Source of the DNA: Lineus longissimus
Lineage: Eukaryota > Nemertea > Pilidiophora > Heteronemertea > Lineidae
Assembly: GCF_910592395.1 (NCBI RefSeq)
Contig: NC_088308.1
Location: 10,061,001-10,125,000 of the forward strand
Length of the DNA stretch: 64,000 nucleotides
Direction of reading: 5' to 3'
This document shows, piece after piece, positions 1-64,000 of the stretch (position 1 is its first letter; each line of letters starts with the position of its first letter). The notes under the pieces are model-generated. The model saw only the letters and a list, made by a program, of their open reading frames with translations, was not told the DNA's origin and ran no database searches. A program made the translations under genes and the position numbers.

Positions 1-2393
1 AGTCCGTCCATCAGTTCCGGACCAGGCCATTCAAGGTGTTATTGCAGTGTTGGTGAACAATGTGCCGCTTTCGTAATGGAAGACTATGACAAAACACTCT
101 AATTTATTCTAAAAGATCAAAAATCTATATCAAGCTGCTAACATGTACATGTATTAGCGTAAAGAAGGCTCGCGGACGTGACGAACCTCCGGTTTCCTCT
201 TTGTGGTTTGTCGAAGATATGATTGGATCGAATTGAAGAAATAATTTTTGTAACACAACCATTCAGATAATTACGATCAAATATGAACCTTTTCAAAAAA
301 TCGAATGGCTGTTGGATGAAAGGGGCGATAATTTCCTCTGCAACCGCGTGGCAGGCCAACAACAGAAAGTAGATTTTAAATTAACGGCGAGCCTATGTCA
401 TAAACATTTTAAGAAAACCCACTACTTCCGCGATCGTGAATGCGGTATCTGGCAAGCTTTTCCGACCCCCAGCTGCGTTTTTTTCTACTCTAATAAAGAA
501 ATGTTATGGCAAACAAACTCGCATTCAAATTCTCTACGCCTCGGTATGTCAAGCATTCAATTTTTTCAATAAGAAGGTTCGAATATCAACTTATTTTTAT
601 CGTAACGTGCGGTCTGGTAGGTCAACCACGACACCACAATCATCAAACGGGTGACAAAATCCATTGTCGACAATTTTTTTTCACCAAAAAATATGATTGG
701 GCCAATCGAGGTAACACCCTATGCTATTCATGAGCAATTTTTAGTGCACATGTACCAATTTGTTGGGAATGCGGTGCCGAGAACGCACGCTCATGGCTTT
801 TATTTATTTAATTACTTCTCACTGTTCAAACTGAACCAACGAAGCTTTTGCATTGCAATTCCGCGAGCGCTGTAAGATTGAGGCAAAATCGCATTCAACG
901 AACGCCTACCCTTATTTTATGCTTTACTGCACCCAACCGGAACTCGACCAACAAAAGCTCTTGCTTTTGCGATGTCGCTTGCGCTATGCGATTCGAGCAA
1001 AGCCGCATACAGTGGAAGCTTGGCAGGCCGAATTCATACACCAACACACGGCCGATGGTCGAAAATATAAATGCGGGAGATTCATCTGATCGCGATTTTG
1101 TTTGTGATGAACTGCGGACGAACATGCAGTAGAGGTGTGCCGGGTGAAGTTGCAAACGCATGCGAAAATGCTTTGTTGTTTCATGCCGCACTGCATGGAC
1201 CCAATGCACTTCACAACGCATGCGTTTTTTGCATTGTCTACAATGGATGCGGCGTCAGATAATAATACACTGCCGCATGAACCTATTGCACATGCGACAT
1301 TGCTTTGTTATTTCATGCGGCGCAAGTTGCACCCAAGATCGGCCAGGCCCTTCCCACTAAATGTCAACTCATTTCGTCAGCCGAGGCGGACAAGTGGCAC
1401 CCGGCCAACGAATGCTAAAATCGCATGACGTTATATCACGTTAATTTTACAACGCATGTGATTTTAACTGTAGTATTTAGACTGACACAAGGAACGTTTT
1501 TATTTTGTCAGATGGCTTATTTTAAGACTGGTGTTTACGTGATTATTTATATCAAATATACAGACCATATATAATTTCATTATTTTGATGTGACTCTACA
1601 AATTCGAAAGTGTCGCCGAGGATCCTAAATTTCATAGCTTCCTGAATTTCATAGCGTTTGAAACACGTGATTTTCGCAATGTATCCCAGGTCACATCCCG
1701 TGCCTGTGGTCATGGCCATTAACCGGGCACCGAGAAGAAATATTATGAGAAATTAGACATTAAATCGTTTAATCAAAGTACATGTACATGTGTATAGAGC
1801 CCGAAATTATTGCTCGTCTAACTAAAGATATCTTAAGTACCGTATCGAAATAGTTCAAGTTATCTCTCTCGTTAGCCACATATCAAAATACCTTAAACTA
1901 CTAGTATACATGTACATCTATCGTGAGCCGAGCATCTGCTGGCGTGAAATGAAGTGGTGGGCATTGTTAGATTATGACAACGAATGATAGATAACTTCAA
2001 ATAACACTGTATTAAAATTGGTAGGAGTTATTATCAAGTTTCAGTTTTTCATTAAAAAAAGTTGGCAAAATCTCACTTATGTCATAATAATGATGATAAC
2101 ACGTAATGGAACAGGGAGATAAGATAAACTACACATAAATTATAGTATTATAGCGCAATTAAAATGGCGTTCTCAAAGGTTTTGCCATTTTAAAAAGGAT
2201 GTTAAAAATGTATCCCCGAACATCATTGCATCACCTTCGAGGAAACTGACTTTATGAAAAGAAGCACTCTCAGTTGATTCTAAACTCTCATAAACCTTCC
2301 CAAAGGGAAATAATCCAAAAATAGAAGTTTAAAATTACATTTAACAAATCTGAAAGTTATACCATGTCGAGAAATGAAAGAATTGTGACTTAC
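1..2393. other. No recognisable gene; A/T-rich intergenic or intronic DNA
   Basis: I see no conserved domain and no long open frame with coding character here. The stretch 850-1430 is unusual for many scattered copies of GCATGCG/CGCATGC-like words in both orientations, which looks like an old decayed repeat. It would be intronic if the exon at 2394-2550 is real, because that gene continues leftwards on the minus strand. Confidence 0.5.
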
Positions 2394-2550
2394 CGTCAAA
2401 ATGTTCATATCGGACCTGTCGTGCCTGTCCGACTGGTCTGGCCTGTCTTGTCTGTCCGCTTGGTAACGTTGCGTCCACTACCGCTGTCCCCAACAAGACC
2501 ACAGCTAAACCAATTGCGGAAGCAAGTAAGTTTGTTGAAGGAACGTTCAT
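2394..2550 (-). CDS. Probable first coding exon of a secreted protein
   Basis: Minus-strand ATG at 2550-2548 opens a 52-codon frame that ends at a good donor (G|GTAAGT, exon end 2394). The predicted N-terminus is a textbook signal peptide: a short polar start, a hydrophobic core (LLASAIGLAVVLLGTAVV, residues 8-25) and a likely cleavage after Val-Asp-Ala. It is followed by a Gln/Arg/Gly-rich low-complexity stretch with repeated GQxRQxR-type motifs. The remaining exons should lie to the left on the minus strand, but I could not find them in 1-2393, so they may be outside the window. An upstream in-frame ATG exists about 20 codons earlier but would bury the signal peptide. I do not recognise the family. 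A neuropeptide or small secreted precursor is possible but unproven. Confidence 0.42.
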
Positions 2551-3378
2551 TTTGTTGCACATGCTTGCAATCAGCTGATCGTTACACACTAAGGAATGTT
2601 ATGCAAACTATCTATGTCAGGTAGCACTTCACTGCGAGCGAGCGAGATAAAAACTGACCGTGAGTGGTAACTCCTCTCCTTTTATTCTCTCAATAGCGTC
2701 CGACTTCGTGGATAGGCAACAACAAACAAAACCAACAACGAAATTCCCACTTCCTGGCATGGTTCAGATTGCGCGGATAGTAAAATGAGAATGTGGGGTG
2801 ATTCGCTGACCAATCACCTCACTGGAATGGGGCCACGGGGTTTCCTGACAGCTCGTTGTAAGATCTCTGCCAGGAATGTTCCTCCATTATTTATTGTGGC
2901 ACGTGGAGTTGGGAGAAAGAACAGGTTATCTTCTATTGCATTGTTTGACGTTTTGGCAGCTCACCTCACATTCCTGACAATTCCAGGACCCATCAATCAT
3001 CTTGAAAAGCGAGGAGCCGTTTTCCACTCCAATAATGTGCAACAATGTTGTTTATTCCATACCATTTGCTCTGATAGTCTCTAACTATGTATATTTAATG
3101 GGCTGTAAAATAAGTTAATGAATTGGTTACCATTAAAAGGTATGCCAAACTACCTCTTTCAGACAAAAACGTCCCCCCCCCCGCCCGAATGCTACTGACT
3201 TACACGTAATGATTAGAATAATAAAAGTAAGTAAAGTATTATTGGGAAATGAAAAAGAAGTGTCATGGACGAAGTCACTAGACCAAAACATACTTGGTGC
3301 CCAACTGTAGTTGCACGCAAAAACACACACAAGCAATGACGTTGTCCATAAGCCCAACTGCTGAAGTAACATTTCATT
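2551..3378. other. No supported gene
   Basis: Contains a 99-codon open frame (2785-3084) without a recognisable domain, and a C-rich run near 3172-3185. If the secreted-protein exon is real, its promoter should lie in 2560-2720. I see no clear TATA box there. Confidence 0.4.
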
Positions 3379-4908
3379 TACTGATATCGGCTGTGGGCGC
3401 CGTCAATTCGACGCACAACGCCGATAGATCGACATGTTTACTGCTACTAGTAGGCATCAAAAAGTTTCGACACCCATATTGAGGACATCTGACTGAGTGT
3501 AAAAAAGGTCTTGCACGCGCAGAAAGACATATTTTAAAACTTCCTTTGTCTTTTTGGGCCTGGTTTCTCAAAGACTCCTAAGCTTTTGTCTTAAGTCATA
3601 ATATTCTGTCTAAGCCAAGTCAAAAACTTCAGTGCGAATCTCAAAGCATCTTAAGACAAATTATTAAGCTGTTTTTCTAAAACGACTTCAGTCAGGCAAA
3701 ACGTGCAGAGCTGGCCGTTTCAACCAGCCTCCGATAGTTCCATTAAGACTTCGGGAGTTTCCGTGAGATAACGATGATTGCCGAGTACGTTTCCAAGGAA
3801 CTCTTCAACTGGTCGCCAACGAAGGAGACAGGAACAAGCTTCCAACAGTGGGCGTGGCACATTTTTGTGTTTACTCTGCGACGGCTCTGGCGGGATTTAA
3901 CGCTGGGCATGGGTAATTTAAAGTTTAAAGTTAAATAATGACTTTTTCCTTATTGACAAGCATGTCGGCGTCCTATATGAACTTGTATTATTTTCATTAT
4001 TTATTATTATGTCACTTGTTCTACGCCCACTACTAACAGAGTTGTCACTATTCAGCCGTTTTGTGGGAGATTATTGACACATCAACCACACCAGTAAGTT
4101 GTCTTTCTTCGCATGTCAGTCAACGCAGTTACTCAGGATGCAAACTCCTGGGGGGGGGGGGGGGGAGGGGGGGTCATCTCACACTAGTCCATCACTAAGT
4201 GATCTTGTCTCTTTTTTTTCTCTTTGGGATATTTTCCTCAATATGACCGACTCACCAAACATCACCCCACCATTTAACAAGGACAATTGGTTATGCCCTT
4301 ATTTATCACAGCAGGGTCATGTTGGGTTCCTAGTCCCATTTAAGGGACAACATATTTCACACACTACAACAATAGACTTTTCTTTTTTGCATTGGGAAAA
4401 AAACACTTTTTCATAGGCATCCAAAGTCAAGTCACAGACGAGCTCCTGCCACTGCCACTCCTCCTTGCCTTTTGGTGACATTATCAATCGCTGGCGCCGC
4501 TGTGGTCATACTTCAGACCACATTCATTGCCAATGAATGTCCAAATAGTAAAATTTGAAAGCTATAATGAGCTAATAAACCTAACTTAATTTCAAAGTCG
4601 TTCATGTAAGTAACTTATAATTGATATCAAACTTTCATCATGACTACAGTAATTCAGAGAGAAACTAACAACACCACAATCTCTGTGTTCAGTAATATAG
4701 GTCTATACAGGTGTAGTTTGGGCAAAACTTTACTTTTAAAGAGTGCTACACTTCAATTTGTTTACATTTTGACTTCAAGCAACAAGTAAGCTTATAAGAT
4801 TACTGGAGAGTATAATCTGCTGTAATGATAAGTTGTGGACACCGTCATTGTCACCTAATGAACGAACTGTCGCCAAGCTTCAAGGCCGCATCACATGGAT
4901 CCCCGTAG
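3379..4908. repeat. Duplicated block, copy A (order X-Y-Z)
   Basis: This stretch is homologous to 9950-11445. Sub-block X (3379-3560, beginning near 'tactgatatcggctgtgggc') matches 11258-11440. Sub-block Y (3560-4080, including the 'gagctggccgtttcaacc' segment) matches 9960-10790. Sub-block Z (4548-4908, including the 'aagcttataagattactgg' segment) matches 10905-11255. The order is X-Y-Z here and Y-Z-X in the other copy. A long G run interrupts this copy at 4150-4172. No coding potential is convincing. On the minus strand of Y both copies share a short open segment, but it is closed by a stop at the same place in each. Confidence 0.7.
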
Positions 4909-6445
4909 TCGAATTCCTTGCAGTATGTTGGCTGTACCAGCCTGGTGAAGAAGGAAGAGGCCTATTCACTTTGGTGAAATGTACTTCTGGTGCATTTATA
5001 TGTAGCTTACATCACGCCTCATCACAGAATTTGAAGTGGAACTGAACGCTTTTAGTTTTCAGAGCATTCTTTGAAAACAGAATAACAATAATAAGCAGCA
5101 AGACAGATGAAGAAACCACGGTACATACGGCACAAGCATAACCAAGTGGAAATAAATTTTTTCGTTTTCGCTGTGCATCTGGTTCATGGTTTTGTCGTCT
5201 CATCTTGGTACACACTATGTCCTGGAATACGATTCACAGGTGCACTATGCGCCACAAAGATAAGCACAGATAGTAGTGAGTTGAAGGAAGAAACACAACC
5301 GAAAGGGCCTAACAAAAGTGATACTGTATTGACCGGATTTCGATATTTTCTTCTTTCATCAAATCGTCATTAACTCAGAAACTGAAAGACGTCATTATCT
5401 TATCATATGACGTCAAGCAGAGAAGAGTAGGGAAATGTGTATCCAAATAAACAAAATGCTAGTAAAGTGTCAAATCATTGCTTGCGAGTCACTTATACAA
5501 ATCCCTCTTAGTGACGAATTGACCCACCATCCTGCTTCCATACTGCCCTTAGCCTCTTCTGGCCTTCATTTTTTATTTGATGGAAATATTGTTTAACGTA
5601 ATAGTCTGCTTTTTATTGCAGTATGTTTGTTCTTCTTCTGGTTCACCAGTAAACTATTTTTCTGAACGTTTTTGATGGTTTTACAATTTTGTTTCAGCTC
5701 TAAGATAGTAGAAAAACGTGTTATTCGTTATTTTCAGTGCGCGCAAGTCCTGGTGCGAACGACCTTACCATCTACGCGAGTGCACGCCAAGATCTGAGTT
5801 CACGTCACCCCGCTATTAAGATGCCACGCCATTTCCATTTGTCGTCGCAGTTGCGGGGAAATCAAGCGCCATCAGCGTGACGTCGGAAAATCTATATCAA
5901 TATCAGCACCATGACGTCAAGGGGTAGATCCTAGCTCAGGGAAAGGCCTCACTAGTGCATCGTTTCAAGTGGAAAGAGGCGATGTGTGGAGAGCCAACTC
6001 GGGTCAAATCGGAGACAACATCGGAATAGCGCGATAATTCAGTCATATTTTTCCTTTTTTTGTGCAATTTGTTGATGGAAACTACTTGTGTAGATCTAGA
6101 ATAGGAGGTGACTGGGCAGCCGACAACTGGGTAATAATGCCAATGGTCCTTTAAAACTAAGAACATTATCCGTCTAGAAAAAAACAAATCCAAAAATTAT
6201 CATGCCGGTGTTCCATGACTAGACTCTTAATTGACAGGTATCACCTGGGATACCTGATTTTCGACATTGCAGTTTTTGACAGGTTTTCTACAAATGGCTG
6301 TCAAATAGAGAATAACAAAGCTTTCTGCACCAATTTGGAGAACATCTCAGAACACCAGATCTATATGGAGACTAAATTTTATCACATGTGAAAAAAAGAT
6401 GCCGAAGTTCGGCAATTTGTTTTTATCCACCCAAAACAACTGAAA
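4909..6445. other. No recognisable gene
   Basis: No domain is recognised. A segment at 5595-5740 resembles 9840-9960 (a Phe/Leu-rich open stretch preceded by an acceptor-like pyrimidine tract and cag), so the area is repetitive. The interval 5750-5930 is locally GC-richer than its surroundings. Confidence 0.4.
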
Positions 6446-8364
6446 TCAAGCTTGTCTGGGCACCATGCGGAAGTGATGAAAGATTGTAGGTTTCTTGCTT
6501 GTGTATTGTGAGCGAGATAAAAGAAGAATTCCATTTGTACTGATTGCAAATATTGGATATGAGAAATGGCGAGCTAGAAACGACACTTCGAAGCCATGAA
6601 CTCTTTTCAAATGCATCAAAGTGTTATCCTCGAGCTCTCTAAATGACACCCAAACCAGTGAATAGGATTTATAGTTTCCTTTTTTCTTCCCTTCCAAAAA
6701 TAATAATACCCTGTTGACATGATCCCATGTCCCACAATAGATTTTTCCTATATGTAATTTCTGCGTGTGAATCAGCTTGTAGTAACCTTCTTTGTAGTGA
6801 AATACAACTACTAACCTTTTCTTTTTAAAATATATAAAAATTGTTTCATTCGGCCACACTGCCGAAGGAGGCACGACATGATATTTTCTTGCTGGGACGG
6901 TTGTTTAAAATTTGGATGAGTAAATGCAATATCATGTTCGGAGCGATGGTCAATTTCGAATAGAATTAATTCGATATTAGGCTTGTGGCGTTTGGTTGTT
7001 CCGGTAAGATTTACAGTCCAAACTATCACATGACGCATTTCATCTGAAATCACTGGGCTGAATCTTAAACCAGTAATGGTGTAGCCCACTGTCACGTGAG
7101 ACATCAACCTTCCGCTATAACTGTATAAATCTACAGACAACTTACTCCGTGGGGAATGTGAACAGAACACAAGCAGGTATGCTTTAAAACATAATACATC
7201 AGTGACCCATTCTTGAAGGTTAAAAATATTTTTTTGTGTAGGAATTGAGCATGGGTAATATGCAATAATGAAAGATGGTGGTTTCATCCACTGCTTTGTC
7301 CCGCCACGTGAGTGTAAGAGAAAGAACCGTTGTTCAGGACAATAAGTAAGACTCAGTATTTTCCTTGGTGTTATTTGCATTAGTTGAAACTTTCGTTGCA
7401 GGTGAAACGTACCGAATATATTCCGACCTAGAGAAGAACATTCTTTTTGTGGTCACGCACTTGCAATAAACTTCTAAGCCATTTTTCTGTTACATCGGCA
7501 CCATTTGCATGAGTACAACTTTTTCCCAGACTTAATCAGCGAGGAACGATTTCAGAGCCAAAATAGCCTGTCAAGCGATGAATATTTCGTTGTACGTTAT
7601 GTGTGATAACTTTAAGGCTTGGGAGACCTGGACAAAGGTGGCGCTCTTTTCAATGGGGGGCACAACATTTTGTCATGTACGTGTATGGTGAAAACCCACC
7701 GACAGGAACATATGTGCATGCTTAGTGCCCCTGCCGCGGGACAAAGGCATATGATCTCTTCATGAGACTTTGGTGGATGCTAGTTCGCTCTGGAAATCCA
7801 GACATATGCTTCAGTCGACACTTTTGTAGGCGAAGCGTAGCGAATCTATTCGGACCTAAGATGAGAAGAGAACAAAGTTGCTTGCTATCTCATAATCTTT
7901 CCATACTTGAGACTTTGGCGGATGTTTCACTCTGGAAATCCGGAGACCTAAATTGGTCGTGGTGATGGGTTTTAATCTCTAGCCCTTGTACTAGCACGGA
8001 AGGTCTATTACTCAATCTTGAAAGTTATGGGATAAAATATCAGAGAGGAAGTTAATGGGCAGAAAATAACTTTTTGGTCGTGACCTTTATCTACCCTTTC
8101 CATCCAGATGCCTGCTCCCTTTTTGTTTAATTTTGGACCCGCTACATCCTCGTGTTGTGATAAATGTATCATGCAAGTGGTTTGCACTTTGTATTCAGCA
8201 CTAAAACCTGCCACACGTCTTCCTGAAGTGAATATAATAGAGCACTGTAGCAAAGATCTCGACAAAGATACCTTCTTTGTGGTAAGAAAGCCTTCCCAAT
8301 GCACTCGCTCAAAGATTCTCAAAGATTCGACTATTTGGAATAAGAGTACAAAATAGATAGCCAT
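6446..8364 (-). pseudogene. Diverged PAN-like two-exon gene with one frameshift (paralogue of the array genes)
   Basis: Exon A is 8364-8095 (90 codons, phase 0, donor AGG|GTAGAT). It starts with a clear signal peptide (MAIYFVLLFQIVES) followed by a PAN/apple-like segment with spaced cysteines (LLQC ... AGF ... TTCMIHL). Exon B is 7389-6446, opened by acceptor AAAG|TTT. Exon B is open to about 6870, where a one-base shift moves the frame, and it stays open in the new frame to 6446. The C-terminus (NGILLL ... KKPTIFHHF) aligns with the C-terminus of the genes at 19926-23026 and 29390-32489 (DGKFVT ... KPITIHRP). The starts of the exon B pair also align (QLMQITPRKILSL versus QLYHQYKTLSL). This is the same family in opposite orientation and strongly diverged. 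Function is not recognised; a secreted or cell-surface protein is inferred from the signal peptide. The shift could be real decay or a sequencing error. Confidence 0.55.
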
Positions 8365-8419
8365 GTATATGTATAATGTATTGCTGAGCAGTGGAGACAC
8401 GTGATAAGGCATGGCATGA

Positions 8420-8880
8420 TAAAAGTGCTGCCGTATGATTTCTCTGATTGTTTCAACTAAGAAAGAGAGTCAGTAAGCTGCAGATAGTCATTTATTTCAG
8501 ACTCAGAGAGGTACACTGGCCTTGCGATATCTTGGTGACTATGAAAAGATTTATTAAATCCCTGCGCCGTGTTTTAAAGAACAAGGCGTGTTATTCAAAT
8601 TTTTAGACGGTTTTTTCCAATTTTGTTACGCATCGAACATCGTAGAAAAATTGCGTTTATTCGTTTTAGCACGGAAACTCGATCCTGGCCTGCAAAATCT
8701 TTTCGTTTCTCCCATATGTACATACTGTTATGTTATTATAGGAATAATGATTTAAATCGAACGATATTGATTGTATTCATTATTGATTAGCAAAATGCTC
8801 AAAATGCGATTGTGACTGCCGCCTTTTTTAATTATACAGTCATCCACCATGTTGATTAGGCATGCTACTAGTACTTTGAG
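8420..8880. other. No recognisable gene
   Basis: Upstream flank of the minus-strand PAN-like gene; its promoter should lie here. I see no clear core promoter element. Confidence 0.3.
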
Positions 8881-9360
8881 GTTATTACTGTTTTTTTCTA
8901 AAATACCTGGATTAAGAATGAATCGCACTTTACAGTGTAAATGCACTATTTGCAAACGAAGCCATGTTTTTAATTCAGCGGTTATGGTTAAGCCACCAAA
9001 ATCGCTTGGGTTGGTGCAAAATATAGAAGCAGTCAAAAAGCATTTAAAACCACATTTTATTTGTTGTTTCATTTGAGATGTTTTAGAAAAGAAATTGATA
9101 CCTCACAGTCGGTATAGATTGTCTAACCCAAACCGCTCGGGTGGAGCTGAAATGTTGGCCAAAACCTCTGCTCTGCCTTGGTGTTGGTCTACATGTTAGC
9201 TCCTCTTTCGCGGTATTGGTGAAACAACCAATACCTCCTGTTCGGTATCAATTCCTTAAACCATAACCGCTGAATTCACACCGAGGCTACGTTGGCGCAA
9301 AGTGCTTGTACACTGTAAACTGCGGTTCATTATATATCTAGATGTTTTAGAATTGCCGAC
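8880..9360. repeat. Rearranged remnant of the TTAA-flanked 1.2 kb element
   Basis: Contains the hallmarks of the element at 20633-21832: 'aaattgatacctcac', 'ccaaaccgctcgggtggagc', 'gaaacaaccaatacctcc', and the end signature 'ggtatcaattcc' followed by TTAA at 9256-9259. The parts are present but shortened and shuffled, so this is an older copy beside the diverged PAN-like gene. In the array the intact copies sit inside the intron of the paralogous gene. Confidence 0.65.
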
Positions 9361-9934
9361 CACGGATTGGTGGGTTTAAAAAGTGCAAAAATATGTCAAG
9401 CATAAAAAAGGTACTGACACGTTTCACTTCGATGCTCATAGTCAGACAATCAGCAGTATTGAGCTGATTACGATCTGTTCTTTTCCTCAGACAAGACAGG
9501 ATTGGCAACCACCCGATGACTCCGATTCCGAGTACTAGTCTGCGTCCTACTGGGAACCGCGCTCGAATGTTCAGTTCGACCGGTTAGTAGACTCACTGCT
9601 CTCCGTCCGAGTTGATGTACAAGAATGTCTGCACACCAGTTTTTAAAAAGGCAGAAATTGCACCCGGCAAAACGTACATTTTACCGAGTGTTCTAGTTAT
9701 CAAAAGTACATAACTAGCCACCATGGCCATTAGCATTTCGCAAAGATCCCACAGCTTCAGAAAAAGGTCCGACAAGTCGTCGGACTTTTGTCAGATAAAT
9801 CAGGAAAAAGTCAGAAAAACCGTTATAGGCATGGGCGGCTTTTTTACTGCAGTATGTTTGTTCTTCTTCTGGTTCATCATTAAAAAAAATTTGAACGTGT
9901 TTCATGCTTGTCCATCTCTTAGAAAGGAGAAAAT

Positions 9935-10455
9935 TGCATTATTCGTTATTTTTAAGTCCTGGGTCCGGTCACTCAAAGATTCTTAAGTCTTTTTCCTAAG
10001 TCATAATATTCTGACTAAGCGAAGTCAAAAACTTAAATTGCGTTATTCGTTATTTTTAAGTCCTGGGTCCGGTTTCTCAAATATTCTTAAGTCGTTTTTC
10101 CGAGTCATAATATTCTGACTAAGCCAAGTCAAAAACTTAAATTGCGTTATTCGTTATTTTTAAGTCCTGGGTCCGGTTACTCAAAGATTCTTAAGTCTTT
10201 TTCCTAAGTCATAATATTCTGACTAAGCGAAGTCAAAAACTTAAATTGCGTTATTCGTTATTTTTAAGTCCTGGGTCCGGTTTCTCAAATATTCTTAAGT
10301 CTTTTTCCTAAGTCATAATATTCTGACTAAGCCAAGTCAAAAACTTAAATTGCGTTATTCGTTATTTTTAAGTCCTTGTGGTCCGGTTACTCAAAGATTC
10401 TTAAGTCTTTTTCCTAAGTCATAATATTCTGACTAAGCCAAGTCAAAAACTTAAG
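9935..10455. repeat. 104-bp tandem repeat, about 4.5 copies
   Basis: The word 'aaattgcgttattcgtt' recurs at 10035, 10139, 10243 and 10347, exactly 104 bp apart. Copies differ by a few substitutions ('cggttactc'/'cggtttctc', 'aagcgaag'/'aagccaag') that alternate between neighbouring monomers. This suggests a 208-bp higher-order unit. It amplifies the left edge of sub-block Y, which is single-copy at 3560-3665. Confidence 0.85.
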
Positions 10456-11445
10456 TGCGAATATCAAAGCATCATAAGACAAACTTAGCCAAGTTTTTCT
10501 TAAAAAGACTTAGTCAGGCAAAACGTGCAGAGCTGGCCGTTTCAACCAGCCGCCGATAGTTCCATTAAAACATCGGGAGTTTCCATGAGATAACGGAGAT
10601 TGCCAAGTACGTTTCCAAAGAACTCTTCAACTGGTCGCCAACGAAGGAGACACGAACAAGCTTGCAACAGCGACAGCACGTTGAAAGTGGGCGTGGCAAA
10701 TTTTTGTGTTACTCTGCGAGGGTTCATTAATATTACTATGTCACTTGTGCTGCGCCCAATACTGACAGGATTGTCACTATTCAGCCGTTATGCCGGCCTT
10801 CTTCATCACAGGGTCATTGTTGGGTTCACCTAAGTCTCATTTGGTGACATAATCAATCGCTGGCTGTCGTCATCCTTCAGACCAATCATTGCCAACAGTA
10901 AATTTGAAAGCCATCCTGAGCTAATAAACTGAACTAAATTTCAAAGTCTTTCATAAAAGTAACTTATAATTGATACCAAACTTTCATCATGACTACAGTA
11001 GTTCAGAGAGAAACTAACAAAATCACGATCTCTGTGTTCAGTAATATAGGTCTATACAGGTGTAGTTTGGGCAAAACTTTACTTTTAAAGAGTGCTACAC
11101 TTCAATCTGTTTACATTTTGACTTCAAGCAACAAGTAAGCTTATAAGATTACTGGACAGTATAATCTGCTGTAATGATAAGCTGTGTGCACCGTCACTGT
11201 CACCTAATGAACGGACAAACTGTCGCCAAGCATCACATGGATCCCAGTCGTCGTTGTATTTACTGATATCGGCTGTGGGTGACGTCAATTCGACGCACAA
11301 CGCCGATAGATCGACATGTTTACTGCTAGCAGACATAATGACATTTCGATCCCTATGATGAGGACGTCTGACCCGGTGTGAAAAAGATCTTGCATGCGTA
11401 GAAAGACATATTTCAAAATTTCAATTGTCTTTTTATTTAGGCTAA
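9950..11445. repeat. Duplicated block, copy B (order Y-Z-X)
   Basis: Homologous to 3379-4908, with sub-blocks in the order Y (9960-10790), Z (10905-11255), X (11258-11440). The Z-X junction at about 11256 is a direct fusion. Same orientation as copy A. Confidence 0.7.
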
Positions 11446-11917
11446 TTACTATTGCACCAATATATTTCACACATTAGCTCCTTGCCCCATTGTCCCTTAG
11501 CCAAAAGCAAGTACGAATCATCGCAGAATCGTTTTCTACGCAACGTTTCATTTAGGAAGGGGATCTGGGGTCCCTCTCACCGGACATTTTTTCAAAAACA
11601 TCTACATCCTCCAAGATGCGATTTCAGGCCGTTTCTGCTCATAGAAAATTATGATAGCGCTTCTACCGCGCCCATCCCGATCAACGCAAATATGGGTGGA
11701 AACTCTCCCACATGGATGGTGACCATAATACACGGATACTTCGCATGTCAAAACCAGTTCAAACGTCATCGATATTCATTTATTTCATTATGCATCACAT
11801 AATATTCCATTGATACATGTGGTATCATTAGTCTTTGATCATAATCGCAATGTAGCAATAATAAGCTCTTTCAGCATTACCCCGAGGCATAAACAGAGCT
11901 AACGTTTGTAGGCAACA

Positions 11918-12243
11918 GTGGCATGGTCAAGGGGATGGGGGAAAGAGAGGCTCTATGAATGGTCAACTGCAAGGCACATCAGATCGCCGTCATTTGGGGC
12001 CGAGTACGAGGCCCACGGGGATGCCTTGGCATGGCTTGTCAAAGCAACAACGCCTGAAGACAGAGCATATCTTTTAACAGACTCTTTAAGCTTTATCAGT
12101 AAATGTCAAGCAAGCCGCGCAAAAACGAGATGGATTCCGCTCTGTCACGAATCAAGATCAGAGCCACTTTGTTGGTGTGTATATCCCTGGACACTGCGCA
12201 ATATCTTTCAGTGAGAACGCAGGCTGGTATTAATATAAGCAGG
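11918..12243 (+). pseudogene. RNase H-like relic of a non-LTR retrotransposon
   Basis: The frame from 11918 carries an RNase H-like pattern: an AEYEAHGDALAWL helix segment, then LLTDSLSF (the Asp-Ser turn typical of LINE RNase H), then RAKTRWIPL. Near 12168 the frame shifts, and the conserved 'YIPGHCAI ... SENAGW' segment continues in another frame before a stop. No reverse transcriptase is visible upstream. It is therefore a truncated, frameshifted fragment rather than an active element. Confidence 0.55.
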
Positions 12244-12403
12244 CAAGGCAAGACCCCTGTGAGACCTCCTCTATACCCTCTTGTAGATGTAGCGGTGCTA
12301 ATGTCAAGAGCTCTAATTGACTGCTGCCGAGAAGGTATAACAGCAGGAATACTGGTTAACTGACTTGACTGAAAGTAGTCCGTTTGTGGTTACTCTTCAT
12401 CCC

Positions 12404-12788
12404 CTAGCGTCGATCTTCTTTTGGTAACTGCTGTCTTCTGGCACCTTGTGCCTCACGTCCGGAGGGTCCGTGTGGTGTTCTGTTGAACCCAGGTCTGAGT
12501 GGATGCAGAGGTCTGGCAATTTCAAGTACGTTTGGTCCGTATGGTGGAGGCGGTCGTGGGAATGGTCCGACTGTTCGTGGATGTGGATGTCTGCCGTGTG
12601 GTGATGGCCGCGTCAGGGGTCGCATACCTGGAGGCGGTGGACGGAACGATGGATGAGGTGGTCCTCTGTGGACGTGTGTTGGCATATACTCTCGGTTGGG
12701 CGTATTGAGCTTGGTGACCTGGATAGGCTTGGTTGTGAACCGACGGATAGCATTGTTAAAGTCCGACAGTTGGTTGGGTGTGATACGC
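12404..12788 (-). CDS. Proline-rich terminal exon of an unrecognised gene
   Basis: A minus-strand acceptor (tttcag|GCG) starts the exon at 12788. The open frame runs 128 codons to a TAG at 12406-12404. It opens with a soluble-looking segment (RITPNQLSDFNNAIRRF) and then becomes rich in Pro, His, Arg and Gly (for example RPPPPGMRPLTRP and FPRPPPPYGP). It ends in a basic tail. The composition suggests a disordered C-terminus. The next exon upstream could be the degenerate one at 13538-13860, whose donor lies at 13538. That partner carries stops, so the gene may be dead or the partner wrong. A Penelope-like fragment sits in the presumed intron. Confidence 0.4.
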
Positions 12789-12876
12789 CTGAAACGAAAT
12801 ATTTAGACGGTCTGGAGATAAAATTTAGAAGATGTTCAAGGACGATTTTAATCACTTTGACGCACTTCATAGTTAG

Positions 12877-13299
12877 CAACCCAAGCCAGGCTCCATCCGT
12901 AACTTGCTGGTTGCCCCAAAGGACAAGACGCCCAATGAACTAAAATGCGGCGCGGTGTACCGGATCGGTTGCACTAACTGTGAGGACGTCTACATCTGGG
13001 AATCTGACAGGTAGTTGAAAACGAGGATGGATGAGCACGCTAAGTCAGTCAATGAGAAAAGTCTCAAGTCAGCTGTATCGGAGCATGCCATGTTGCGTAG
13101 GCATGAGGTGGACATTAGTGAATGCAAAATCCTGTGCACAGAGACGAACGACAGGCTCAGGAAGTGGAGGGAGGCAGTTAAGACCCGAAAACACATGCCA
13201 GCTCTGAACAGAGACGGGGCCTGCAGCTATCGAGTCTTCAGTTCCGAGAACCCCAGCAGAAGTCACGAGACGTCAACACGACGATATTCAGTCTGCTGA
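12877..13299 (+). pseudogene. Penelope-like retroelement GIY-YIG endonuclease fragment
   Basis: The frame from 12877 reads SIRNLLVAPKDKTP, then CGAVYRIGCTNCEDVYIW, an in-frame TAG at about 13012, then LKTRMDEH and SAVSEHAML, and later KWREAVKTRKH and ALNRDGA. This is the order expected of the C-terminal GIY-YIG endonuclease of Penelope-like elements: Gly-x-Val-Tyr ... Tyr-Ile, the catalytic-type Arg in TRxxEH, SAxxEH and LNRD. The second half of the GIY-YIG pair is damaged (Trp where Gly is expected) and a stop follows shortly after. No reverse transcriptase is visible upstream, so it is a dead 3' fragment. Confidence 0.65.
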
Positions 13300-13537
13300 A
13301 GAAGATTGTAGTGTACAGTCGAAAATTTCAGGTGAGAAAACCTTACTGCCCTAATTCATGTGTACATGTACATGCACATGAATTGTATATGTAGTTCAGA
13401 CACAGAACTTGCCATCTCAAGCTTTTTTGTAACCATCCCGACAAACAAGTAGGATGGAAATAAAGAAAAAACACAAACTATACTGCGCACTACAGTCGTC
13501 GTTATAAAGTCTAAACATTGTAATTATCTTTACATAC

Positions 13538-13860
13538 CTAGTGCTACGGACTTCTGCTTCAGCTGGACGCACTCGTTATCCTTCTCCTAAAACTTATTGT
13601 CATTATACGTTGTATCGGCCATTTCGGCAATCATCTTGGCCACGGCTATGTCGTCTTTAAGCCTCGCCGCATGTGACGCCAGTCGTCGTGACTTTAATAG
13701 AACGTTCCTATTCGATCTCCTGTACCATCCTAGTCTCTTAAGCTGCCTTCTCCTCTTTATTCTCTTTCTCTAATTCTTCGCATGCCTTCTTATAATCTCT
13801 GCAGCCTCATTTCGATAGTATTCCTCAATCTTATATTTTCCTGCTCGAACTTCATGTTAC
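13538..13860 (-). pseudogene. Degenerate coiled-coil exon
   Basis: On the minus strand, pieces in shifting frames read like a charged coiled coil (MKFEQENIRLRNTIEMRLQRL, YKKACEELEKENKEEK, LKDDIAVAKMIAEMAD, EKDNECVQLKQKSVALG). They are interrupted by several stops and frame changes. The segment ends at a good donor (TAG|GTATGT at 13538/13537). It may once have been spliced to the proline-rich exon at 12404-12788. Identity is not recognised. Confidence 0.3.
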
Positions 13861-14838
13861 ACTCACAAGATATGAGCTCATAGAGTGTCAGCCATCTTGG
13901 ATTTTGATGGCATGGCCTCCTTTTCGACATAAAGGTTCTTCTTCCAATGCCAATGATATGTATCCACAGAGCAAGCGGTTGCTTGGGAACGTTGACACTT
14001 GCACACACACAAGCGGTAGCCATCTTTGATTTTGGATGTAGTGAACTACATTTCGATCGGTTCTTAAATACTAGGGCCTATTGTTATGTACCTGCATACC
14101 AAAGTTGGCTTTAATGAGTTGCTGAATTCTGCTGATATCGTGTTCACACTTGCACTCGATCACATGATTTCAACGGATAAGGCTGCAGCAATCTTGGTTT
14201 TGATGTAACCTACATTCGATTATAACTAATGCCTATTATTTTTATTCATTTTTATTTCTATTTATTTATTAAAACCTCCTTTTCAGGAGAAACAATATAC
14301 AATGTCATACTTGTAGGACATTACAGGACGGTAAATCAGACAACTAAAATACTTTAACTAGAAGCCTTGCTAAAAGGTTAGTCGTTAGCTACATTTTTCA
14401 TATGCAATTTTCCAAGATCGATCATGATGATATCGATTGTACGACAATCAATATATCATGAAATCTGTTCGTGTTCACGACAATAATTGTATAATTGATC
14501 TTTATGTATGCCATTCAGTTAAAATGTACGTGTATTCTGCTAAACAAAACGATTTGACACTCCATAGTATTTCATTGTGTAATGACGATTGAAAGGCAGT
14601 AGCATTCAGTGTTAAAACAAGAACGAATATTCATGTTATACCTGCATGCGTCAATATCGCAATTCGAAGATGCGAGATTCGACGAAGTCGTCAGGATTTC
14701 GACCGTCATATCAACATACAGAAGTCCTGAGGATGAAGTGATCTCATCGAAACTGCACAAACACAGATTTACGTTAGACTCCGGAGTGTTGATTGAAAAC
14801 AGCAAAAATGGTCAAGATTAATCGACTAGTGAACCATA
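13850..14838. repeat. Diverged leading copy (unit 0) of the 9.47 kb tandem unit
   Basis: 13850-14340 is homologous to 26030-26530 and 34080-34565 (for example 'agagtgtcagccatcttgg' and 'ctacatttcgatcgg'). 14350-14770 is homologous to 28060-28470. This copy is more diverged and has internal deletions, so it is probably older. The 30-bp and 81-bp repeats and the 923-bp element further right sit inside its continuation. Confidence 0.7.
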
Positions 14839-15340
14839 ATGCCGGTAGGCGTATCGAATTTCTTGGATGCCCGCTGAAAATAGTAGGAGTAAAATGTCAC
14901 TAAAATGCAGGCCTGATCCCAATTATACAGTTGTGGTAGAATTTTTATAGGTATCAAGATAACATGCTTGTCGTTACCAGGATCAAACAGTTATCACCCC
15001 AATCCTAACATCAAGATAAAGGGCGATGCATACAATATTTTTAACAACAGCATGAACATTCCTAAAGAATCTTTGGCTAGTGGACGTGATTCTTACCATT
15101 ATATCTCAACATGCTTGAGTTAGGGGACGTATTTCTTACCTTTATATCTTGGGTAGGTGGACGTATTTCTGACCTATCTTGAGTTAGTGGACGTATTTCT
15201 GACCTATCTTGAGTTGGTGGACGTATTTCCTTCTTATCTTGAGTTGGTGGACGTATTTCTGCCCTATCCTGAGTTAGTGGACGTATTTCCTTCTTATATC
15301 TTTAGTTGGTGGACGTATTTCTGACCTATCTTGAGTCAAC
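14839..15340. repeat. 30-bp minisatellite element, short copy
   Basis: A 290-bp leader (14839-15120, starting 'gccggtaggcgtatcg') is followed by about seven monomers of a 30-bp repeat built on 'gagttggtggacgtatttc'. The leader is almost identical to 23527-23812, which precedes the longer array at 23813-24610. The leader therefore moves or duplicates together with the minisatellite. Confidence 0.8.
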
Positions 15341-16257
15341 GTACTCTCTACTATACCACAGTAGAGCATTTCACTGTTGTCGATATCGCATTAAACAGTG
15401 AACATTCTACTGTGTGTTTGCTTTTGCGCACATTCTCTGCGCAACGAAGAATACCATTGAATTTTGAATATTATATAAATATTGCATGTCAAGCCATAGA
15501 ATAGTCAAAATTATTTGTCAGGTCAAAAATTATTTCACGAGGCTTTAAACCAAACCTTGAAGAAATCGGCCCAGCAGGTTTTGCACAGCGACCCAAACCA
15601 CTGTCAAAGTGATTTTTAATCGGCGGATACGCAAATCATGTATGGAGCCAAGACGTGTACATTATGTACTGTAGACAGTGTGTGTTTACATTAGCAGACG
15701 ATGTTTGTTTGAAGCGAGTCCAGGCCCAACTTGAATGCCTTGTACTTTCTGTTCGTGGATGTAACAGTCCCACCCAATGCAACCTACCTACTTTGTGGGT
15801 GTAATTCAAGACCCTGACAGTATCACTGTGCAACTTCCTGGCTTAAAACGCCGTAAATATGCTGTTTTTTATCGCCGATTTCGTCGAAATCTTAATAGCC
15901 GCCATTTGCAATATCGCGTCATCGATGACGTCAGCCGTGGAATAATGCCGTGGAATAGTCAAAATTATCGCATGGCACGTGGTCGTGAATGACGCGACGT
16001 GATTGGCTCACATTCTAATGAGGTATGATAATCTGGAATATTGTTGAATGACCACGTGTTTTTAATTTGTACTATATATATAGTTTTTGACTGTAGCCGA
16101 ATAGATGATAAATCAATGAATCAATTTGAATTTGAAATTTTGACTCTTTTATTTCATTTTAGCAGTGAGGATGGGCGGCTACAGGCGGTATCATTTCCAA
16201 CAACATGTCACAATAAGATACCTTTTTCCCCTATGTGCCAGGAGTAAGAGGGGTTGG
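15341..16257. other. No recognisable gene
   Basis: Short open frames only (the longest is about 71 codons). No domain is recognised. Confidence 0.4.
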
Positions 16258-17697
16258 GGTGGTTAGGTCCTCTCATTCCCAGCTGCCAGTCACAGTCTGG
16301 TAAATTTTTGTCTCAAGTATGAATTTTGGCAATGATCATGGGTCGGGGTCCTATCATTCCCAGCCACGAGTCACAATCTGGTAACTTTTTGTCTCACGTA
16401 TGAAGTTTGGCAGTGATCATGGGTCGGGGTCCTATCATTCACAGCCACGAGACACAATCTGGGAACTTTTTGTCTCACATATAAAGTTTGGCAGTGATCA
16501 TGGGTCGGGGTCCTATCATTCACAGCCGCGAGTCACAATCTGGTAACTTTTTGTCTCACGTATGAAGTTTGGCAGTGATCAGGGGTCGGGGTCCTATCAT
16601 TCACAGCCGCGAGTCACAATCTGGTAACTTTTTGTCTCACGTATGAAGTTTGGCAGTGATCAGGGGTCGGGCTCCTATCATTCCCAGCCACGAGTCACAA
16701 TCTGGTAACTTTTTGTCTCACGTATGAAGTTTGGCAGTGGTCATGGGTCGGGGTCCTATCATTCCCAGCCGTAAGTCACAATCAGGTAACTTTTTGTCTC
16801 ACATATAAAGTTTGGCAGTGATCAGGGGTCGGGGTCCTATCATTTCCAGCCACGAGTCACAATCTGGTAACTTTTTGTCTCACGTATGAAGTTTGGCAGT
16901 GGTCATGGGTCGGGGTCCCATCATTCCCAGCCGTAAGTCACAATCAGGTAACATTTTGTCTCACATATAAAGTTTGGCAGTGATCAGGGGTCGGGGTCCT
17001 ATCATTCCCAGCCACGAGTCACAATCTGGTAACTTTTTGTCTCACGTATGAAGTTTGGCAGTGATCATGGGTCGGGGTCCTATCATTCACAGCCACGAGT
17101 CACAATCTGGTAACTTTTTGTCTCACGTATGAAGTTTGGCAGTGATCATGGGTCGGGGTCCTATCATTCCCAGCCGCGAGTCACAATCTGGTAACTTTTT
17201 GTCTCACGTATGAAGTTTGGCAGTGATCATGGGTCGGGGTCCTATCATTCCCAGCCGCGAGTCACAATCTGGTAACTTTTTGTCTCACGTATGAAGTTTG
17301 GCAGTGGTCATGGGTCGGGGTCCCATCATTCCCAGCCGTAAGTCACAATCAGGTAACTTTTTGTCTCACATATAAAGTTTGGCAGTGATCAGGGGTCGGG
17401 GTCCTATCATTCCCAGCCACGAGTAACAATCTGGTAACTTTTTGTCTCACGTATGAAGTTTGGCAGTGATCATGGGTCGGGGTCCTATCATTCACAGCCA
17501 CGAGTCACAATCTGGTAACTTTTTGTCTCACATATAAAGTTTGGCAGTGGTCATGGGTCGGGGTCCCATCATTCCAAGCCGTAAGTCAAAATCAGGAATT
17601 TTTTTGTCTCACATATAAAGTTTGGCAGTGATCAGGGGTCGGGGTCCTATCATTCACAGCCACGAGTCACAATCTGGTAACTTTTTGTCTCACGTAT
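16258..17697. repeat. 81-bp tandem satellite, about 18 copies
   Basis: Monomers start with 'gggtcggggtcctatcattc', spaced 81 bp (for example 16340 and 16421). Variants fall into classes distinguished by 'ccacgagtcac', 'ccgcgagtcac' and 'ccgtaagtcac', and by 'cacgtatgaag' versus 'cacatataaag'. The 'ccgtaagtcac ... acatataaag' class recurs every few monomers, which points to higher-order units. The first copy is the most diverged. All frames contain stops although 81 is a multiple of three. Confidence 0.9.
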
Positions 17698-17821
17698 GGG
17701 CCCACTCATTGTTAATTCAAGAAGCGGATAATAGACGGCGAAAGCATCTGGCCAACTGTGAACTGTCTACTGTGTAAGTGGAAAATGGAGACAGTGAAGA
17801 GTTCACTGTTTTGTGCGGAGC

Positions 17822-18570
17822 ATGCTCTGCTTGAGTTGGTGGACGTATTTCTTACCTATCGTGAGTTGGTGGACGTATTTCCTTCTTATCTTGAGTTGGT
17901 GGACGTATTTCTGACCTATCTTGAGTTGGTGGACGTATTTCTGACCTATCTTGAGTTGGTGGATGTATTTCTGACCTATCGTGAGTTGGTGGATGTATTT
18001 CTGACCTATCTTGAGTTAGTGGACGTATTTCTTACCTATCGTGAGTTGGTGGACGTATTTCTTACCTCTCGTGAGTTGGTGGACGTATTTCCTTCTTATC
18101 TTGAGTTGGTGGACGTATTTCTTACCTATCGTGAGTTGTCGGACGGATTTCTTACCTATCTTGAGTTAGTGGACGTATTTCTTACCTATCGTGAGTTGGT
18201 GGACGTATTTCTTACCTATCGTGAGTTGGTGGACGTATTTCTTACCTATCGTGAGTTGGTGGACGTATTTCTTCCCTGTCTTGAGTTGATCGACGTGTTT
18301 CTTACCTTTATATCTTGAGTTGGTAGGACTTTGGAGGGAGCCCTTTAACTATCAGCATCACGATCAGTGGCGAGGTAAATAGTCGCTTGTATTCTTTCGT
18401 CACGATATTTGGTCCACCTTGCCTGTTTTAATTTTATTTTTATCAAGGTGACTGTAGGCGGGGTCGATTGAAAGTTCCCTCCTTTCAGTATTATAAACAG
18501 ATAGAAGTATGCAATCATCAGAAAAGCTCTTTTTTTATCAACGACAACATTGACGCCAAAGTTCGTACAT
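17822..18570. repeat. 30-bp minisatellite (about 16 copies) with its 3' flank
   Basis: 17829-18310 is a 30-bp array ('gagttggtggacgtatttcttacctatcgt' type, broken here only by substitutions). 18325-18570 is a 3' flank ('ggagggagccctttaactat' ... 'gccaaagttcgtacatgta') shared with 24625-24870. The array is open as a ten-residue repeat only because the period is divisible by three. Confidence 0.9.
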
Positions 18571-18626
18571 GTATAAGAATTGTTAAAAAAATAGTGCTCA
18601 TCAATCTATTACTGGGAGGAGACGCA

Positions 18627-19549
18627 CATGGCAAGCCGTGCGTCCAATAATTAAGAAAACCTAGTTTTATATTAAAAACTTAGTTTTATTGAAGAAAACC
18701 TGGTTTTATATTGAAAACTTGGTTTTGTTGAATAGAACCAGGTAATATACTTGTCTTCATCAAAACCTAGTTTTTATTGAAAAAGACCAGGTTATTTCTT
18801 ATAAAACTTAGTTTCGAATCCATATGCTAGAAAACCTAGTCTTTTTAGCTCGTCTCCACAGCGGGGCACGCAGGGTTCGTCTGGGGGAGAGGTTGTGTTG
18901 GAGATCAGGAGCTTTCATTACTCCACATGCGCAGTGAACCCGTCAGTTTTGTTTCAGCGCGCGCATTTAACCCCGTGCATGCATGCTGTGTAGATCGAAT
19001 GTCATTCCCGCGAAAACGAAAGTAAGTTTTAGTTTTTATGTGTGCTGCCTGATTTGAAAATGATACTTTAATCATTCTTTGAATTCGAATTTGGAAAATT
19101 TACCATGAAGAGCAGCAGAAAAGAAGTACCAATGTCTCCTGCGCATGGCCCCTGCGCATGCTCTGATCCTGGACAACCCGGGTAAACTGTAACCTCGCAC
19201 CAGAAGAGGAGACGAGGTAAAATGACTAGGTTATTACAGTAAAACCTGGTTTTCTTCTTTCGAAACTTAGTTTAAACTAGGTTATATGGAAGAAAAATAG
19301 TTTTTATCTTCTTTGAAACTTGGCTTTCATGGAACTTATACTTTTTCGAAGACGAATAAGTTGTTTTATCAACTTAGTTTTCTTGAAAGAAAACCTGGTT
19401 TTCTTCCATATTAACCTGGTTTTAATAAAAACCTAATTTCATTGAAAAAAACATGGTTTTCTTCCATGAAACTAAGTTTTGAAAAAGGAAAAACCGGTTT
19501 TTTTCAATAAAACTAGGTGTTCTTAATTATTGGAAACACGGCTTGCCAA
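18627..19549. mobile_element. 923-bp terminal-inverted-repeat element with 7-bp target duplication
   Basis: The ends match as inverted repeats over about 40 bp (18630-18672 and 19505-19547; shared core 'ggcaagccgtg' ... 'ccaataattaagaa'). The element is flanked by AGACGCA at 18620-18626 and 19550-19556. The same flanks are joined without the element in the other tandem units (about 28774 and 38248), giving empty sites. Inside the ends are many short AAACCTGGTTTT/AAACTTAGTTTT words in both orientations. A second inverted pair ('agctcgtctcc' near 18848, 'ggagacgaggt' near 19209) frames the core. There is no ORF, so it is non-autonomous. The 7-8 bp duplication suggests a hAT-like mover, but the family is not established. 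Confidence 0.8.
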
Positions 19550-19925
19550 AGACGCATGACTGTCCGTATGATTGAATGGGCGAGATAAGGGCCTGACAAG
19601 TTAACGCCAGGTTTTGACCTGGGTATTGCGCATGCAAATTTTAATTCTATACCGTGAAGCAAAATAAGTTTAGATCAATAACATATGAAAAGCAGTTATA
19701 GAGTGACACAATGGACAATATCGTCTCACATCATGTACCAGGCGCACAGGAATATCAAAATAATTTCAAAAAATAATAGTAATTTCGTGCATGAGTCTGG
19801 CGTTTGTAACTATTTTCGAATTCGATCGACCAATGATTTTAGAAGTTCCGCTATAAATGCTCATTAAGGGTTCGCGGGTCCTTGTGTCAGCCTAAACTAC
19901 TGAAGTGGAAAAAAACACCAACAAA

Positions 19926-22900
19926 ATGATGATCGATTCTTTGTCAGCTGAACTTCCAGTATTTCGAAGTCTTGATTCCTTTTTCATCACGGCAATTATG
20001 TGCCTCATTAGCTCAATAAGAAGTACGAACTTCGCTGTGATATTTGCGCCACTTTCAATTGACGCTAAGATCGGATTTATATACCGACAAAACGGTAACT
20101 TGTTAGACTCGAGGTCACGACTTCACTGCTCAATGAGCTGCGCACAACACGATTTAGTAGCCGGGTTTAGGTTTGAGAACCAAGGCAAAACTAACGCTTG
20201 CTTCTTTCTCGGTCGTTCTTGTCACTTTGAATTCACAAATAGGTCAATCGATATAATCATGAGAAAAAAGGTAAATACTTTTTAGCTAATACAGTGAGAG
20301 GTACCGGAAAGCTACAGGGTGGCCCAGAAATATCTTCCCTCACATAGTGGATACACAGTAGACTTCTAATGTGCAAGAGAAAATAATTCTGGGCCATCCT
20401 GCCGTGCCAACTAGCTACTTCATGCGAGGCAACAGAAGAGCAGAGTGCCAGAGCGTTGCCCTCATTTGCCACTTTCCTCAAGCAGCATTTTGGTATTGAC
20501 CAATCAGAAGAGAGCTATCATGCTTGTTCGGCGCAGACAGCACGACATTTGTCAAAACCTGTCACCTGACAAGAAGTCCAACATGATTTCAGCTTATGGA
20601 AAGTGGTGAACGATGAAGTGGTCGTGGTTTAAGGAATTGATATCGAATTGGAGGTATTGGTTGTCTCAACTAAACCGCGAGGGTGGAAATAGAATGTAGA
20701 CCAACAGCGAGGCGGAGCCGAGGTTTTGGTCAATATTTCAGCTCCAACCTAGCGGTTTGGGTGAAACAATCAATACCAACAGTGAGGTATCAATTTCTAA
20801 TCTAAAACATCTCAAATTAAATGTCGACTAATTTTGTTTTAAATGCTGTTGAAATGCTCCCACATTTTGCACCAACCCAAGCGGTTATGGTTGCCTGACC
20901 CAAACCGCTGAATTCAAAACGAGGCTTCATTCGACCATAGTGCATTTACACTGTAATGTGCGGTCCATTCCAAACCAACTTGTTTTAGAATTGAAAATAA
21001 ATATTCATCGTCTCGATACATTCTAGAGAAACGTTTAATATGGCAGCAAAACTGCTGAGTTAGAGCTTCGTTGCGGAAATTCTTTCTAAATATCATTCCA
21101 AAAGGAAGAATTTTTGGAACATATCTTTATAGTAATGTTGTTTTTAATTAATTTTGGTGAAACAAACTCTCCAACACAAAGCATTTGTTGGGGATACCCA
21201 ACATAGAATTCATGTTGGAGCTAGCCAATATGAAATTGACGTTCGTCCAACATACATTTTATTTCTGATATCCATTTTAAAAAATAGATTTGGTTACATG
21301 TACGTCTACATTGGACACCCAACAAAAATCATATGTGGTTCATGCAATGAATTGCATGGAGGGCGCAATTAACTGTGCACCCAGCCACGAGACCAAATTC
21401 ACTTTTTTAAAGCGGCAAATATGAACCCTAAAACGTCAGACCTACAGACGTAGGTTATCACGGTTTATGTTAGTTATTCTAAAACACCAGAATATAGAAT
21501 GAACCGCACTTTACATTGAAAATGCCCTATGCGCCAAAGAAGCCTCATTTTGAATTCAGCAGTTATGGTGAGGCAACCATAACAACTTCGGTTGGGGCGA
21601 AATACAGTAGCTGTCAAAAAGCATTTAAAACCACATTATTCGCTGTCTTAGTTGAGATGTCTTAGAATAGAAATTGATCTTCACTGTCGGTATTGATTGT
21701 CTCCCAAAACCGCTCGGGTGGAGCTAAAATTTTGGCGAAAACCTCGGCTACGCCTCGATTTCGGTCTACATTTTAGCTCCACCCTCGCGGTTTTGGTGAA
21801 ACAACCAATACCTCCAATTTTGTATCAATTCCTTAAGCCTAAATATAATTATTCTATAATGTAAATTTTGAAGACAAATTGATACCATGTACATTGTATT
21901 AATAAAACGTGTTGAAGCAGGTTTGAATGAATTGCTGGTTTATTTCACTAACCACATGATTTTGTTCAGTCTTAGTTGGACGTGTCCAATATACTCGATC
22001 ATATACTTTCTCTTCAATGGATACTGTTTCAAGGGAAAGCGACAGCTGTATCATCAATACAAAACATTGTCCCTTTCATCGCGTTTCTGGATGTCGTCGC
22101 CCGGGAAAGGTGCCTTCAACGGCTTCAAGGTGCTTTTTGATGAATTCTCAAATTTTCATGTGGTAGAGAAGAGACAAAACAGAAGTGTGGTTTATATTTT
22201 CCGGAGAAGACGGTATGATTATCAGAGGAAGATTCTGTTCACCACAGACATTTTTTTGCGCGGTAAGCTTAAATTTCTTCGGAGAAATTTAGCGATATTT
22301 AAATTCAGATCAAAAACGACCCGCATCGTAAATGCTAAAAATGGGCATGACGCTGGCTCTTATTCCTTAGAATTGCCACGAAAAGATGACGAGTTGCTTT
22401 GTTTAAATGAAATAACAGTCAAGGGCACTGCAAACGAAGCATTTGTGATGTACCACATACGGCGAAATGGGAGGAAGCTTTTGATATTCGGACGTTACAA
22501 CATCGTTATAATAAAACACAGTCGTGACAAAGTAAATTCATTTGGCCATTTGATGCAAAATGGAACAGAGTTGAAAGTCATCAATTCTGATTCGAATAAA
22601 ATGGGAAATTCTGATTTCTTTGTTCACATTACCAGTACCGGTGATGTTATTGTTAGAAATTTGAAATGTATACTTCTGTTTACAAGGAGGAGCAATTTCG
22701 AAGAGAGTTTGGTAGTTCGAGGGATGATATGGCTATCAGAGCTAAAATCACCTGTTTCGTGTGATGGTGTTGACTCTGAGGGGTGGAATGGCAAGCGCCT
22801 GTTATCAATTTGTCGCCTGGGGAAGAAAAAAACATCTGCGGTTTTATCTCTTCGAATACCAACATTACATAACATTTGGCACGATGAGGAAATATCGGTT

Positions 22901-23026
22901 AGTATTCTGAGGCAAGTTGATCATGACTTGAAGTTGGTGGGTTTTGGGCGTGATGGAAAATTTGTGACATATCACTGGCGGGGGGGAAAACCCATTACAA
23001 TCCATAGACCAAGCGGGCTCAGGTGA
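19926..23026 (+). CDS. PAN-like two-exon gene, array copy 1
   Basis: Predicted exon A is 19926-20270 (115 codons, donor AAG|GTAAAT). Exon B is 22034-23026 (acceptor TTTCAAG|GGA, phase 0, stop TGA), giving about 445 residues. Exon A carries a hydrophobic N-terminal region and a cysteine-spaced PAN/apple-like segment (LHCSMSC ... AGFRFEN ... NACFFLG). Exon B is basic and beta-rich, with recurrent short strands separated by Gly/Asp turns (TSTGDVIV, GFGRDGKFVTY). This is compatible with a propeller-like fold but not proven. Exon B is open back to 21887, but the paralogue at 7389 supports the internal acceptor. The signal peptide is weaker here than in the paralogue (MAIYFVLLFQIVES). No known family is recognised. 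An extracellular role is inferred. The intron is filled by a mobile element. Confidence 0.55.
20633..21832. mobile_element. 1.2 kb TTAA-flanked inverted-repeat element, copy 1
   Basis: Flanked by TTAA at 20629-20632 and 21833-21836. The ends are inverted repeats of roughly 58 bp (GGAATTGATA ... 'ttggaggtattggttgt' ... 'accgcgagggtgg'), with several mismatches. Internal segments repeat in both orientations, and no transposase is encoded. It lies in the intron between the two exons of the PAN-like gene. TTAA duplication is known for piggyBac- and Kolobok-type transposons, so a non-autonomous member of one of these is likely. Confidence 0.75.
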
Positions 23027-23526
23027 CATTGATCTGTTCATTTCACAGCCAATCAATTGCCATGACCACGCACTTAGAGCAATACATTTGTGCCACGACA
23101 CATTAATGCCAATGAGACCAACCAATTAGGCCCAATTTCTTTATCAAATATCAACCACAATAAATTGGGCATGCTGATTCAGATGAATTTGCGGAAACTG
23201 AGCGGAAAACATTTAAAAAGATGAGATATCAATACAAAAAGCATGATAAATATTTGTAATATTTCATAAGTATCAAATTATGTTTAAACCTCATAATCTC
23301 TTGAGCTTTTCTCACAGTTCTCTCCTCAATCCTACCTGACAGCAATAATCTTAATTGATGTGTTGCAAGTTTTTGAATTTTTCTCTTTACAATAAAGTTT
23401 TCGAGAAAAGAAAAACCTTTTCTCAGATCATGACTATTATGCAGCTGTCGTAGGAACTTGCTCATGCTCAACTATCTGATACTAGACCTAACCAACTTTA
23501 TATGACAATGGTGAAACTAGAATTGG

Positions 23527-24880
23527 GTGCCGGTATATAGGCGTATCGAATTTCTTGGATGCCCGCTGAAAATAGTAGGAGTAAAATGTCACTAAAATGC
23601 AGGCCTGATCCCAATTATACAGTTGTGGTAGAATTTTTATAGGTATCAAGATAACATGCTTCGTCGTTACCAGGATCAAACAGTTATCACCCCAATCCTA
23701 ACATCAAGATAAAGGGCGATGCATACAATATTTTTAACAACAGCATGAACATTCCTAAAGAATCTTTGGCTAGTGGACGTGATTCTTACCATTATATCTC
23801 AACATGCTTGAGTTAGGGGACGTATTTCTTACCTTTATATCTTGGGTAGGTGGACGTATTTCTGACCTATCTTGAGTTAGTGGACGTATTTCTGACCTAT
23901 CTTGAGTTGATGGACGTATTTCCTTCTTATCTTGAGTTGGTGGACGTATTTCTGACCTATCTTGAGTTGGTGGACGTATTTCCTTCTTATCTTGAGTTGG
24001 TTGACGTATTTCTGACCTATCTTGAGTTGGTGGACGTATTTCTTACCTATCGTGAGTTGGTGGACGTATTTCTTACCTATCGTGAGTTGGTGGATGTATT
24101 TCTTACCTATCTTGAGTTGGTGGATGTATTTCTGACCTATCTTGAGTTGGTGGACGTATTTCCTTCTTATCTTGAGTTGGTGGACGTATTTCTGACCTAT
24201 CTTGAGTTGGTGGACGTATTTCTGACCTATCTTGAGTTGGTTGACGTATTTCCTACCTATCGTGAGTTGCTGGATGTATTTCTGACCTATCTTGAGTTAG
24301 TGGACGTATTTCTTACCTATCGTGAGTTGGTGGACGTATTTCTTACCTCTCGTGAGTTGGTGGACGTATTTCCTTCTTATCTTGAGTTGGTGGACGTATT
24401 TCTTACCTATCTTGAGTTAGTGGACGTATTTCTTACCTCTCGTGAGTTGGTGGACGTATTTCCTTCTTATCTTGAGTTGGTGGACGTATTTCTTACCTAT
24501 CTTGAGTTAGTAGACGTATTTCTGACCTATCTTGAGTTAGTGGACGTATTTCTTCCCTATCTTGAGTTGATCGACGTGTTTTTACCTTCATATCTTGAGT
24601 TGGTGGACGTATTTCTTAACTTAGGACTTTGGAGGGAGCCCTTTAACTATCAGCATCACGATCAGTGGCGAGGTAAATAGTCGCTTGTATTCTTTCGTCA
24701 CGATATTTGGTCCACCTTGCCTGTTTCAATTTTATTTTTATCAAGGTGACTGTAGGCGGGGTCGATTGAAAGTTCCCTCCTTTCAGTATTATAAACAGAT
24801 AGAAGTATGCAATCATCAGAAAAGCTCTTTTTTAATCAACGACAACATTGACGCCAAAGTTCGTACATGTACACAAGGTA
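23527..24880. repeat. 30-bp minisatellite element, long copy, inserted in unit 1
   Basis: A leader (23527-23812), about 26 monomers (23813-24610) and a 3' flank (24625-24870). Unit 2 lacks it: at 32934-33005 the flanks run on directly. The junctions in unit 1 carry a duplicated stretch ('accaactttgtaagacaatgg ...' on the right, a similar phrase at 23492-23520 on the left). Insertion by recombination between homologous flanks is therefore plausible. The 276-codon open frame is a by-product of the 30-bp period. Confidence 0.85.
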
Positions 24881-25089
24881 CAATTATCCGATACCAGACC
24901 TATTGGTCCCGGTTACCAACTTTGTAAGACAATGGTGAAACTAGAATTGGGTACTATCACTGATGTCAGGTAAAATGTATCGACATGTACATGTATAATT
25001 CAAAATACAGGTAGATTCATCTGATCATAATTTCTTAAAAGATGATTCCGACAATAAAGGTCCTAACTCACAGTAAGATACTGCAACAT

Positions 25090-25112
25090 AAGTTGGTCAA
25101 GTTGACCAACTT
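25090..25112. other. 23-nt near-perfect palindrome
   Basis: Two arms AAGTTGGTCAA and TTGACCAACTT meet at a single central base. The palindrome is kept in units 2 (33135-33157) and 3 (42442-42464). It could form a hairpin or bind a dimeric protein; no function is known. Confidence 0.6.
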
Positions 25113-27614
25113 AGTGAAGCCCAGGACTAATGTCATGTGACTGATGAAACAGCAATTTTTTATCGTCAATTGAAGACTTTTTTAGTCAGCGGATCATGAA
25201 ACCGGCTAGGTAAATTTGTTTCACTTGATCGGTCACCTGACCAGTGGTATTGGTCAATTTGGTCACATGACCAATGCACTTGGAATACTACTAAATGGGC
25301 TGCTTGATACTTGAAATTCATGTGCGAGTGCTAACAGTATTGATCTAAGGGAGACTATGGCTATCTCGCAGAACATCGAAAACGAGGAAAATAGAATAAC
25401 CTTATAATTATAGCTTGAGGTGATTTCTGGCGAACAACAGTGATCAATCACCACTTTCCAAGAATCTCCGATCAATTACTGAAAAGTATTAGGCGATTTT
25501 GCTACTGACAAACAGGGTGTCCCCTTTTCATGGCCTAGCTTCGTTAGTTCAGGATGTAGTCCAGTATCAATATGCGTGCGTGGCGACCCTTGCAGAGTAA
25601 ATGATAAAACTACCAAGGTTCCCCTCTTTCAGATAGTATGTATAGGATGTGGTGCGATGGGTGAACGGTTCGACTCTTTTCTTACAAGTTTGAGTGGATG
25701 TAGTGCTTGGCCGCGGTGATGTGTTGCTTGTTGGTCATGAGTTCGATTCTTTTGTCACATATTTGGTCGTGGCTGATTTAGCAACCCGAACACCTTGAGA
25801 CCAGGAGGGTAAGCACACTGGCCGGGTAAAGGAATAGAAAAAAAAGATAAATTCAAATAAAAAATCATCAGATAATTGAACCAAAGTCATGCAAGTTAAA
25901 GGCTGTTGCATCATCAATCAGATAATTAATACAACCCCAAGACAAAGCACTACATTTGTATATCCCAGCTAAATACTACCCCAAACAAGGGTGTTTACAG
26001 TACCTTCTTTGAATACTTCGAAGGATATCGCGCTCACAAGTGCACTCGCAAGACATGAGATTATAGAGTGTCAGCCATCATGGATTTTGATGTCGTGACC
26101 TACTTTTCGACTCGGGCGTTCTTCTTACTAATGCCTATAATATGTACGAACAGGGCAAAGTTGGCTAGGAAATGTTGACTTCGGCAGATATCACGTGCAC
26201 ACTCACAAGTTGCAGCCGTCTTTGATTATGATGTAGTGAACTACATTTCGATAGGGCTTTTAATGACTGGGGCCTATTGTTTTGTACCTGAATACCAAAG
26301 TTGGCTTTAATGAGTCGCTGAATTCTGCTGATATCGCGTTAACACGTGCACTCGTTCTCAAGATTTCAACAGATAAGGTGGCATCCATCTTGCTTTTGAT
26401 GTAAGCTACATTTGATTATAACTAATGCCTATTATTTGAAATCTTTATATTTTTATTTATTTATTGAAACCTCCTTTTCAGGAGAAGCAATATACATACA
26501 TGTAAGACATTTACAGGACGGTAAATCAGAAAAAAATAAATGATACGTGTTGGGTTCACCTATGACACATCTGATGTGCGCTTCCAACAAAAATTTCTAT
26601 AATATATTATTCACAAAAGGGTTTCTATTTATTTCAATGTACAATGTATGTTTTAGTTCCAAGCTTTATCTTTCCATTTGCATAAAAAAACATCAATTTT
26701 TAAACTGATTGGAATAGAGTTAATAAGCTTTTAATTAGAGGTCATAATTTGAGTTTTGAACAATCCTGCAGACTTTACGATGCGACATATCTGTTTCTGG
26801 TTTGGACTTACAGATCGAGGCATGGTGCATGCAGGTGCTAACGATCCGTTTTTTCTAAAAATACATTCCATTTAATTGGTATAAACCAATTAATGCCATA
26901 AAAGGCATTTCTGAATATTGCCTATTTCCGTCCGAATATTTTAAAAAAGCAATCGTTGGGATCTGGAATACACTGATGGCTATATTTTACAAAATAATGT
27001 TTCAAATATATTCATCTATAAAAGATAAAACTTGTGACAAAAAGCTGAAAATAACGCCTGCCAACCGCCAGTTGCAACTTTGTTATTGTAATTCACGTCA
27101 TTCCCGCCCCTGCCTATAGCTGAAGTCGGATATTCTATGGTCACTTGCGTTAACTTGTGGTCAATTACCAGGTCAATGGCCCAACCTCGTTTACCGAGGG
27201 GTCATTACGGGCTCCTGTGGTCACTTGCACTGCCCCTGGTATCATGTTGAGCTAAAACATAATTGATTTGTCAACGAATAACGTTTGACATTCAAATAAG
27301 ATGTAAATAATGTTTTGAAACTTGGCATATTTATGACATATTGAATCGGCGAAAAGGGCGGCATTGTCAGTCTGCATGACCATTTACCCTTATGCGATCA
27401 CCAATCAATTGACGGCATAATATAACTTCATTGACACGGATAATATATGAAACTAATGCTGATATAAAAAATTAATTGCCTCTCCAAGAAAATTGCGTCA
27501 CTTAGTCGGGCCATGCGGGCACTCGGAGCAAAATAGAATGGAAGAAGCACGCGTTACAAATGCTAATCGCACCAGCACTGTGAAAATATCATTTCGAAAT
27601 CCCCTTTTGATGAT

Positions 27615-27941
27615 TTATTTTTTATTTAAGTATAATACTTCTTTATCTGTATTCACCCAGAGATAATTGCTCAATTTTACAATCATTTGGTGGCTTACAA
27701 ACGGTTTTGCTGATGATGAAGCAGTGCTGACACGTAGTGCCAGAATAGACGGGTCATAGGTCAAACATGATAAGTCACCCCCATATTCTGGCTGTGACGA
27801 GAGAATGACGTACACGAGTATCCAGGGTCTAGTGGTACAGCCATTTTGAATGCTAATCAAGTAGATCCCGGATGAAGAGGCTGCAATGGGCCTATCTCTG
27901 ATTGACCGACGATGAAAGCCGAAAACGGCATTGAAATACAT
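27615..27941 (-). CDS. Small hypothetical ORF, array copy 1
   Basis: A 108-codon frame from ATG at 27941. A TATATA-like element lies a few bases upstream of the start on the same strand (about 27953-27958). The stop lies inside an A-rich run containing AATAAA, which could serve as the poly(A) signal. The sequence has an alternating hydrophobic pattern (SSGIYLISIQ, ILVYVILSSQ, HQMIVKLSNYLWV) that loosely resembles a C1q/TNF-type beta sandwich. It is shorter than that fold usually is and the similarity is weak. In unit 2 the same frame is split by an insertion. Confidence 0.3.
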   Translation of the reverse strand: MYFNAVFGFHRRSIRDRPIAASSSGIYLISIQNGCTTRPWILVYVILSSQPEYGGDLSCLTYDPSILALRVSTASSSAKPFVSHQMIVKLSNYLWVNTDKEVLYLNKK

Positions 27942-28465
27942 TTTTGAAAAAAGTATATAATTGCGCGACGAAGGGAATTAAGTCTGCATGTAGGCATTAG
28001 TTAAGAGGATCCCGCTTGTCAAAAGTGCTTGCCGTATTGGTGAACCCCAACCTGAACTAGAAATCTTGCTAAAAGGTTAGTCTTTGACAATTAAAAAATA
28101 ACGTCTTGGACGAGAGTTTTGTTCACAGCCAAATCACCCCCACATTTTTCATATATCCAATTGTCCAAGATCGATCATGATGATATCGATCGGACGAAAG
28201 CAATATCTGATTCAGTTTCATGACAGTACCTCCATTTTATACATTCCATGAAATCCATTATAGTTCAACACTATAGGCCTAAATGCACAAAAATATCTTT
28301 AGGCATGCCATAAAGTTAAAATGTATGTGTATTCTGCTACACAAAACGATTTGACAGTAGTCCATTGTATTTCCTGTGTGAATATCGCGATAGAATGGAG
28401 ATTCGCCGAGATGGACAGGATTAGGACAGTCAGATTAACACATACGGAAGTCCTGAGGATGAAGT

Positions 28466-28745
28466 CTCGAGTTGGTGGGCGTATTTCTTAACTTTGGAGT
28501 TAGAGGGACCCCAATAGCTATCAGCATCAAGATCAGTGGCGGGTCATATTGACGAAGTACTATTAGTCGCGATATTTGGTCCACCTTGTTTCCATTTCAT
28601 TTTGTCAAGGTGACTTTAGGCAGGGTCGATTGTAAGTTCCCTCCTTTCAAGGGAGGCTGTAAACAGATAAAAGTATGCAATCATCAGAAAAGCTCTTTAA
28701 TTTTTTCAACGACAACATTGACGGCAAAGTTGGTACATGTTAAAA
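28466..28745. repeat. Single-monomer relative of the minisatellite 3' flank (unit 1)
   Basis: Homologous to 24595-24870 and 18300-18570, but with only one 30-bp monomer ('gagttggtgggcgtatttctt') before the flank. This may show the pre-expansion state of the minisatellite. Confidence 0.65.
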
Positions 28746-29389
28746 TTAGTGCTCATCAATCTATCACTGGGTGGAGACGTATGATTGTCCGTATGATTGA
28801 ATGGGAGAGATAAGGGCCTGAAATTTCGTAACACTCGAGCAACGTTTACAGTTGAAGCCTAACTGATATGCCTCGAGATACTGCAACTACAGCTGATTCT
28901 TGCTATGGCGTTTATTGTAAGGACTGTTTTGTACATCTCGACAGTGGTAAGGAACGAAGTATCCGCATGGGCACCAAGAATATGGGAGAGTTTCCAACCA
29001 TATTTGGTTATATCAGGATTGGTCGGGCACAAACAATAACCTAAAAAACGTAGGCCAGCCGTATTTTTTGACAAGTTAACGCCAGTTTTTGACCTGGGTA
29101 TTACGCATGCAAACATTAATTCTCTACGGTGAAGCAAAATAAGTTTAGATCAAGAACATATGTCAGAGTGACGCAATTGACAATATCGTCTCACAGCATG
29201 TACTAGGCGCACAGGACTATCAAAATAATTAAAAGAAATAATAGTAATTTCGTGCTTGAGACTGGCGTTTGTAACTATTTTCGAATTCGATCGACCAATG
29301 ATTTTAGAAGCTCCGCTATAGATGCTCATTAAGGGTTCGCGGGTCCTTGCGTCAGCCTCAACTGCTGAAGTGGAAAAAACACCAACAAA

Positions 29390-32300
29390 ATGATGATCGA
29401 TTCATTGTCAACTGAACTTCCAGTATTGCGTAGTCTTGATTCATTTTTCACCACGGCAATTATGTGCTTCATTAGCTCAATAAGAAGTACGAACTTCGCT
29501 GTGATATTTGCGCCACTTTCAAATGACGCTAAGATCGGATTTATATACCAACAAAACGGTATCTGGTTAGACTCGAGGTCACGACTACACTGCTCAATGA
29601 GCTGCGCAAAACACGATTTAGTAGCCGGGTTTAAGTTTGAGAACCAAGGCAAAACTAACGCTTGCTTATTTCTGGGTCGGTGTTGTCAGTTTGAATTAAA
29701 AAATGGGTTAATCGATATAATCATGAGAAAAAAGGTAAATACTTTTAGCTAATACAGTGAGAGGTACCGGAAAGCTACAGGGTGGCCCAGAAATATTTAC
29801 CCACACACAATGGATACACAGTAGATTTCTAATGTGCAAGAGAAAATAATTCTGGGCCATCCTGCCGTGCCAACTAGCTACTTCATGCAAGGCAACAGAA
29901 GAGCAGAGTGCCAGAGCGTTGCCCTCATTTGCCACTTTCCTCAAGCAGCATTTTGGTATTGAGCAATCAGAAGAGAGCTATCATGCTTGTTCGGCGCAGA
30001 CAGCACGACATTGGTCAAAACCTGTCACCTGACAAGAAGTCCAACATGATTTCAGCTTATGGAAAGTGGTGAACGATGAAGTGGTCGTGGTTTAAGGAAT
30101 TGATATCGAATTGGAGGTATTGGTTGTCTCAACTAAACCGCGAGGGTGGAAATAGAATGTAGACCAACAGCGAGGCGGAGCCGAGGTTTTGGTCAATACT
30201 TCAGCTCCAACCTAGCAGTTTGGGTGAAACAATCAATACCGACAGTGAGGTATCAATTTCTAATCTAAAACATCTCAAATTAAATGTCGACTAATTTTGT
30301 TTTAAATGCTGTTGAAATGCTCCCACATTTTGCACCAACCCAAGTGGTTATGGTTGCCTGACCCAAACCGCTGAATTCAAAACGAGGCTTCATTCGACCA
30401 TAGTGCATTTACACTGTAATGTGCGGTCCATTCCAAACCAACTTGTTTTAGAATTGAAAATAAATATTCATCGTCTCGATACATTCTAGAGAAACGTTTA
30501 ATATGGCAGCAAAACTGCTGAGTTAGAGCTTCGTTGCGGAAATTCTTTCTAAATATCATTCCAAAAGGAAGAATTTTTGGAACATATCTTTATAGTAATG
30601 TTGTTTTTAATTAATTTTGGTGAAACAAACTCTCCAACACAAAGCATTTGTTGGGGATACCTAACATAGAATTCATGTTGGAGCTAGCCAATATGAAATT
30701 GACGTTCGTCCAACATACATTTAATTTCTGATATCCATTTTAAAAAATAGATTTGGTTACATTTACGTCTACATTGGACACCCAACAAAAATCATATGTG
30801 GTTCATGCAATGAATTGCATGGAGGGCGCAATTAACTGTGCACCCAGCCACGAGACCAAATTCACTTTTTTAAAGCGGCAAATATGAACCCTAAAACGTC
30901 AGACCTACAGACGTAGGTTATCACGGTTTATGTTAGTTATTCTAAAACACCAGAATTTAGAATGAACCGCACTTTACATTGAAAATGCCCTTTGCGCCAA
31001 AGAAGCCTCATTTTGAATTCAGCAGTTATGGTGAGGCAACCATAACAACTTCGGTTGGGGCGAAATACAGTAGCTGTCAAAAAGCATTTAAAACCACATT
31101 ATTCGCTGTCTTAGTTGAGATGTTTTAGAATAGAAATTGATCTTCACTGTCGGTATTGATTGTCTCCCAAAACCGCTCGGGTGGAGCTAAAATTTTGGCG
31201 AAAACCTCGGCTACGCCTCGATTTCGGTCTACATTTTAGCTCCACCCTCGCGGTTTTGGTGAAACAACCAATACCTCCAATTTTGTATCAATTCCTTAAG
31301 CCCAAATATAATTATTCTATAATGTAAATTTTGAAGACAAATTGATACCATGTACATTGTATTAATAAAATGTGTTGAAGCAGGTTTGAATGAATTGCTG
31401 GTTTATTTCACTAACCACATGATTTTGTTCAGTCTTAGTTCGACGTGTGCAATATACTCGATCATATACTTTCTCTTCAATGGATACTGTTTCAAGGGAA
31501 GGCGACAGCTGTATCATCAATACAAAACATTGTCCCTTTCATCGCGTTTCTGGATGTCGTCGCCCGGGAAAGGTGCCTTCAACGGCTTCAAGGCGCTTTT
31601 TGATGAATTCTCAAATTTTCATGTGGTAGAGAAGAGACAAAACAAAAGTGTGGTTTATATTTTCCGGAGAAGACGGTATGATTATCAGAGGAAGATTCTG
31701 TTCACCACAGACATTTTTTTGCGCGGTAAGCTTAAATTTCTTCGGAGAAATTTAGCGATATTTAAATTCAGATCAAAAACGACCCGCATCGTAAATGCTA
31801 AAAATGGGCATGACGCTGGCTCATATTCCTTAGAATTGCCACGAAAAGATGACGAGTTGCTTTGTTTAAATGAAATAACAGTCAAGGGCACTGCAAAAGA
31901 AGCATTTGTGATGTACCACATACGGCGAAATGGGAGGAAGCTTTTGATATTCGGACGTTACAACATCGTTATAATAAAACACAGTCGTGACAAAGTAAAT
32001 TCATTTGGGCATTTGATGCAAAATGGAACAGAGTTGAAAGTCATCAATTCTGATTCGAATAAAATGGGAAATTCTGATTTCTTTGTTCACATTACCAGTA
32101 CCGGTGATGTTATTGTTAGAAATTTGAAATGTATACTTCTGTTTACAAGGAGGAGCAATTTCGAAGAGAGTTTGGTAGTTCAAGGGATGATATGCCTATC
32201 AGAGCTAAAATCACCTGTTTCGTGTGATGGTGTTGACTCTGAGTGGTGGAATGGCAAGCGCCTGTTATCAATTTGTCGCCTGGGGAAGAAAAAAACATCC

Positions 32301-32489
32301 GCGGTTTTATCTCTTCGAATACCAACATTACATAACATTTGGCACGATGAGGAAATATCGGTTAGTATTCTGAGGAAAGTTGATTATGACTTGAGGTTGA
32401 TGGGCTACGGGCGTGATGGAATATTTGTGACATATGACTGGCGAGGGCGAAAACCCATTACAATCCACAGACCAAGCGGGCTCAGGTGA
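29390..32489 (+). CDS. PAN-like two-exon gene, array copy 2
   Basis: Exon A is 29390-29734 and exon B is 31497-32489, with the same splice sites and phases as copy 1; the predicted product is again about 445 residues. Exon A keeps the LHCSMSCAKHDLVAGF segment. Exon B differs from copy 1 mostly by amino-acid-changing substitutions. The densest cluster lies near the C-terminus (32372-32460), where I count about nine replacement changes against about three silent ones. This fits relaxed constraint, diversifying selection, or conversion with another copy. Copy 3 shares most of the copy 2 states in this patch. The intron again contains the TTAA-flanked element. Function is unrecognised. Confidence 0.55.
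30096..31295. mobile_element. 1.2 kb TTAA-flanked inverted-repeat element, copy 2
   Basis: Same position and structure as the copy in unit 1 (TTAA at 30092-30095 and 31296-31299). It was duplicated with the unit rather than inserted independently. Confidence 0.75.
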
Positions 32490-35400
32490 CATTGATCTGT
32501 TCATTTCACAGCCAATCAATTGGCATGACCACGCATTTAGAGCAATACATTTGTGCCACGACACATTAATGCCAATGAGACCAACCAATTAGGCCCGATT
32601 TCTTTATCAAATATTAACCACAATAAATTGGGCGTGCTGATTCAGATGAATTTGCGGAAACTGAGCGGAAAACATTTAAAAAGATGAGATATCAATACAA
32701 AATGCATGATAAATATTTGTAATATTTCATAAGTATCAAATTATGTTTAAACCTCATAATCTCTTGAGCTTTTCTCACAGTTCTCTCCTCAATCCCACCT
32801 GACAGCAATAATCTTAATTGATGTGTTGCAAGTTTTTGAATTATTCTCTTTACAATAAAGTTTTCGAGAAAAGAAAAACTTTTTCTCAGATCATGACTAT
32901 TATGCAGCTGTCGTAGGAACTTGCGCATGCTCAATTATCCGATACCAGACATATTGGTCCCGGTTACCAACTTTGTAAGACAATGGTGAAACTAGAATTG
33001 GGTACTATATCTGATGTCAGGTAAAATGTATCGACATGTATAATTCAAAATACAGGTAGATCCATCTGATCATAATTTCTTAAAAGATTATTCAGACAAT
33101 GAAGGTCCTATCTCACAGTAAGATACTGCAACATAAGTTGGTCAAGTTGACCAACTTAGTGAAGCCCAGGACTAATGTCATGTGACTAATGAATCAGCAA
33201 TTTTTTATCGTCAATTGAAGACTTTTCTAGTCAGCGGATCATGAAACCGGCTAGGTAAATTTGTTTCACTTGATCGGTCACCTGACCAGTGGTATTGGTC
33301 AATTTGGTCACATGACCAATGCACTTGGAATACTACTAAATGGGTTGCTTGATACCTGAAATTCATGTGACAGTGCTCACAGTATTGATTTAAGGGAGAC
33401 TAAGGCTATCTCACAGAACATCGAAAACGAGGAAAATAGAATAACCTTATAATTATAGCTTGAGGTGATTTCTGGCGAACAACAGTGATCAATCACCACT
33501 TTCCAAGAATCTCCGATCAATTACTGAAAAGTATTAGGCGATTTTGCTACAGACAAACAGGGTGTCCCCTTTTCATGGCCTAGCTTCGTTAGTTCAGGAT
33601 GTAGTCCAGTATCCATATGCATGCGTGGCGACCCTTGCAGAGTAAATGATAAAACTACCAAGGTTCCCCTCTTTCAGATAGTATGTATAGGATGTGGTGC
33701 GATGGGTGAATGGTTCGACTCTTTTCTTACAAGTTTGAGTGGATGTAGTGCTTGGCCGCGGTGATGTGTTGCTTGTTGGTCATGAGTTCGATTCTTTTGT
33801 CACATATTTGGTCGTGGCTGATTTAGCAACCCGAACACATTAAGAACAGGTGGGTCAGCACACTGGCCGGGTAAAGGAATAGAAAAAAAGATAAATTCAA
33901 AAAAAATCATCAGATAATTGAACCAAAGTCATGCAAGTTAAAGGCTGTTGCATCACCAATCAGATAATTAATACGACCCCAAGACAAAGCACTACATTTG
34001 TATATCCCAGCTAAATACTACCCCAAACAAGGGTGTTTACAGTACCTTCTTTGAATACTTCGAAGGATATCGCGCTCACAAGTGCACTCGCAAGACATGA
34101 GATTATAGAGTGTCAGCCATCTTGGATTTTAATGTCGTGACCTACTTTTCGACTCGGGCGTTCTTCTTACTAATGCCTATAACATGTATGAACAGGGCAA
34201 AGTTGGCTAGGAAATGTTGACTTCGGCAGATATCACGTGCACACTCAAAAGTTGTAGCCGTCTTTGATTATGATGTAGTGAACTACATTCGATATTGCTT
34301 TTAATGACTGGGGCCTATTGTTTTGTACCTGAATACCAAAGTTAGCTTTAATGAGTCGCTGAATTCTGCTGATATCGCGTTAACACGTGCACTCGTTCTC
34401 AAGATTTCTACAGATAAGGTGGCATCCATCTTGCTTTTGATGTAAGCTACATTTGATTATAACTAATGCCTATTATTTGAAATCTTTATATTTTTATTTA
34501 TTTATGGAAACCTCCTTTTCAGGAGAAGCAATATACATACATGTAAGACATTTACAGGACGGTAAATCAGAAAAAATTAAATGCTACATGTTGGGTTCAC
34601 CTATGACACATCTGATGTGCGCTTCCAACAAAAATATCTATAACATATTATTCACAAAAGGGTTTCTATTTATTTCAATGTATGTTCTGGTTCCAAGCTA
34701 TATCTTTCCATTTGCATAAAAAAACATCAATTTCTAAACCGATTAGAATAGAGTTATTAAGCTTTTAATTAGAGGTCATAATTTGAGTTTTGAACAATCC
34801 TGCAGACTTCACGATGCGACATATCGGTTTCTGGTTTGGACTCACAGATCGAGGCATGGTGCATGCAGGTGCTAACGATCCGTTTGTTCTAAAAATACAT
34901 TCCATTTAATTGGTATAAACCAATTAATGCCATAAAAGGCATTTCTGAATATTGCCTGTTTCCGTCCGAATATTTTAAAAAAGCAATCGTTGGGATCTGG
35001 AATACACTGATGGCTATATTTTACAAAATAATGTTTCAAATATATTCATCTATAAAAGATAAAAACTTGTGACAAAAAGCTGAAAATAACGCCTGCCGAC
35101 CGCCAGTTACAACTTTGTTATTGTAATTCACGTCATTCCCGCCCCTGCCTATAGCTGAAGTCGGATATTCTATGGTCACTTGCGTTAACTTGTGGTCAAT
35201 CAAACCAGGTCAATGGGCCCAACCTCGTTTACCGAGGGGTCATTACGGGCTCCTGTGGTCACTTGCACTGCCCCTGGTATCATGTTGAGCTAAAACATAA
35301 TTGATTGGTCAACGAATAACGTTTGACATGCAAATAAGATGTAAATAATGTTTTGAAACTTGGCATATTTATGACATATTGAATCGGCGAAAAGGGCGGC

Positions 35401-35814
35401 ATTGTCAGTCTGCATGACCATTTATCCTAATGCGATCACCAATCAATTGACGGCATAACATAACTTCATTGACACGGATAATATATGAAACTAATGCTGA
35501 TATAAAAAATTAATTGCCTCTACAAGAAAATTGCGTCACTTAGTCGGGCCATGCGGGCACTCGGAGCAAAATAGAATGGAAGAAGCACGTGTTACAAATG
35601 CTTATCGCACGAGCACTGTGAAAATATTATTTCGAAATCCCCTTTTGATGATTTATTTTATATTTAAGTATAATACTTCTTTATCTGTATTCATCCAGAG
35701 ATAATTGCTCAATTTTACAATCATTTGGTCGCTTACAAACGGTTTTGGTGATGATGAAGCAGTGCTGACACGTAGTGCCCGAATAGACGGGTCATAGGTC
35801 AAACATGATAACTC

Positions 35815-37240
35815 ACACAACGTAGTGAGTGTAATGGTTACGTATGTATACACTGTATTCAAATTCATATATCCATCATGTCCATCGAATCTGAAAAAAA
35901 TTGTGCAGACCCATGACAATTCTGGTTCCGGTACAGTTTGTCGCATTCCATACGGGCCGCGCGTTGGCCGATCCTGCATTCACGACGCACCGCACCCACA
36001 GTTACCACGTCGGACGTGATTCCCATTGTTTCCTTCCTCGTGACGCCATTATTTCATGACGTCATGAGCCATTGACCATTCACACAAGTAGATTTATTCA
36101 CACCGGCGCCACTCAAGTGCGGGTGTGGGACATCATGTATTTAGAAATTGTCTGCTAGGGTCTCATTAGGGAGTGGTTTTTTTTATTCATGCGCAGCCCC
36201 CACTGTAGTTCCTAAAATCATTGATTTCTCGGTCCTTACAGTATGTCAGTGTTGATTCAGCCGTTGTTTTGGCAAAGACATGTTTTTTGGAGTTTCTAAA
36301 ACCTAGAGCGCTACTCAATAACAAGAAACTACGCATTTATACTGTTGTTGCCAACGTATGTGTACACTGAACTCGGGATGTGCGTCGGCCCCGTGTTGAA
36401 ATGCCGTCCAGTGCCAGTTGGTGCTTTTTTCGCTGATTTGTGCAAAATTCAACATATCTCAAAAGTTCAATGGTTGACCCTCGATTTTTTTTTATTTTTG
36501 TGTAGCGTAAGCAACTGTCTTTCATGGGAGAATGGTCTCTGTAAGAATTTTTCAGGAAGAAATGTATAATATTTGGGGTTTTTCGTGATTGTCCGGCCCA
36601 ATTGGCAATATTTCCATTTGGGATGGTGAACAGAGCTAGGAGCTAATGCGACGCTTATGATTTATTTAAAGAAATAAAATGCCCGATTTAACATCCTGCA
36701 GAATCAGGGGAATCAGGCGTTTCCAGTGATATACGACACAAATGGGTTGTCCTCATGCATTCACTTTGGAAACGCATTTTAAAATAGATGTTACGTCCTG
36801 TTAATTGGGCACGTCATCATCACGTACATTTGGGAAAAACTCCCTAACAGACCTAGGACATACAGGACAACGTCGGTGGAGACAGTTGTGACATTTCAAT
36901 TTTCATTGCATAGATTTGACGGACTGATTTGGAAATTCATTCCAACCATGCAACTGTTTCAGAAATGAGAAAAAGATCCTGGGTGTCATGACATGCATTC
37001 AATTATTATTTCGCCACATAGAGCTGCTTCTGTCAGCAGATATGAGACAGCTACCGGGGCGCCCCCCCCCCCCCCCAATGTACTGACTAAAACCTGTCAC
37101 ATTCAGAGAACGGGGGTGGGGGTTTGGGGTACTCATCCCCCAATGTACTGGCTAAATATGTCAGAAGGACGGGGGTTTGGGGGGCTCCCCCATGTCAAAC
37201 AGTTGTGTGAGTTCACTAGAGCTTGCTCTTTACATATTAA
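35815..37240. mobile_element. 1.4 kb insertion private to unit 2
   Basis: Absent from unit 1, where the flanks join at about 27773. Edges read 'gataactcac' on the left and 'attaagtcac' on the right, so a short duplication around TAANTCAC is possible. It contains a nested 695-bp MITE (36159-36853) and a G/C-rich tail (37060-37190) with a partly repeated 'ccccccaatgtactg' phrase. No ORF is convincing. Confidence 0.6.
36159..36853. mobile_element. MITE, 695 bp, TAG target duplication
   Basis: Ends GGTCTCATTAGGGAG and CTCCCTAAC-AGACC are inverted repeats, flanked by TAG at 36156-36158 and 36854-36856. A second copy with TAA duplication is at 43120-43831. Three-base TAN duplications are typical of PIF/Harbinger-type elements. 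No transposase is encoded. Confidence 0.75.
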
Positions 37241-37935
37241 GTCACCCCCATATTCTGGCTGTGACGAGAGAATGACGTACACGAGTATCCAGGGTCTAGT
37301 GGTACAGCCATTTTGAATGCTAATCAAGTAGATCCCGGATGAAGAGGCTGCAATGGGCATATCTCTGATTGACCGACGATGAAAGCCGAAAACGGCATTG
37401 AAATACATTTTTGAAAAGAGTACATAATTGCGCGACGAAGGGAATTAAATCTGCATGTAGGCATTAGTTAAGAGGATCCCGCTTGTCAAAAGTGCTTGCC
37501 GTATAGGTGAACCCCAACCTTAACTAGAAATCTTGCTAAAAGGTTAGTCTTTGACGATTAAAAAATAACGTCTTGGACGAGAGTTTTGTTCACAGCCAAA
37601 TCACCCCACATTTTACATACATATATGCAATTGTCCAAGATCGATCATGATGATATCGATCGGACGAAAGCAATATCTGATTCAGTTTCATGACAATACC
37701 TCCATTTTATACATTCCATGAAATCCATTATAGTTCAACACTATAGGCCTAAATGCACAAAAATATCTTTAGGCATGCCATTACGTTGAAATGTATGTGT
37801 ATTCTGCTAAACAAAACGATTTGACAGAAGTCCATTGTATTTCCTGTGTGAATATCGCGATAGAATGGAGATTCGCCGAGATGGACAGGATTAGGACAGT
37901 CAGATTAACACATACGGAAGTGCTGAGGATGAAGT

Positions 37936-38215
37936 GTTGAGTTGGTGGGCGTATTTCTTAACTTTGGAGTTAGAGGGACCCCAATAGCTATCAGCATCAA
38001 GATCAGTGGCGGGTCATATTGACGAAGTACTATTAGTCGCGATATTTGGTCCACCTTGTTTCCATTTCATTTTGTCAAGGTGACTTCAGGCAGGGTCGAT
38101 TGTAAGTTCCCTCCTTTCAAGGGAGGCTGTAAACAGATAAAAGTATGCAATCATCAGAAAAGCTCTTTGATTTTTTCAACGACATCATTGACGGCAAAGT
38201 TGGTACATGTTAAAA
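37936..38215. repeat. Single-monomer relative of the minisatellite 3' flank (unit 2)
   Basis: Duplicate of 28466-28745 carried in the second tandem unit, again with one 30-bp monomer. Confidence 0.6.
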
Positions 38216-38858
38216 TTAGTGCTCATCAATCTATCTCTGGGTGGAGACGTATGATTGTCCGTATGATTGAATGGGAGAGATAAGGGCCTGAAATTTCGTA
38301 ACACTCGAGCAACGTTTACAGTTGAAGCCTAACTGATATGCCTCGAGATACTGCAACTACAGCTGATTCTTGCTATGACGTTTATTTTAAGGACTGTTTT
38401 GTTCATCTCGACAATGGTAAGGAACGAAGTATCCGCATGGGCACCAAGAATATGGGAGAGTTTCCAACCATATTTGGTTATATCAGGATTGGTCGGGCAC
38501 AAACAATAACCTAAAAAACGTAGGCCAGCCGTATTTTTTGACAAGTTAACGCCAGTTTTTGACCTGGGTATTACGCATGCAAACATTAATTCTCTACGGT
38601 GAAGCAAAATAAGTTTAGATCAAGAACATATGTCAGAGTGACGCAATTGACAATATCGTCTCACAGCATGTACTAGGCGCACAGGACTATCAAAATAATT
38701 AAAAGAATAATAGTAATTTCGTGCTTGAGTCTGGCGTTTGTAACTATTTTCGAATTCGATCGACCAATGATTTTAGAAGCTCCGCTATAGATGCTCATTA
38801 AGGGTTCGCGGCTCCTAGTGACAGCCTCAACTACTAAAGTGGAAAAAACACCAACAAA

Positions 38859-41858
38859 ATGATGATCGATTCATTGTCAACTGAACTTCCAGTATTGCGT
38901 AGTCTTGATTCATTTTTCACCACGGCAATTATGTGCTTCATTAGCTCAATAAGAAGTACGAACTTCGCTGTGATATTTGCGCCACTTTCAAATGACGCTA
39001 AGATCGGATTTATATACCAACAAAACGGTATCTGGTTAGACTCGAGGTCACGACTTCACTGCTCAATGAGCTGCGCACAACACGATTTAGTAGCCGGGTT
39101 TAAGTTTGAGAACCAAGGCAAAACTAACGCTTGCTTCTTTCTCGGTCCTTGTTGTCAGTTTGACTTCACAAATAGGTCAATCGATATAATCATGAGAAAA
39201 AAGGTAAATACTTTTTAGCTAATACAGTGAGAGGTACCGGAAAGCCACATTGTGGCCCAGAAATATATTCCCACACACACAATGGATACACAGTAGATTT
39301 CTATTGTGCAAGAGAAAATAATTCTGGGCCATCCTGCAGTGCCAACTAGCTACTTCATGCGAGGCAACAGAAGAGCAGAGTGCCAGAGCGTTGCCCTCAT
39401 TTGCCACTTTCCTCAAGCAGCAATTTGGTATTGACCAATCAGAAGAGAGCTATCATTCTTGTTCGACACAGACATCACGACCATGATCACATAAGGGTTG
39501 GAGGTGATTGGTCAAAACCTGTCACCTGACAGGAATTCATATCGAATTGGAGGTATTGGTTGTCTCACCCAAACCGCGAGAGTGGAGCTAAAGTGCAGAC
39601 CAAAACCGAGGCGTAGCCAATATTTCAGCTACACCCGAGCTGTTTGGGTGAGGTATCAATTTCTCTTCTAAAACATCTGAAATTAAATGTCGAATAAATG
39701 TTGTTGTAAATACTTTTGAAATGCTTCTACATTTTGCACCAACCCAAACGGTTATGGTTGCCTGACCCAAACCGCTGAATTGAAAACCTGGTTTCAGTGG
39801 AGCATAGTGCATTTACACTGTAATGTGTGGTTCATTCCCAATCCAGTTGTTTTAGAATTGATAATAGATATTTGTTCCTTGATACATTGTAGAGAAACGT
39901 TTTATATGGCAGCAAAACTGCAAAGGAAGAACGTCATTCCGGCAATTCCTTCAAAATATCATTCTAAAAGAAAGAACTTTTGAAACATATGTTCTGGTCA
40001 TGTTGTTCTTAATCAATATCGAAGAAACAAACTCTCCAACACAATATTCGTTGGGGATACCCAACATAAAATTCATGTTGGAGCAAGCCAATATGAAATT
40101 TACATTCGTCCAACATACAAGTAATTTGTAATATCATCGTAAGAAATAGCTTTAGTTACACTTACGTAAATCTATATTGGACACCCAACCAAAATCATAT
40201 ATGATTCATGCAATGAATTTCATGGAGGATTCAATTAACTGTGGGCCAAGCCATGGCCTTAAAGTCAATTTACAGGTCCAAATTCACTTTTTTTTAAAGG
40301 GGCAAATATGAACCCCAAAACGTCAAACCCTGCAGACTGAGGTTAAATCACAAAACGAGGCTTCGTTGGCGCATAGTTCACCAGGATTTAGAATACCCGC
40401 ACTTTACAGTGTAAATGCAAATACAGAAGCTCTCAAAAAGCATTGAAAACCACATTATTCGCTGTCTACGTTGAGATGTTTTGGAATACAAATTGATACC
40501 TCACTGTCAGTATTGATTGTCTCCAAAAACCGCTCCGGTTGAGCTAAAATGTTGGCGAAAACCTCGGCTACGCCTCGATTTCGGTCTAAATTTTAGCTCC
40601 ACCCTCGCGGTTTGGGTGAAACAACCAATACCTCCAATTTGGTATCAATTCCTTAAGCCTAAATATAATTATTCTATAATGTAAAATTTGAAGACAAATT
40701 GATACCATGTACACTGTATTAATAAAATGTGTTGAAACAGGGTTGAATGAATTGCTGTTTTTTTTCACTGACCACATGATCTTGTTCAGTCTCAGTTGGA
40801 CGTTTCCAATATACTCGATCATATACTTTCTCTTCAATTGATACTGTTTCAAGGGAAAGCGACAGCTGTATCATCAATACGAAACGTTTTCCCTTTCATC
40901 GCTTTTCTGGATGTCGTCGCCCGGGAAAGGTACCTTTTACGGCCTCCAGGGTTTTTTTGATGAATTCTCAAATTTTCATGTAGTAGAGAAGAGACAGAGC
41001 AGAAGTGTGGTTTATATTTTCCGGAGAAGACGACGCTATGATTATCAGAGGAAGCTGTTGTTCACCACTGAACGTCTTTTGCGCGGTAAGGATAAAAATT
41101 TCTTCGGGGAAATTTAGCGCTATTCAAATTAAGATCAAAAACGACCCGCATCGTAAATGCTAAAAATGGGCATTATGCTGGCTCATATTCCTTAAAATTG
41201 CCACGAAAAGATGATGAGCTGCTTTGTTTAAATGAAATAACAGTCAAGGGCACTGCAAACGAAGCATTTGTGATGTACCACATACGGCGAAATGGGAGGA
41301 AGCTTTTGATATTCGGACGTTACAACATCGTTATAATAAAACACAGTCATGACAAAGTAAATACATGTACATTGGACCATTTGATGCAAAATGGAACAGA
41401 GTTGAAAGTCCTCAATGCTGATCGGAAAAAAATGAGAAATGCTGATGTCTTTGTTCGCATTACCAGTACCGGTGATGTTATTGTTAGGAATGTGAAATGT
41501 ATATTTCTGTTTACAAGGAGGAGCAATTACAAAGAGAGTTTGGTAGTTCAAGGGATGATATGCCTATCAGAGCTAAAATCACCTGTTTCGTGTGATGGTG
41601 TTGACTCTGAGGGGTGGAATGGCAAGTGACTGTTATCAATTTGTCGCCTGGGGAAGAAAAAAATATCAGCGGTATTATCTGTTCGAATACCACCATTACA
41701 TAACATTTGGCACGATGAGGAAATATCGGTTAGTATTCAGAGGAAAGTTGATCATGACTTGAGGTTGATGGGCTACGGGCGTGATGGAATATTTGTGACA
41801 TATGACTGGCGAGGGCGAAAACCCATTACAATCCATAGACCAAGCATTTAGAGCAATA
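38859..41858 (+). pseudogene. PAN-like two-exon gene, array copy 3 (inactivated)
   Basis: Exon A (38859-39203) is intact with its donor. Exon B starts at 40854 with the same acceptor. It is frameshifted near 41090, where extra A residues lead to a TAG at about 41115. It reopens in the matching frame from about 41198, then meets TGA at 41627-41629 where the other copies have a sense codon. The final codons are truncated by a deletion after 'agaccaagc' near 41845. These are independent hits in a copy whose neighbours are open, so the array includes both open and dead members. Confidence 0.65.
39532..40652. mobile_element. TTAA-type inverted-repeat element, copy 3 (degraded)
   Basis: Same intronic position as in units 1 and 2. 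The left TTAA is lost; the right end 'tatcaattcc' and TTAA (40653-40656) remain. Internal deletions relative to the other copies. Confidence 0.65.
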
Positions 41859-42858
41859 CATTTGTGCCACGACACATTAATGCCAATGAGACCAACCAAT
41901 TAGGCCCAATTTCTTTATCAAATATCAACCACAATAAATTGGGCATGCTGATTCAGATGAATTTGCGGAAACTGAGCGGAAAACATTTAAAAAGATGAGA
42001 TATCAATACAAAAAGCATGATAAATATTTGTAATATTTCATAAGTATCAAATTATGTTTAAACCTCATAATCTCTTGAGCTTTTCTCACAGTTCCTCAAT
42101 CCTACCTGACAGCAATAATCTTAATTGATGTGTTGCAAGTTTTTGAATTATTCTCTTTACCATAAAGTTTTTGAGAAGAGAAAAACCTTTTCTCAGATCA
42201 TGACTATTATGCAGCTGTCGTAGGAACTTGTGCATGCTCAACTATCCGATACTAGACCTATTGGTCCCGGTTACCAACTTTGTATGACAATGGTGAAACT
42301 AGAATTCGGTACTATGACTGATGTCAGGTAAAATGTATCGACATGTATAATTCAAAATACAGGTAGATCCATCTGATCATAATTTCTTAAAAGATTATTC
42401 AGGCAATGAAGGTCCTATCTCACAGTAAGATACTGCAACATAAGTTGGTCAAGTTGACCAACTTAGTGAAGCCCAGGACTAATGTCATGTGACTAATGAA
42501 ACAGCAATTAGTATCGTCAATTGAATACTTTTTTAGTAAGCGGATCATCAGTTCAGGATGTACTGCCTGGATGGACTGACCGAGATCTACTCTAGGTCAA
42601 TCAAGGGGAGAAATTGACTCGTTGCGGTCCCGCTATCAGGATACCTCTGTATATCCAACCGTATTTCTTTGTCGCCACACGCATCTGATGAGTCTCTCTT
42701 GATGAAACCGCATTTCTTGCACCTTCATGACCTATCAGGCACACATGGTTGCTTCAAACCATCAGTGCACGGTGCCCAGTAGCCAAAATCCTTCATTTTG
42801 GTCCTCTCTTGTTGCCATGAACAACAGAACATGCAGGCTCAGGCTACGATGTCACTGA

Positions 42859-42904
42859 TGACGTCACAAGAATGCCATGACGTCATCATGATGTCATGAC
42901 GTCG
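42859..42904. promoter_or_regulatory. Cluster of CRE-type sites in left direct repeat
   Basis: TGACGTCA at 42859-42866 and 42878-42885, and TGACGTCG at 42897-42904. The 19-bp spacing is regular. CREB/ATF-type factors bind this palindrome in animals. Occurrence inside an LTR-like repeat suggests promoter function. Confidence 0.5.
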
Positions 42905-43119
42905 GGTCAACAATCACAGCTGTCAGACAGTCCCTGAATGATCTCTTCATTCAGTTGCGGTCATGCAGGCGCAGTGGACACCAAATTGCCACGTCAACAT
43001 CATTTGTTATTATTTCCTTGGTGTTCACTGTCTGGGAACACCACAGGTCGCTCTGGCTTTGGCACTGCACATCTGTAGTGCCTGTGATGAGGAAGTCTCA
43101 CACTCTCCCATCTTCGTAA

Positions 43120-43831
43120 GGTCTCATTAGGGAGGTTTTTTTTGTTATTCATGCGCGGCCAAGCCCTAACCGTAGTTCCTAAAATCATTGATTTTTCGGT
43201 CCTTAGAGTATGTCAGCGTTGATTCAGCAGTTGTTTTGGCAAAGACATGTTTTTTTGGAGTTTCTGAAACCTAGAGCGCTACTCAATAGGCGACTAACAA
43301 GAAACTACGCATTTATACTGTTGTTGCCGACGTATGTGTACACTGAACTTGGAATGTGCGTCGGCCCCGTGTTGAAATGCCGTCCAGTGCCAGTTGGTGC
43401 GTTTTTCGCTGATTTGTGCAAAATTCAACATATCTCAAAAGTTCAATGGTTGACCCTCGATTTTTTTTTGATTTTTGTGTAGCGTAAGCAACTGTCTTTC
43501 ATGGGAGAATGGTCTCTGTAAGAATTATTCAGGAAGAAATGTATAATATTTGGGGGTTTTCGTGATTGTCCGGCCCAATTGGCAATATTGTAATTTGGGA
43601 TGGTGAACAGAGCTAGGAGCAAATGCGACGCTTATGATTTATTTAAAGAAATAAAATGCCCGATTTAACATCCTGCAGAATCAGGGGAATCGGGCGTTTC
43701 CAGTGATATACGACACAAATGGGTTGTCCTCATGCATTCACTTTGGAAACGCATTTTAAAATAGATGTTACGTCCTGTTAATGGGGCACGTCATCATCGC
43801 GTACATTTGGGAAAAACTCCCTAACGAGACC
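43120..43831. mobile_element. MITE, 712 bp, TAA target duplication, nested
   Basis: Ends GGTCTCATTAGGGAG and CTCCCTAACGAGACC, flanked by TAA at 43117-43119 and 43832-43834. Closely related to 36159-36853 over its whole length. It lies inside the LTR-like element, so it inserted after it. Confidence 0.8.
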
Positions 43832-44442
43832 TAAGTGGTCGATTTTTGTCGCAACCATTTGGGCCTAGGGCCCCGCACTCACTTCAGAGTGCATTATTAA
43901 TGGGCTTCAGCTCCATGAAGCTTTCATCAGTGCCCCCAGCCCCTGTGGATTTCATGTTCCCAAGGTAAGTATACGTACATTGCCACGTCATTTAAATATT
44001 ATTTCCCTCCGTATACTTATTTCCTTTACTGTCCAGCTGTTTCAACCTCTCCGGTTTCACGTGTCTTCTTCAGGCTTTAAACTTTTAACTATCTAGACCC
44101 ACTTTTTGCCAATTGCTTGGCTCAGACCGCCCTTCAGCAGGCCATACTGCCTGGATGGACTGACCGAGATCTACTCTAGGTCAATCAAGGGGAGAAATTG
44201 ACTCCTTGCGGTCCCGCTATCAGGATACCTCTGTATATCCAACCGTATTTCTTTGTCGCCACACGCATCTGATGAGTCTCTCTTGACGAAACCGCATTTC
44301 CTGCACCTTCATGACCTATCAGGCACACATGGTTGCTTCAAACCATCAGTGCACGGTGCCCAGTAGCTAAAATCCTTCATTTTGGTCCTCTCTTGTTGCC
44401 ATGAACAACAGAGCATGCAGGCTCAGGCTACGATGTCACTGA

Positions 44443-44488
44443 TGACGTCACAAGAATGACATGACGTCATCATGATGTCATGACGTCG
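44443..44488. promoter_or_regulatory. Cluster of CRE-type sites in right direct repeat
   Basis: TGACGTCA at 44443-44450 and 44462-44469, and TGACGTCG at 44481-44488: the same arrangement as in the left repeat. Confidence 0.5.
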
Positions 44489-44689
44489 GGTCAACAATCA
44501 CAGCTGTCAGACAGTCCCTGAATGATCTCTTCATTCAGTTGCGGTCATGCAGGCGCAGTGGACACCAAATTGCCACGTCAGCATCATCAGTTCAGGATGT
44601 AGTCCAGTATCAATATGTGTGCGTGACGACCCTTGCAGAGTAAATGATAAAACTATCAAGGTTCCCCTCTTTCAGATAGTGTAACAATA

Positions 44690-47600
44690 TTAGCTTTTCA
44701 CCTTTCGTTTCATCTGGGGACAACTCCTGGGTTCATATTTTACATACAACCGCTGTGTAACAAGTACCGGTTTTCCAGGTTGGGATTTTAGATGCAACCG
44801 TATCAATTTTACTCGATCAAATTTTTGTGTTTGAAGGCCATTTTTATCAAAACTGTGCTAAGTTGGACCTTCAAACTTTAGGGATACATTTGTCCTTGGG
44901 GAATCTAGTGATTGAGAGCCTCCTGGTAAGTTGACAAGTAGGTGAACGCTTGTATTTCACCATTTTTATGCTGCGATTTGTGACTTTTTGTAAACTGTCC
45001 TCCATGTTGGATGACGTCAGACTTATGTATTGTTTTGATGAGTGAGCGGTGAACTTTCAGATTGCAACTTTTCAAAGTCGTTTAATTCAGGTAAATATGT
45101 GTATGAAAGTAATTTCAAAGGTACCATTTAGTTTAGGAATATCTATAGAATCTTTTGGTGTTATTTTGTTAAGTTGTGACTTGGGGGAATTAGTTGTATT
45201 TTGTGGCTGCAGTTTGCACATGTTTCAAAACGTGTTTGTTTTGCACGGCCGTTAGCTAGGTAATTTTTACTTGTGGAGAAATCCCTCGGTCTTGTTACTA
45301 TGAATAGCCTGCCGACCACCGCGCCAACGGCGGGTTGAGTAACCAAAGTGGCTTGGTATATAATAAGGAATACGACCAGGAGACCCGGGCTCGCGATTTT
45401 CAAAGTTGGTCAAGCAAATCTCCTGCTACACCATCGACGAGCCGTGTAGTTGGTTCCACATTGTAGCATACACCACCAAGATGAGAAATTACCATATAAT
45501 TTTCCCTTTTCATCATTCTGTTTACGTTTAATATGAGGAAGGCTCAGGCCTTGATAGGGAGCTCTTCGTTAATAGGGCTGGTGAGCGAGAAGACTCGGGG
45601 GGGGGGGGGGGGGTATATAGTTAGGATGATGCCATCATGACAGTTGACCGAAGAAGCAGTTGGCTAGCACACAATGTCAATGATTGATGGCGAGTAGTTG
45701 GTGGGTGGGAGAGGGGGGATATAGTTAGGATGATGCCATCATGGCAGTTGACCCAATAGACGCTGTCGCAGTATAGAAAATAAGTGGGGAGAATGTGGGA
45801 AACTAAACACAACAGGAGAAGGATAGGTATTTTTGCCCGGAGATAAGCATAATGATCCCAAGACCCAAGTGTAATTAAGATTTATATTCTAATTCAAAAA
45901 CACCTTAGCCGACCCCCCCCCCCCGTCCTGAATAGTTTGAGGTCTCACTAGCCAGTGGTGATCAGGTGTTAATCTTGAAGTTATAAGGCATAGAGGTGAA
46001 ATTTTTCAAATTTGCGTTATATATACAGGGTGTCTCATGCATTGTGCTACATCAGTCTATGCATGACTGTAAGTCTAGACGACGTTGAAACTTGGTCAGA
46101 TGTATTCTACAATACAAGAGACATGCTATTCAGAAATGTATTGGTTTGTGTGAGAGTAACGTACTGCCAAGTCTACAGCCGCTGGAACAGGGGTATGCAT
46201 GAAATGACGTCGCGTCATTTTTGGAGGCAGTTAGGCCTGGCCTCCGCACCGGCTTGTGAGACCTGAGGGAAGCGCGTGCGTTTGAGTTAAGTGCGCATGC
46301 GCTTTCTACGGAAAATTAAAATGGCCAGTGTTGTGGACGAGTGGTTTCAGGTTTCACGGTAGGATTTTGACATGGAAACGGGGAAATAGACATTGAGACC
46401 AATGTACTTTCAAGATTATTGCATTATTAATGGAACCAGACCGTTGACATATTGTCACACCCCATGATATTGACGAAATCGTCGTCGAAACGGGCAGCCC
46501 CGGACCGATCATGTTGGTGCGCTTGAAACTACGGAAAAGTTAGCAGACGGAAAATCTTTTGCGGAATTTTGCCAGTTCAAAGCACGATTTCTTCGCGGAA
46601 AGAGAAAAATGATCTCTGGCAGCGATGCAGATTGTTGTTTAATGCATTTCGATTCGCCCCAGGGTATCGTCACACTTTGATTCGGCCCTGTTTTGACGAA
46701 ATCTTCAACCGAACAGCGGCTTCTCCACGTAAACATCGCAGCGTCCTGCTGAATTGTTTGGAAAAAGAAAATCTCTCCCTAGGTAAATTGCTGTGCATTA
46801 GCGTATACGATTCGCGTGCAAAAATGTCACCTGGGTGCAGAGGTTTTCTGGTTCCGGTCAAGCGGGTCAAGTTTTTTTCGTTGACGGTATACACGCACAC
46901 ATTCGACCCTTAACCATAAAGCTCGCTTAAGAGCTCCCTATAAAGACTTGCTAGTTTCTATTCTTGGTTCATAAGAGTCCCTCGATATGGGTTCTTCGTT
47001 ACCATGTACGAATTCTTGGCATATGAACCGATCTTACCTGTTTTAAACTGATTTTCCGGCGAAATATCGAAGAAACTCGCACGGGATTTGGCGCATCAGC
47101 AAATTTCTCCGCCAGCTGACGAAGTACCCAAAAATTGATTACGCAGTAACCATTCCTGGCACATGACCTAATTATTATTCACTTCCGATTTGGGTCCCTC
47201 CCTTTTATTATCATAATCGATGCGTTCAAAGTTGGTCAAGGGAAATTACTTCATAAATCATGCAAATTACCACGAAGGCGTCATGTTTGCAGATCAACCA
47301 ATCAGATCGGAGATTCCACAGGAGTCATGTGATCAAATAAATTGTTAAGGCACATTGTTGTCTAACGGCCGTGTTTGGTTAGCATTTCTCGAGGGTCTGT
47401 AGCCCGTGGGTGACCCCCGTGGATGCTGTATAAAACCCTGATTAGCCTGGTTAGCCTCAGATTGCCTGGACACATGGCCTAATTAACAGCTCTAAAAGAG
47501 ACAACCGTATTTTTAGCACGATTTATTTTACCAAAGTAAATCTGCTGTGCAAGCACCACCAGTGCGCACTACTAGCCTGATCTTAGTGCTTTGCTACTGT

Positions 47601-48297
47601 TTCTGGCTAACAGGTAGGTGGCAGAATTTGCCATTTTCAAGTTGACATTTTGACTTAGAGTAACTAAGTGCAACCCATATTTCATTTATCATCCTAGCAT
47701 TTTATATATAACAATGCCGCAGCAGTTCGTGCCATTGGAGGCACCTAGTGTGCATATATAATGCAGATGATATTTAGTAATTGAAACCATTTCTGTTGTA
47801 TGTGAATTTATGCTTGGTCACTGTTTAGATATTTTAATGTTGCAGTGTTTTACTGTACATTGGGTTGGTTAGTGCCACTGTCACTGGGTAAGCACTAATA
47901 ATCAATGGTTTGATGGTGTGTCAATGCTGGTTGAGTATGGAGTTAGGTCAAACTGGTTGTTTGCAAAATGAAATTGAGAATCTGGATTTAGTCCTGGTAC
48001 TAGTCATGGGGTAACAAACTTATAATATGTAGCTTTTCGGCCGGAAGTTTATGTATTGTGAAGTTGAAACACTTGTTGGCAGACAGCAAGACTAAGTAGT
48101 GGGAGTGACACTTTTAAAGGTGAACTGTCACTTGTCAGTTTGCCAACAAAATAGCTATAATTGACTTTCTTTTGTATATAAGTTCCACTAGAATGCGTCC
48201 TTACCAGTTTTATGCATAAAAACAATGCGCACAATGATTTATTAGGCCTTTTTTGTAAGTACCTCGCAAAACGCACTCGATCCAAGCTGCGAATCTA
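44690..48297. other. No confidently recognised gene
   Basis: Single-copy-looking DNA. A short possible first exon starts at ATG 46321 with a good context and a GTAGGA donor about 40 bases later, but nothing confirms it. Long G or C runs lie at 45596-45613 and 45916-45924. A phrase around 'tagttaggatgatgccatcatg' is repeated at 45619 and 45722. An open frame at 46569-46913 shows no known domain. Confidence 0.4.
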
Positions 48298-48327
48298 TTA
48301 ATAGCCCCGTGACGTCATTCCTAGAAC
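48298..48327. repeat. TTAA and left terminal inverted repeat, with CRE
   Basis: TTAA at 48298-48301. 48307-48327 is a 21-bp sequence whose exact reverse complement is at 53222-53242. It contains the palindrome TGACGTCA (48310-48317). The ATG of the P2X7-tail-like gene follows 28 bp later, so the repeat probably doubles as its promoter. Confidence 0.85.
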
Positions 48328-48354
48328 GTGTGCTGGGATCCACTTCGAACCAAG

Positions 48355-49531
48355 ATGGCGACCAATGAGGAATATTCGAGTGAAAGCGACTTCAGCGAAG
48401 ATTCTGACGACACTACGCTAGGTTTCATTGATTATGGGGATGAAGATAACGAAGGAGATGGTGAAGAACAAGCAGAACCTGTTCATTTTGGACCATATAT
48501 GTTTGAGCCGCTAGTTGAGGCCGATGAAGGCGCAGTCGAAGTGGACATGGCCGAAGATGCGGATGATCGGAGATGGCGACTGGACACTGATCGTTTGGGA
48601 GAATGGTATGCCTATATTTTTACACGTAGCCAAGGCCAACAAGGTTTCCAGGGTGTCGGTGTGTCAAGTTAATTCGCCATAACCATGTTATCAAGGACGT
48701 GCAGTAAGGTTTCATGCAATTTCATGATTTAGTATAAGGCTGCGCCTACACACAATCAATGGCAATGCACGACAATTGACATGCATACCCGGCCGGCCTT
48801 GCCAGGTCATGACAACACTGGACTTAGCATTTCCAACACAGTTGAGCATGAATGACCAGTCCTCATCATGATCGATGAGAGGACCAAGGATGGTGTACTG
48901 TAGTGTAGGGCCAGAGTCAGAGATGAAGATTGAGGGTCAAGTCCGCCCCTCCATCATCAGGGGACAGAATGGGATGAACAAATGAAGTAACTAGCATATT
49001 GATTGATTGATCTCTGTTTCATTTGTGTTTTATTTTTACATGTATATTACAAAGCATAATATATAATATCTGCTACCCTACTATATTTTCAGGTGCACAT
49101 GCGGAAATTGCCAGACAATGCCCACTGTGAGAGAATGTTGTTGCTGCATGGAAACAGAACAAGTTCCAAATAAAATTGCAGAAATACATTTGGTAGAGGA
49201 TGTAAATAATGTGACTCCCAACTGCATAGTCGATCATCCCGGATTTACTCCTGTATGCCTCAGCCCCTGGTCTCTACAAACTGCTTGGCTGTTCTACAAA
49301 CAGCAGTATTGAAGCAAAGCCTTCAATGGGCCCTCCAATGCCAAGTACAGGCACATCGCATATAGACAGTTGGTTCGTTGGTGTTGGGGATATGTAGGTA
49401 AAGACAATAGAATTATTCTGCCGTCATGTGCTGTAGCATGCATACGGGCACACTACCCACCACCAGGACAGGAGGAAGACTTCCAGTTTCGAGGGTATAT
49501 GGCTTTAGGTGTTAAGCATCCAGAACTGTGA
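48355..49531 (+). pseudogene. P2X7-ballast-domain-like gene with one premature stop
   Basis: Exon 1 is 48355-48605 (ATG in context caagATGgcg; donor ATG|GTATGC) and exon 2 is 49093-49531 (acceptor TTTTCAG|GTG), 230 codons in frame. The N-terminus (residues 1-80) is strongly acidic and disordered. The junction creates WCTCGNC, followed by MPTVRECCCC (cysteines at 85, 87, 90 and 99-102). Then come DHPGFTPVCLSPWSLQTAW, an AYRQLVRWCWGY helix and ILPSC (192-196). These match the cysteine-rich cytoplasmic 'ballast' region of P2X7 receptors, which binds zinc through such cysteines. There is no channel part: no transmembrane segments or extracellular loop. Codon 157 is TGA (49310-49312) at a position where relatives have Gly, one base from sense. 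The frame is clean on both sides, so the hit is recent or an error. The gene lies inside a TTAA transposon and is convergent with its THAP gene. Confidence 0.75.
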
Positions 49532-49541
49532 TGAGGAACAT

Positions 49542-52500
49542 TCAAATTGTGCTATTGCTGAAGCGAGACTTGAATCCTGCAACCGCATCACTGACGTTTG
49601 GCTTCTTGAACTGATCACATAGCGGTGGAGGCTCTTGTCGGCTTGGACCCTTCTGTTTGGTTGTTACTAACTCCATCATGTTCTGGAAGCATTCCTCTAC
49701 ATAATCTGGAAGTGTAAATAGAATACAATACGTAACATGGTATATAAAAGATAGCCAATAAATGTTTTATTTTTTCTTACATTGTTCTATGCTTCAGTTA
49801 TTTGACAAATGTAGGGAGACCATAATGGTTGTGAAATGGTAAGACCCGGATTGTGACATGGTATGCAAATGGTTTGTCTTACCGTATGTTGCTCCTACCA
49901 AGATTTTCTTGACAACATATCCTCCAGTTTTATACTTAGGAAAGTCGATCCTATATCGGCCTTCCCCGGCCATGGTTGCTGCTTGTGGGCGTCCCGCATT
50001 TTCATTATAGTGGAGAGCAGCTAGACAAATCCTGAAAAGGACCAGGTAAATTAGGAAACAAAAGGCAAAAAGTCAACTTGGCAAAGTGCATCTAGTCTTC
50101 TAGGATGCTATAGAACTGTTTTAGAATACCGACACACCTAGGCTTACCTGCTGTTCATTCCACTGTACGAGAACTTTATCATTTTGGGGGCAAAGTGATT
50201 GAGTACGCTGTGGTATGATTCAACTCCACTCGTCTGCCCTATTGCAGACATCTTGCTGATGTCATTGACGAGTAGAGTCTTGGTCAGCATAGCCACCAGA
50301 TCATCACTTGCTTGGGTTCCTGAAAAATAAAGGTAATTGAAAGGAGATAAATAACAAGTATTAAACTGACTGGAGGTGGAAGTGACCCATGGAAATGACA
50401 ACTATTGGTTTATGTATGGATCACCTACCTTCGTTTAACCATTTCCTCTGTTGTCCAAGGTCACCATGTAGACAGTTGTCATGTTTGTCCTGGATGTGCT
50501 CAACACAGGACAACCATTTCTTCTTGATCGCTGCACCATCTCCTTGCGGGGATGACATCACGCACCAATACAAATGATATTTTATGCTTTTAATCCAATC
50601 CCTTATTGGTGCTAGTGTCTTCTTCTTTGCCTTTTTCTCCATATTCTTGCAAAGGCCTGAAAGAAATACGACAAATTAAGAACAGGGTTCAACAGCATGA
50701 TTTTTCCTAGAACCCTTGCTACATTCTAGAAGAGAGAAATGAGGTGGAGTGATAGTATCCCCTGAGAGTAGTAGCTTATGAACATAACATTGCTTACCCT
50801 TCACAACATGCCAACAGTCGAAGAAGTGGGGGACTTTCAGTTTTTCACGGATCCACTTGGCAACCTGTCTGTGTCTGTCTGTGATCAAGGCCTTTACAGT
50901 CATCGTCCTCAAGAAGGGAGCACTCCTCTTGAGTCCCTCTAACTCCATATGGTAGCTGCTCTTCACCTCATTGCTCTGCAACATGAAATAAGGACAATCT
51001 ATTGGGAGCACTAATGAACAGGTTACATGTATATGGTTATGAACAAAGACAACCACTAAGTGTGTAAACTAACAAAGTCACCATAAAATTTGCTAGAGGT
51101 AATGCATACCTGAACCAACTCTATCGACAACAGTTTATTCACGTCCAGCTCCATCAACACATAGCTGCCAAATTTGGCGACCCATTGAGTCACAGCGCCC
51201 GTCTCCTCCGAGCACCAATGGTTTGTCCTTGAGAGTTTCAAGTAGAGCAGCTTGACAGCACTTCCATGTCGTTTCAACCGCAGTGTGCAGGTGTTTGTTT
51301 GGTGCCTGTAAAACGTCCTTGCTGTCTGACATTTTATGTTGAGGAAGCTGAAAAACGAAATAAGGACACCTGTATTACGACACATGTGTGAGAGTTTTGT
51401 TGCCAACGTTAAGATTTTATCTGCAAATATGTGGCATGTACTTACTTGAACAGCCTTAGGACCTTACTTGGTAGCGACCCCGAAAAAAGTATAGCACCAC
51501 TCAGTAGGATGTTCAAGATAGGCATAGTTCCGATCTTTGGTTGGCTGTCCCACTGCCTGGAGTTGCGACATCTGTCATTAGTACAGTCAGCCTTCAATGT
51601 AATCATGGTGCCGAACACTCTCTTGCTGGTCTTTGTTGGGTGGTTGCAGATCAAGCATGTATCAAACAACTCAAGCAGGGCCGACTCGAAAACAACATAC
51701 AGTTTTGGCTCATGAAGTGGCGGGACATTTTCATTGCTGAAAAAAAGGATAAAAACATTAACACATTGTTCTTTATGGATTATCTACATTACATGCATTA
51801 CATGTATGTATCCATGGTCAGCTGATATAGATTGCATGTAAATATATAAACACACCTGATTTCATCGAAAGCAACAGTATCAAAATCTTCATCATCAGAA
51901 CTTGAATCCCCAATGTCAAAATCCTCCTCTGGGAGGTAGTCCTCATCTGTCGGGTCATCATTTACAGCTCCATCGTCAACAAAACTGTCATTGAACTCCA
52001 TTTCATTTTTTTCAACAGCATCCTCACAGGCAGTATACTTTGGCGTTTTCATGACAGGCTCTTGGTCTGTGAGAAGAACACATTGGGTCCCAACAGATCT
52101 ATAGGGAGGCCTCTTTCTCCTGGGTGTCTGAACCGCTGAAAATGTAAATGAACATGGTCAATACCTGGTGATTAGCTGTCTGGAATGAGCAATTTTTATC
52201 ATGTAATGTATGGTACTGTCTAGGCCTAAATTATGGAAATTAAGTACATTTTATATTACGCACCTTTTGTAAGTACCTCAACCTTTCTGGCTGCATTAGT
52301 CCCATCATGAAGGTTTGGTGTGGAAGGTGGGTCACAAGGAGGCATATGACATATAGGCTCATCATCCTCGACCTCAGGCTCAGGCATGTCCTGGAGTGAA
52401 GCAGTATCATCTTCTTCTTCGACCTCCATAGCTGCTGCTTGGGCCTCAGAGACGAGACGACGATTCTCTCGCTTAGCCCAAGCACTTCTAGGCCTCCGTG

Positions 52501-53123
52501 GGGTGCTTTCACAGTTACCGGCACTTGTAGTGGTAGGTGTTGGTGGCATCAGATGAATTGTAGGCACAGCACCTTCTTTTCGCATCAATCTGAAAGTAAA
52601 ATCGTGAAATGAAACTGTCTTGTACCAACCAGGTCTCGGTGTAAGGCAGCCTAGGCCTGTCTCAGTGAATACATGATATGAATGTGATGGTTAGGCCAAT
52701 TCAAAAATCACCCATCTTTTAAGGACGGCGTGCTAAAATCATGCATGCTGTACGGAGTAGGGCATGGGCAATACACAGAACGACAAAGTCAACACCTCAG
52801 TCAGTACCTCAGGCCTAATTTTCGTCAGATTCAGCATAAATAACGGCAGCCTGTGCTACATGTACTAACCTCCTAGAAAACCCAGCATTATATTGCTGCA
52901 AATTCAGGATGCAGTCATCAGTAAAATGCTTCGAGCACAACACACTGGTTTTGGATGGCTGCCATTTATCTCGTTTTGCCTTGACGAACAACGTCCAAGA
53001 ACGCCGCAGTTCTGTCGTCTTCTTCTTCGCATCTGCCGATAAATTCGGTTTCTCCGGATCCGGGAATTCAAACAGATACCTGTCCTGTTGGCTACAATTA
53101 GCTGCGACGCAACGCCTAGGCAT
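49542..53123 (-). CDS. Ten-exon THAP-domain protein, DDE-transposase-like
   Basis: Exons (minus): 53123-52870, 52589-52264, 52135-51856, 51736-51446, 51347-51110, 50975-50798, 50656-50429, 50319-50148, 50031-49883, 49705-49542. All have GT-AG borders and compatible phases; the total is 2,280 nt, 759 residues. Residues 1-95 are a THAP zinc finger: C5, C10, C63, H66, W43, and AVPT across the exon 1-2 junction. Residues 95-290 are acidic and disordered. Next comes a conserved VFESALLELF ... CLIC segment (exon 4), then the catalytic-type region: ALITDRHRQVAKWIR (D496) in exon 6 and GVESYHSVLNHFAPK (E632) in exon 8. It ends with a C-terminal PPLCDQF tail. In exon 5 the family motif GGDGRCDSMG lies in a different frame from the spliced frame (two compensating shifts at about 51300 and 51180). 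The first acidic residue is therefore lost from the predicted product. The start is set by the THAP N-terminus. An upstream in-frame ATG would add 39 residues and cross the terminal repeat. Confidence 0.8.
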
Positions 53124-53221
53124 ATTTAAAAGTTCAAACGGAAGAAAAAAGTGTGTCGATGCTGAATGTTGTGTACAAATTACATGGCGTATTGTTCTCG
53201 ATCTCCCCATTCTTGCAGCAG

Positions 53222-53247
53222 GTTCTAGGAATGACGTCACGGATTAA
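53222..53247. repeat. Right terminal inverted repeat with CRE, and TTAA
   Basis: 53222-53242 is the exact reverse complement of 48307-48327, again containing TGACGTCA. TTAA follows at 53244-53247. It lies about 100 bp upstream of the THAP gene start, so it probably acts as that gene's promoter. Confidence 0.85.
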
Positions 53248-53304
53248 AGTTCCTTGGCGCGTAGTTTGAATTGCGTTTTTTGAGTGTCTGACATTCGGTT
53301 ACAG

Positions 53305-53532
53305 GAAAATTCGTCCCCGGATAATTCGTCCCCGGATAATTCGTCCCCGCAAATTCGTCCCCGGATAATTCGTCCCCGAGGATAATTCGTCCCCTAGGAA
53401 AATTCGTCCCCGGATAATTTGTCCCCAAGGATAATTCGTCCCCGGATAATTCGTCCCCAAGGAAAATTCGTCCCTGGATAATTCGTCCCCTAGGAAAATT
53501 TGTCCCCGAAAATAATTCGTCCCCAGAAAATT
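53305..53532. repeat. Short minisatellite built on AATTCGTCCCC
   Basis: About 14 units of 15-17 bp, alternating 'ggataattcgtcccc' and 'aggaaaattcgtcccc'. It starts about 60 bp outside the TTAA transposon. Open frames through it on the minus strand are repeat artefacts. Confidence 0.9.
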
Positions 53533-53539
53533 TTGCAAA

Positions 53540-54193
53540 GTTAAAAGTTTCTGACTTTACTTTCTAAGACCCTTAAGTCTTGTCGAATGGACTGTAGTAA
53601 TAACTACTACTTTCGATTTTTCTCATTCAGTGTAATATCTCTCTTTACTACCCTACTGGCTAGTTACCTGCCCCACTATTTTTATAGAAGGTAGAGGTAG
53701 GCAGGCAAAATATTTTATTGAAGAATTTAGAGCTTTTCTTTCATTCTGACCAGTAAAAATACTTATTTGAAGAAAAAAAATTTATTTCGCCTGCCTACCT
53801 CTACCTACTATGAAAAAAGTGAATTTTCCTAGAGCCCTGACATTCAAAGGGATATTACATAATTGTTGCGGGGTTTTTTGAAGACCTCTCTGCGCGATGT
53901 TGGATCTTACTATGTACTAAAACAAAATCATGAACTTAAATCAGAAAATTGTAGTCTGTCAGTTCACCTTTAAAATTGTCGAATGTTGACAATTCAATTA
54001 TTATTATTCACACCGCGTGTTTTCTTCTTCCTAATCCTAGTGTATTTATTAGTAAAGGACCTTCATTTTTCACCTGCAGGATTTGATAATCATGCCTTCT
54101 GGAGAAGATATCTGCTAGTTGTGGTCGTTGGTCGATTGGATATTCTGTCATTTTCGAGTAAGTATCGCAAAACCTTTCTCCTCTTTCCTTTTT
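53540..54193. other. No firm gene; one exon-like segment
   Basis: 54080-54157 is bounded by an acceptor (cacctgcag) and a donor (GTAAGT). It encodes a short hydrophobic stretch in one frame (YLLVVVVGRLDIL). A similar exon-like segment lies at 55381-55455 after a long pyrimidine tract, with a GTAAGT donor and a leucine-rich reading. The pair could be duplicated exons of an unknown gene. Two paired phrases about 'ctacctctacct' at 53685-53700 and 53790-53808 form a weak inverted repeat. Confidence 0.3.
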
Positions 54194-55279
54194 AGCTCAC
54201 CTCTTAGCAGAGGTGAGCTTATCCCATACCGTGGCGTCCGTCGTCCGTTAGCAGGGCACGTTTCGTAACTGTTAGAGCTATTGAGTTGAAACTTGGTACA
54301 CATGTACCCTTATGTAATGACACCTTGGAGACCAAGTTTCGGTCCGATTCGTTTCATGGTTTGGCCACCAGGGGGCCAAACGTTAAAAGTGAAAATATGC
54401 AATATCTCCCTTAATAGCAGTCGGGAAATTTTGAAAAAAATATGGTTGGTACTTCTAGCAAAGGTGCATCATATATCTCCGGGTTTTTGATTTGACCTCC
54501 TTTTCAAGGTCACAGAGGTCAAATGGTGTAAATTGGCCGTTATTTTGTAACGATGGCACGTTTCTAAACTGCAATGACTATTGATACCAAATTTGGTACA
54601 CATTTACCCCTTAGTCAGGTGATCTCAGGGACCGAAGTTTGGTCCAATATGATTCACCACTTGACCACCAGGGGGCAAAATCCAAAAACCTTAAAAATGT
54701 GATTATTCCTTAACTTCTTGCCCGATTGCCACCAATTTGATATCATGGGTACATCTAACCACCATACAGTATATGTCACACAGGTTTTTAATTTGACCTT
54801 CTTGTCAAGGTCACAGAGGTCAAATGGCGTAAATTCGCCGTCAGGCCGTAACTATGGCACGTTTCTTAACTGCAATGACTATTGATCACAAATTAAGTAC
54901 ACATGTACCCCTTGGTCAGGTGATCTCAGGTACCGAAGTTTGGTGCAATCTGATTTGCCGTTTGGCCTCCAGGGTGGGGGTCAAATCCTAAATTCTTCAA
55001 AATGCCATTATTCCTAGTAATGACTTGCCTGATTGGCACCAATTTTATATCATAGGTACATCTAATTCTAACAACCATTCAATGTGTCACCCGGGTCTTC
55101 TTTGATTTGACCTACTTTTCAAGGTCACAGAGGTCGAATGTACTGTAAATTGGCCATTTTGGGGAAATTATAATTGCTTGGACCTACATCAAACCTAACA
55201 CTACATGACACAATACCATGCTCTTTATCCATCTTTCCTCCACATGAGGTGAGCACAATGGCCCTGGCCATTTCATTTT
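54194..55279. mobile_element. 1.1 kb AGCTCACC dispersed repeat, copy 1
   Basis: Begins with the hairpin AGCTCACCTCTTAGCAGAGGTGAGC and ends with 'gaggtgagcacaatggccctggcc'. The start AGCTCACCTC and the GAGGTGAGC near the end are inverted. The interior is three diverged subunits of about 300 bp, each with a 'gaaacttggtacacatg'-like phrase, a 'ccaccagggggc' phrase and an 'aaggtcacagaggtc' phrase. There is no ORF. Nearly identical copies are at 60495-61618 and 63385-64000. This looks like a widespread non-autonomous element of marine invertebrate genomes. Confidence 0.8.
54365..55136. promoter_or_regulatory. CTCF-like and DR3 nuclear-receptor-like sites inside the repeat
   Basis: CCACCAGGGGGC occurs at 54365-54376 and 54665-54676, exactly 300 bp apart. 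AGGTCA-CAG-AGGTCA (a perfect direct repeat with 3-bp spacing) occurs at 54507-54521 and 54808-54822. A one-base variant lies at 55122-55136. The same sites recur in the other copies of this repeat. Binding is inferred from motif identity only. Confidence 0.45.
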
Positions 55280-55534
55280 TTTTTTGAAACTATTCTCCGT
55301 GCAGAATTTATACTCTACTCACAAGCTGCGGGATCCTTCTTATTTCCTGGTGTAATTGTAACCTTTTTTTTTTCCTGCAGGATTTTGTCTGCTGCTGCTG
55401 CTGTTGATCGATCGATTGTCGAATAGTTCTAATCCAAAAAACATTCCTCTTCCAAGTAAGTGAAATATTTTTTCTCAGAAAACTGATGCAGCGGAGTCTT
55501 TGCATAATGAACGGTCTAAGATTTTCCAGAAAAG

Positions 55535-56385
55535 ATGAGTTTTTTCATTCTTAAATCAATAATTAACTGCAAACTCGGACAAACGCTTATAAATTTCGAT
55601 AAGCCACCCGGACGGGAGTTGTGCGTAGACTTAGAAAATGTTTTCGGAAATAAGCGACTTACTTCTCGAGTAAAACTTTCAAACGGGTGGGCTTTTCGCC
55701 AATTCATCGATTTCACTATCGGTGTTTCAAAATCAGGGTTTCTGTCAATCTATATTGTCAAAGATTTTGAGTATTGGTTGCTCGGACCAGGATTCAAGCG
55801 GATTTTACGATTCGTCGAAGCTAGGGTGTCTTGTTTTTCTGAACGTATGAAGGATGCCCCAAAAACGACAGTTTGTGAAAAAATCCGATTCAAATCGAGA
55901 GATGCCGTTTTTAAACTGATACAAGGAGGTTTGAGTTTTGAGAAGAATTCACCACAAGCAGTGTGCTTTAAACAGTTGATCAGGGTTTTGTGAAATCTAG
56001 AGAAGATGCAGTATTACTAGCTCTCGAGGACTTTTTTCACAAAGTTACCGCCAAAACAGGAATTGTAGTGGTATATTCAACACCCATTCGTCTCGGAAAT
56101 CCCGGACTTACTAAGAGGTATGTATTTTTTACAACGTCATCATAATCACTTGGCCTCTGGAGACAAAAAGTCTACAGCAATTATTCGATTTTTCAATAAT
56201 GCCGCTTTATCTGGGACTGTAAACGGGAGTAGCTTAAACTAATCAGGCTTTTATCAAGAAAATTTTTTCAATTTTGCAGACATTACGGCGAAGCTGAATC
56301 TCGATTCATTTCAAGATTAGAAGATCTTTCCGAGAGGAGACTGATTTATTTACGGGCAAGGTTTACAACTAATTCGCCGAAGTAG
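55535..56385 (+). CDS. Unrecognised ORF pair with a short intron (cluster gene 1)
   Basis: One open frame runs from ATG 55535 to TGA at 55991-55993 (152 residues). An overlapping frame continues (VKSREDAVLLALEDFFHKVTAK ... LGNPGLTKR) to a donor at 56116|GTATGT. After a 162-bp intron (acceptor TTTTGCAG, 56278) it goes on to TAG at 56383-56385. An additional small intron (55844-55974; donor AAC|GTATGA, acceptor TTTAAACAG) would join the two frames in phase. A spliced product of about 230 residues is then possible. No family is recognised. The next ORF starts only 3 bp after the stop. Such compact packing is more like a viral or mobile-element gene block than host genes. Confidence 0.35.
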
Positions 56386-56388
56386 ACA

Positions 56389-56770
56389 ATGGAATACGTA
56401 CGACAAGAAGTTGGCCTTTATAGTTTTGCGTGTGATTTTTTCCAGTTATTTACTAAACTCGTGCGTTTAGTGCCAAAAATAACTGTGGATGGAAAAGTAA
56501 CCTTTGCGTTTCTTGCGTTTTCCATTGCGGGTGATTGTTCGGAGCGACATTACTTTTCTGGTGGAGACCGGTGCGATGATACGCTTTACATTAGGTGTTC
56601 TGCTGTTTGCCGTGATAACCTGAATGTAAACGACTTCTGGCTCGGATATTGCCCGAGTGAATGGCCAGAATTAGAAAATGTAACCCAAGATTTCCAATCT
56701 ACGATGATGAAATTTGGGCGTGATTTGATAAGATCTAACATTTTAGTGCCGTTATTTTCTGGAGGACAAC
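56389..56770 (+). CDS. Unrecognised ORF interrupted by BEL element (cluster gene 2)
   Basis: ATG at 56389 follows the previous stop after 3 bp. About 127 codons are open before the sequence becomes BEL/Pao RNase H in another frame near 56771. It has a hydrophobic segment (VTFAFLAFSIAG) and several cysteines (GGDRCDDTLYIRCSAVCRDN). The original 3' end is probably lost at the BEL junction. No family is recognised. Confidence 0.35.
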
Positions 56771-58594
56771 AGGACGTTAGTCACTTCTCGTCTAGCAAAG
56801 ACGATTCACACGGAGCTTCGCGAAAAGCCAGAAGTTCACCTCTGGTCAGACTCGAAGATAGTTCTTCACTGGATTAAATCCAATTCCATCGATTTGAAGC
56901 CATTTGTTGGAGTACGAGTGGCCGAAATACAATCGACATGGGATCCAGAGCTTTGGAATCACGTCCCAACAGAACAAAACCCGGCTGATGACCTGTCTCG
57001 TGGACTGGAAGCTTCGGAAATGGTCGGACGTTAGATGAGTGGACCTTCCTTTCTTCTGAGTCCAAAGGAGGATTGGCCATCAAAGGTAGAGATCTCAGTA
57101 CCTCCAGAAGACAAGGAAAGAAAGAAGCCAAAGCCAGTCTGCACAGCAATGAAAGTTGTCTCGCCGATTGAATGCCAGAAGTTTTCGACATGGGGAAAGC
57201 TTTTGAGAGTAAACGCACTCTGTCTTCGGTTTGTCCACAACTTGAAGTGTAGGATACAGGATCGAGCTGAGTCAAGAGAGGGCACACTTGTACCAGAAGA
57301 GATTAGAGCAGCAGAGAACTATTGGATTGTTCAAGCTCAGAGAGACCTGGGAAATTGGGAAGCGAGATGTCTCGATCTTGCTCCCTTCGTGAAAGATGGA
57401 GTAGTCCGAGTAGGCGGTCGACTTAGAAAAGCGAGCCTACCTTATGACCAGATCCACCCTGTTTTACTTCCCGCCTCAGGGCACATATCTAGGTTGGTGA
57501 TGGAAGATGTCCACAGTCGGTTGATGTATCCCGGTTCGGAGCGTACTCTCTGCGAGAGTAGGAGCAAATACTGGATTCTCAAAGGTCGTAACCTCGCAAG
57601 AGAAACCGTGAGGAATTGTGTGATTTGCCGGAAGCTGAGACAGCCACCACATAGCACCCTAATGGGTGATCTACCTGCCAGTCGTCTCCGATTGTTCGCA
57701 CCGCCATTTACAACTACTGGAGTGGATCTCTTCGGCCCGTTCATGTTGAGATATGGTCGCAACATTAAAATGAAGGCGTGGGGCGCGATATTCACTTGCG
57801 CCACTGCTCGCGCTATTCATCTGGAAATAGTGGAAAGTTTGTCGACTCAATCGTTCCTCCAAGCAGTTCGCAGATTTGCTTCGCGTCGCGGATGGCCAAA
57901 GACATTAATATCGGATAACGGCACCAACTTCATTGGAGCTGAGAAGGAACTCAGGAAACTTACCAAAGAGATACGCAAGCAGTTGGAAGAATTTGCAGTT
58001 CTTCATGATATCAACTGGAGATTCATTACGCCTTTGAGTCCCCATCAAGGTGGCTTTTACGAGAGCTTAATCAAGCAGATCAAGAGCGCACTTAGAATTA
58101 CTGTGGGTGATCAGACGCTTACATGGAATGAAATGTCAACTGTTTTCAGTGAAGTGGAATGCCTGGTGAACTCAAGACCCATTGGATACGGAAGCGATGA
58201 TGCCAATGATTTCCGTCCACTCACTCCTAACCATCTGCTGATAGGACGAGCTTCAACAGAAATTCCACAAGGGCCGTTTGTAGAATCGAAAAATCTGCAC
58301 AAACGCTTCGAGTTTGTGCAAGCTCTTGCCACGAAGCGATTTGTCAAGGAGTACCTCTCTACTCTCATGCGCCGTGCCAAATGGCAGAATGCTAAACGTC
58401 AACTTGCGGTTGGAGACGTGGTTCTCTTGACAGATCAGAACATTCCATGGGGAAAGTGGGATGTTGCTCAGATAATCGAAGTATACCCCGGTGATGACAA
58501 TATTGTCCGAAACGTAAAGGTCAGGACCAAATCTGGTGAAAAGAAACGCAGTGTTCAGAAGTGCTGTGTGATCTTGGAAATGGACTCCGCATAA
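56771..58594 (+). pseudogene. BEL/Pao retrotransposon pol fragment (RNase H end, integrase, C-terminal domain)
   Basis: From 56771 the frame gives the end of a BEL-type RNase H (SRLAKTI, LWSDSKIVLHWI, NPADDLSRG). A TAG then stops it at 57032-57034, just before SGPSFL, in a linker where relatives have tryptophans. The same frame is then open for 519 codons (57035-58594). It holds an H2C2-type zinc region (HSRLMYPGSERTL ... CVICRKL) and an integrase core with the acidic triad at 57725 (VDLFGPF), 57914 (ISDNGTNF) and 58061 (YESLIKQIK). The C-terminal domain reads VGDVVLLTDQNIPWGKW. Protease, reverse transcriptase and gag are missing, so the copy is 5'-truncated as well as carrying a stop. Confidence 0.85.
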
Positions 58595-58622
58595 TTATTA
58601 TCAATACATTGTATCTCATTAT

Positions 58623-59047
58623 TGTTGGCCCCGGAGGGTTGTTCTGAACTGTTTCGTGCCATACATGTAATTAACACGCCATCATATTGCGCCTCCGCAT
58701 CCTCAGCAGCGCGCGTCATCGATGACGCTTTCCTCAACAGTGCGCATCATCCGCAGCAGCGGCACGTTTTAATTTCAATTCATCCGTCATCAGCGAACAC
58801 CGCACATTTGTATTTTCCATTTTCAAAGTTCCGAAACAATATAAGTCGTAAACCTTCAGGTACGTTTATCTTAAATATCATAATATGAATAGATCAGATT
58901 GTATGTAAATTAATTTCTATTCATTGCCTTTTATATATTATGTAAGATTTATATCATTTTATTGACTGACTGTTCTGCACATTTCAGAATGCAATGCACT
59001 GTTAATAAACACGCATTAGAAGAACGACAACTTTGTTTCGTCCATCA
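58623..59047 (+). repeat. Probable 3' LTR of the BEL element
   Basis: Begins TGTTGGCCCC 28 bp after the pol stop and contains a poly(A) signal AATAAA at 59004-59009. A CA end can be placed at 59047. With no 5' LTR in the window the boundaries are approximate. Confidence 0.45.
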
Positions 59048-59692
59048 AATCCCATTCGCCACAATTTTATTGAGCTAATTTTAGAAAAAGAAGTTCAACA
59101 CAAGGTTTTCGTACGCTCTTCAGAGTACGCGAAACGCGTCAATAAGGCCCAGTGCCTAGAAAGCGAGTACGCCCGAAAACAAGAGGCTATCGCTCTTGGC
59201 GAAAAGGCAACACAATTCATGGATGAGGCCCTAATAAAAGTTAAAGAATTTCGCACAATTGTGCACTCGGCAGTAGAAGACTATACCAAAGACATAAACT
59301 ATACAATGTTAGATAGGGCCGCGTTTGATGCGGAGGTTCAGTCCGCAAAAGATCTGACCAAAAAGATTTTTGCTCCCGTACTCAAAGCTCAACGAGTTTA
59401 CGAGAATGAAGGGGAAAAAGGGCAATGTTTTGGGTGCGCCGAGAGAGAACTTAAATATAAAAGTAATGATAAGATCCTCTGGAAATGCCTGTTTGTTTCT
59501 CGGTTGCCAAGAGAACTAAGGCAGCTTGAAATATTCCCTAAAACCGAGAAAGAACGTGAGAATGAGGCTCGTCTTCAGCGAGAGAAAACCGATTTAAACG
59601 GTCCGGAGCAGGGCGTTCGAAAACCGACCTTGCCCGGTAAAATCACGACTGGAGGTAAGCGGTCGATGATCGGCAGCAAGAACATCAAATGA
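59048..59692 (+). CDS. Unrecognised charged ORF (cluster gene 3)
   Basis: Open for about 215 codons to TGA at 59690-59692. The frame enters from the LTR side, and the first ATG is at 59219, so the natural start was probably removed by the BEL insertion. Predicted mostly helical and highly charged (NKAQCLESEYARKQEAIA, FDAEVQSAKDLTKKI), with a CFGCAERE motif near the middle and a basic tail. The stop overlaps the next start as ATGA. No family is recognised. Confidence 0.4.
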   Translation, partial: NPIRHNFIELILEKEVQHKVFVRSSEYAKRVNKAQCLESEYARKQEAIALGEKATQFMDEALIKVKEFRTIVHSAVEDYTKDINYTMLDRAAFDAEVQSAKDLTKKIFAPVLKAQRVYENEGEKGQCFGCAERELKYKSNDKILWKCLFVSRLPRELRQLEIFPKTEKERENEARLQREKTDLNGPEQGVRKPTLPGKITTGGKRSMIGSKNIK

Positions 59693-59817
59693 CTATCATC
59701 AAAAACGGGCTCACGGTTGGAAACCAAATTGGCTTCGGGTTTACGCCGGAAATATCCCTTTCATCCGAGAAGGGTGTCTTCGCCCCTTACCCGAAAAATT
59801 GGCCCCAAGATTTTTAG
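59689..59817 (+). CDS. Small ORF overlapping the previous stop (cluster gene 4)
   Basis: ATG at 59689-59691 overlaps the TGA of the preceding ORF by two bases (ATGA). It encodes 42 residues (for example GLTVGNQIGFGFTPEISLSS) and ends at TAG 59815-59817. The stop-start overlap is the main support. An alternative frame (59717-59947, 76 residues, basic) overlaps it, and only one of the two is likely to be real. Confidence 0.3.
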   Translation: MTIIKNGLTVGNQIGFGFTPEISLSSEKGVFAPYPKNWPQDF

Positions 59818-59947
59818 GAAATACGCCTCGTTAGATCAGATACAAACTGTAAGAAGATCTGTTTTCCAATTCGATCGAGTGCTGCATTCTGCGGCCAAAA
59901 CATTAATCTATAAGATTCCACAGTTTGTGGAGGAAAACTTTCAATGA
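59717..59947 (+). CDS. Small basic ORF (cluster gene 5, alternative to gene 4)
   Basis: 76 codons rich in Arg/Lys (GLRRKYPFHPRRVSSPL, RKIGPKIFRKY), ending TGA. Competes with the 42-codon frame for the same DNA. Unrecognised. Confidence 0.25.
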   Translation: METKLASGLRRKYPFHPRRVSSPLTRKIGPKIFRKYASLDQIQTVRRSVFQFDRVLHSAAKTLIYKIPQFVEENFQ

Positions 59948-60092
59948 GGCGCTCACGTATATTAGGCCTCCATGAAACTTCACTAAATGTTAGATTTTTT
60001 CAGCGGACCTCCCATTTGCTAATGGGAATTTGCTTGGTACGTTCAATAAATGAATAAGAACGAAATACTCCTCCCATTTATTTGATAGTTGT

Positions 60093-61110
60093 GGGCAGAG
60101 ACCTGTATTCATCCACGACCGGAAGTGTGGCACAGTCACATAGAGCTTATCAAAATGTCAAGTTGTGGTAAATACATGGCTGGGATGGACCAAAGTGGAA
60201 TTAATTCTCAATCTGTGGTTGATTCTTAATCTACAGAGTCAGGCCATCACAGAAATATGCTTTTTGATAATATATTTAAGAAAATGTGGTCTCACTGGTC
60301 AGTTTAGAACTTGTACTTTGACAGGGCCATATCAATGCGCCAGTGACGTTTTGATGGATATGGTGTACGGAAATCATTTTTTCTCAGGCAATCGGTATTG
60401 GAATTTTTAAAAACTTTATTATGCTATTGTCAAAGGGTTCTTCTTGACACATATAAAATTTTGTGCAGATTGATTGGTCCAATGAGTACTTTTTAGCTCA
60501 CCTCTTAGCAGAGGTGAGCTTATCCCATACCGTGGCGTCCGTCGTCGTCGTCGTCGTCGTCGTCCGTCGTCCGTCGTCCGTTAGCAGGGCACTTTTCGTA
60601 ACTGTTAGAGCTATTGAGTTGAAACTTGGTACACATGTACCCTTATGTAATGACACCTTGGAGACCAAGTTTCGGTCCAATTCGTTTCATGGTTTGGCCA
60701 CCAGGGGGCCAAACGTTAAAAGTGAAAATATGCAATATCTCCCTTAATAGTAGTCGGGAAATTTTGAAAAAAATATGGTAGGTACTTCTAGCAAAGGTGC
60801 ATCATATATCCTCCGGGTTTTTGATTTGACCTCCTTTTCAAGGTCACAGAGGTCAAATGGTGTAAATTGGCCGTTAGGATGTAACGATGGCACGTTTCTA
60901 AACTGCAATGACTATTGATACCAAATTTGGTACACATTTACCCCTTAGTCAGGTGATCTCAGGGACCGAAGTTTGGTCCAATATGATTCACCACTTGACC
61001 ACCAGGGGGCAAAATCCAAAAACCTTAAAAATGTGATTATTCCTTAACTTCTTGCCCGATTGCCACCAATTTGATATCATGAGTACATCTAACCACCATA
61101 CAGTATATGT
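60093..61110. repeat. Duplicated segment, left copy (offset 2,890 bp)
   Basis: 60093-61110 matches 62983-64000 base for base at a constant offset of 2,890, with few differences. It includes about 400 bp of unique DNA before the AGCTCACC repeat. That shows a segmental duplication rather than two independent insertions. The right copy is cut by the window end. Confidence 0.9.
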
Positions 61111-61618
61111 CACACAGGTTTTTAATTTGACCTTCTTGTCAAGGTCACAGAGGTCAAATGGCGTAAATTCCCCATCAGGCCGTAACTATGGCTCGTTTCT
61201 TAACTGCAATGACTATTGATCACAAATTAAGTACACATGTACCCCTTGGTCAGGTGATCTCAGGTACCGAAGTTTGGTGCGATCTGATTTGCTATTTGGC
61301 CTCCGCTCCAGGGAGGGGGCCAAATCCTAAATTCTTCAAAATGCCATTATTCCTAGTAATGACATGCCCGATTGGCACCAATTTTATATCATAGGTACAT
61401 CTAATTCTAACAACCATTCAATGTGTCACCCGGGTCTTCTTTGATTTGACCTACTTTTCAAGGTCACAGAGGTCGAATGTACTGTAAATTGGCCATTTTG
61501 GGGAAATTGTAATTGCTTGGACCTACATCAAACCTAACACTACATGACACAATACCATGCTCTTTATCCATCTTTCCTCCACATGAGGTGAGCACAATGG
61601 CCCTGGCCATTTCATTTT
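60495..61618. mobile_element. 1.1 kb AGCTCACC dispersed repeat, copy 2
   Basis: Same structure as 54194-55279 with a longer 'cgtcgtcgtc' run. Carries CCACCAGGGGGC at 60698-60709 and 60999-61010 and the AGGTCA-CAG-AGGTCA direct repeats. Confidence 0.85.
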
Positions 61619-62982
61619 ACCAAAACCTATGCACAACAATGTACACGTAATGTACACATGTTTTAATAGAGGACTCTGGCCTAGTAGTCAAAATGGTTGA
61701 CCAAGTATGAAAAATTTGACACTTGCACACACATTTTATCTTATTTTCTCTATTCTGCACGTCCTTTTCATCCCTTTTTCTTGTAGTTGAACCAATACTT
61801 ATGGCATTATTGTACATATTAACCCTTTTCAGCCGCAATCATGGATTCAGACCTTAAAACTCAAAATAAACCAGAACAGCGAAGCTGATCTGAAGTCGAG
61901 TAGTGTAAACTGTATATTATGGACTGGGTATAGTCAACAATGTTAGTATCCTCAGTTAGTATAATATCTGTATTGTCCTTTGCAGCATCCTGTCCCCTCC
62001 GGCGAAGTATCCTCAGTGGGCTGACTGTGTTCTCGACCGTCGGTGCAAAGATGATGCCATCCGATCGCTCACGCACAACATTGTTGTAATCCTCATTACT
62101 GAAGTGAAACGAGACCAGCTACCATCGGTTTTCTCTGGAGGCATTGTCCTGCTGTAGGGCGAGTGGTAAGAGTGACCAACTTGAAATCCACGGCTTGGCT
62201 TTTTGCTTAGTTATAGGCATCTTGAGTTGAAGTTTACTCTGTGGAGTCCACATGTAAAGTGACCCCCAGGGCATACCTAGTTGAAGCTTGAGGATATTGG
62301 GATGGTTCATCATTGTGCTTCTCTGTACTGATGAGCTGCTTAGATAAACAAATACCTTAGCCATAACAAAAGTCATATCCTAATGAAAAATAAACATGTG
62401 GTAGGCCTACACATGTGTCCTCCAATCTTTCAAGTTGAGAATGTGAGAAAAGGAGGTTTCTCAGGGTCAAAGGGGTTCACTTTGAATTGGCCACACATGC
62501 TCTTTGCTGGCCATATGAAGTTTAAACTTGATAGGTAGGCAAGTGTGAATCTGAAGTAATCTGGAATTGTGACTTTTTGAAAATTCAGACTCAGTGTTGT
62601 AGAGATTCTACAATTTCTATAATCCGTTGTCATGGTAACTGCCCAAACTTAGAAACTGGCCCTGGGACATCCAGCAATGACCATATGAACTCAAAAACTC
62701 TTATTTCTAATAATGTATATATCCTTTATTTCAAACTAACAGTGCTTAGTAGGATTTAATAATTTTTAACAGAAATATTACATGTTGGGTATTTAAGAAT
62801 TTGCCACGCCCACATCACTTCAACATAGAATTTGAGGCCGGACATAGCAAGAAGATGAACTCGAATAAAAATTTTACAGTTCAATATAATTCAAAAATTC
62901 CTTTTGCACAGTAATGTGGACATCTAGGGAAATCTGAAAACAGCAGAACATTTGACCTGGGGCCAACACTGGCTCTCTACTA
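61619..62982. other. No recognisable gene; spacer of the duplication
   Basis: Only short open frames. No domain is seen on either strand. Confidence 0.4.
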
Positions 62983-64000
62983 GGGCAGAGACCTGTATTC
63001 ATCCACGACCGGAAGTGTGGCACAGTCACATAGAGCTTATCAAAATGTCAAGTTGTGGTAAATACATGGCTGGGATGGACCAAAGTGGAATTAATTCTCA
63101 ATCTGTGGTTGATTCTTAATCTACAGAGTCAGGCCATCACAGAAATATGCTTTTTGATAATATATTTAAGAAAATGTGGTCTCACTGGTCAGTTTAGAAC
63201 TTGTACTTTGACAGGGCCATATCAATGCGCCAGTGACATTTTGATGGATATGGTGTATGGAAATCTTTTTTTCTCAGGCAATTGGTATTGGAATTTTTTA
63301 AAACTTTATTATGCTATTGGCAAAGGGTTCTTCTTGACACATATAAAATTTTGTGCAGATTGATTGGTCCAATGAGTACTTTTTAGCTCACCTCTTAGCA
63401 GAGGTGAGCTTATCCCATACCGTGGCGTCCGTCGTCGTCGTCGTCGTCGTCGTCGTCCGTCCGTCGTCCGTTAGCAGGGCACTTTTCGTAACTGTTAGAG
63501 CTATTGAGTTGAAACTTGGTACACATGTACCCTTATGTAATGACACCTTGGAGACCAAGTTTCGGTCCAATTCGTTTCATGGTTTGGCCACCAGGGGGCC
63601 AAACGTTAAAAGTGAAAATATGCAATATCTCCCTTAATAGTAGTCGGGAAATTTTGAAAAAAATATGGTAGGTACTTCTAGCAAAGGTGCATCATATATC
63701 CTCCGGGTTTTTGATTTGACCTCCTTTTCAAGGTCACAGAGGTCAAATGGTGTAAATTGGCCGTTAGGATGTAACGATGGCACGTTTCTAAACTGCAATG
63801 ACTATTGATACCAAATTTGGTACACATTTACCCCTTAGTCAGGTGATCTCAGGGACCGAAGTTTGGTCCAATATGATTCACCACTTGACCACCAGGGGGC
63901 AAAATCCAAAAACCTTAAAAATGTGATTATTCCTTAACTTCTTGCCCGATTGCCACCAATTTGATATCATGAGTACATCTAACCACCATACAGTATATGT
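62983..64000. repeat. Duplicated segment, right copy (truncated by window), with AGCTCACC repeat copy 3 from 63385
   Basis: Same sequence as 60093-61110. The AGCTCACC element begins at 63385 and runs past the window end. CTCF-like motifs are at 63588-63599 and 63889-63900. Confidence 0.9.

Follow-up and report, generated by a model that had tools for sequence, protein, structure and literature searches.

Kolobok DNA transposons, as described by Kojima and Bao 2022 (PMC9587614), insert at TTAA target sites, have RR/YY ends and encode a C/DxxH motif, and the Xenopus Kolobok elements described in PMC6004289 have AG ends and a THAP domain. Within the Kol0 lineage, Kojima and Bao 2022 (PMC9587614) report a second protein, KolX, that resembles region 476–595 of P2X7 and adopts the ballast fold; in their account a P2X4-like gene fused to KolX gave rise to P2X7, and domestication of a KolX is the likely origin of Nanor. 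For ballast genes themselves, Rump et al. 2020 (PMC7016195) describe two markers linked to them across invertebrates, among them sponges, molluscs, arthropods and echinoderms, as well as a mite ballast protein carrying a domain printed 'TAHP', and report that H547 was not found in the invertebrates of their set. Here we analyse a locus of Lineus longissimus within a stretch of 64,000 nucleotides (the window), and we are confident that it holds a Kolobok DNA transposon copy in damaged form, with Kol0 as its most likely lineage.

To find related copies, we searched the animal's own genome (391 Mb, 30 contigs) with two queries, 48290–48500 and 53000–53300, and the resulting counts are lower bounds. 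The left query returned at least seven matches, spread over six places that include the window itself and lie on C1, C2 (two pieces), C3, C9 (two places) and C17, and the right query returned at least four, comprising the window, one of the same C9 copies and two pieces of a third C9 place. In total, at least seven places are known, again including the window, on C1, C2, C3, C9 (three) and C17. Homology between the window and five aligned copy stretches starts at 48133 or 48134, and in one C9 copy (L009, 5,293 bp) it continues to the right as far as 53973. Local alignment of this copy with the window gives 98.3% identity over 48133–53296 and 98.5% over 53837–53973, and global alignment gives 5,142 identical positions among 5,276 ungapped columns (97.5%). 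Because the global alignment wrongly places a nested insertion at the 3′ end, we took identity and the insertion from the local alignment; smaller indels were positioned from the global alignment.

Reading outward from this homology, we delimit an element of 5,852 bp, a nested insertion of 540 bp included (local alignment; Table 1). Left ends were first located by homology and the TTAA was read afterwards. The left border of the window reads TTAA AGGTGAACTG (48114–48127), and TTAA AGGTGAA forms the left end at six of six places, window included, with letters after AGGTGAA that vary in L010 and L012. The right border reads CAGTTCACCT TTAA (53960–53973), and TTAA likewise lies outside the right end at all three places where one was found (window, L009 and L017). 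Relative to the C9 copy, the left terminal repeat of the window contains 7 bp more, aligned near 48126. Sequences flanking the ends are unrelated, with identities of 0.15–0.35 over 60 nt on the left (15 pairs) and 0.18–0.25 over 60 nt on the right (3 pairs).

Table 1. Features of the transposon copy in the window (window coordinates; L009 is the C9 copy with both ends)
Feature	Position	Strand	Remarks
Left TTAA target-site duplication	48114..48117	.	Directly outside AGGTGAA
Whole element, Kolobok, probably Kol0 lineage	48118..53969	.	Homology with L009 extends to both termini and no further
Left terminal inverted repeat, AGGTGAACTG	48118..48127	+	Outward reading from copy homology and end comparison
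Internal TTAA, earlier taken as target site	48298..48301	.	Within sequence common to copies
Internal inverted-repeat arm 1, contains TGACGTCA	48307..48330	+	About 25 bp before KolX ATG
KolX-type gene, exon 1	48355..48605	+	ATG to GTATGC donor
KolX-type gene, exon 2, P2X7 ballast-type domain	49093..49531	+	In-frame TGA at 49310–49312
THAP/DDE transposase, 10 exons	49542..53123	-	By-eye GT-AG model, consistent phases
Transposase exons 1–5	53123–52870, 52589–52264, 52135–51856, 51736–51446, 51347–51110	-	By-eye model
Transposase exons 6–10	50975–50798, 50656–50429, 50319–50148, 50031–49883, 49705–49542	-	By-eye model
Transposase exon 5	51110..51347	-	1 nt and 5 nt missing relative to C9; GDGRCDS stretch out of frame
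Internal inverted-repeat arm 2	53219..53242	-	About 96 bp before transposase ATG
Nested 540-bp insertion with ATTCGTCCCC array	53297..53836	.	Not in C9 copy
Right terminal inverted repeat, CAGTTCACCT on +	53960..53969	-	Identical in 3 of 3 right ends (window, L009, L017)
Right TTAA target-site duplication	53970..53973	.	Adjoins CAGTTCACCT

The remaining copies are fragmentary. Only left parts are present in L008, L010, L011 and L012, extending to C9-element positions 837, 1313, 871 and 1145, respectively, and no right end was found within 7.7–8.8 kb downstream of them, bar weak matches in L010, L011 and L012 that fall within a dispersed repeat. Since these four retain the left part alone, both ends are found together only in the window and L009 among the seven places. 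L017 retains positions 1135–1318 and parts of 4280–5293 of the C9 element, and the full KolX reading frame is absent from all five of these copies.

The sequence-only reading had drawn the element at 48298–53247, with exact 21-bp inverted repeats as its ends and TTAA outside both. Those sequences exist: the two arms form a 24-nt inverted repeat that is 96% identical and includes 21 exact nucleotides (48307–48327 and 53222–53242), an inverted match that we estimate, from 4^-21, to be far beyond chance inside 6 kb, and TTAA stands near each arm, although unequally spaced: 5 nt separate it from the left arm but only 1 nt from the right (53244–53247). An element of 48302–53243, with the TTAA copies at 48298 and 53244 as its target duplication, would account for both observations, but the homology of other copies extends further, out to 48118 and 53969, where a different pair of inverted ends is found with TTAA of its own, and the TTAA at 48298 is itself common to the copies; we give this delimitation practically no credence. 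Related copies do exist elsewhere in the genome, as that reading anticipated, but they do not stop at the ends that it proposed. Because copies at other places stay homologous beyond them, the 21-bp repeat and its TTAA are internal, and the earlier boundaries are wrong. The ends next to the 48298 and 53244 TTAA would read TA...GA and break the Kolobok RR/YY rule, which AG...CT obeys. Arm 1 recurs, with at most two mismatches, in four of the five further copies with a left end; in L011 a deletion covers the place where it would be, and the arm is absent.

The 24-bp repeat lies just upstream of both start codons; most likely it acts either as a promoter element common to the two genes or as a subterminal binding site for the transposase. 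Arm 1 contains TGACGTCA, which we take to be CRE-like, and this motif, together with the short distance from the repeat to both ATGs, could also suggest a pair of normal host genes whose promoters resemble each other. Such genes would hardly share common ends at TTAA on five contigs amid unrelated flanks, and we consider this explanation extremely unlikely. The locus also shows that even a conspicuous inverted repeat next to TTAA can lie inside a transposon and not mark its end.

The first of the two genes within the element is of KolX type. Its intron has the borders GTATGC...TTTCAG, and joining the exons creates WCTCGNC in a frame that continues to ILPSC. The sequence-only reading had recognized the signature of the P2X7 cytoplasmic tail in this gene, and Pfam bears this out: P2RX7_C (PF20478) matches the window open reading frame 49313–49531 (+) with an E value of 4e-10 and the conceptual KolX of the C9 copy with an E value of 2.6e-16. 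When compared with the P2X7 chain 8tr5 of the PDB (residues 477–592), the conceptual C9 KolX gave a whole-sequence E value of 8.6e-4, and the single stretch had an i-E value of 0.03, above the cut-off. P2X7 residues RH (546–547) and AYR (549–551), in a numbering counted by hand, align with identical letters in C9 KolX. The cysteine pattern WCxCGNC ... CC ... C ... ILPSC matches the P2X7 ballast by eye, and its cysteines are presumably the zinc ligands, matched by eye to those of P2X7. For the ballast exon, the AlphaFold prediction from a single sequence (mean pLDDT 39.2) was set aside. In the window the KolX frame is interrupted by a TGA codon that the earlier reading had not noted (Table 1); the C9 frame is open at this position, but its splice acceptor reads CAT.

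The second gene encodes a THAP/DDE transposase. Our spliced model has an uninterrupted frame of 759 codons that starts at 53123; its stop codon, at 49542–49544, lies about 10 bp from that of KolX. The proposal of two spliced convergent genes is upheld, both having GT-AG introns, with THAP on the minus strand and P2RX7_C on the plus strand. Pfam identifies THAP (PF05485) at residues 5–97 of the spliced window protein (E = 2.6e-10) and in the window open reading frame 52815–53243 (−) (E = 1.6e-8). The spliced protein also matches a Mutator-like transposase family, with an E value of 6.7e-5 that falls below the curated cut-off, and the remaining 8 of 10 scanned open reading frames gave no convincing Pfam match. 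The DDE/DxxH motifs that complete the THAP plus DDE-like gene, also seen in the sequence-only reading, were identified by visual inspection: exons of the C9 copy carry GDGRCDS, ITDRH, DCWH and GVES in frame, and the window model retains ITDRH, DCWH and GVES. The 1-nt and 5-nt indels of the window keep the frame open yet shift GDGRCDS, which holds the first catalytic D. Because of this shift and the stop codon in KolX, the window copy is very probably non-autonomous. In turn, 7 nt of the window's THAP exon and a further 1 nt near 50626 are missing from the C9 copy, and neither long copy looks autonomous. In the THAP domain's continuation, the protein leads into AVPTIH, which resembles the AVPTIF box named in PMC6004289.

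From these domains a course of transposition can be proposed in which the transposase would bind near the element ends through its THAP domain, excise the element and use its DDE core for insertion at TTAA, and KolX, presumably a zinc-binding protein, may serve as an accessory factor. A bolder version, which we regard as improbable, would make KolX a partner of the transposase and not a passenger, with the CRE-like 24-bp repeat coupling expression of the two and with RH and AYR, which align with the guanine-nucleotide region of P2X7, as signs that the ballast fold first sensed nucleotides in a role controlling transposition.

Several features place the element among Kolobok transposons. TTAA lies on both sides of the window and C9 copies, as Kolobok requires, and the termini AG...CT fit 5′-RR ... 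YY-3′. By eye, the C9 copy encodes a DDD/E transposase with C/DxxH between the second D and E. The THAP domain is N-terminal as in Xenopus Kolobok, and a second gene matching PF20478 corresponds to the KolX of the Kol0 lineage. Alternatives would be a piggyBac-superfamily element that uses TTAA, or one element nested in another, with the ballast gene contributed by either of them. AG...CT ends, THAP and the DxxH motif are as in Kolobok, the proteins scanned with Pfam gave no piggyBac transposase match even at E values as high as 1, and both genes sit between one and the same pair of ends in the window as well as in C9, making either alternative very unlikely. KolobokP elements have long direct repeats at their termini, of about 450 or 660 bp; blastn of window 47500–54800 against the C9 copy revealed none, the left and right parts sharing short inverted arms only. 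Pfam gave no match to the KolobokP His-Me finger nuclease in 10 open reading frames and 2 spliced proteins. From the content of the element (ends, TTAA, THAP, DDE/DxxH and ballast protein), assignment to the Kol0 lineage is most likely. The central proposal of the sequence-only reading, a Kolobok-type transposon in which a ballast gene accompanies a THAP transposase, accordingly stands on shared ends at unrelated places, two-sided TTAA and the domains of its proteins.

The nested insertion is bordered on both sides by CTGACATTC (53288–53296 and 53837–53845) and ends in GGTTACAGGAAAATTC and, inverted, GGCTCTAGGAAAATTC; it looks like a nonautonomous DNA transposon carrying a minisatellite. Elsewhere in the window, sequence at 54186–54800 recurs piecewise, at roughly 98% identity, in four of the five copy stretches (L008, L010, L011 and L012), kilobases from the element, and seems to be a dispersed repeat of the Lineus longissimus genome. 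An open frame of 519 amino acids at 57035–58594 resembles, by eye, the integrase part of a BEL/Pao-type retrotransposon. Near-identical frames of 384 amino acids at 21872–23026 and 31335–32489 apparently belong to a block that is repeated, and a frame resembling them lies at 41096–41629; frames of VDVFLTYLEL-type repeats occur at 17716–18318 and 23850–24680.

The idea that the P2X7 tail originated as transposon cargo, which the sequence-only reading had also put forward, agrees with Kojima and Bao 2022 (PMC9587614) and, the same proposal having been made there, is not new. The element in the window is in line with that 2022 proposal and offers an independent example of a ballast gene and a THAP/DDE transposase enclosed by Kolobok ends. 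For copies of the window's own family, to which the comparison was confined, ballast-type genes do lie beside THAP/DDE genes elsewhere in the genome. An H aligned with P2X7 H547, the residue missing from the invertebrate set of Rump et al. 2020 (PMC7016195), is present in C9 KolX. The mite 'TAHP' of that study may be THAP, which would fit a Kolobok origin, and its linked markers do not sit easily with ballast genes that are mobile everywhere.

Xenopus Kolobok and T2-MITE (PMC6004289) share TTAA, AG ends (AGGRR in T2-MITE) and THAP with the window element but differ from it in their terminal letters beyond AGG, and the main text of PMC6004289 nowhere mentions KolX or P2X. The Kol0 elements of the Kolobok-1_XT type (PMC9587614) share TTAA, RR/YY ends, a DDE transposase with C/DxxH and a ballast-like KolX. 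P2X7 ballast and Nanor share, by eye, the cysteine pattern of KolX in this family, with RH and AYR aligned in the case of P2X7; unlike P2X7, the window KolX is without the P2X channel part and is encoded inside a transposon.
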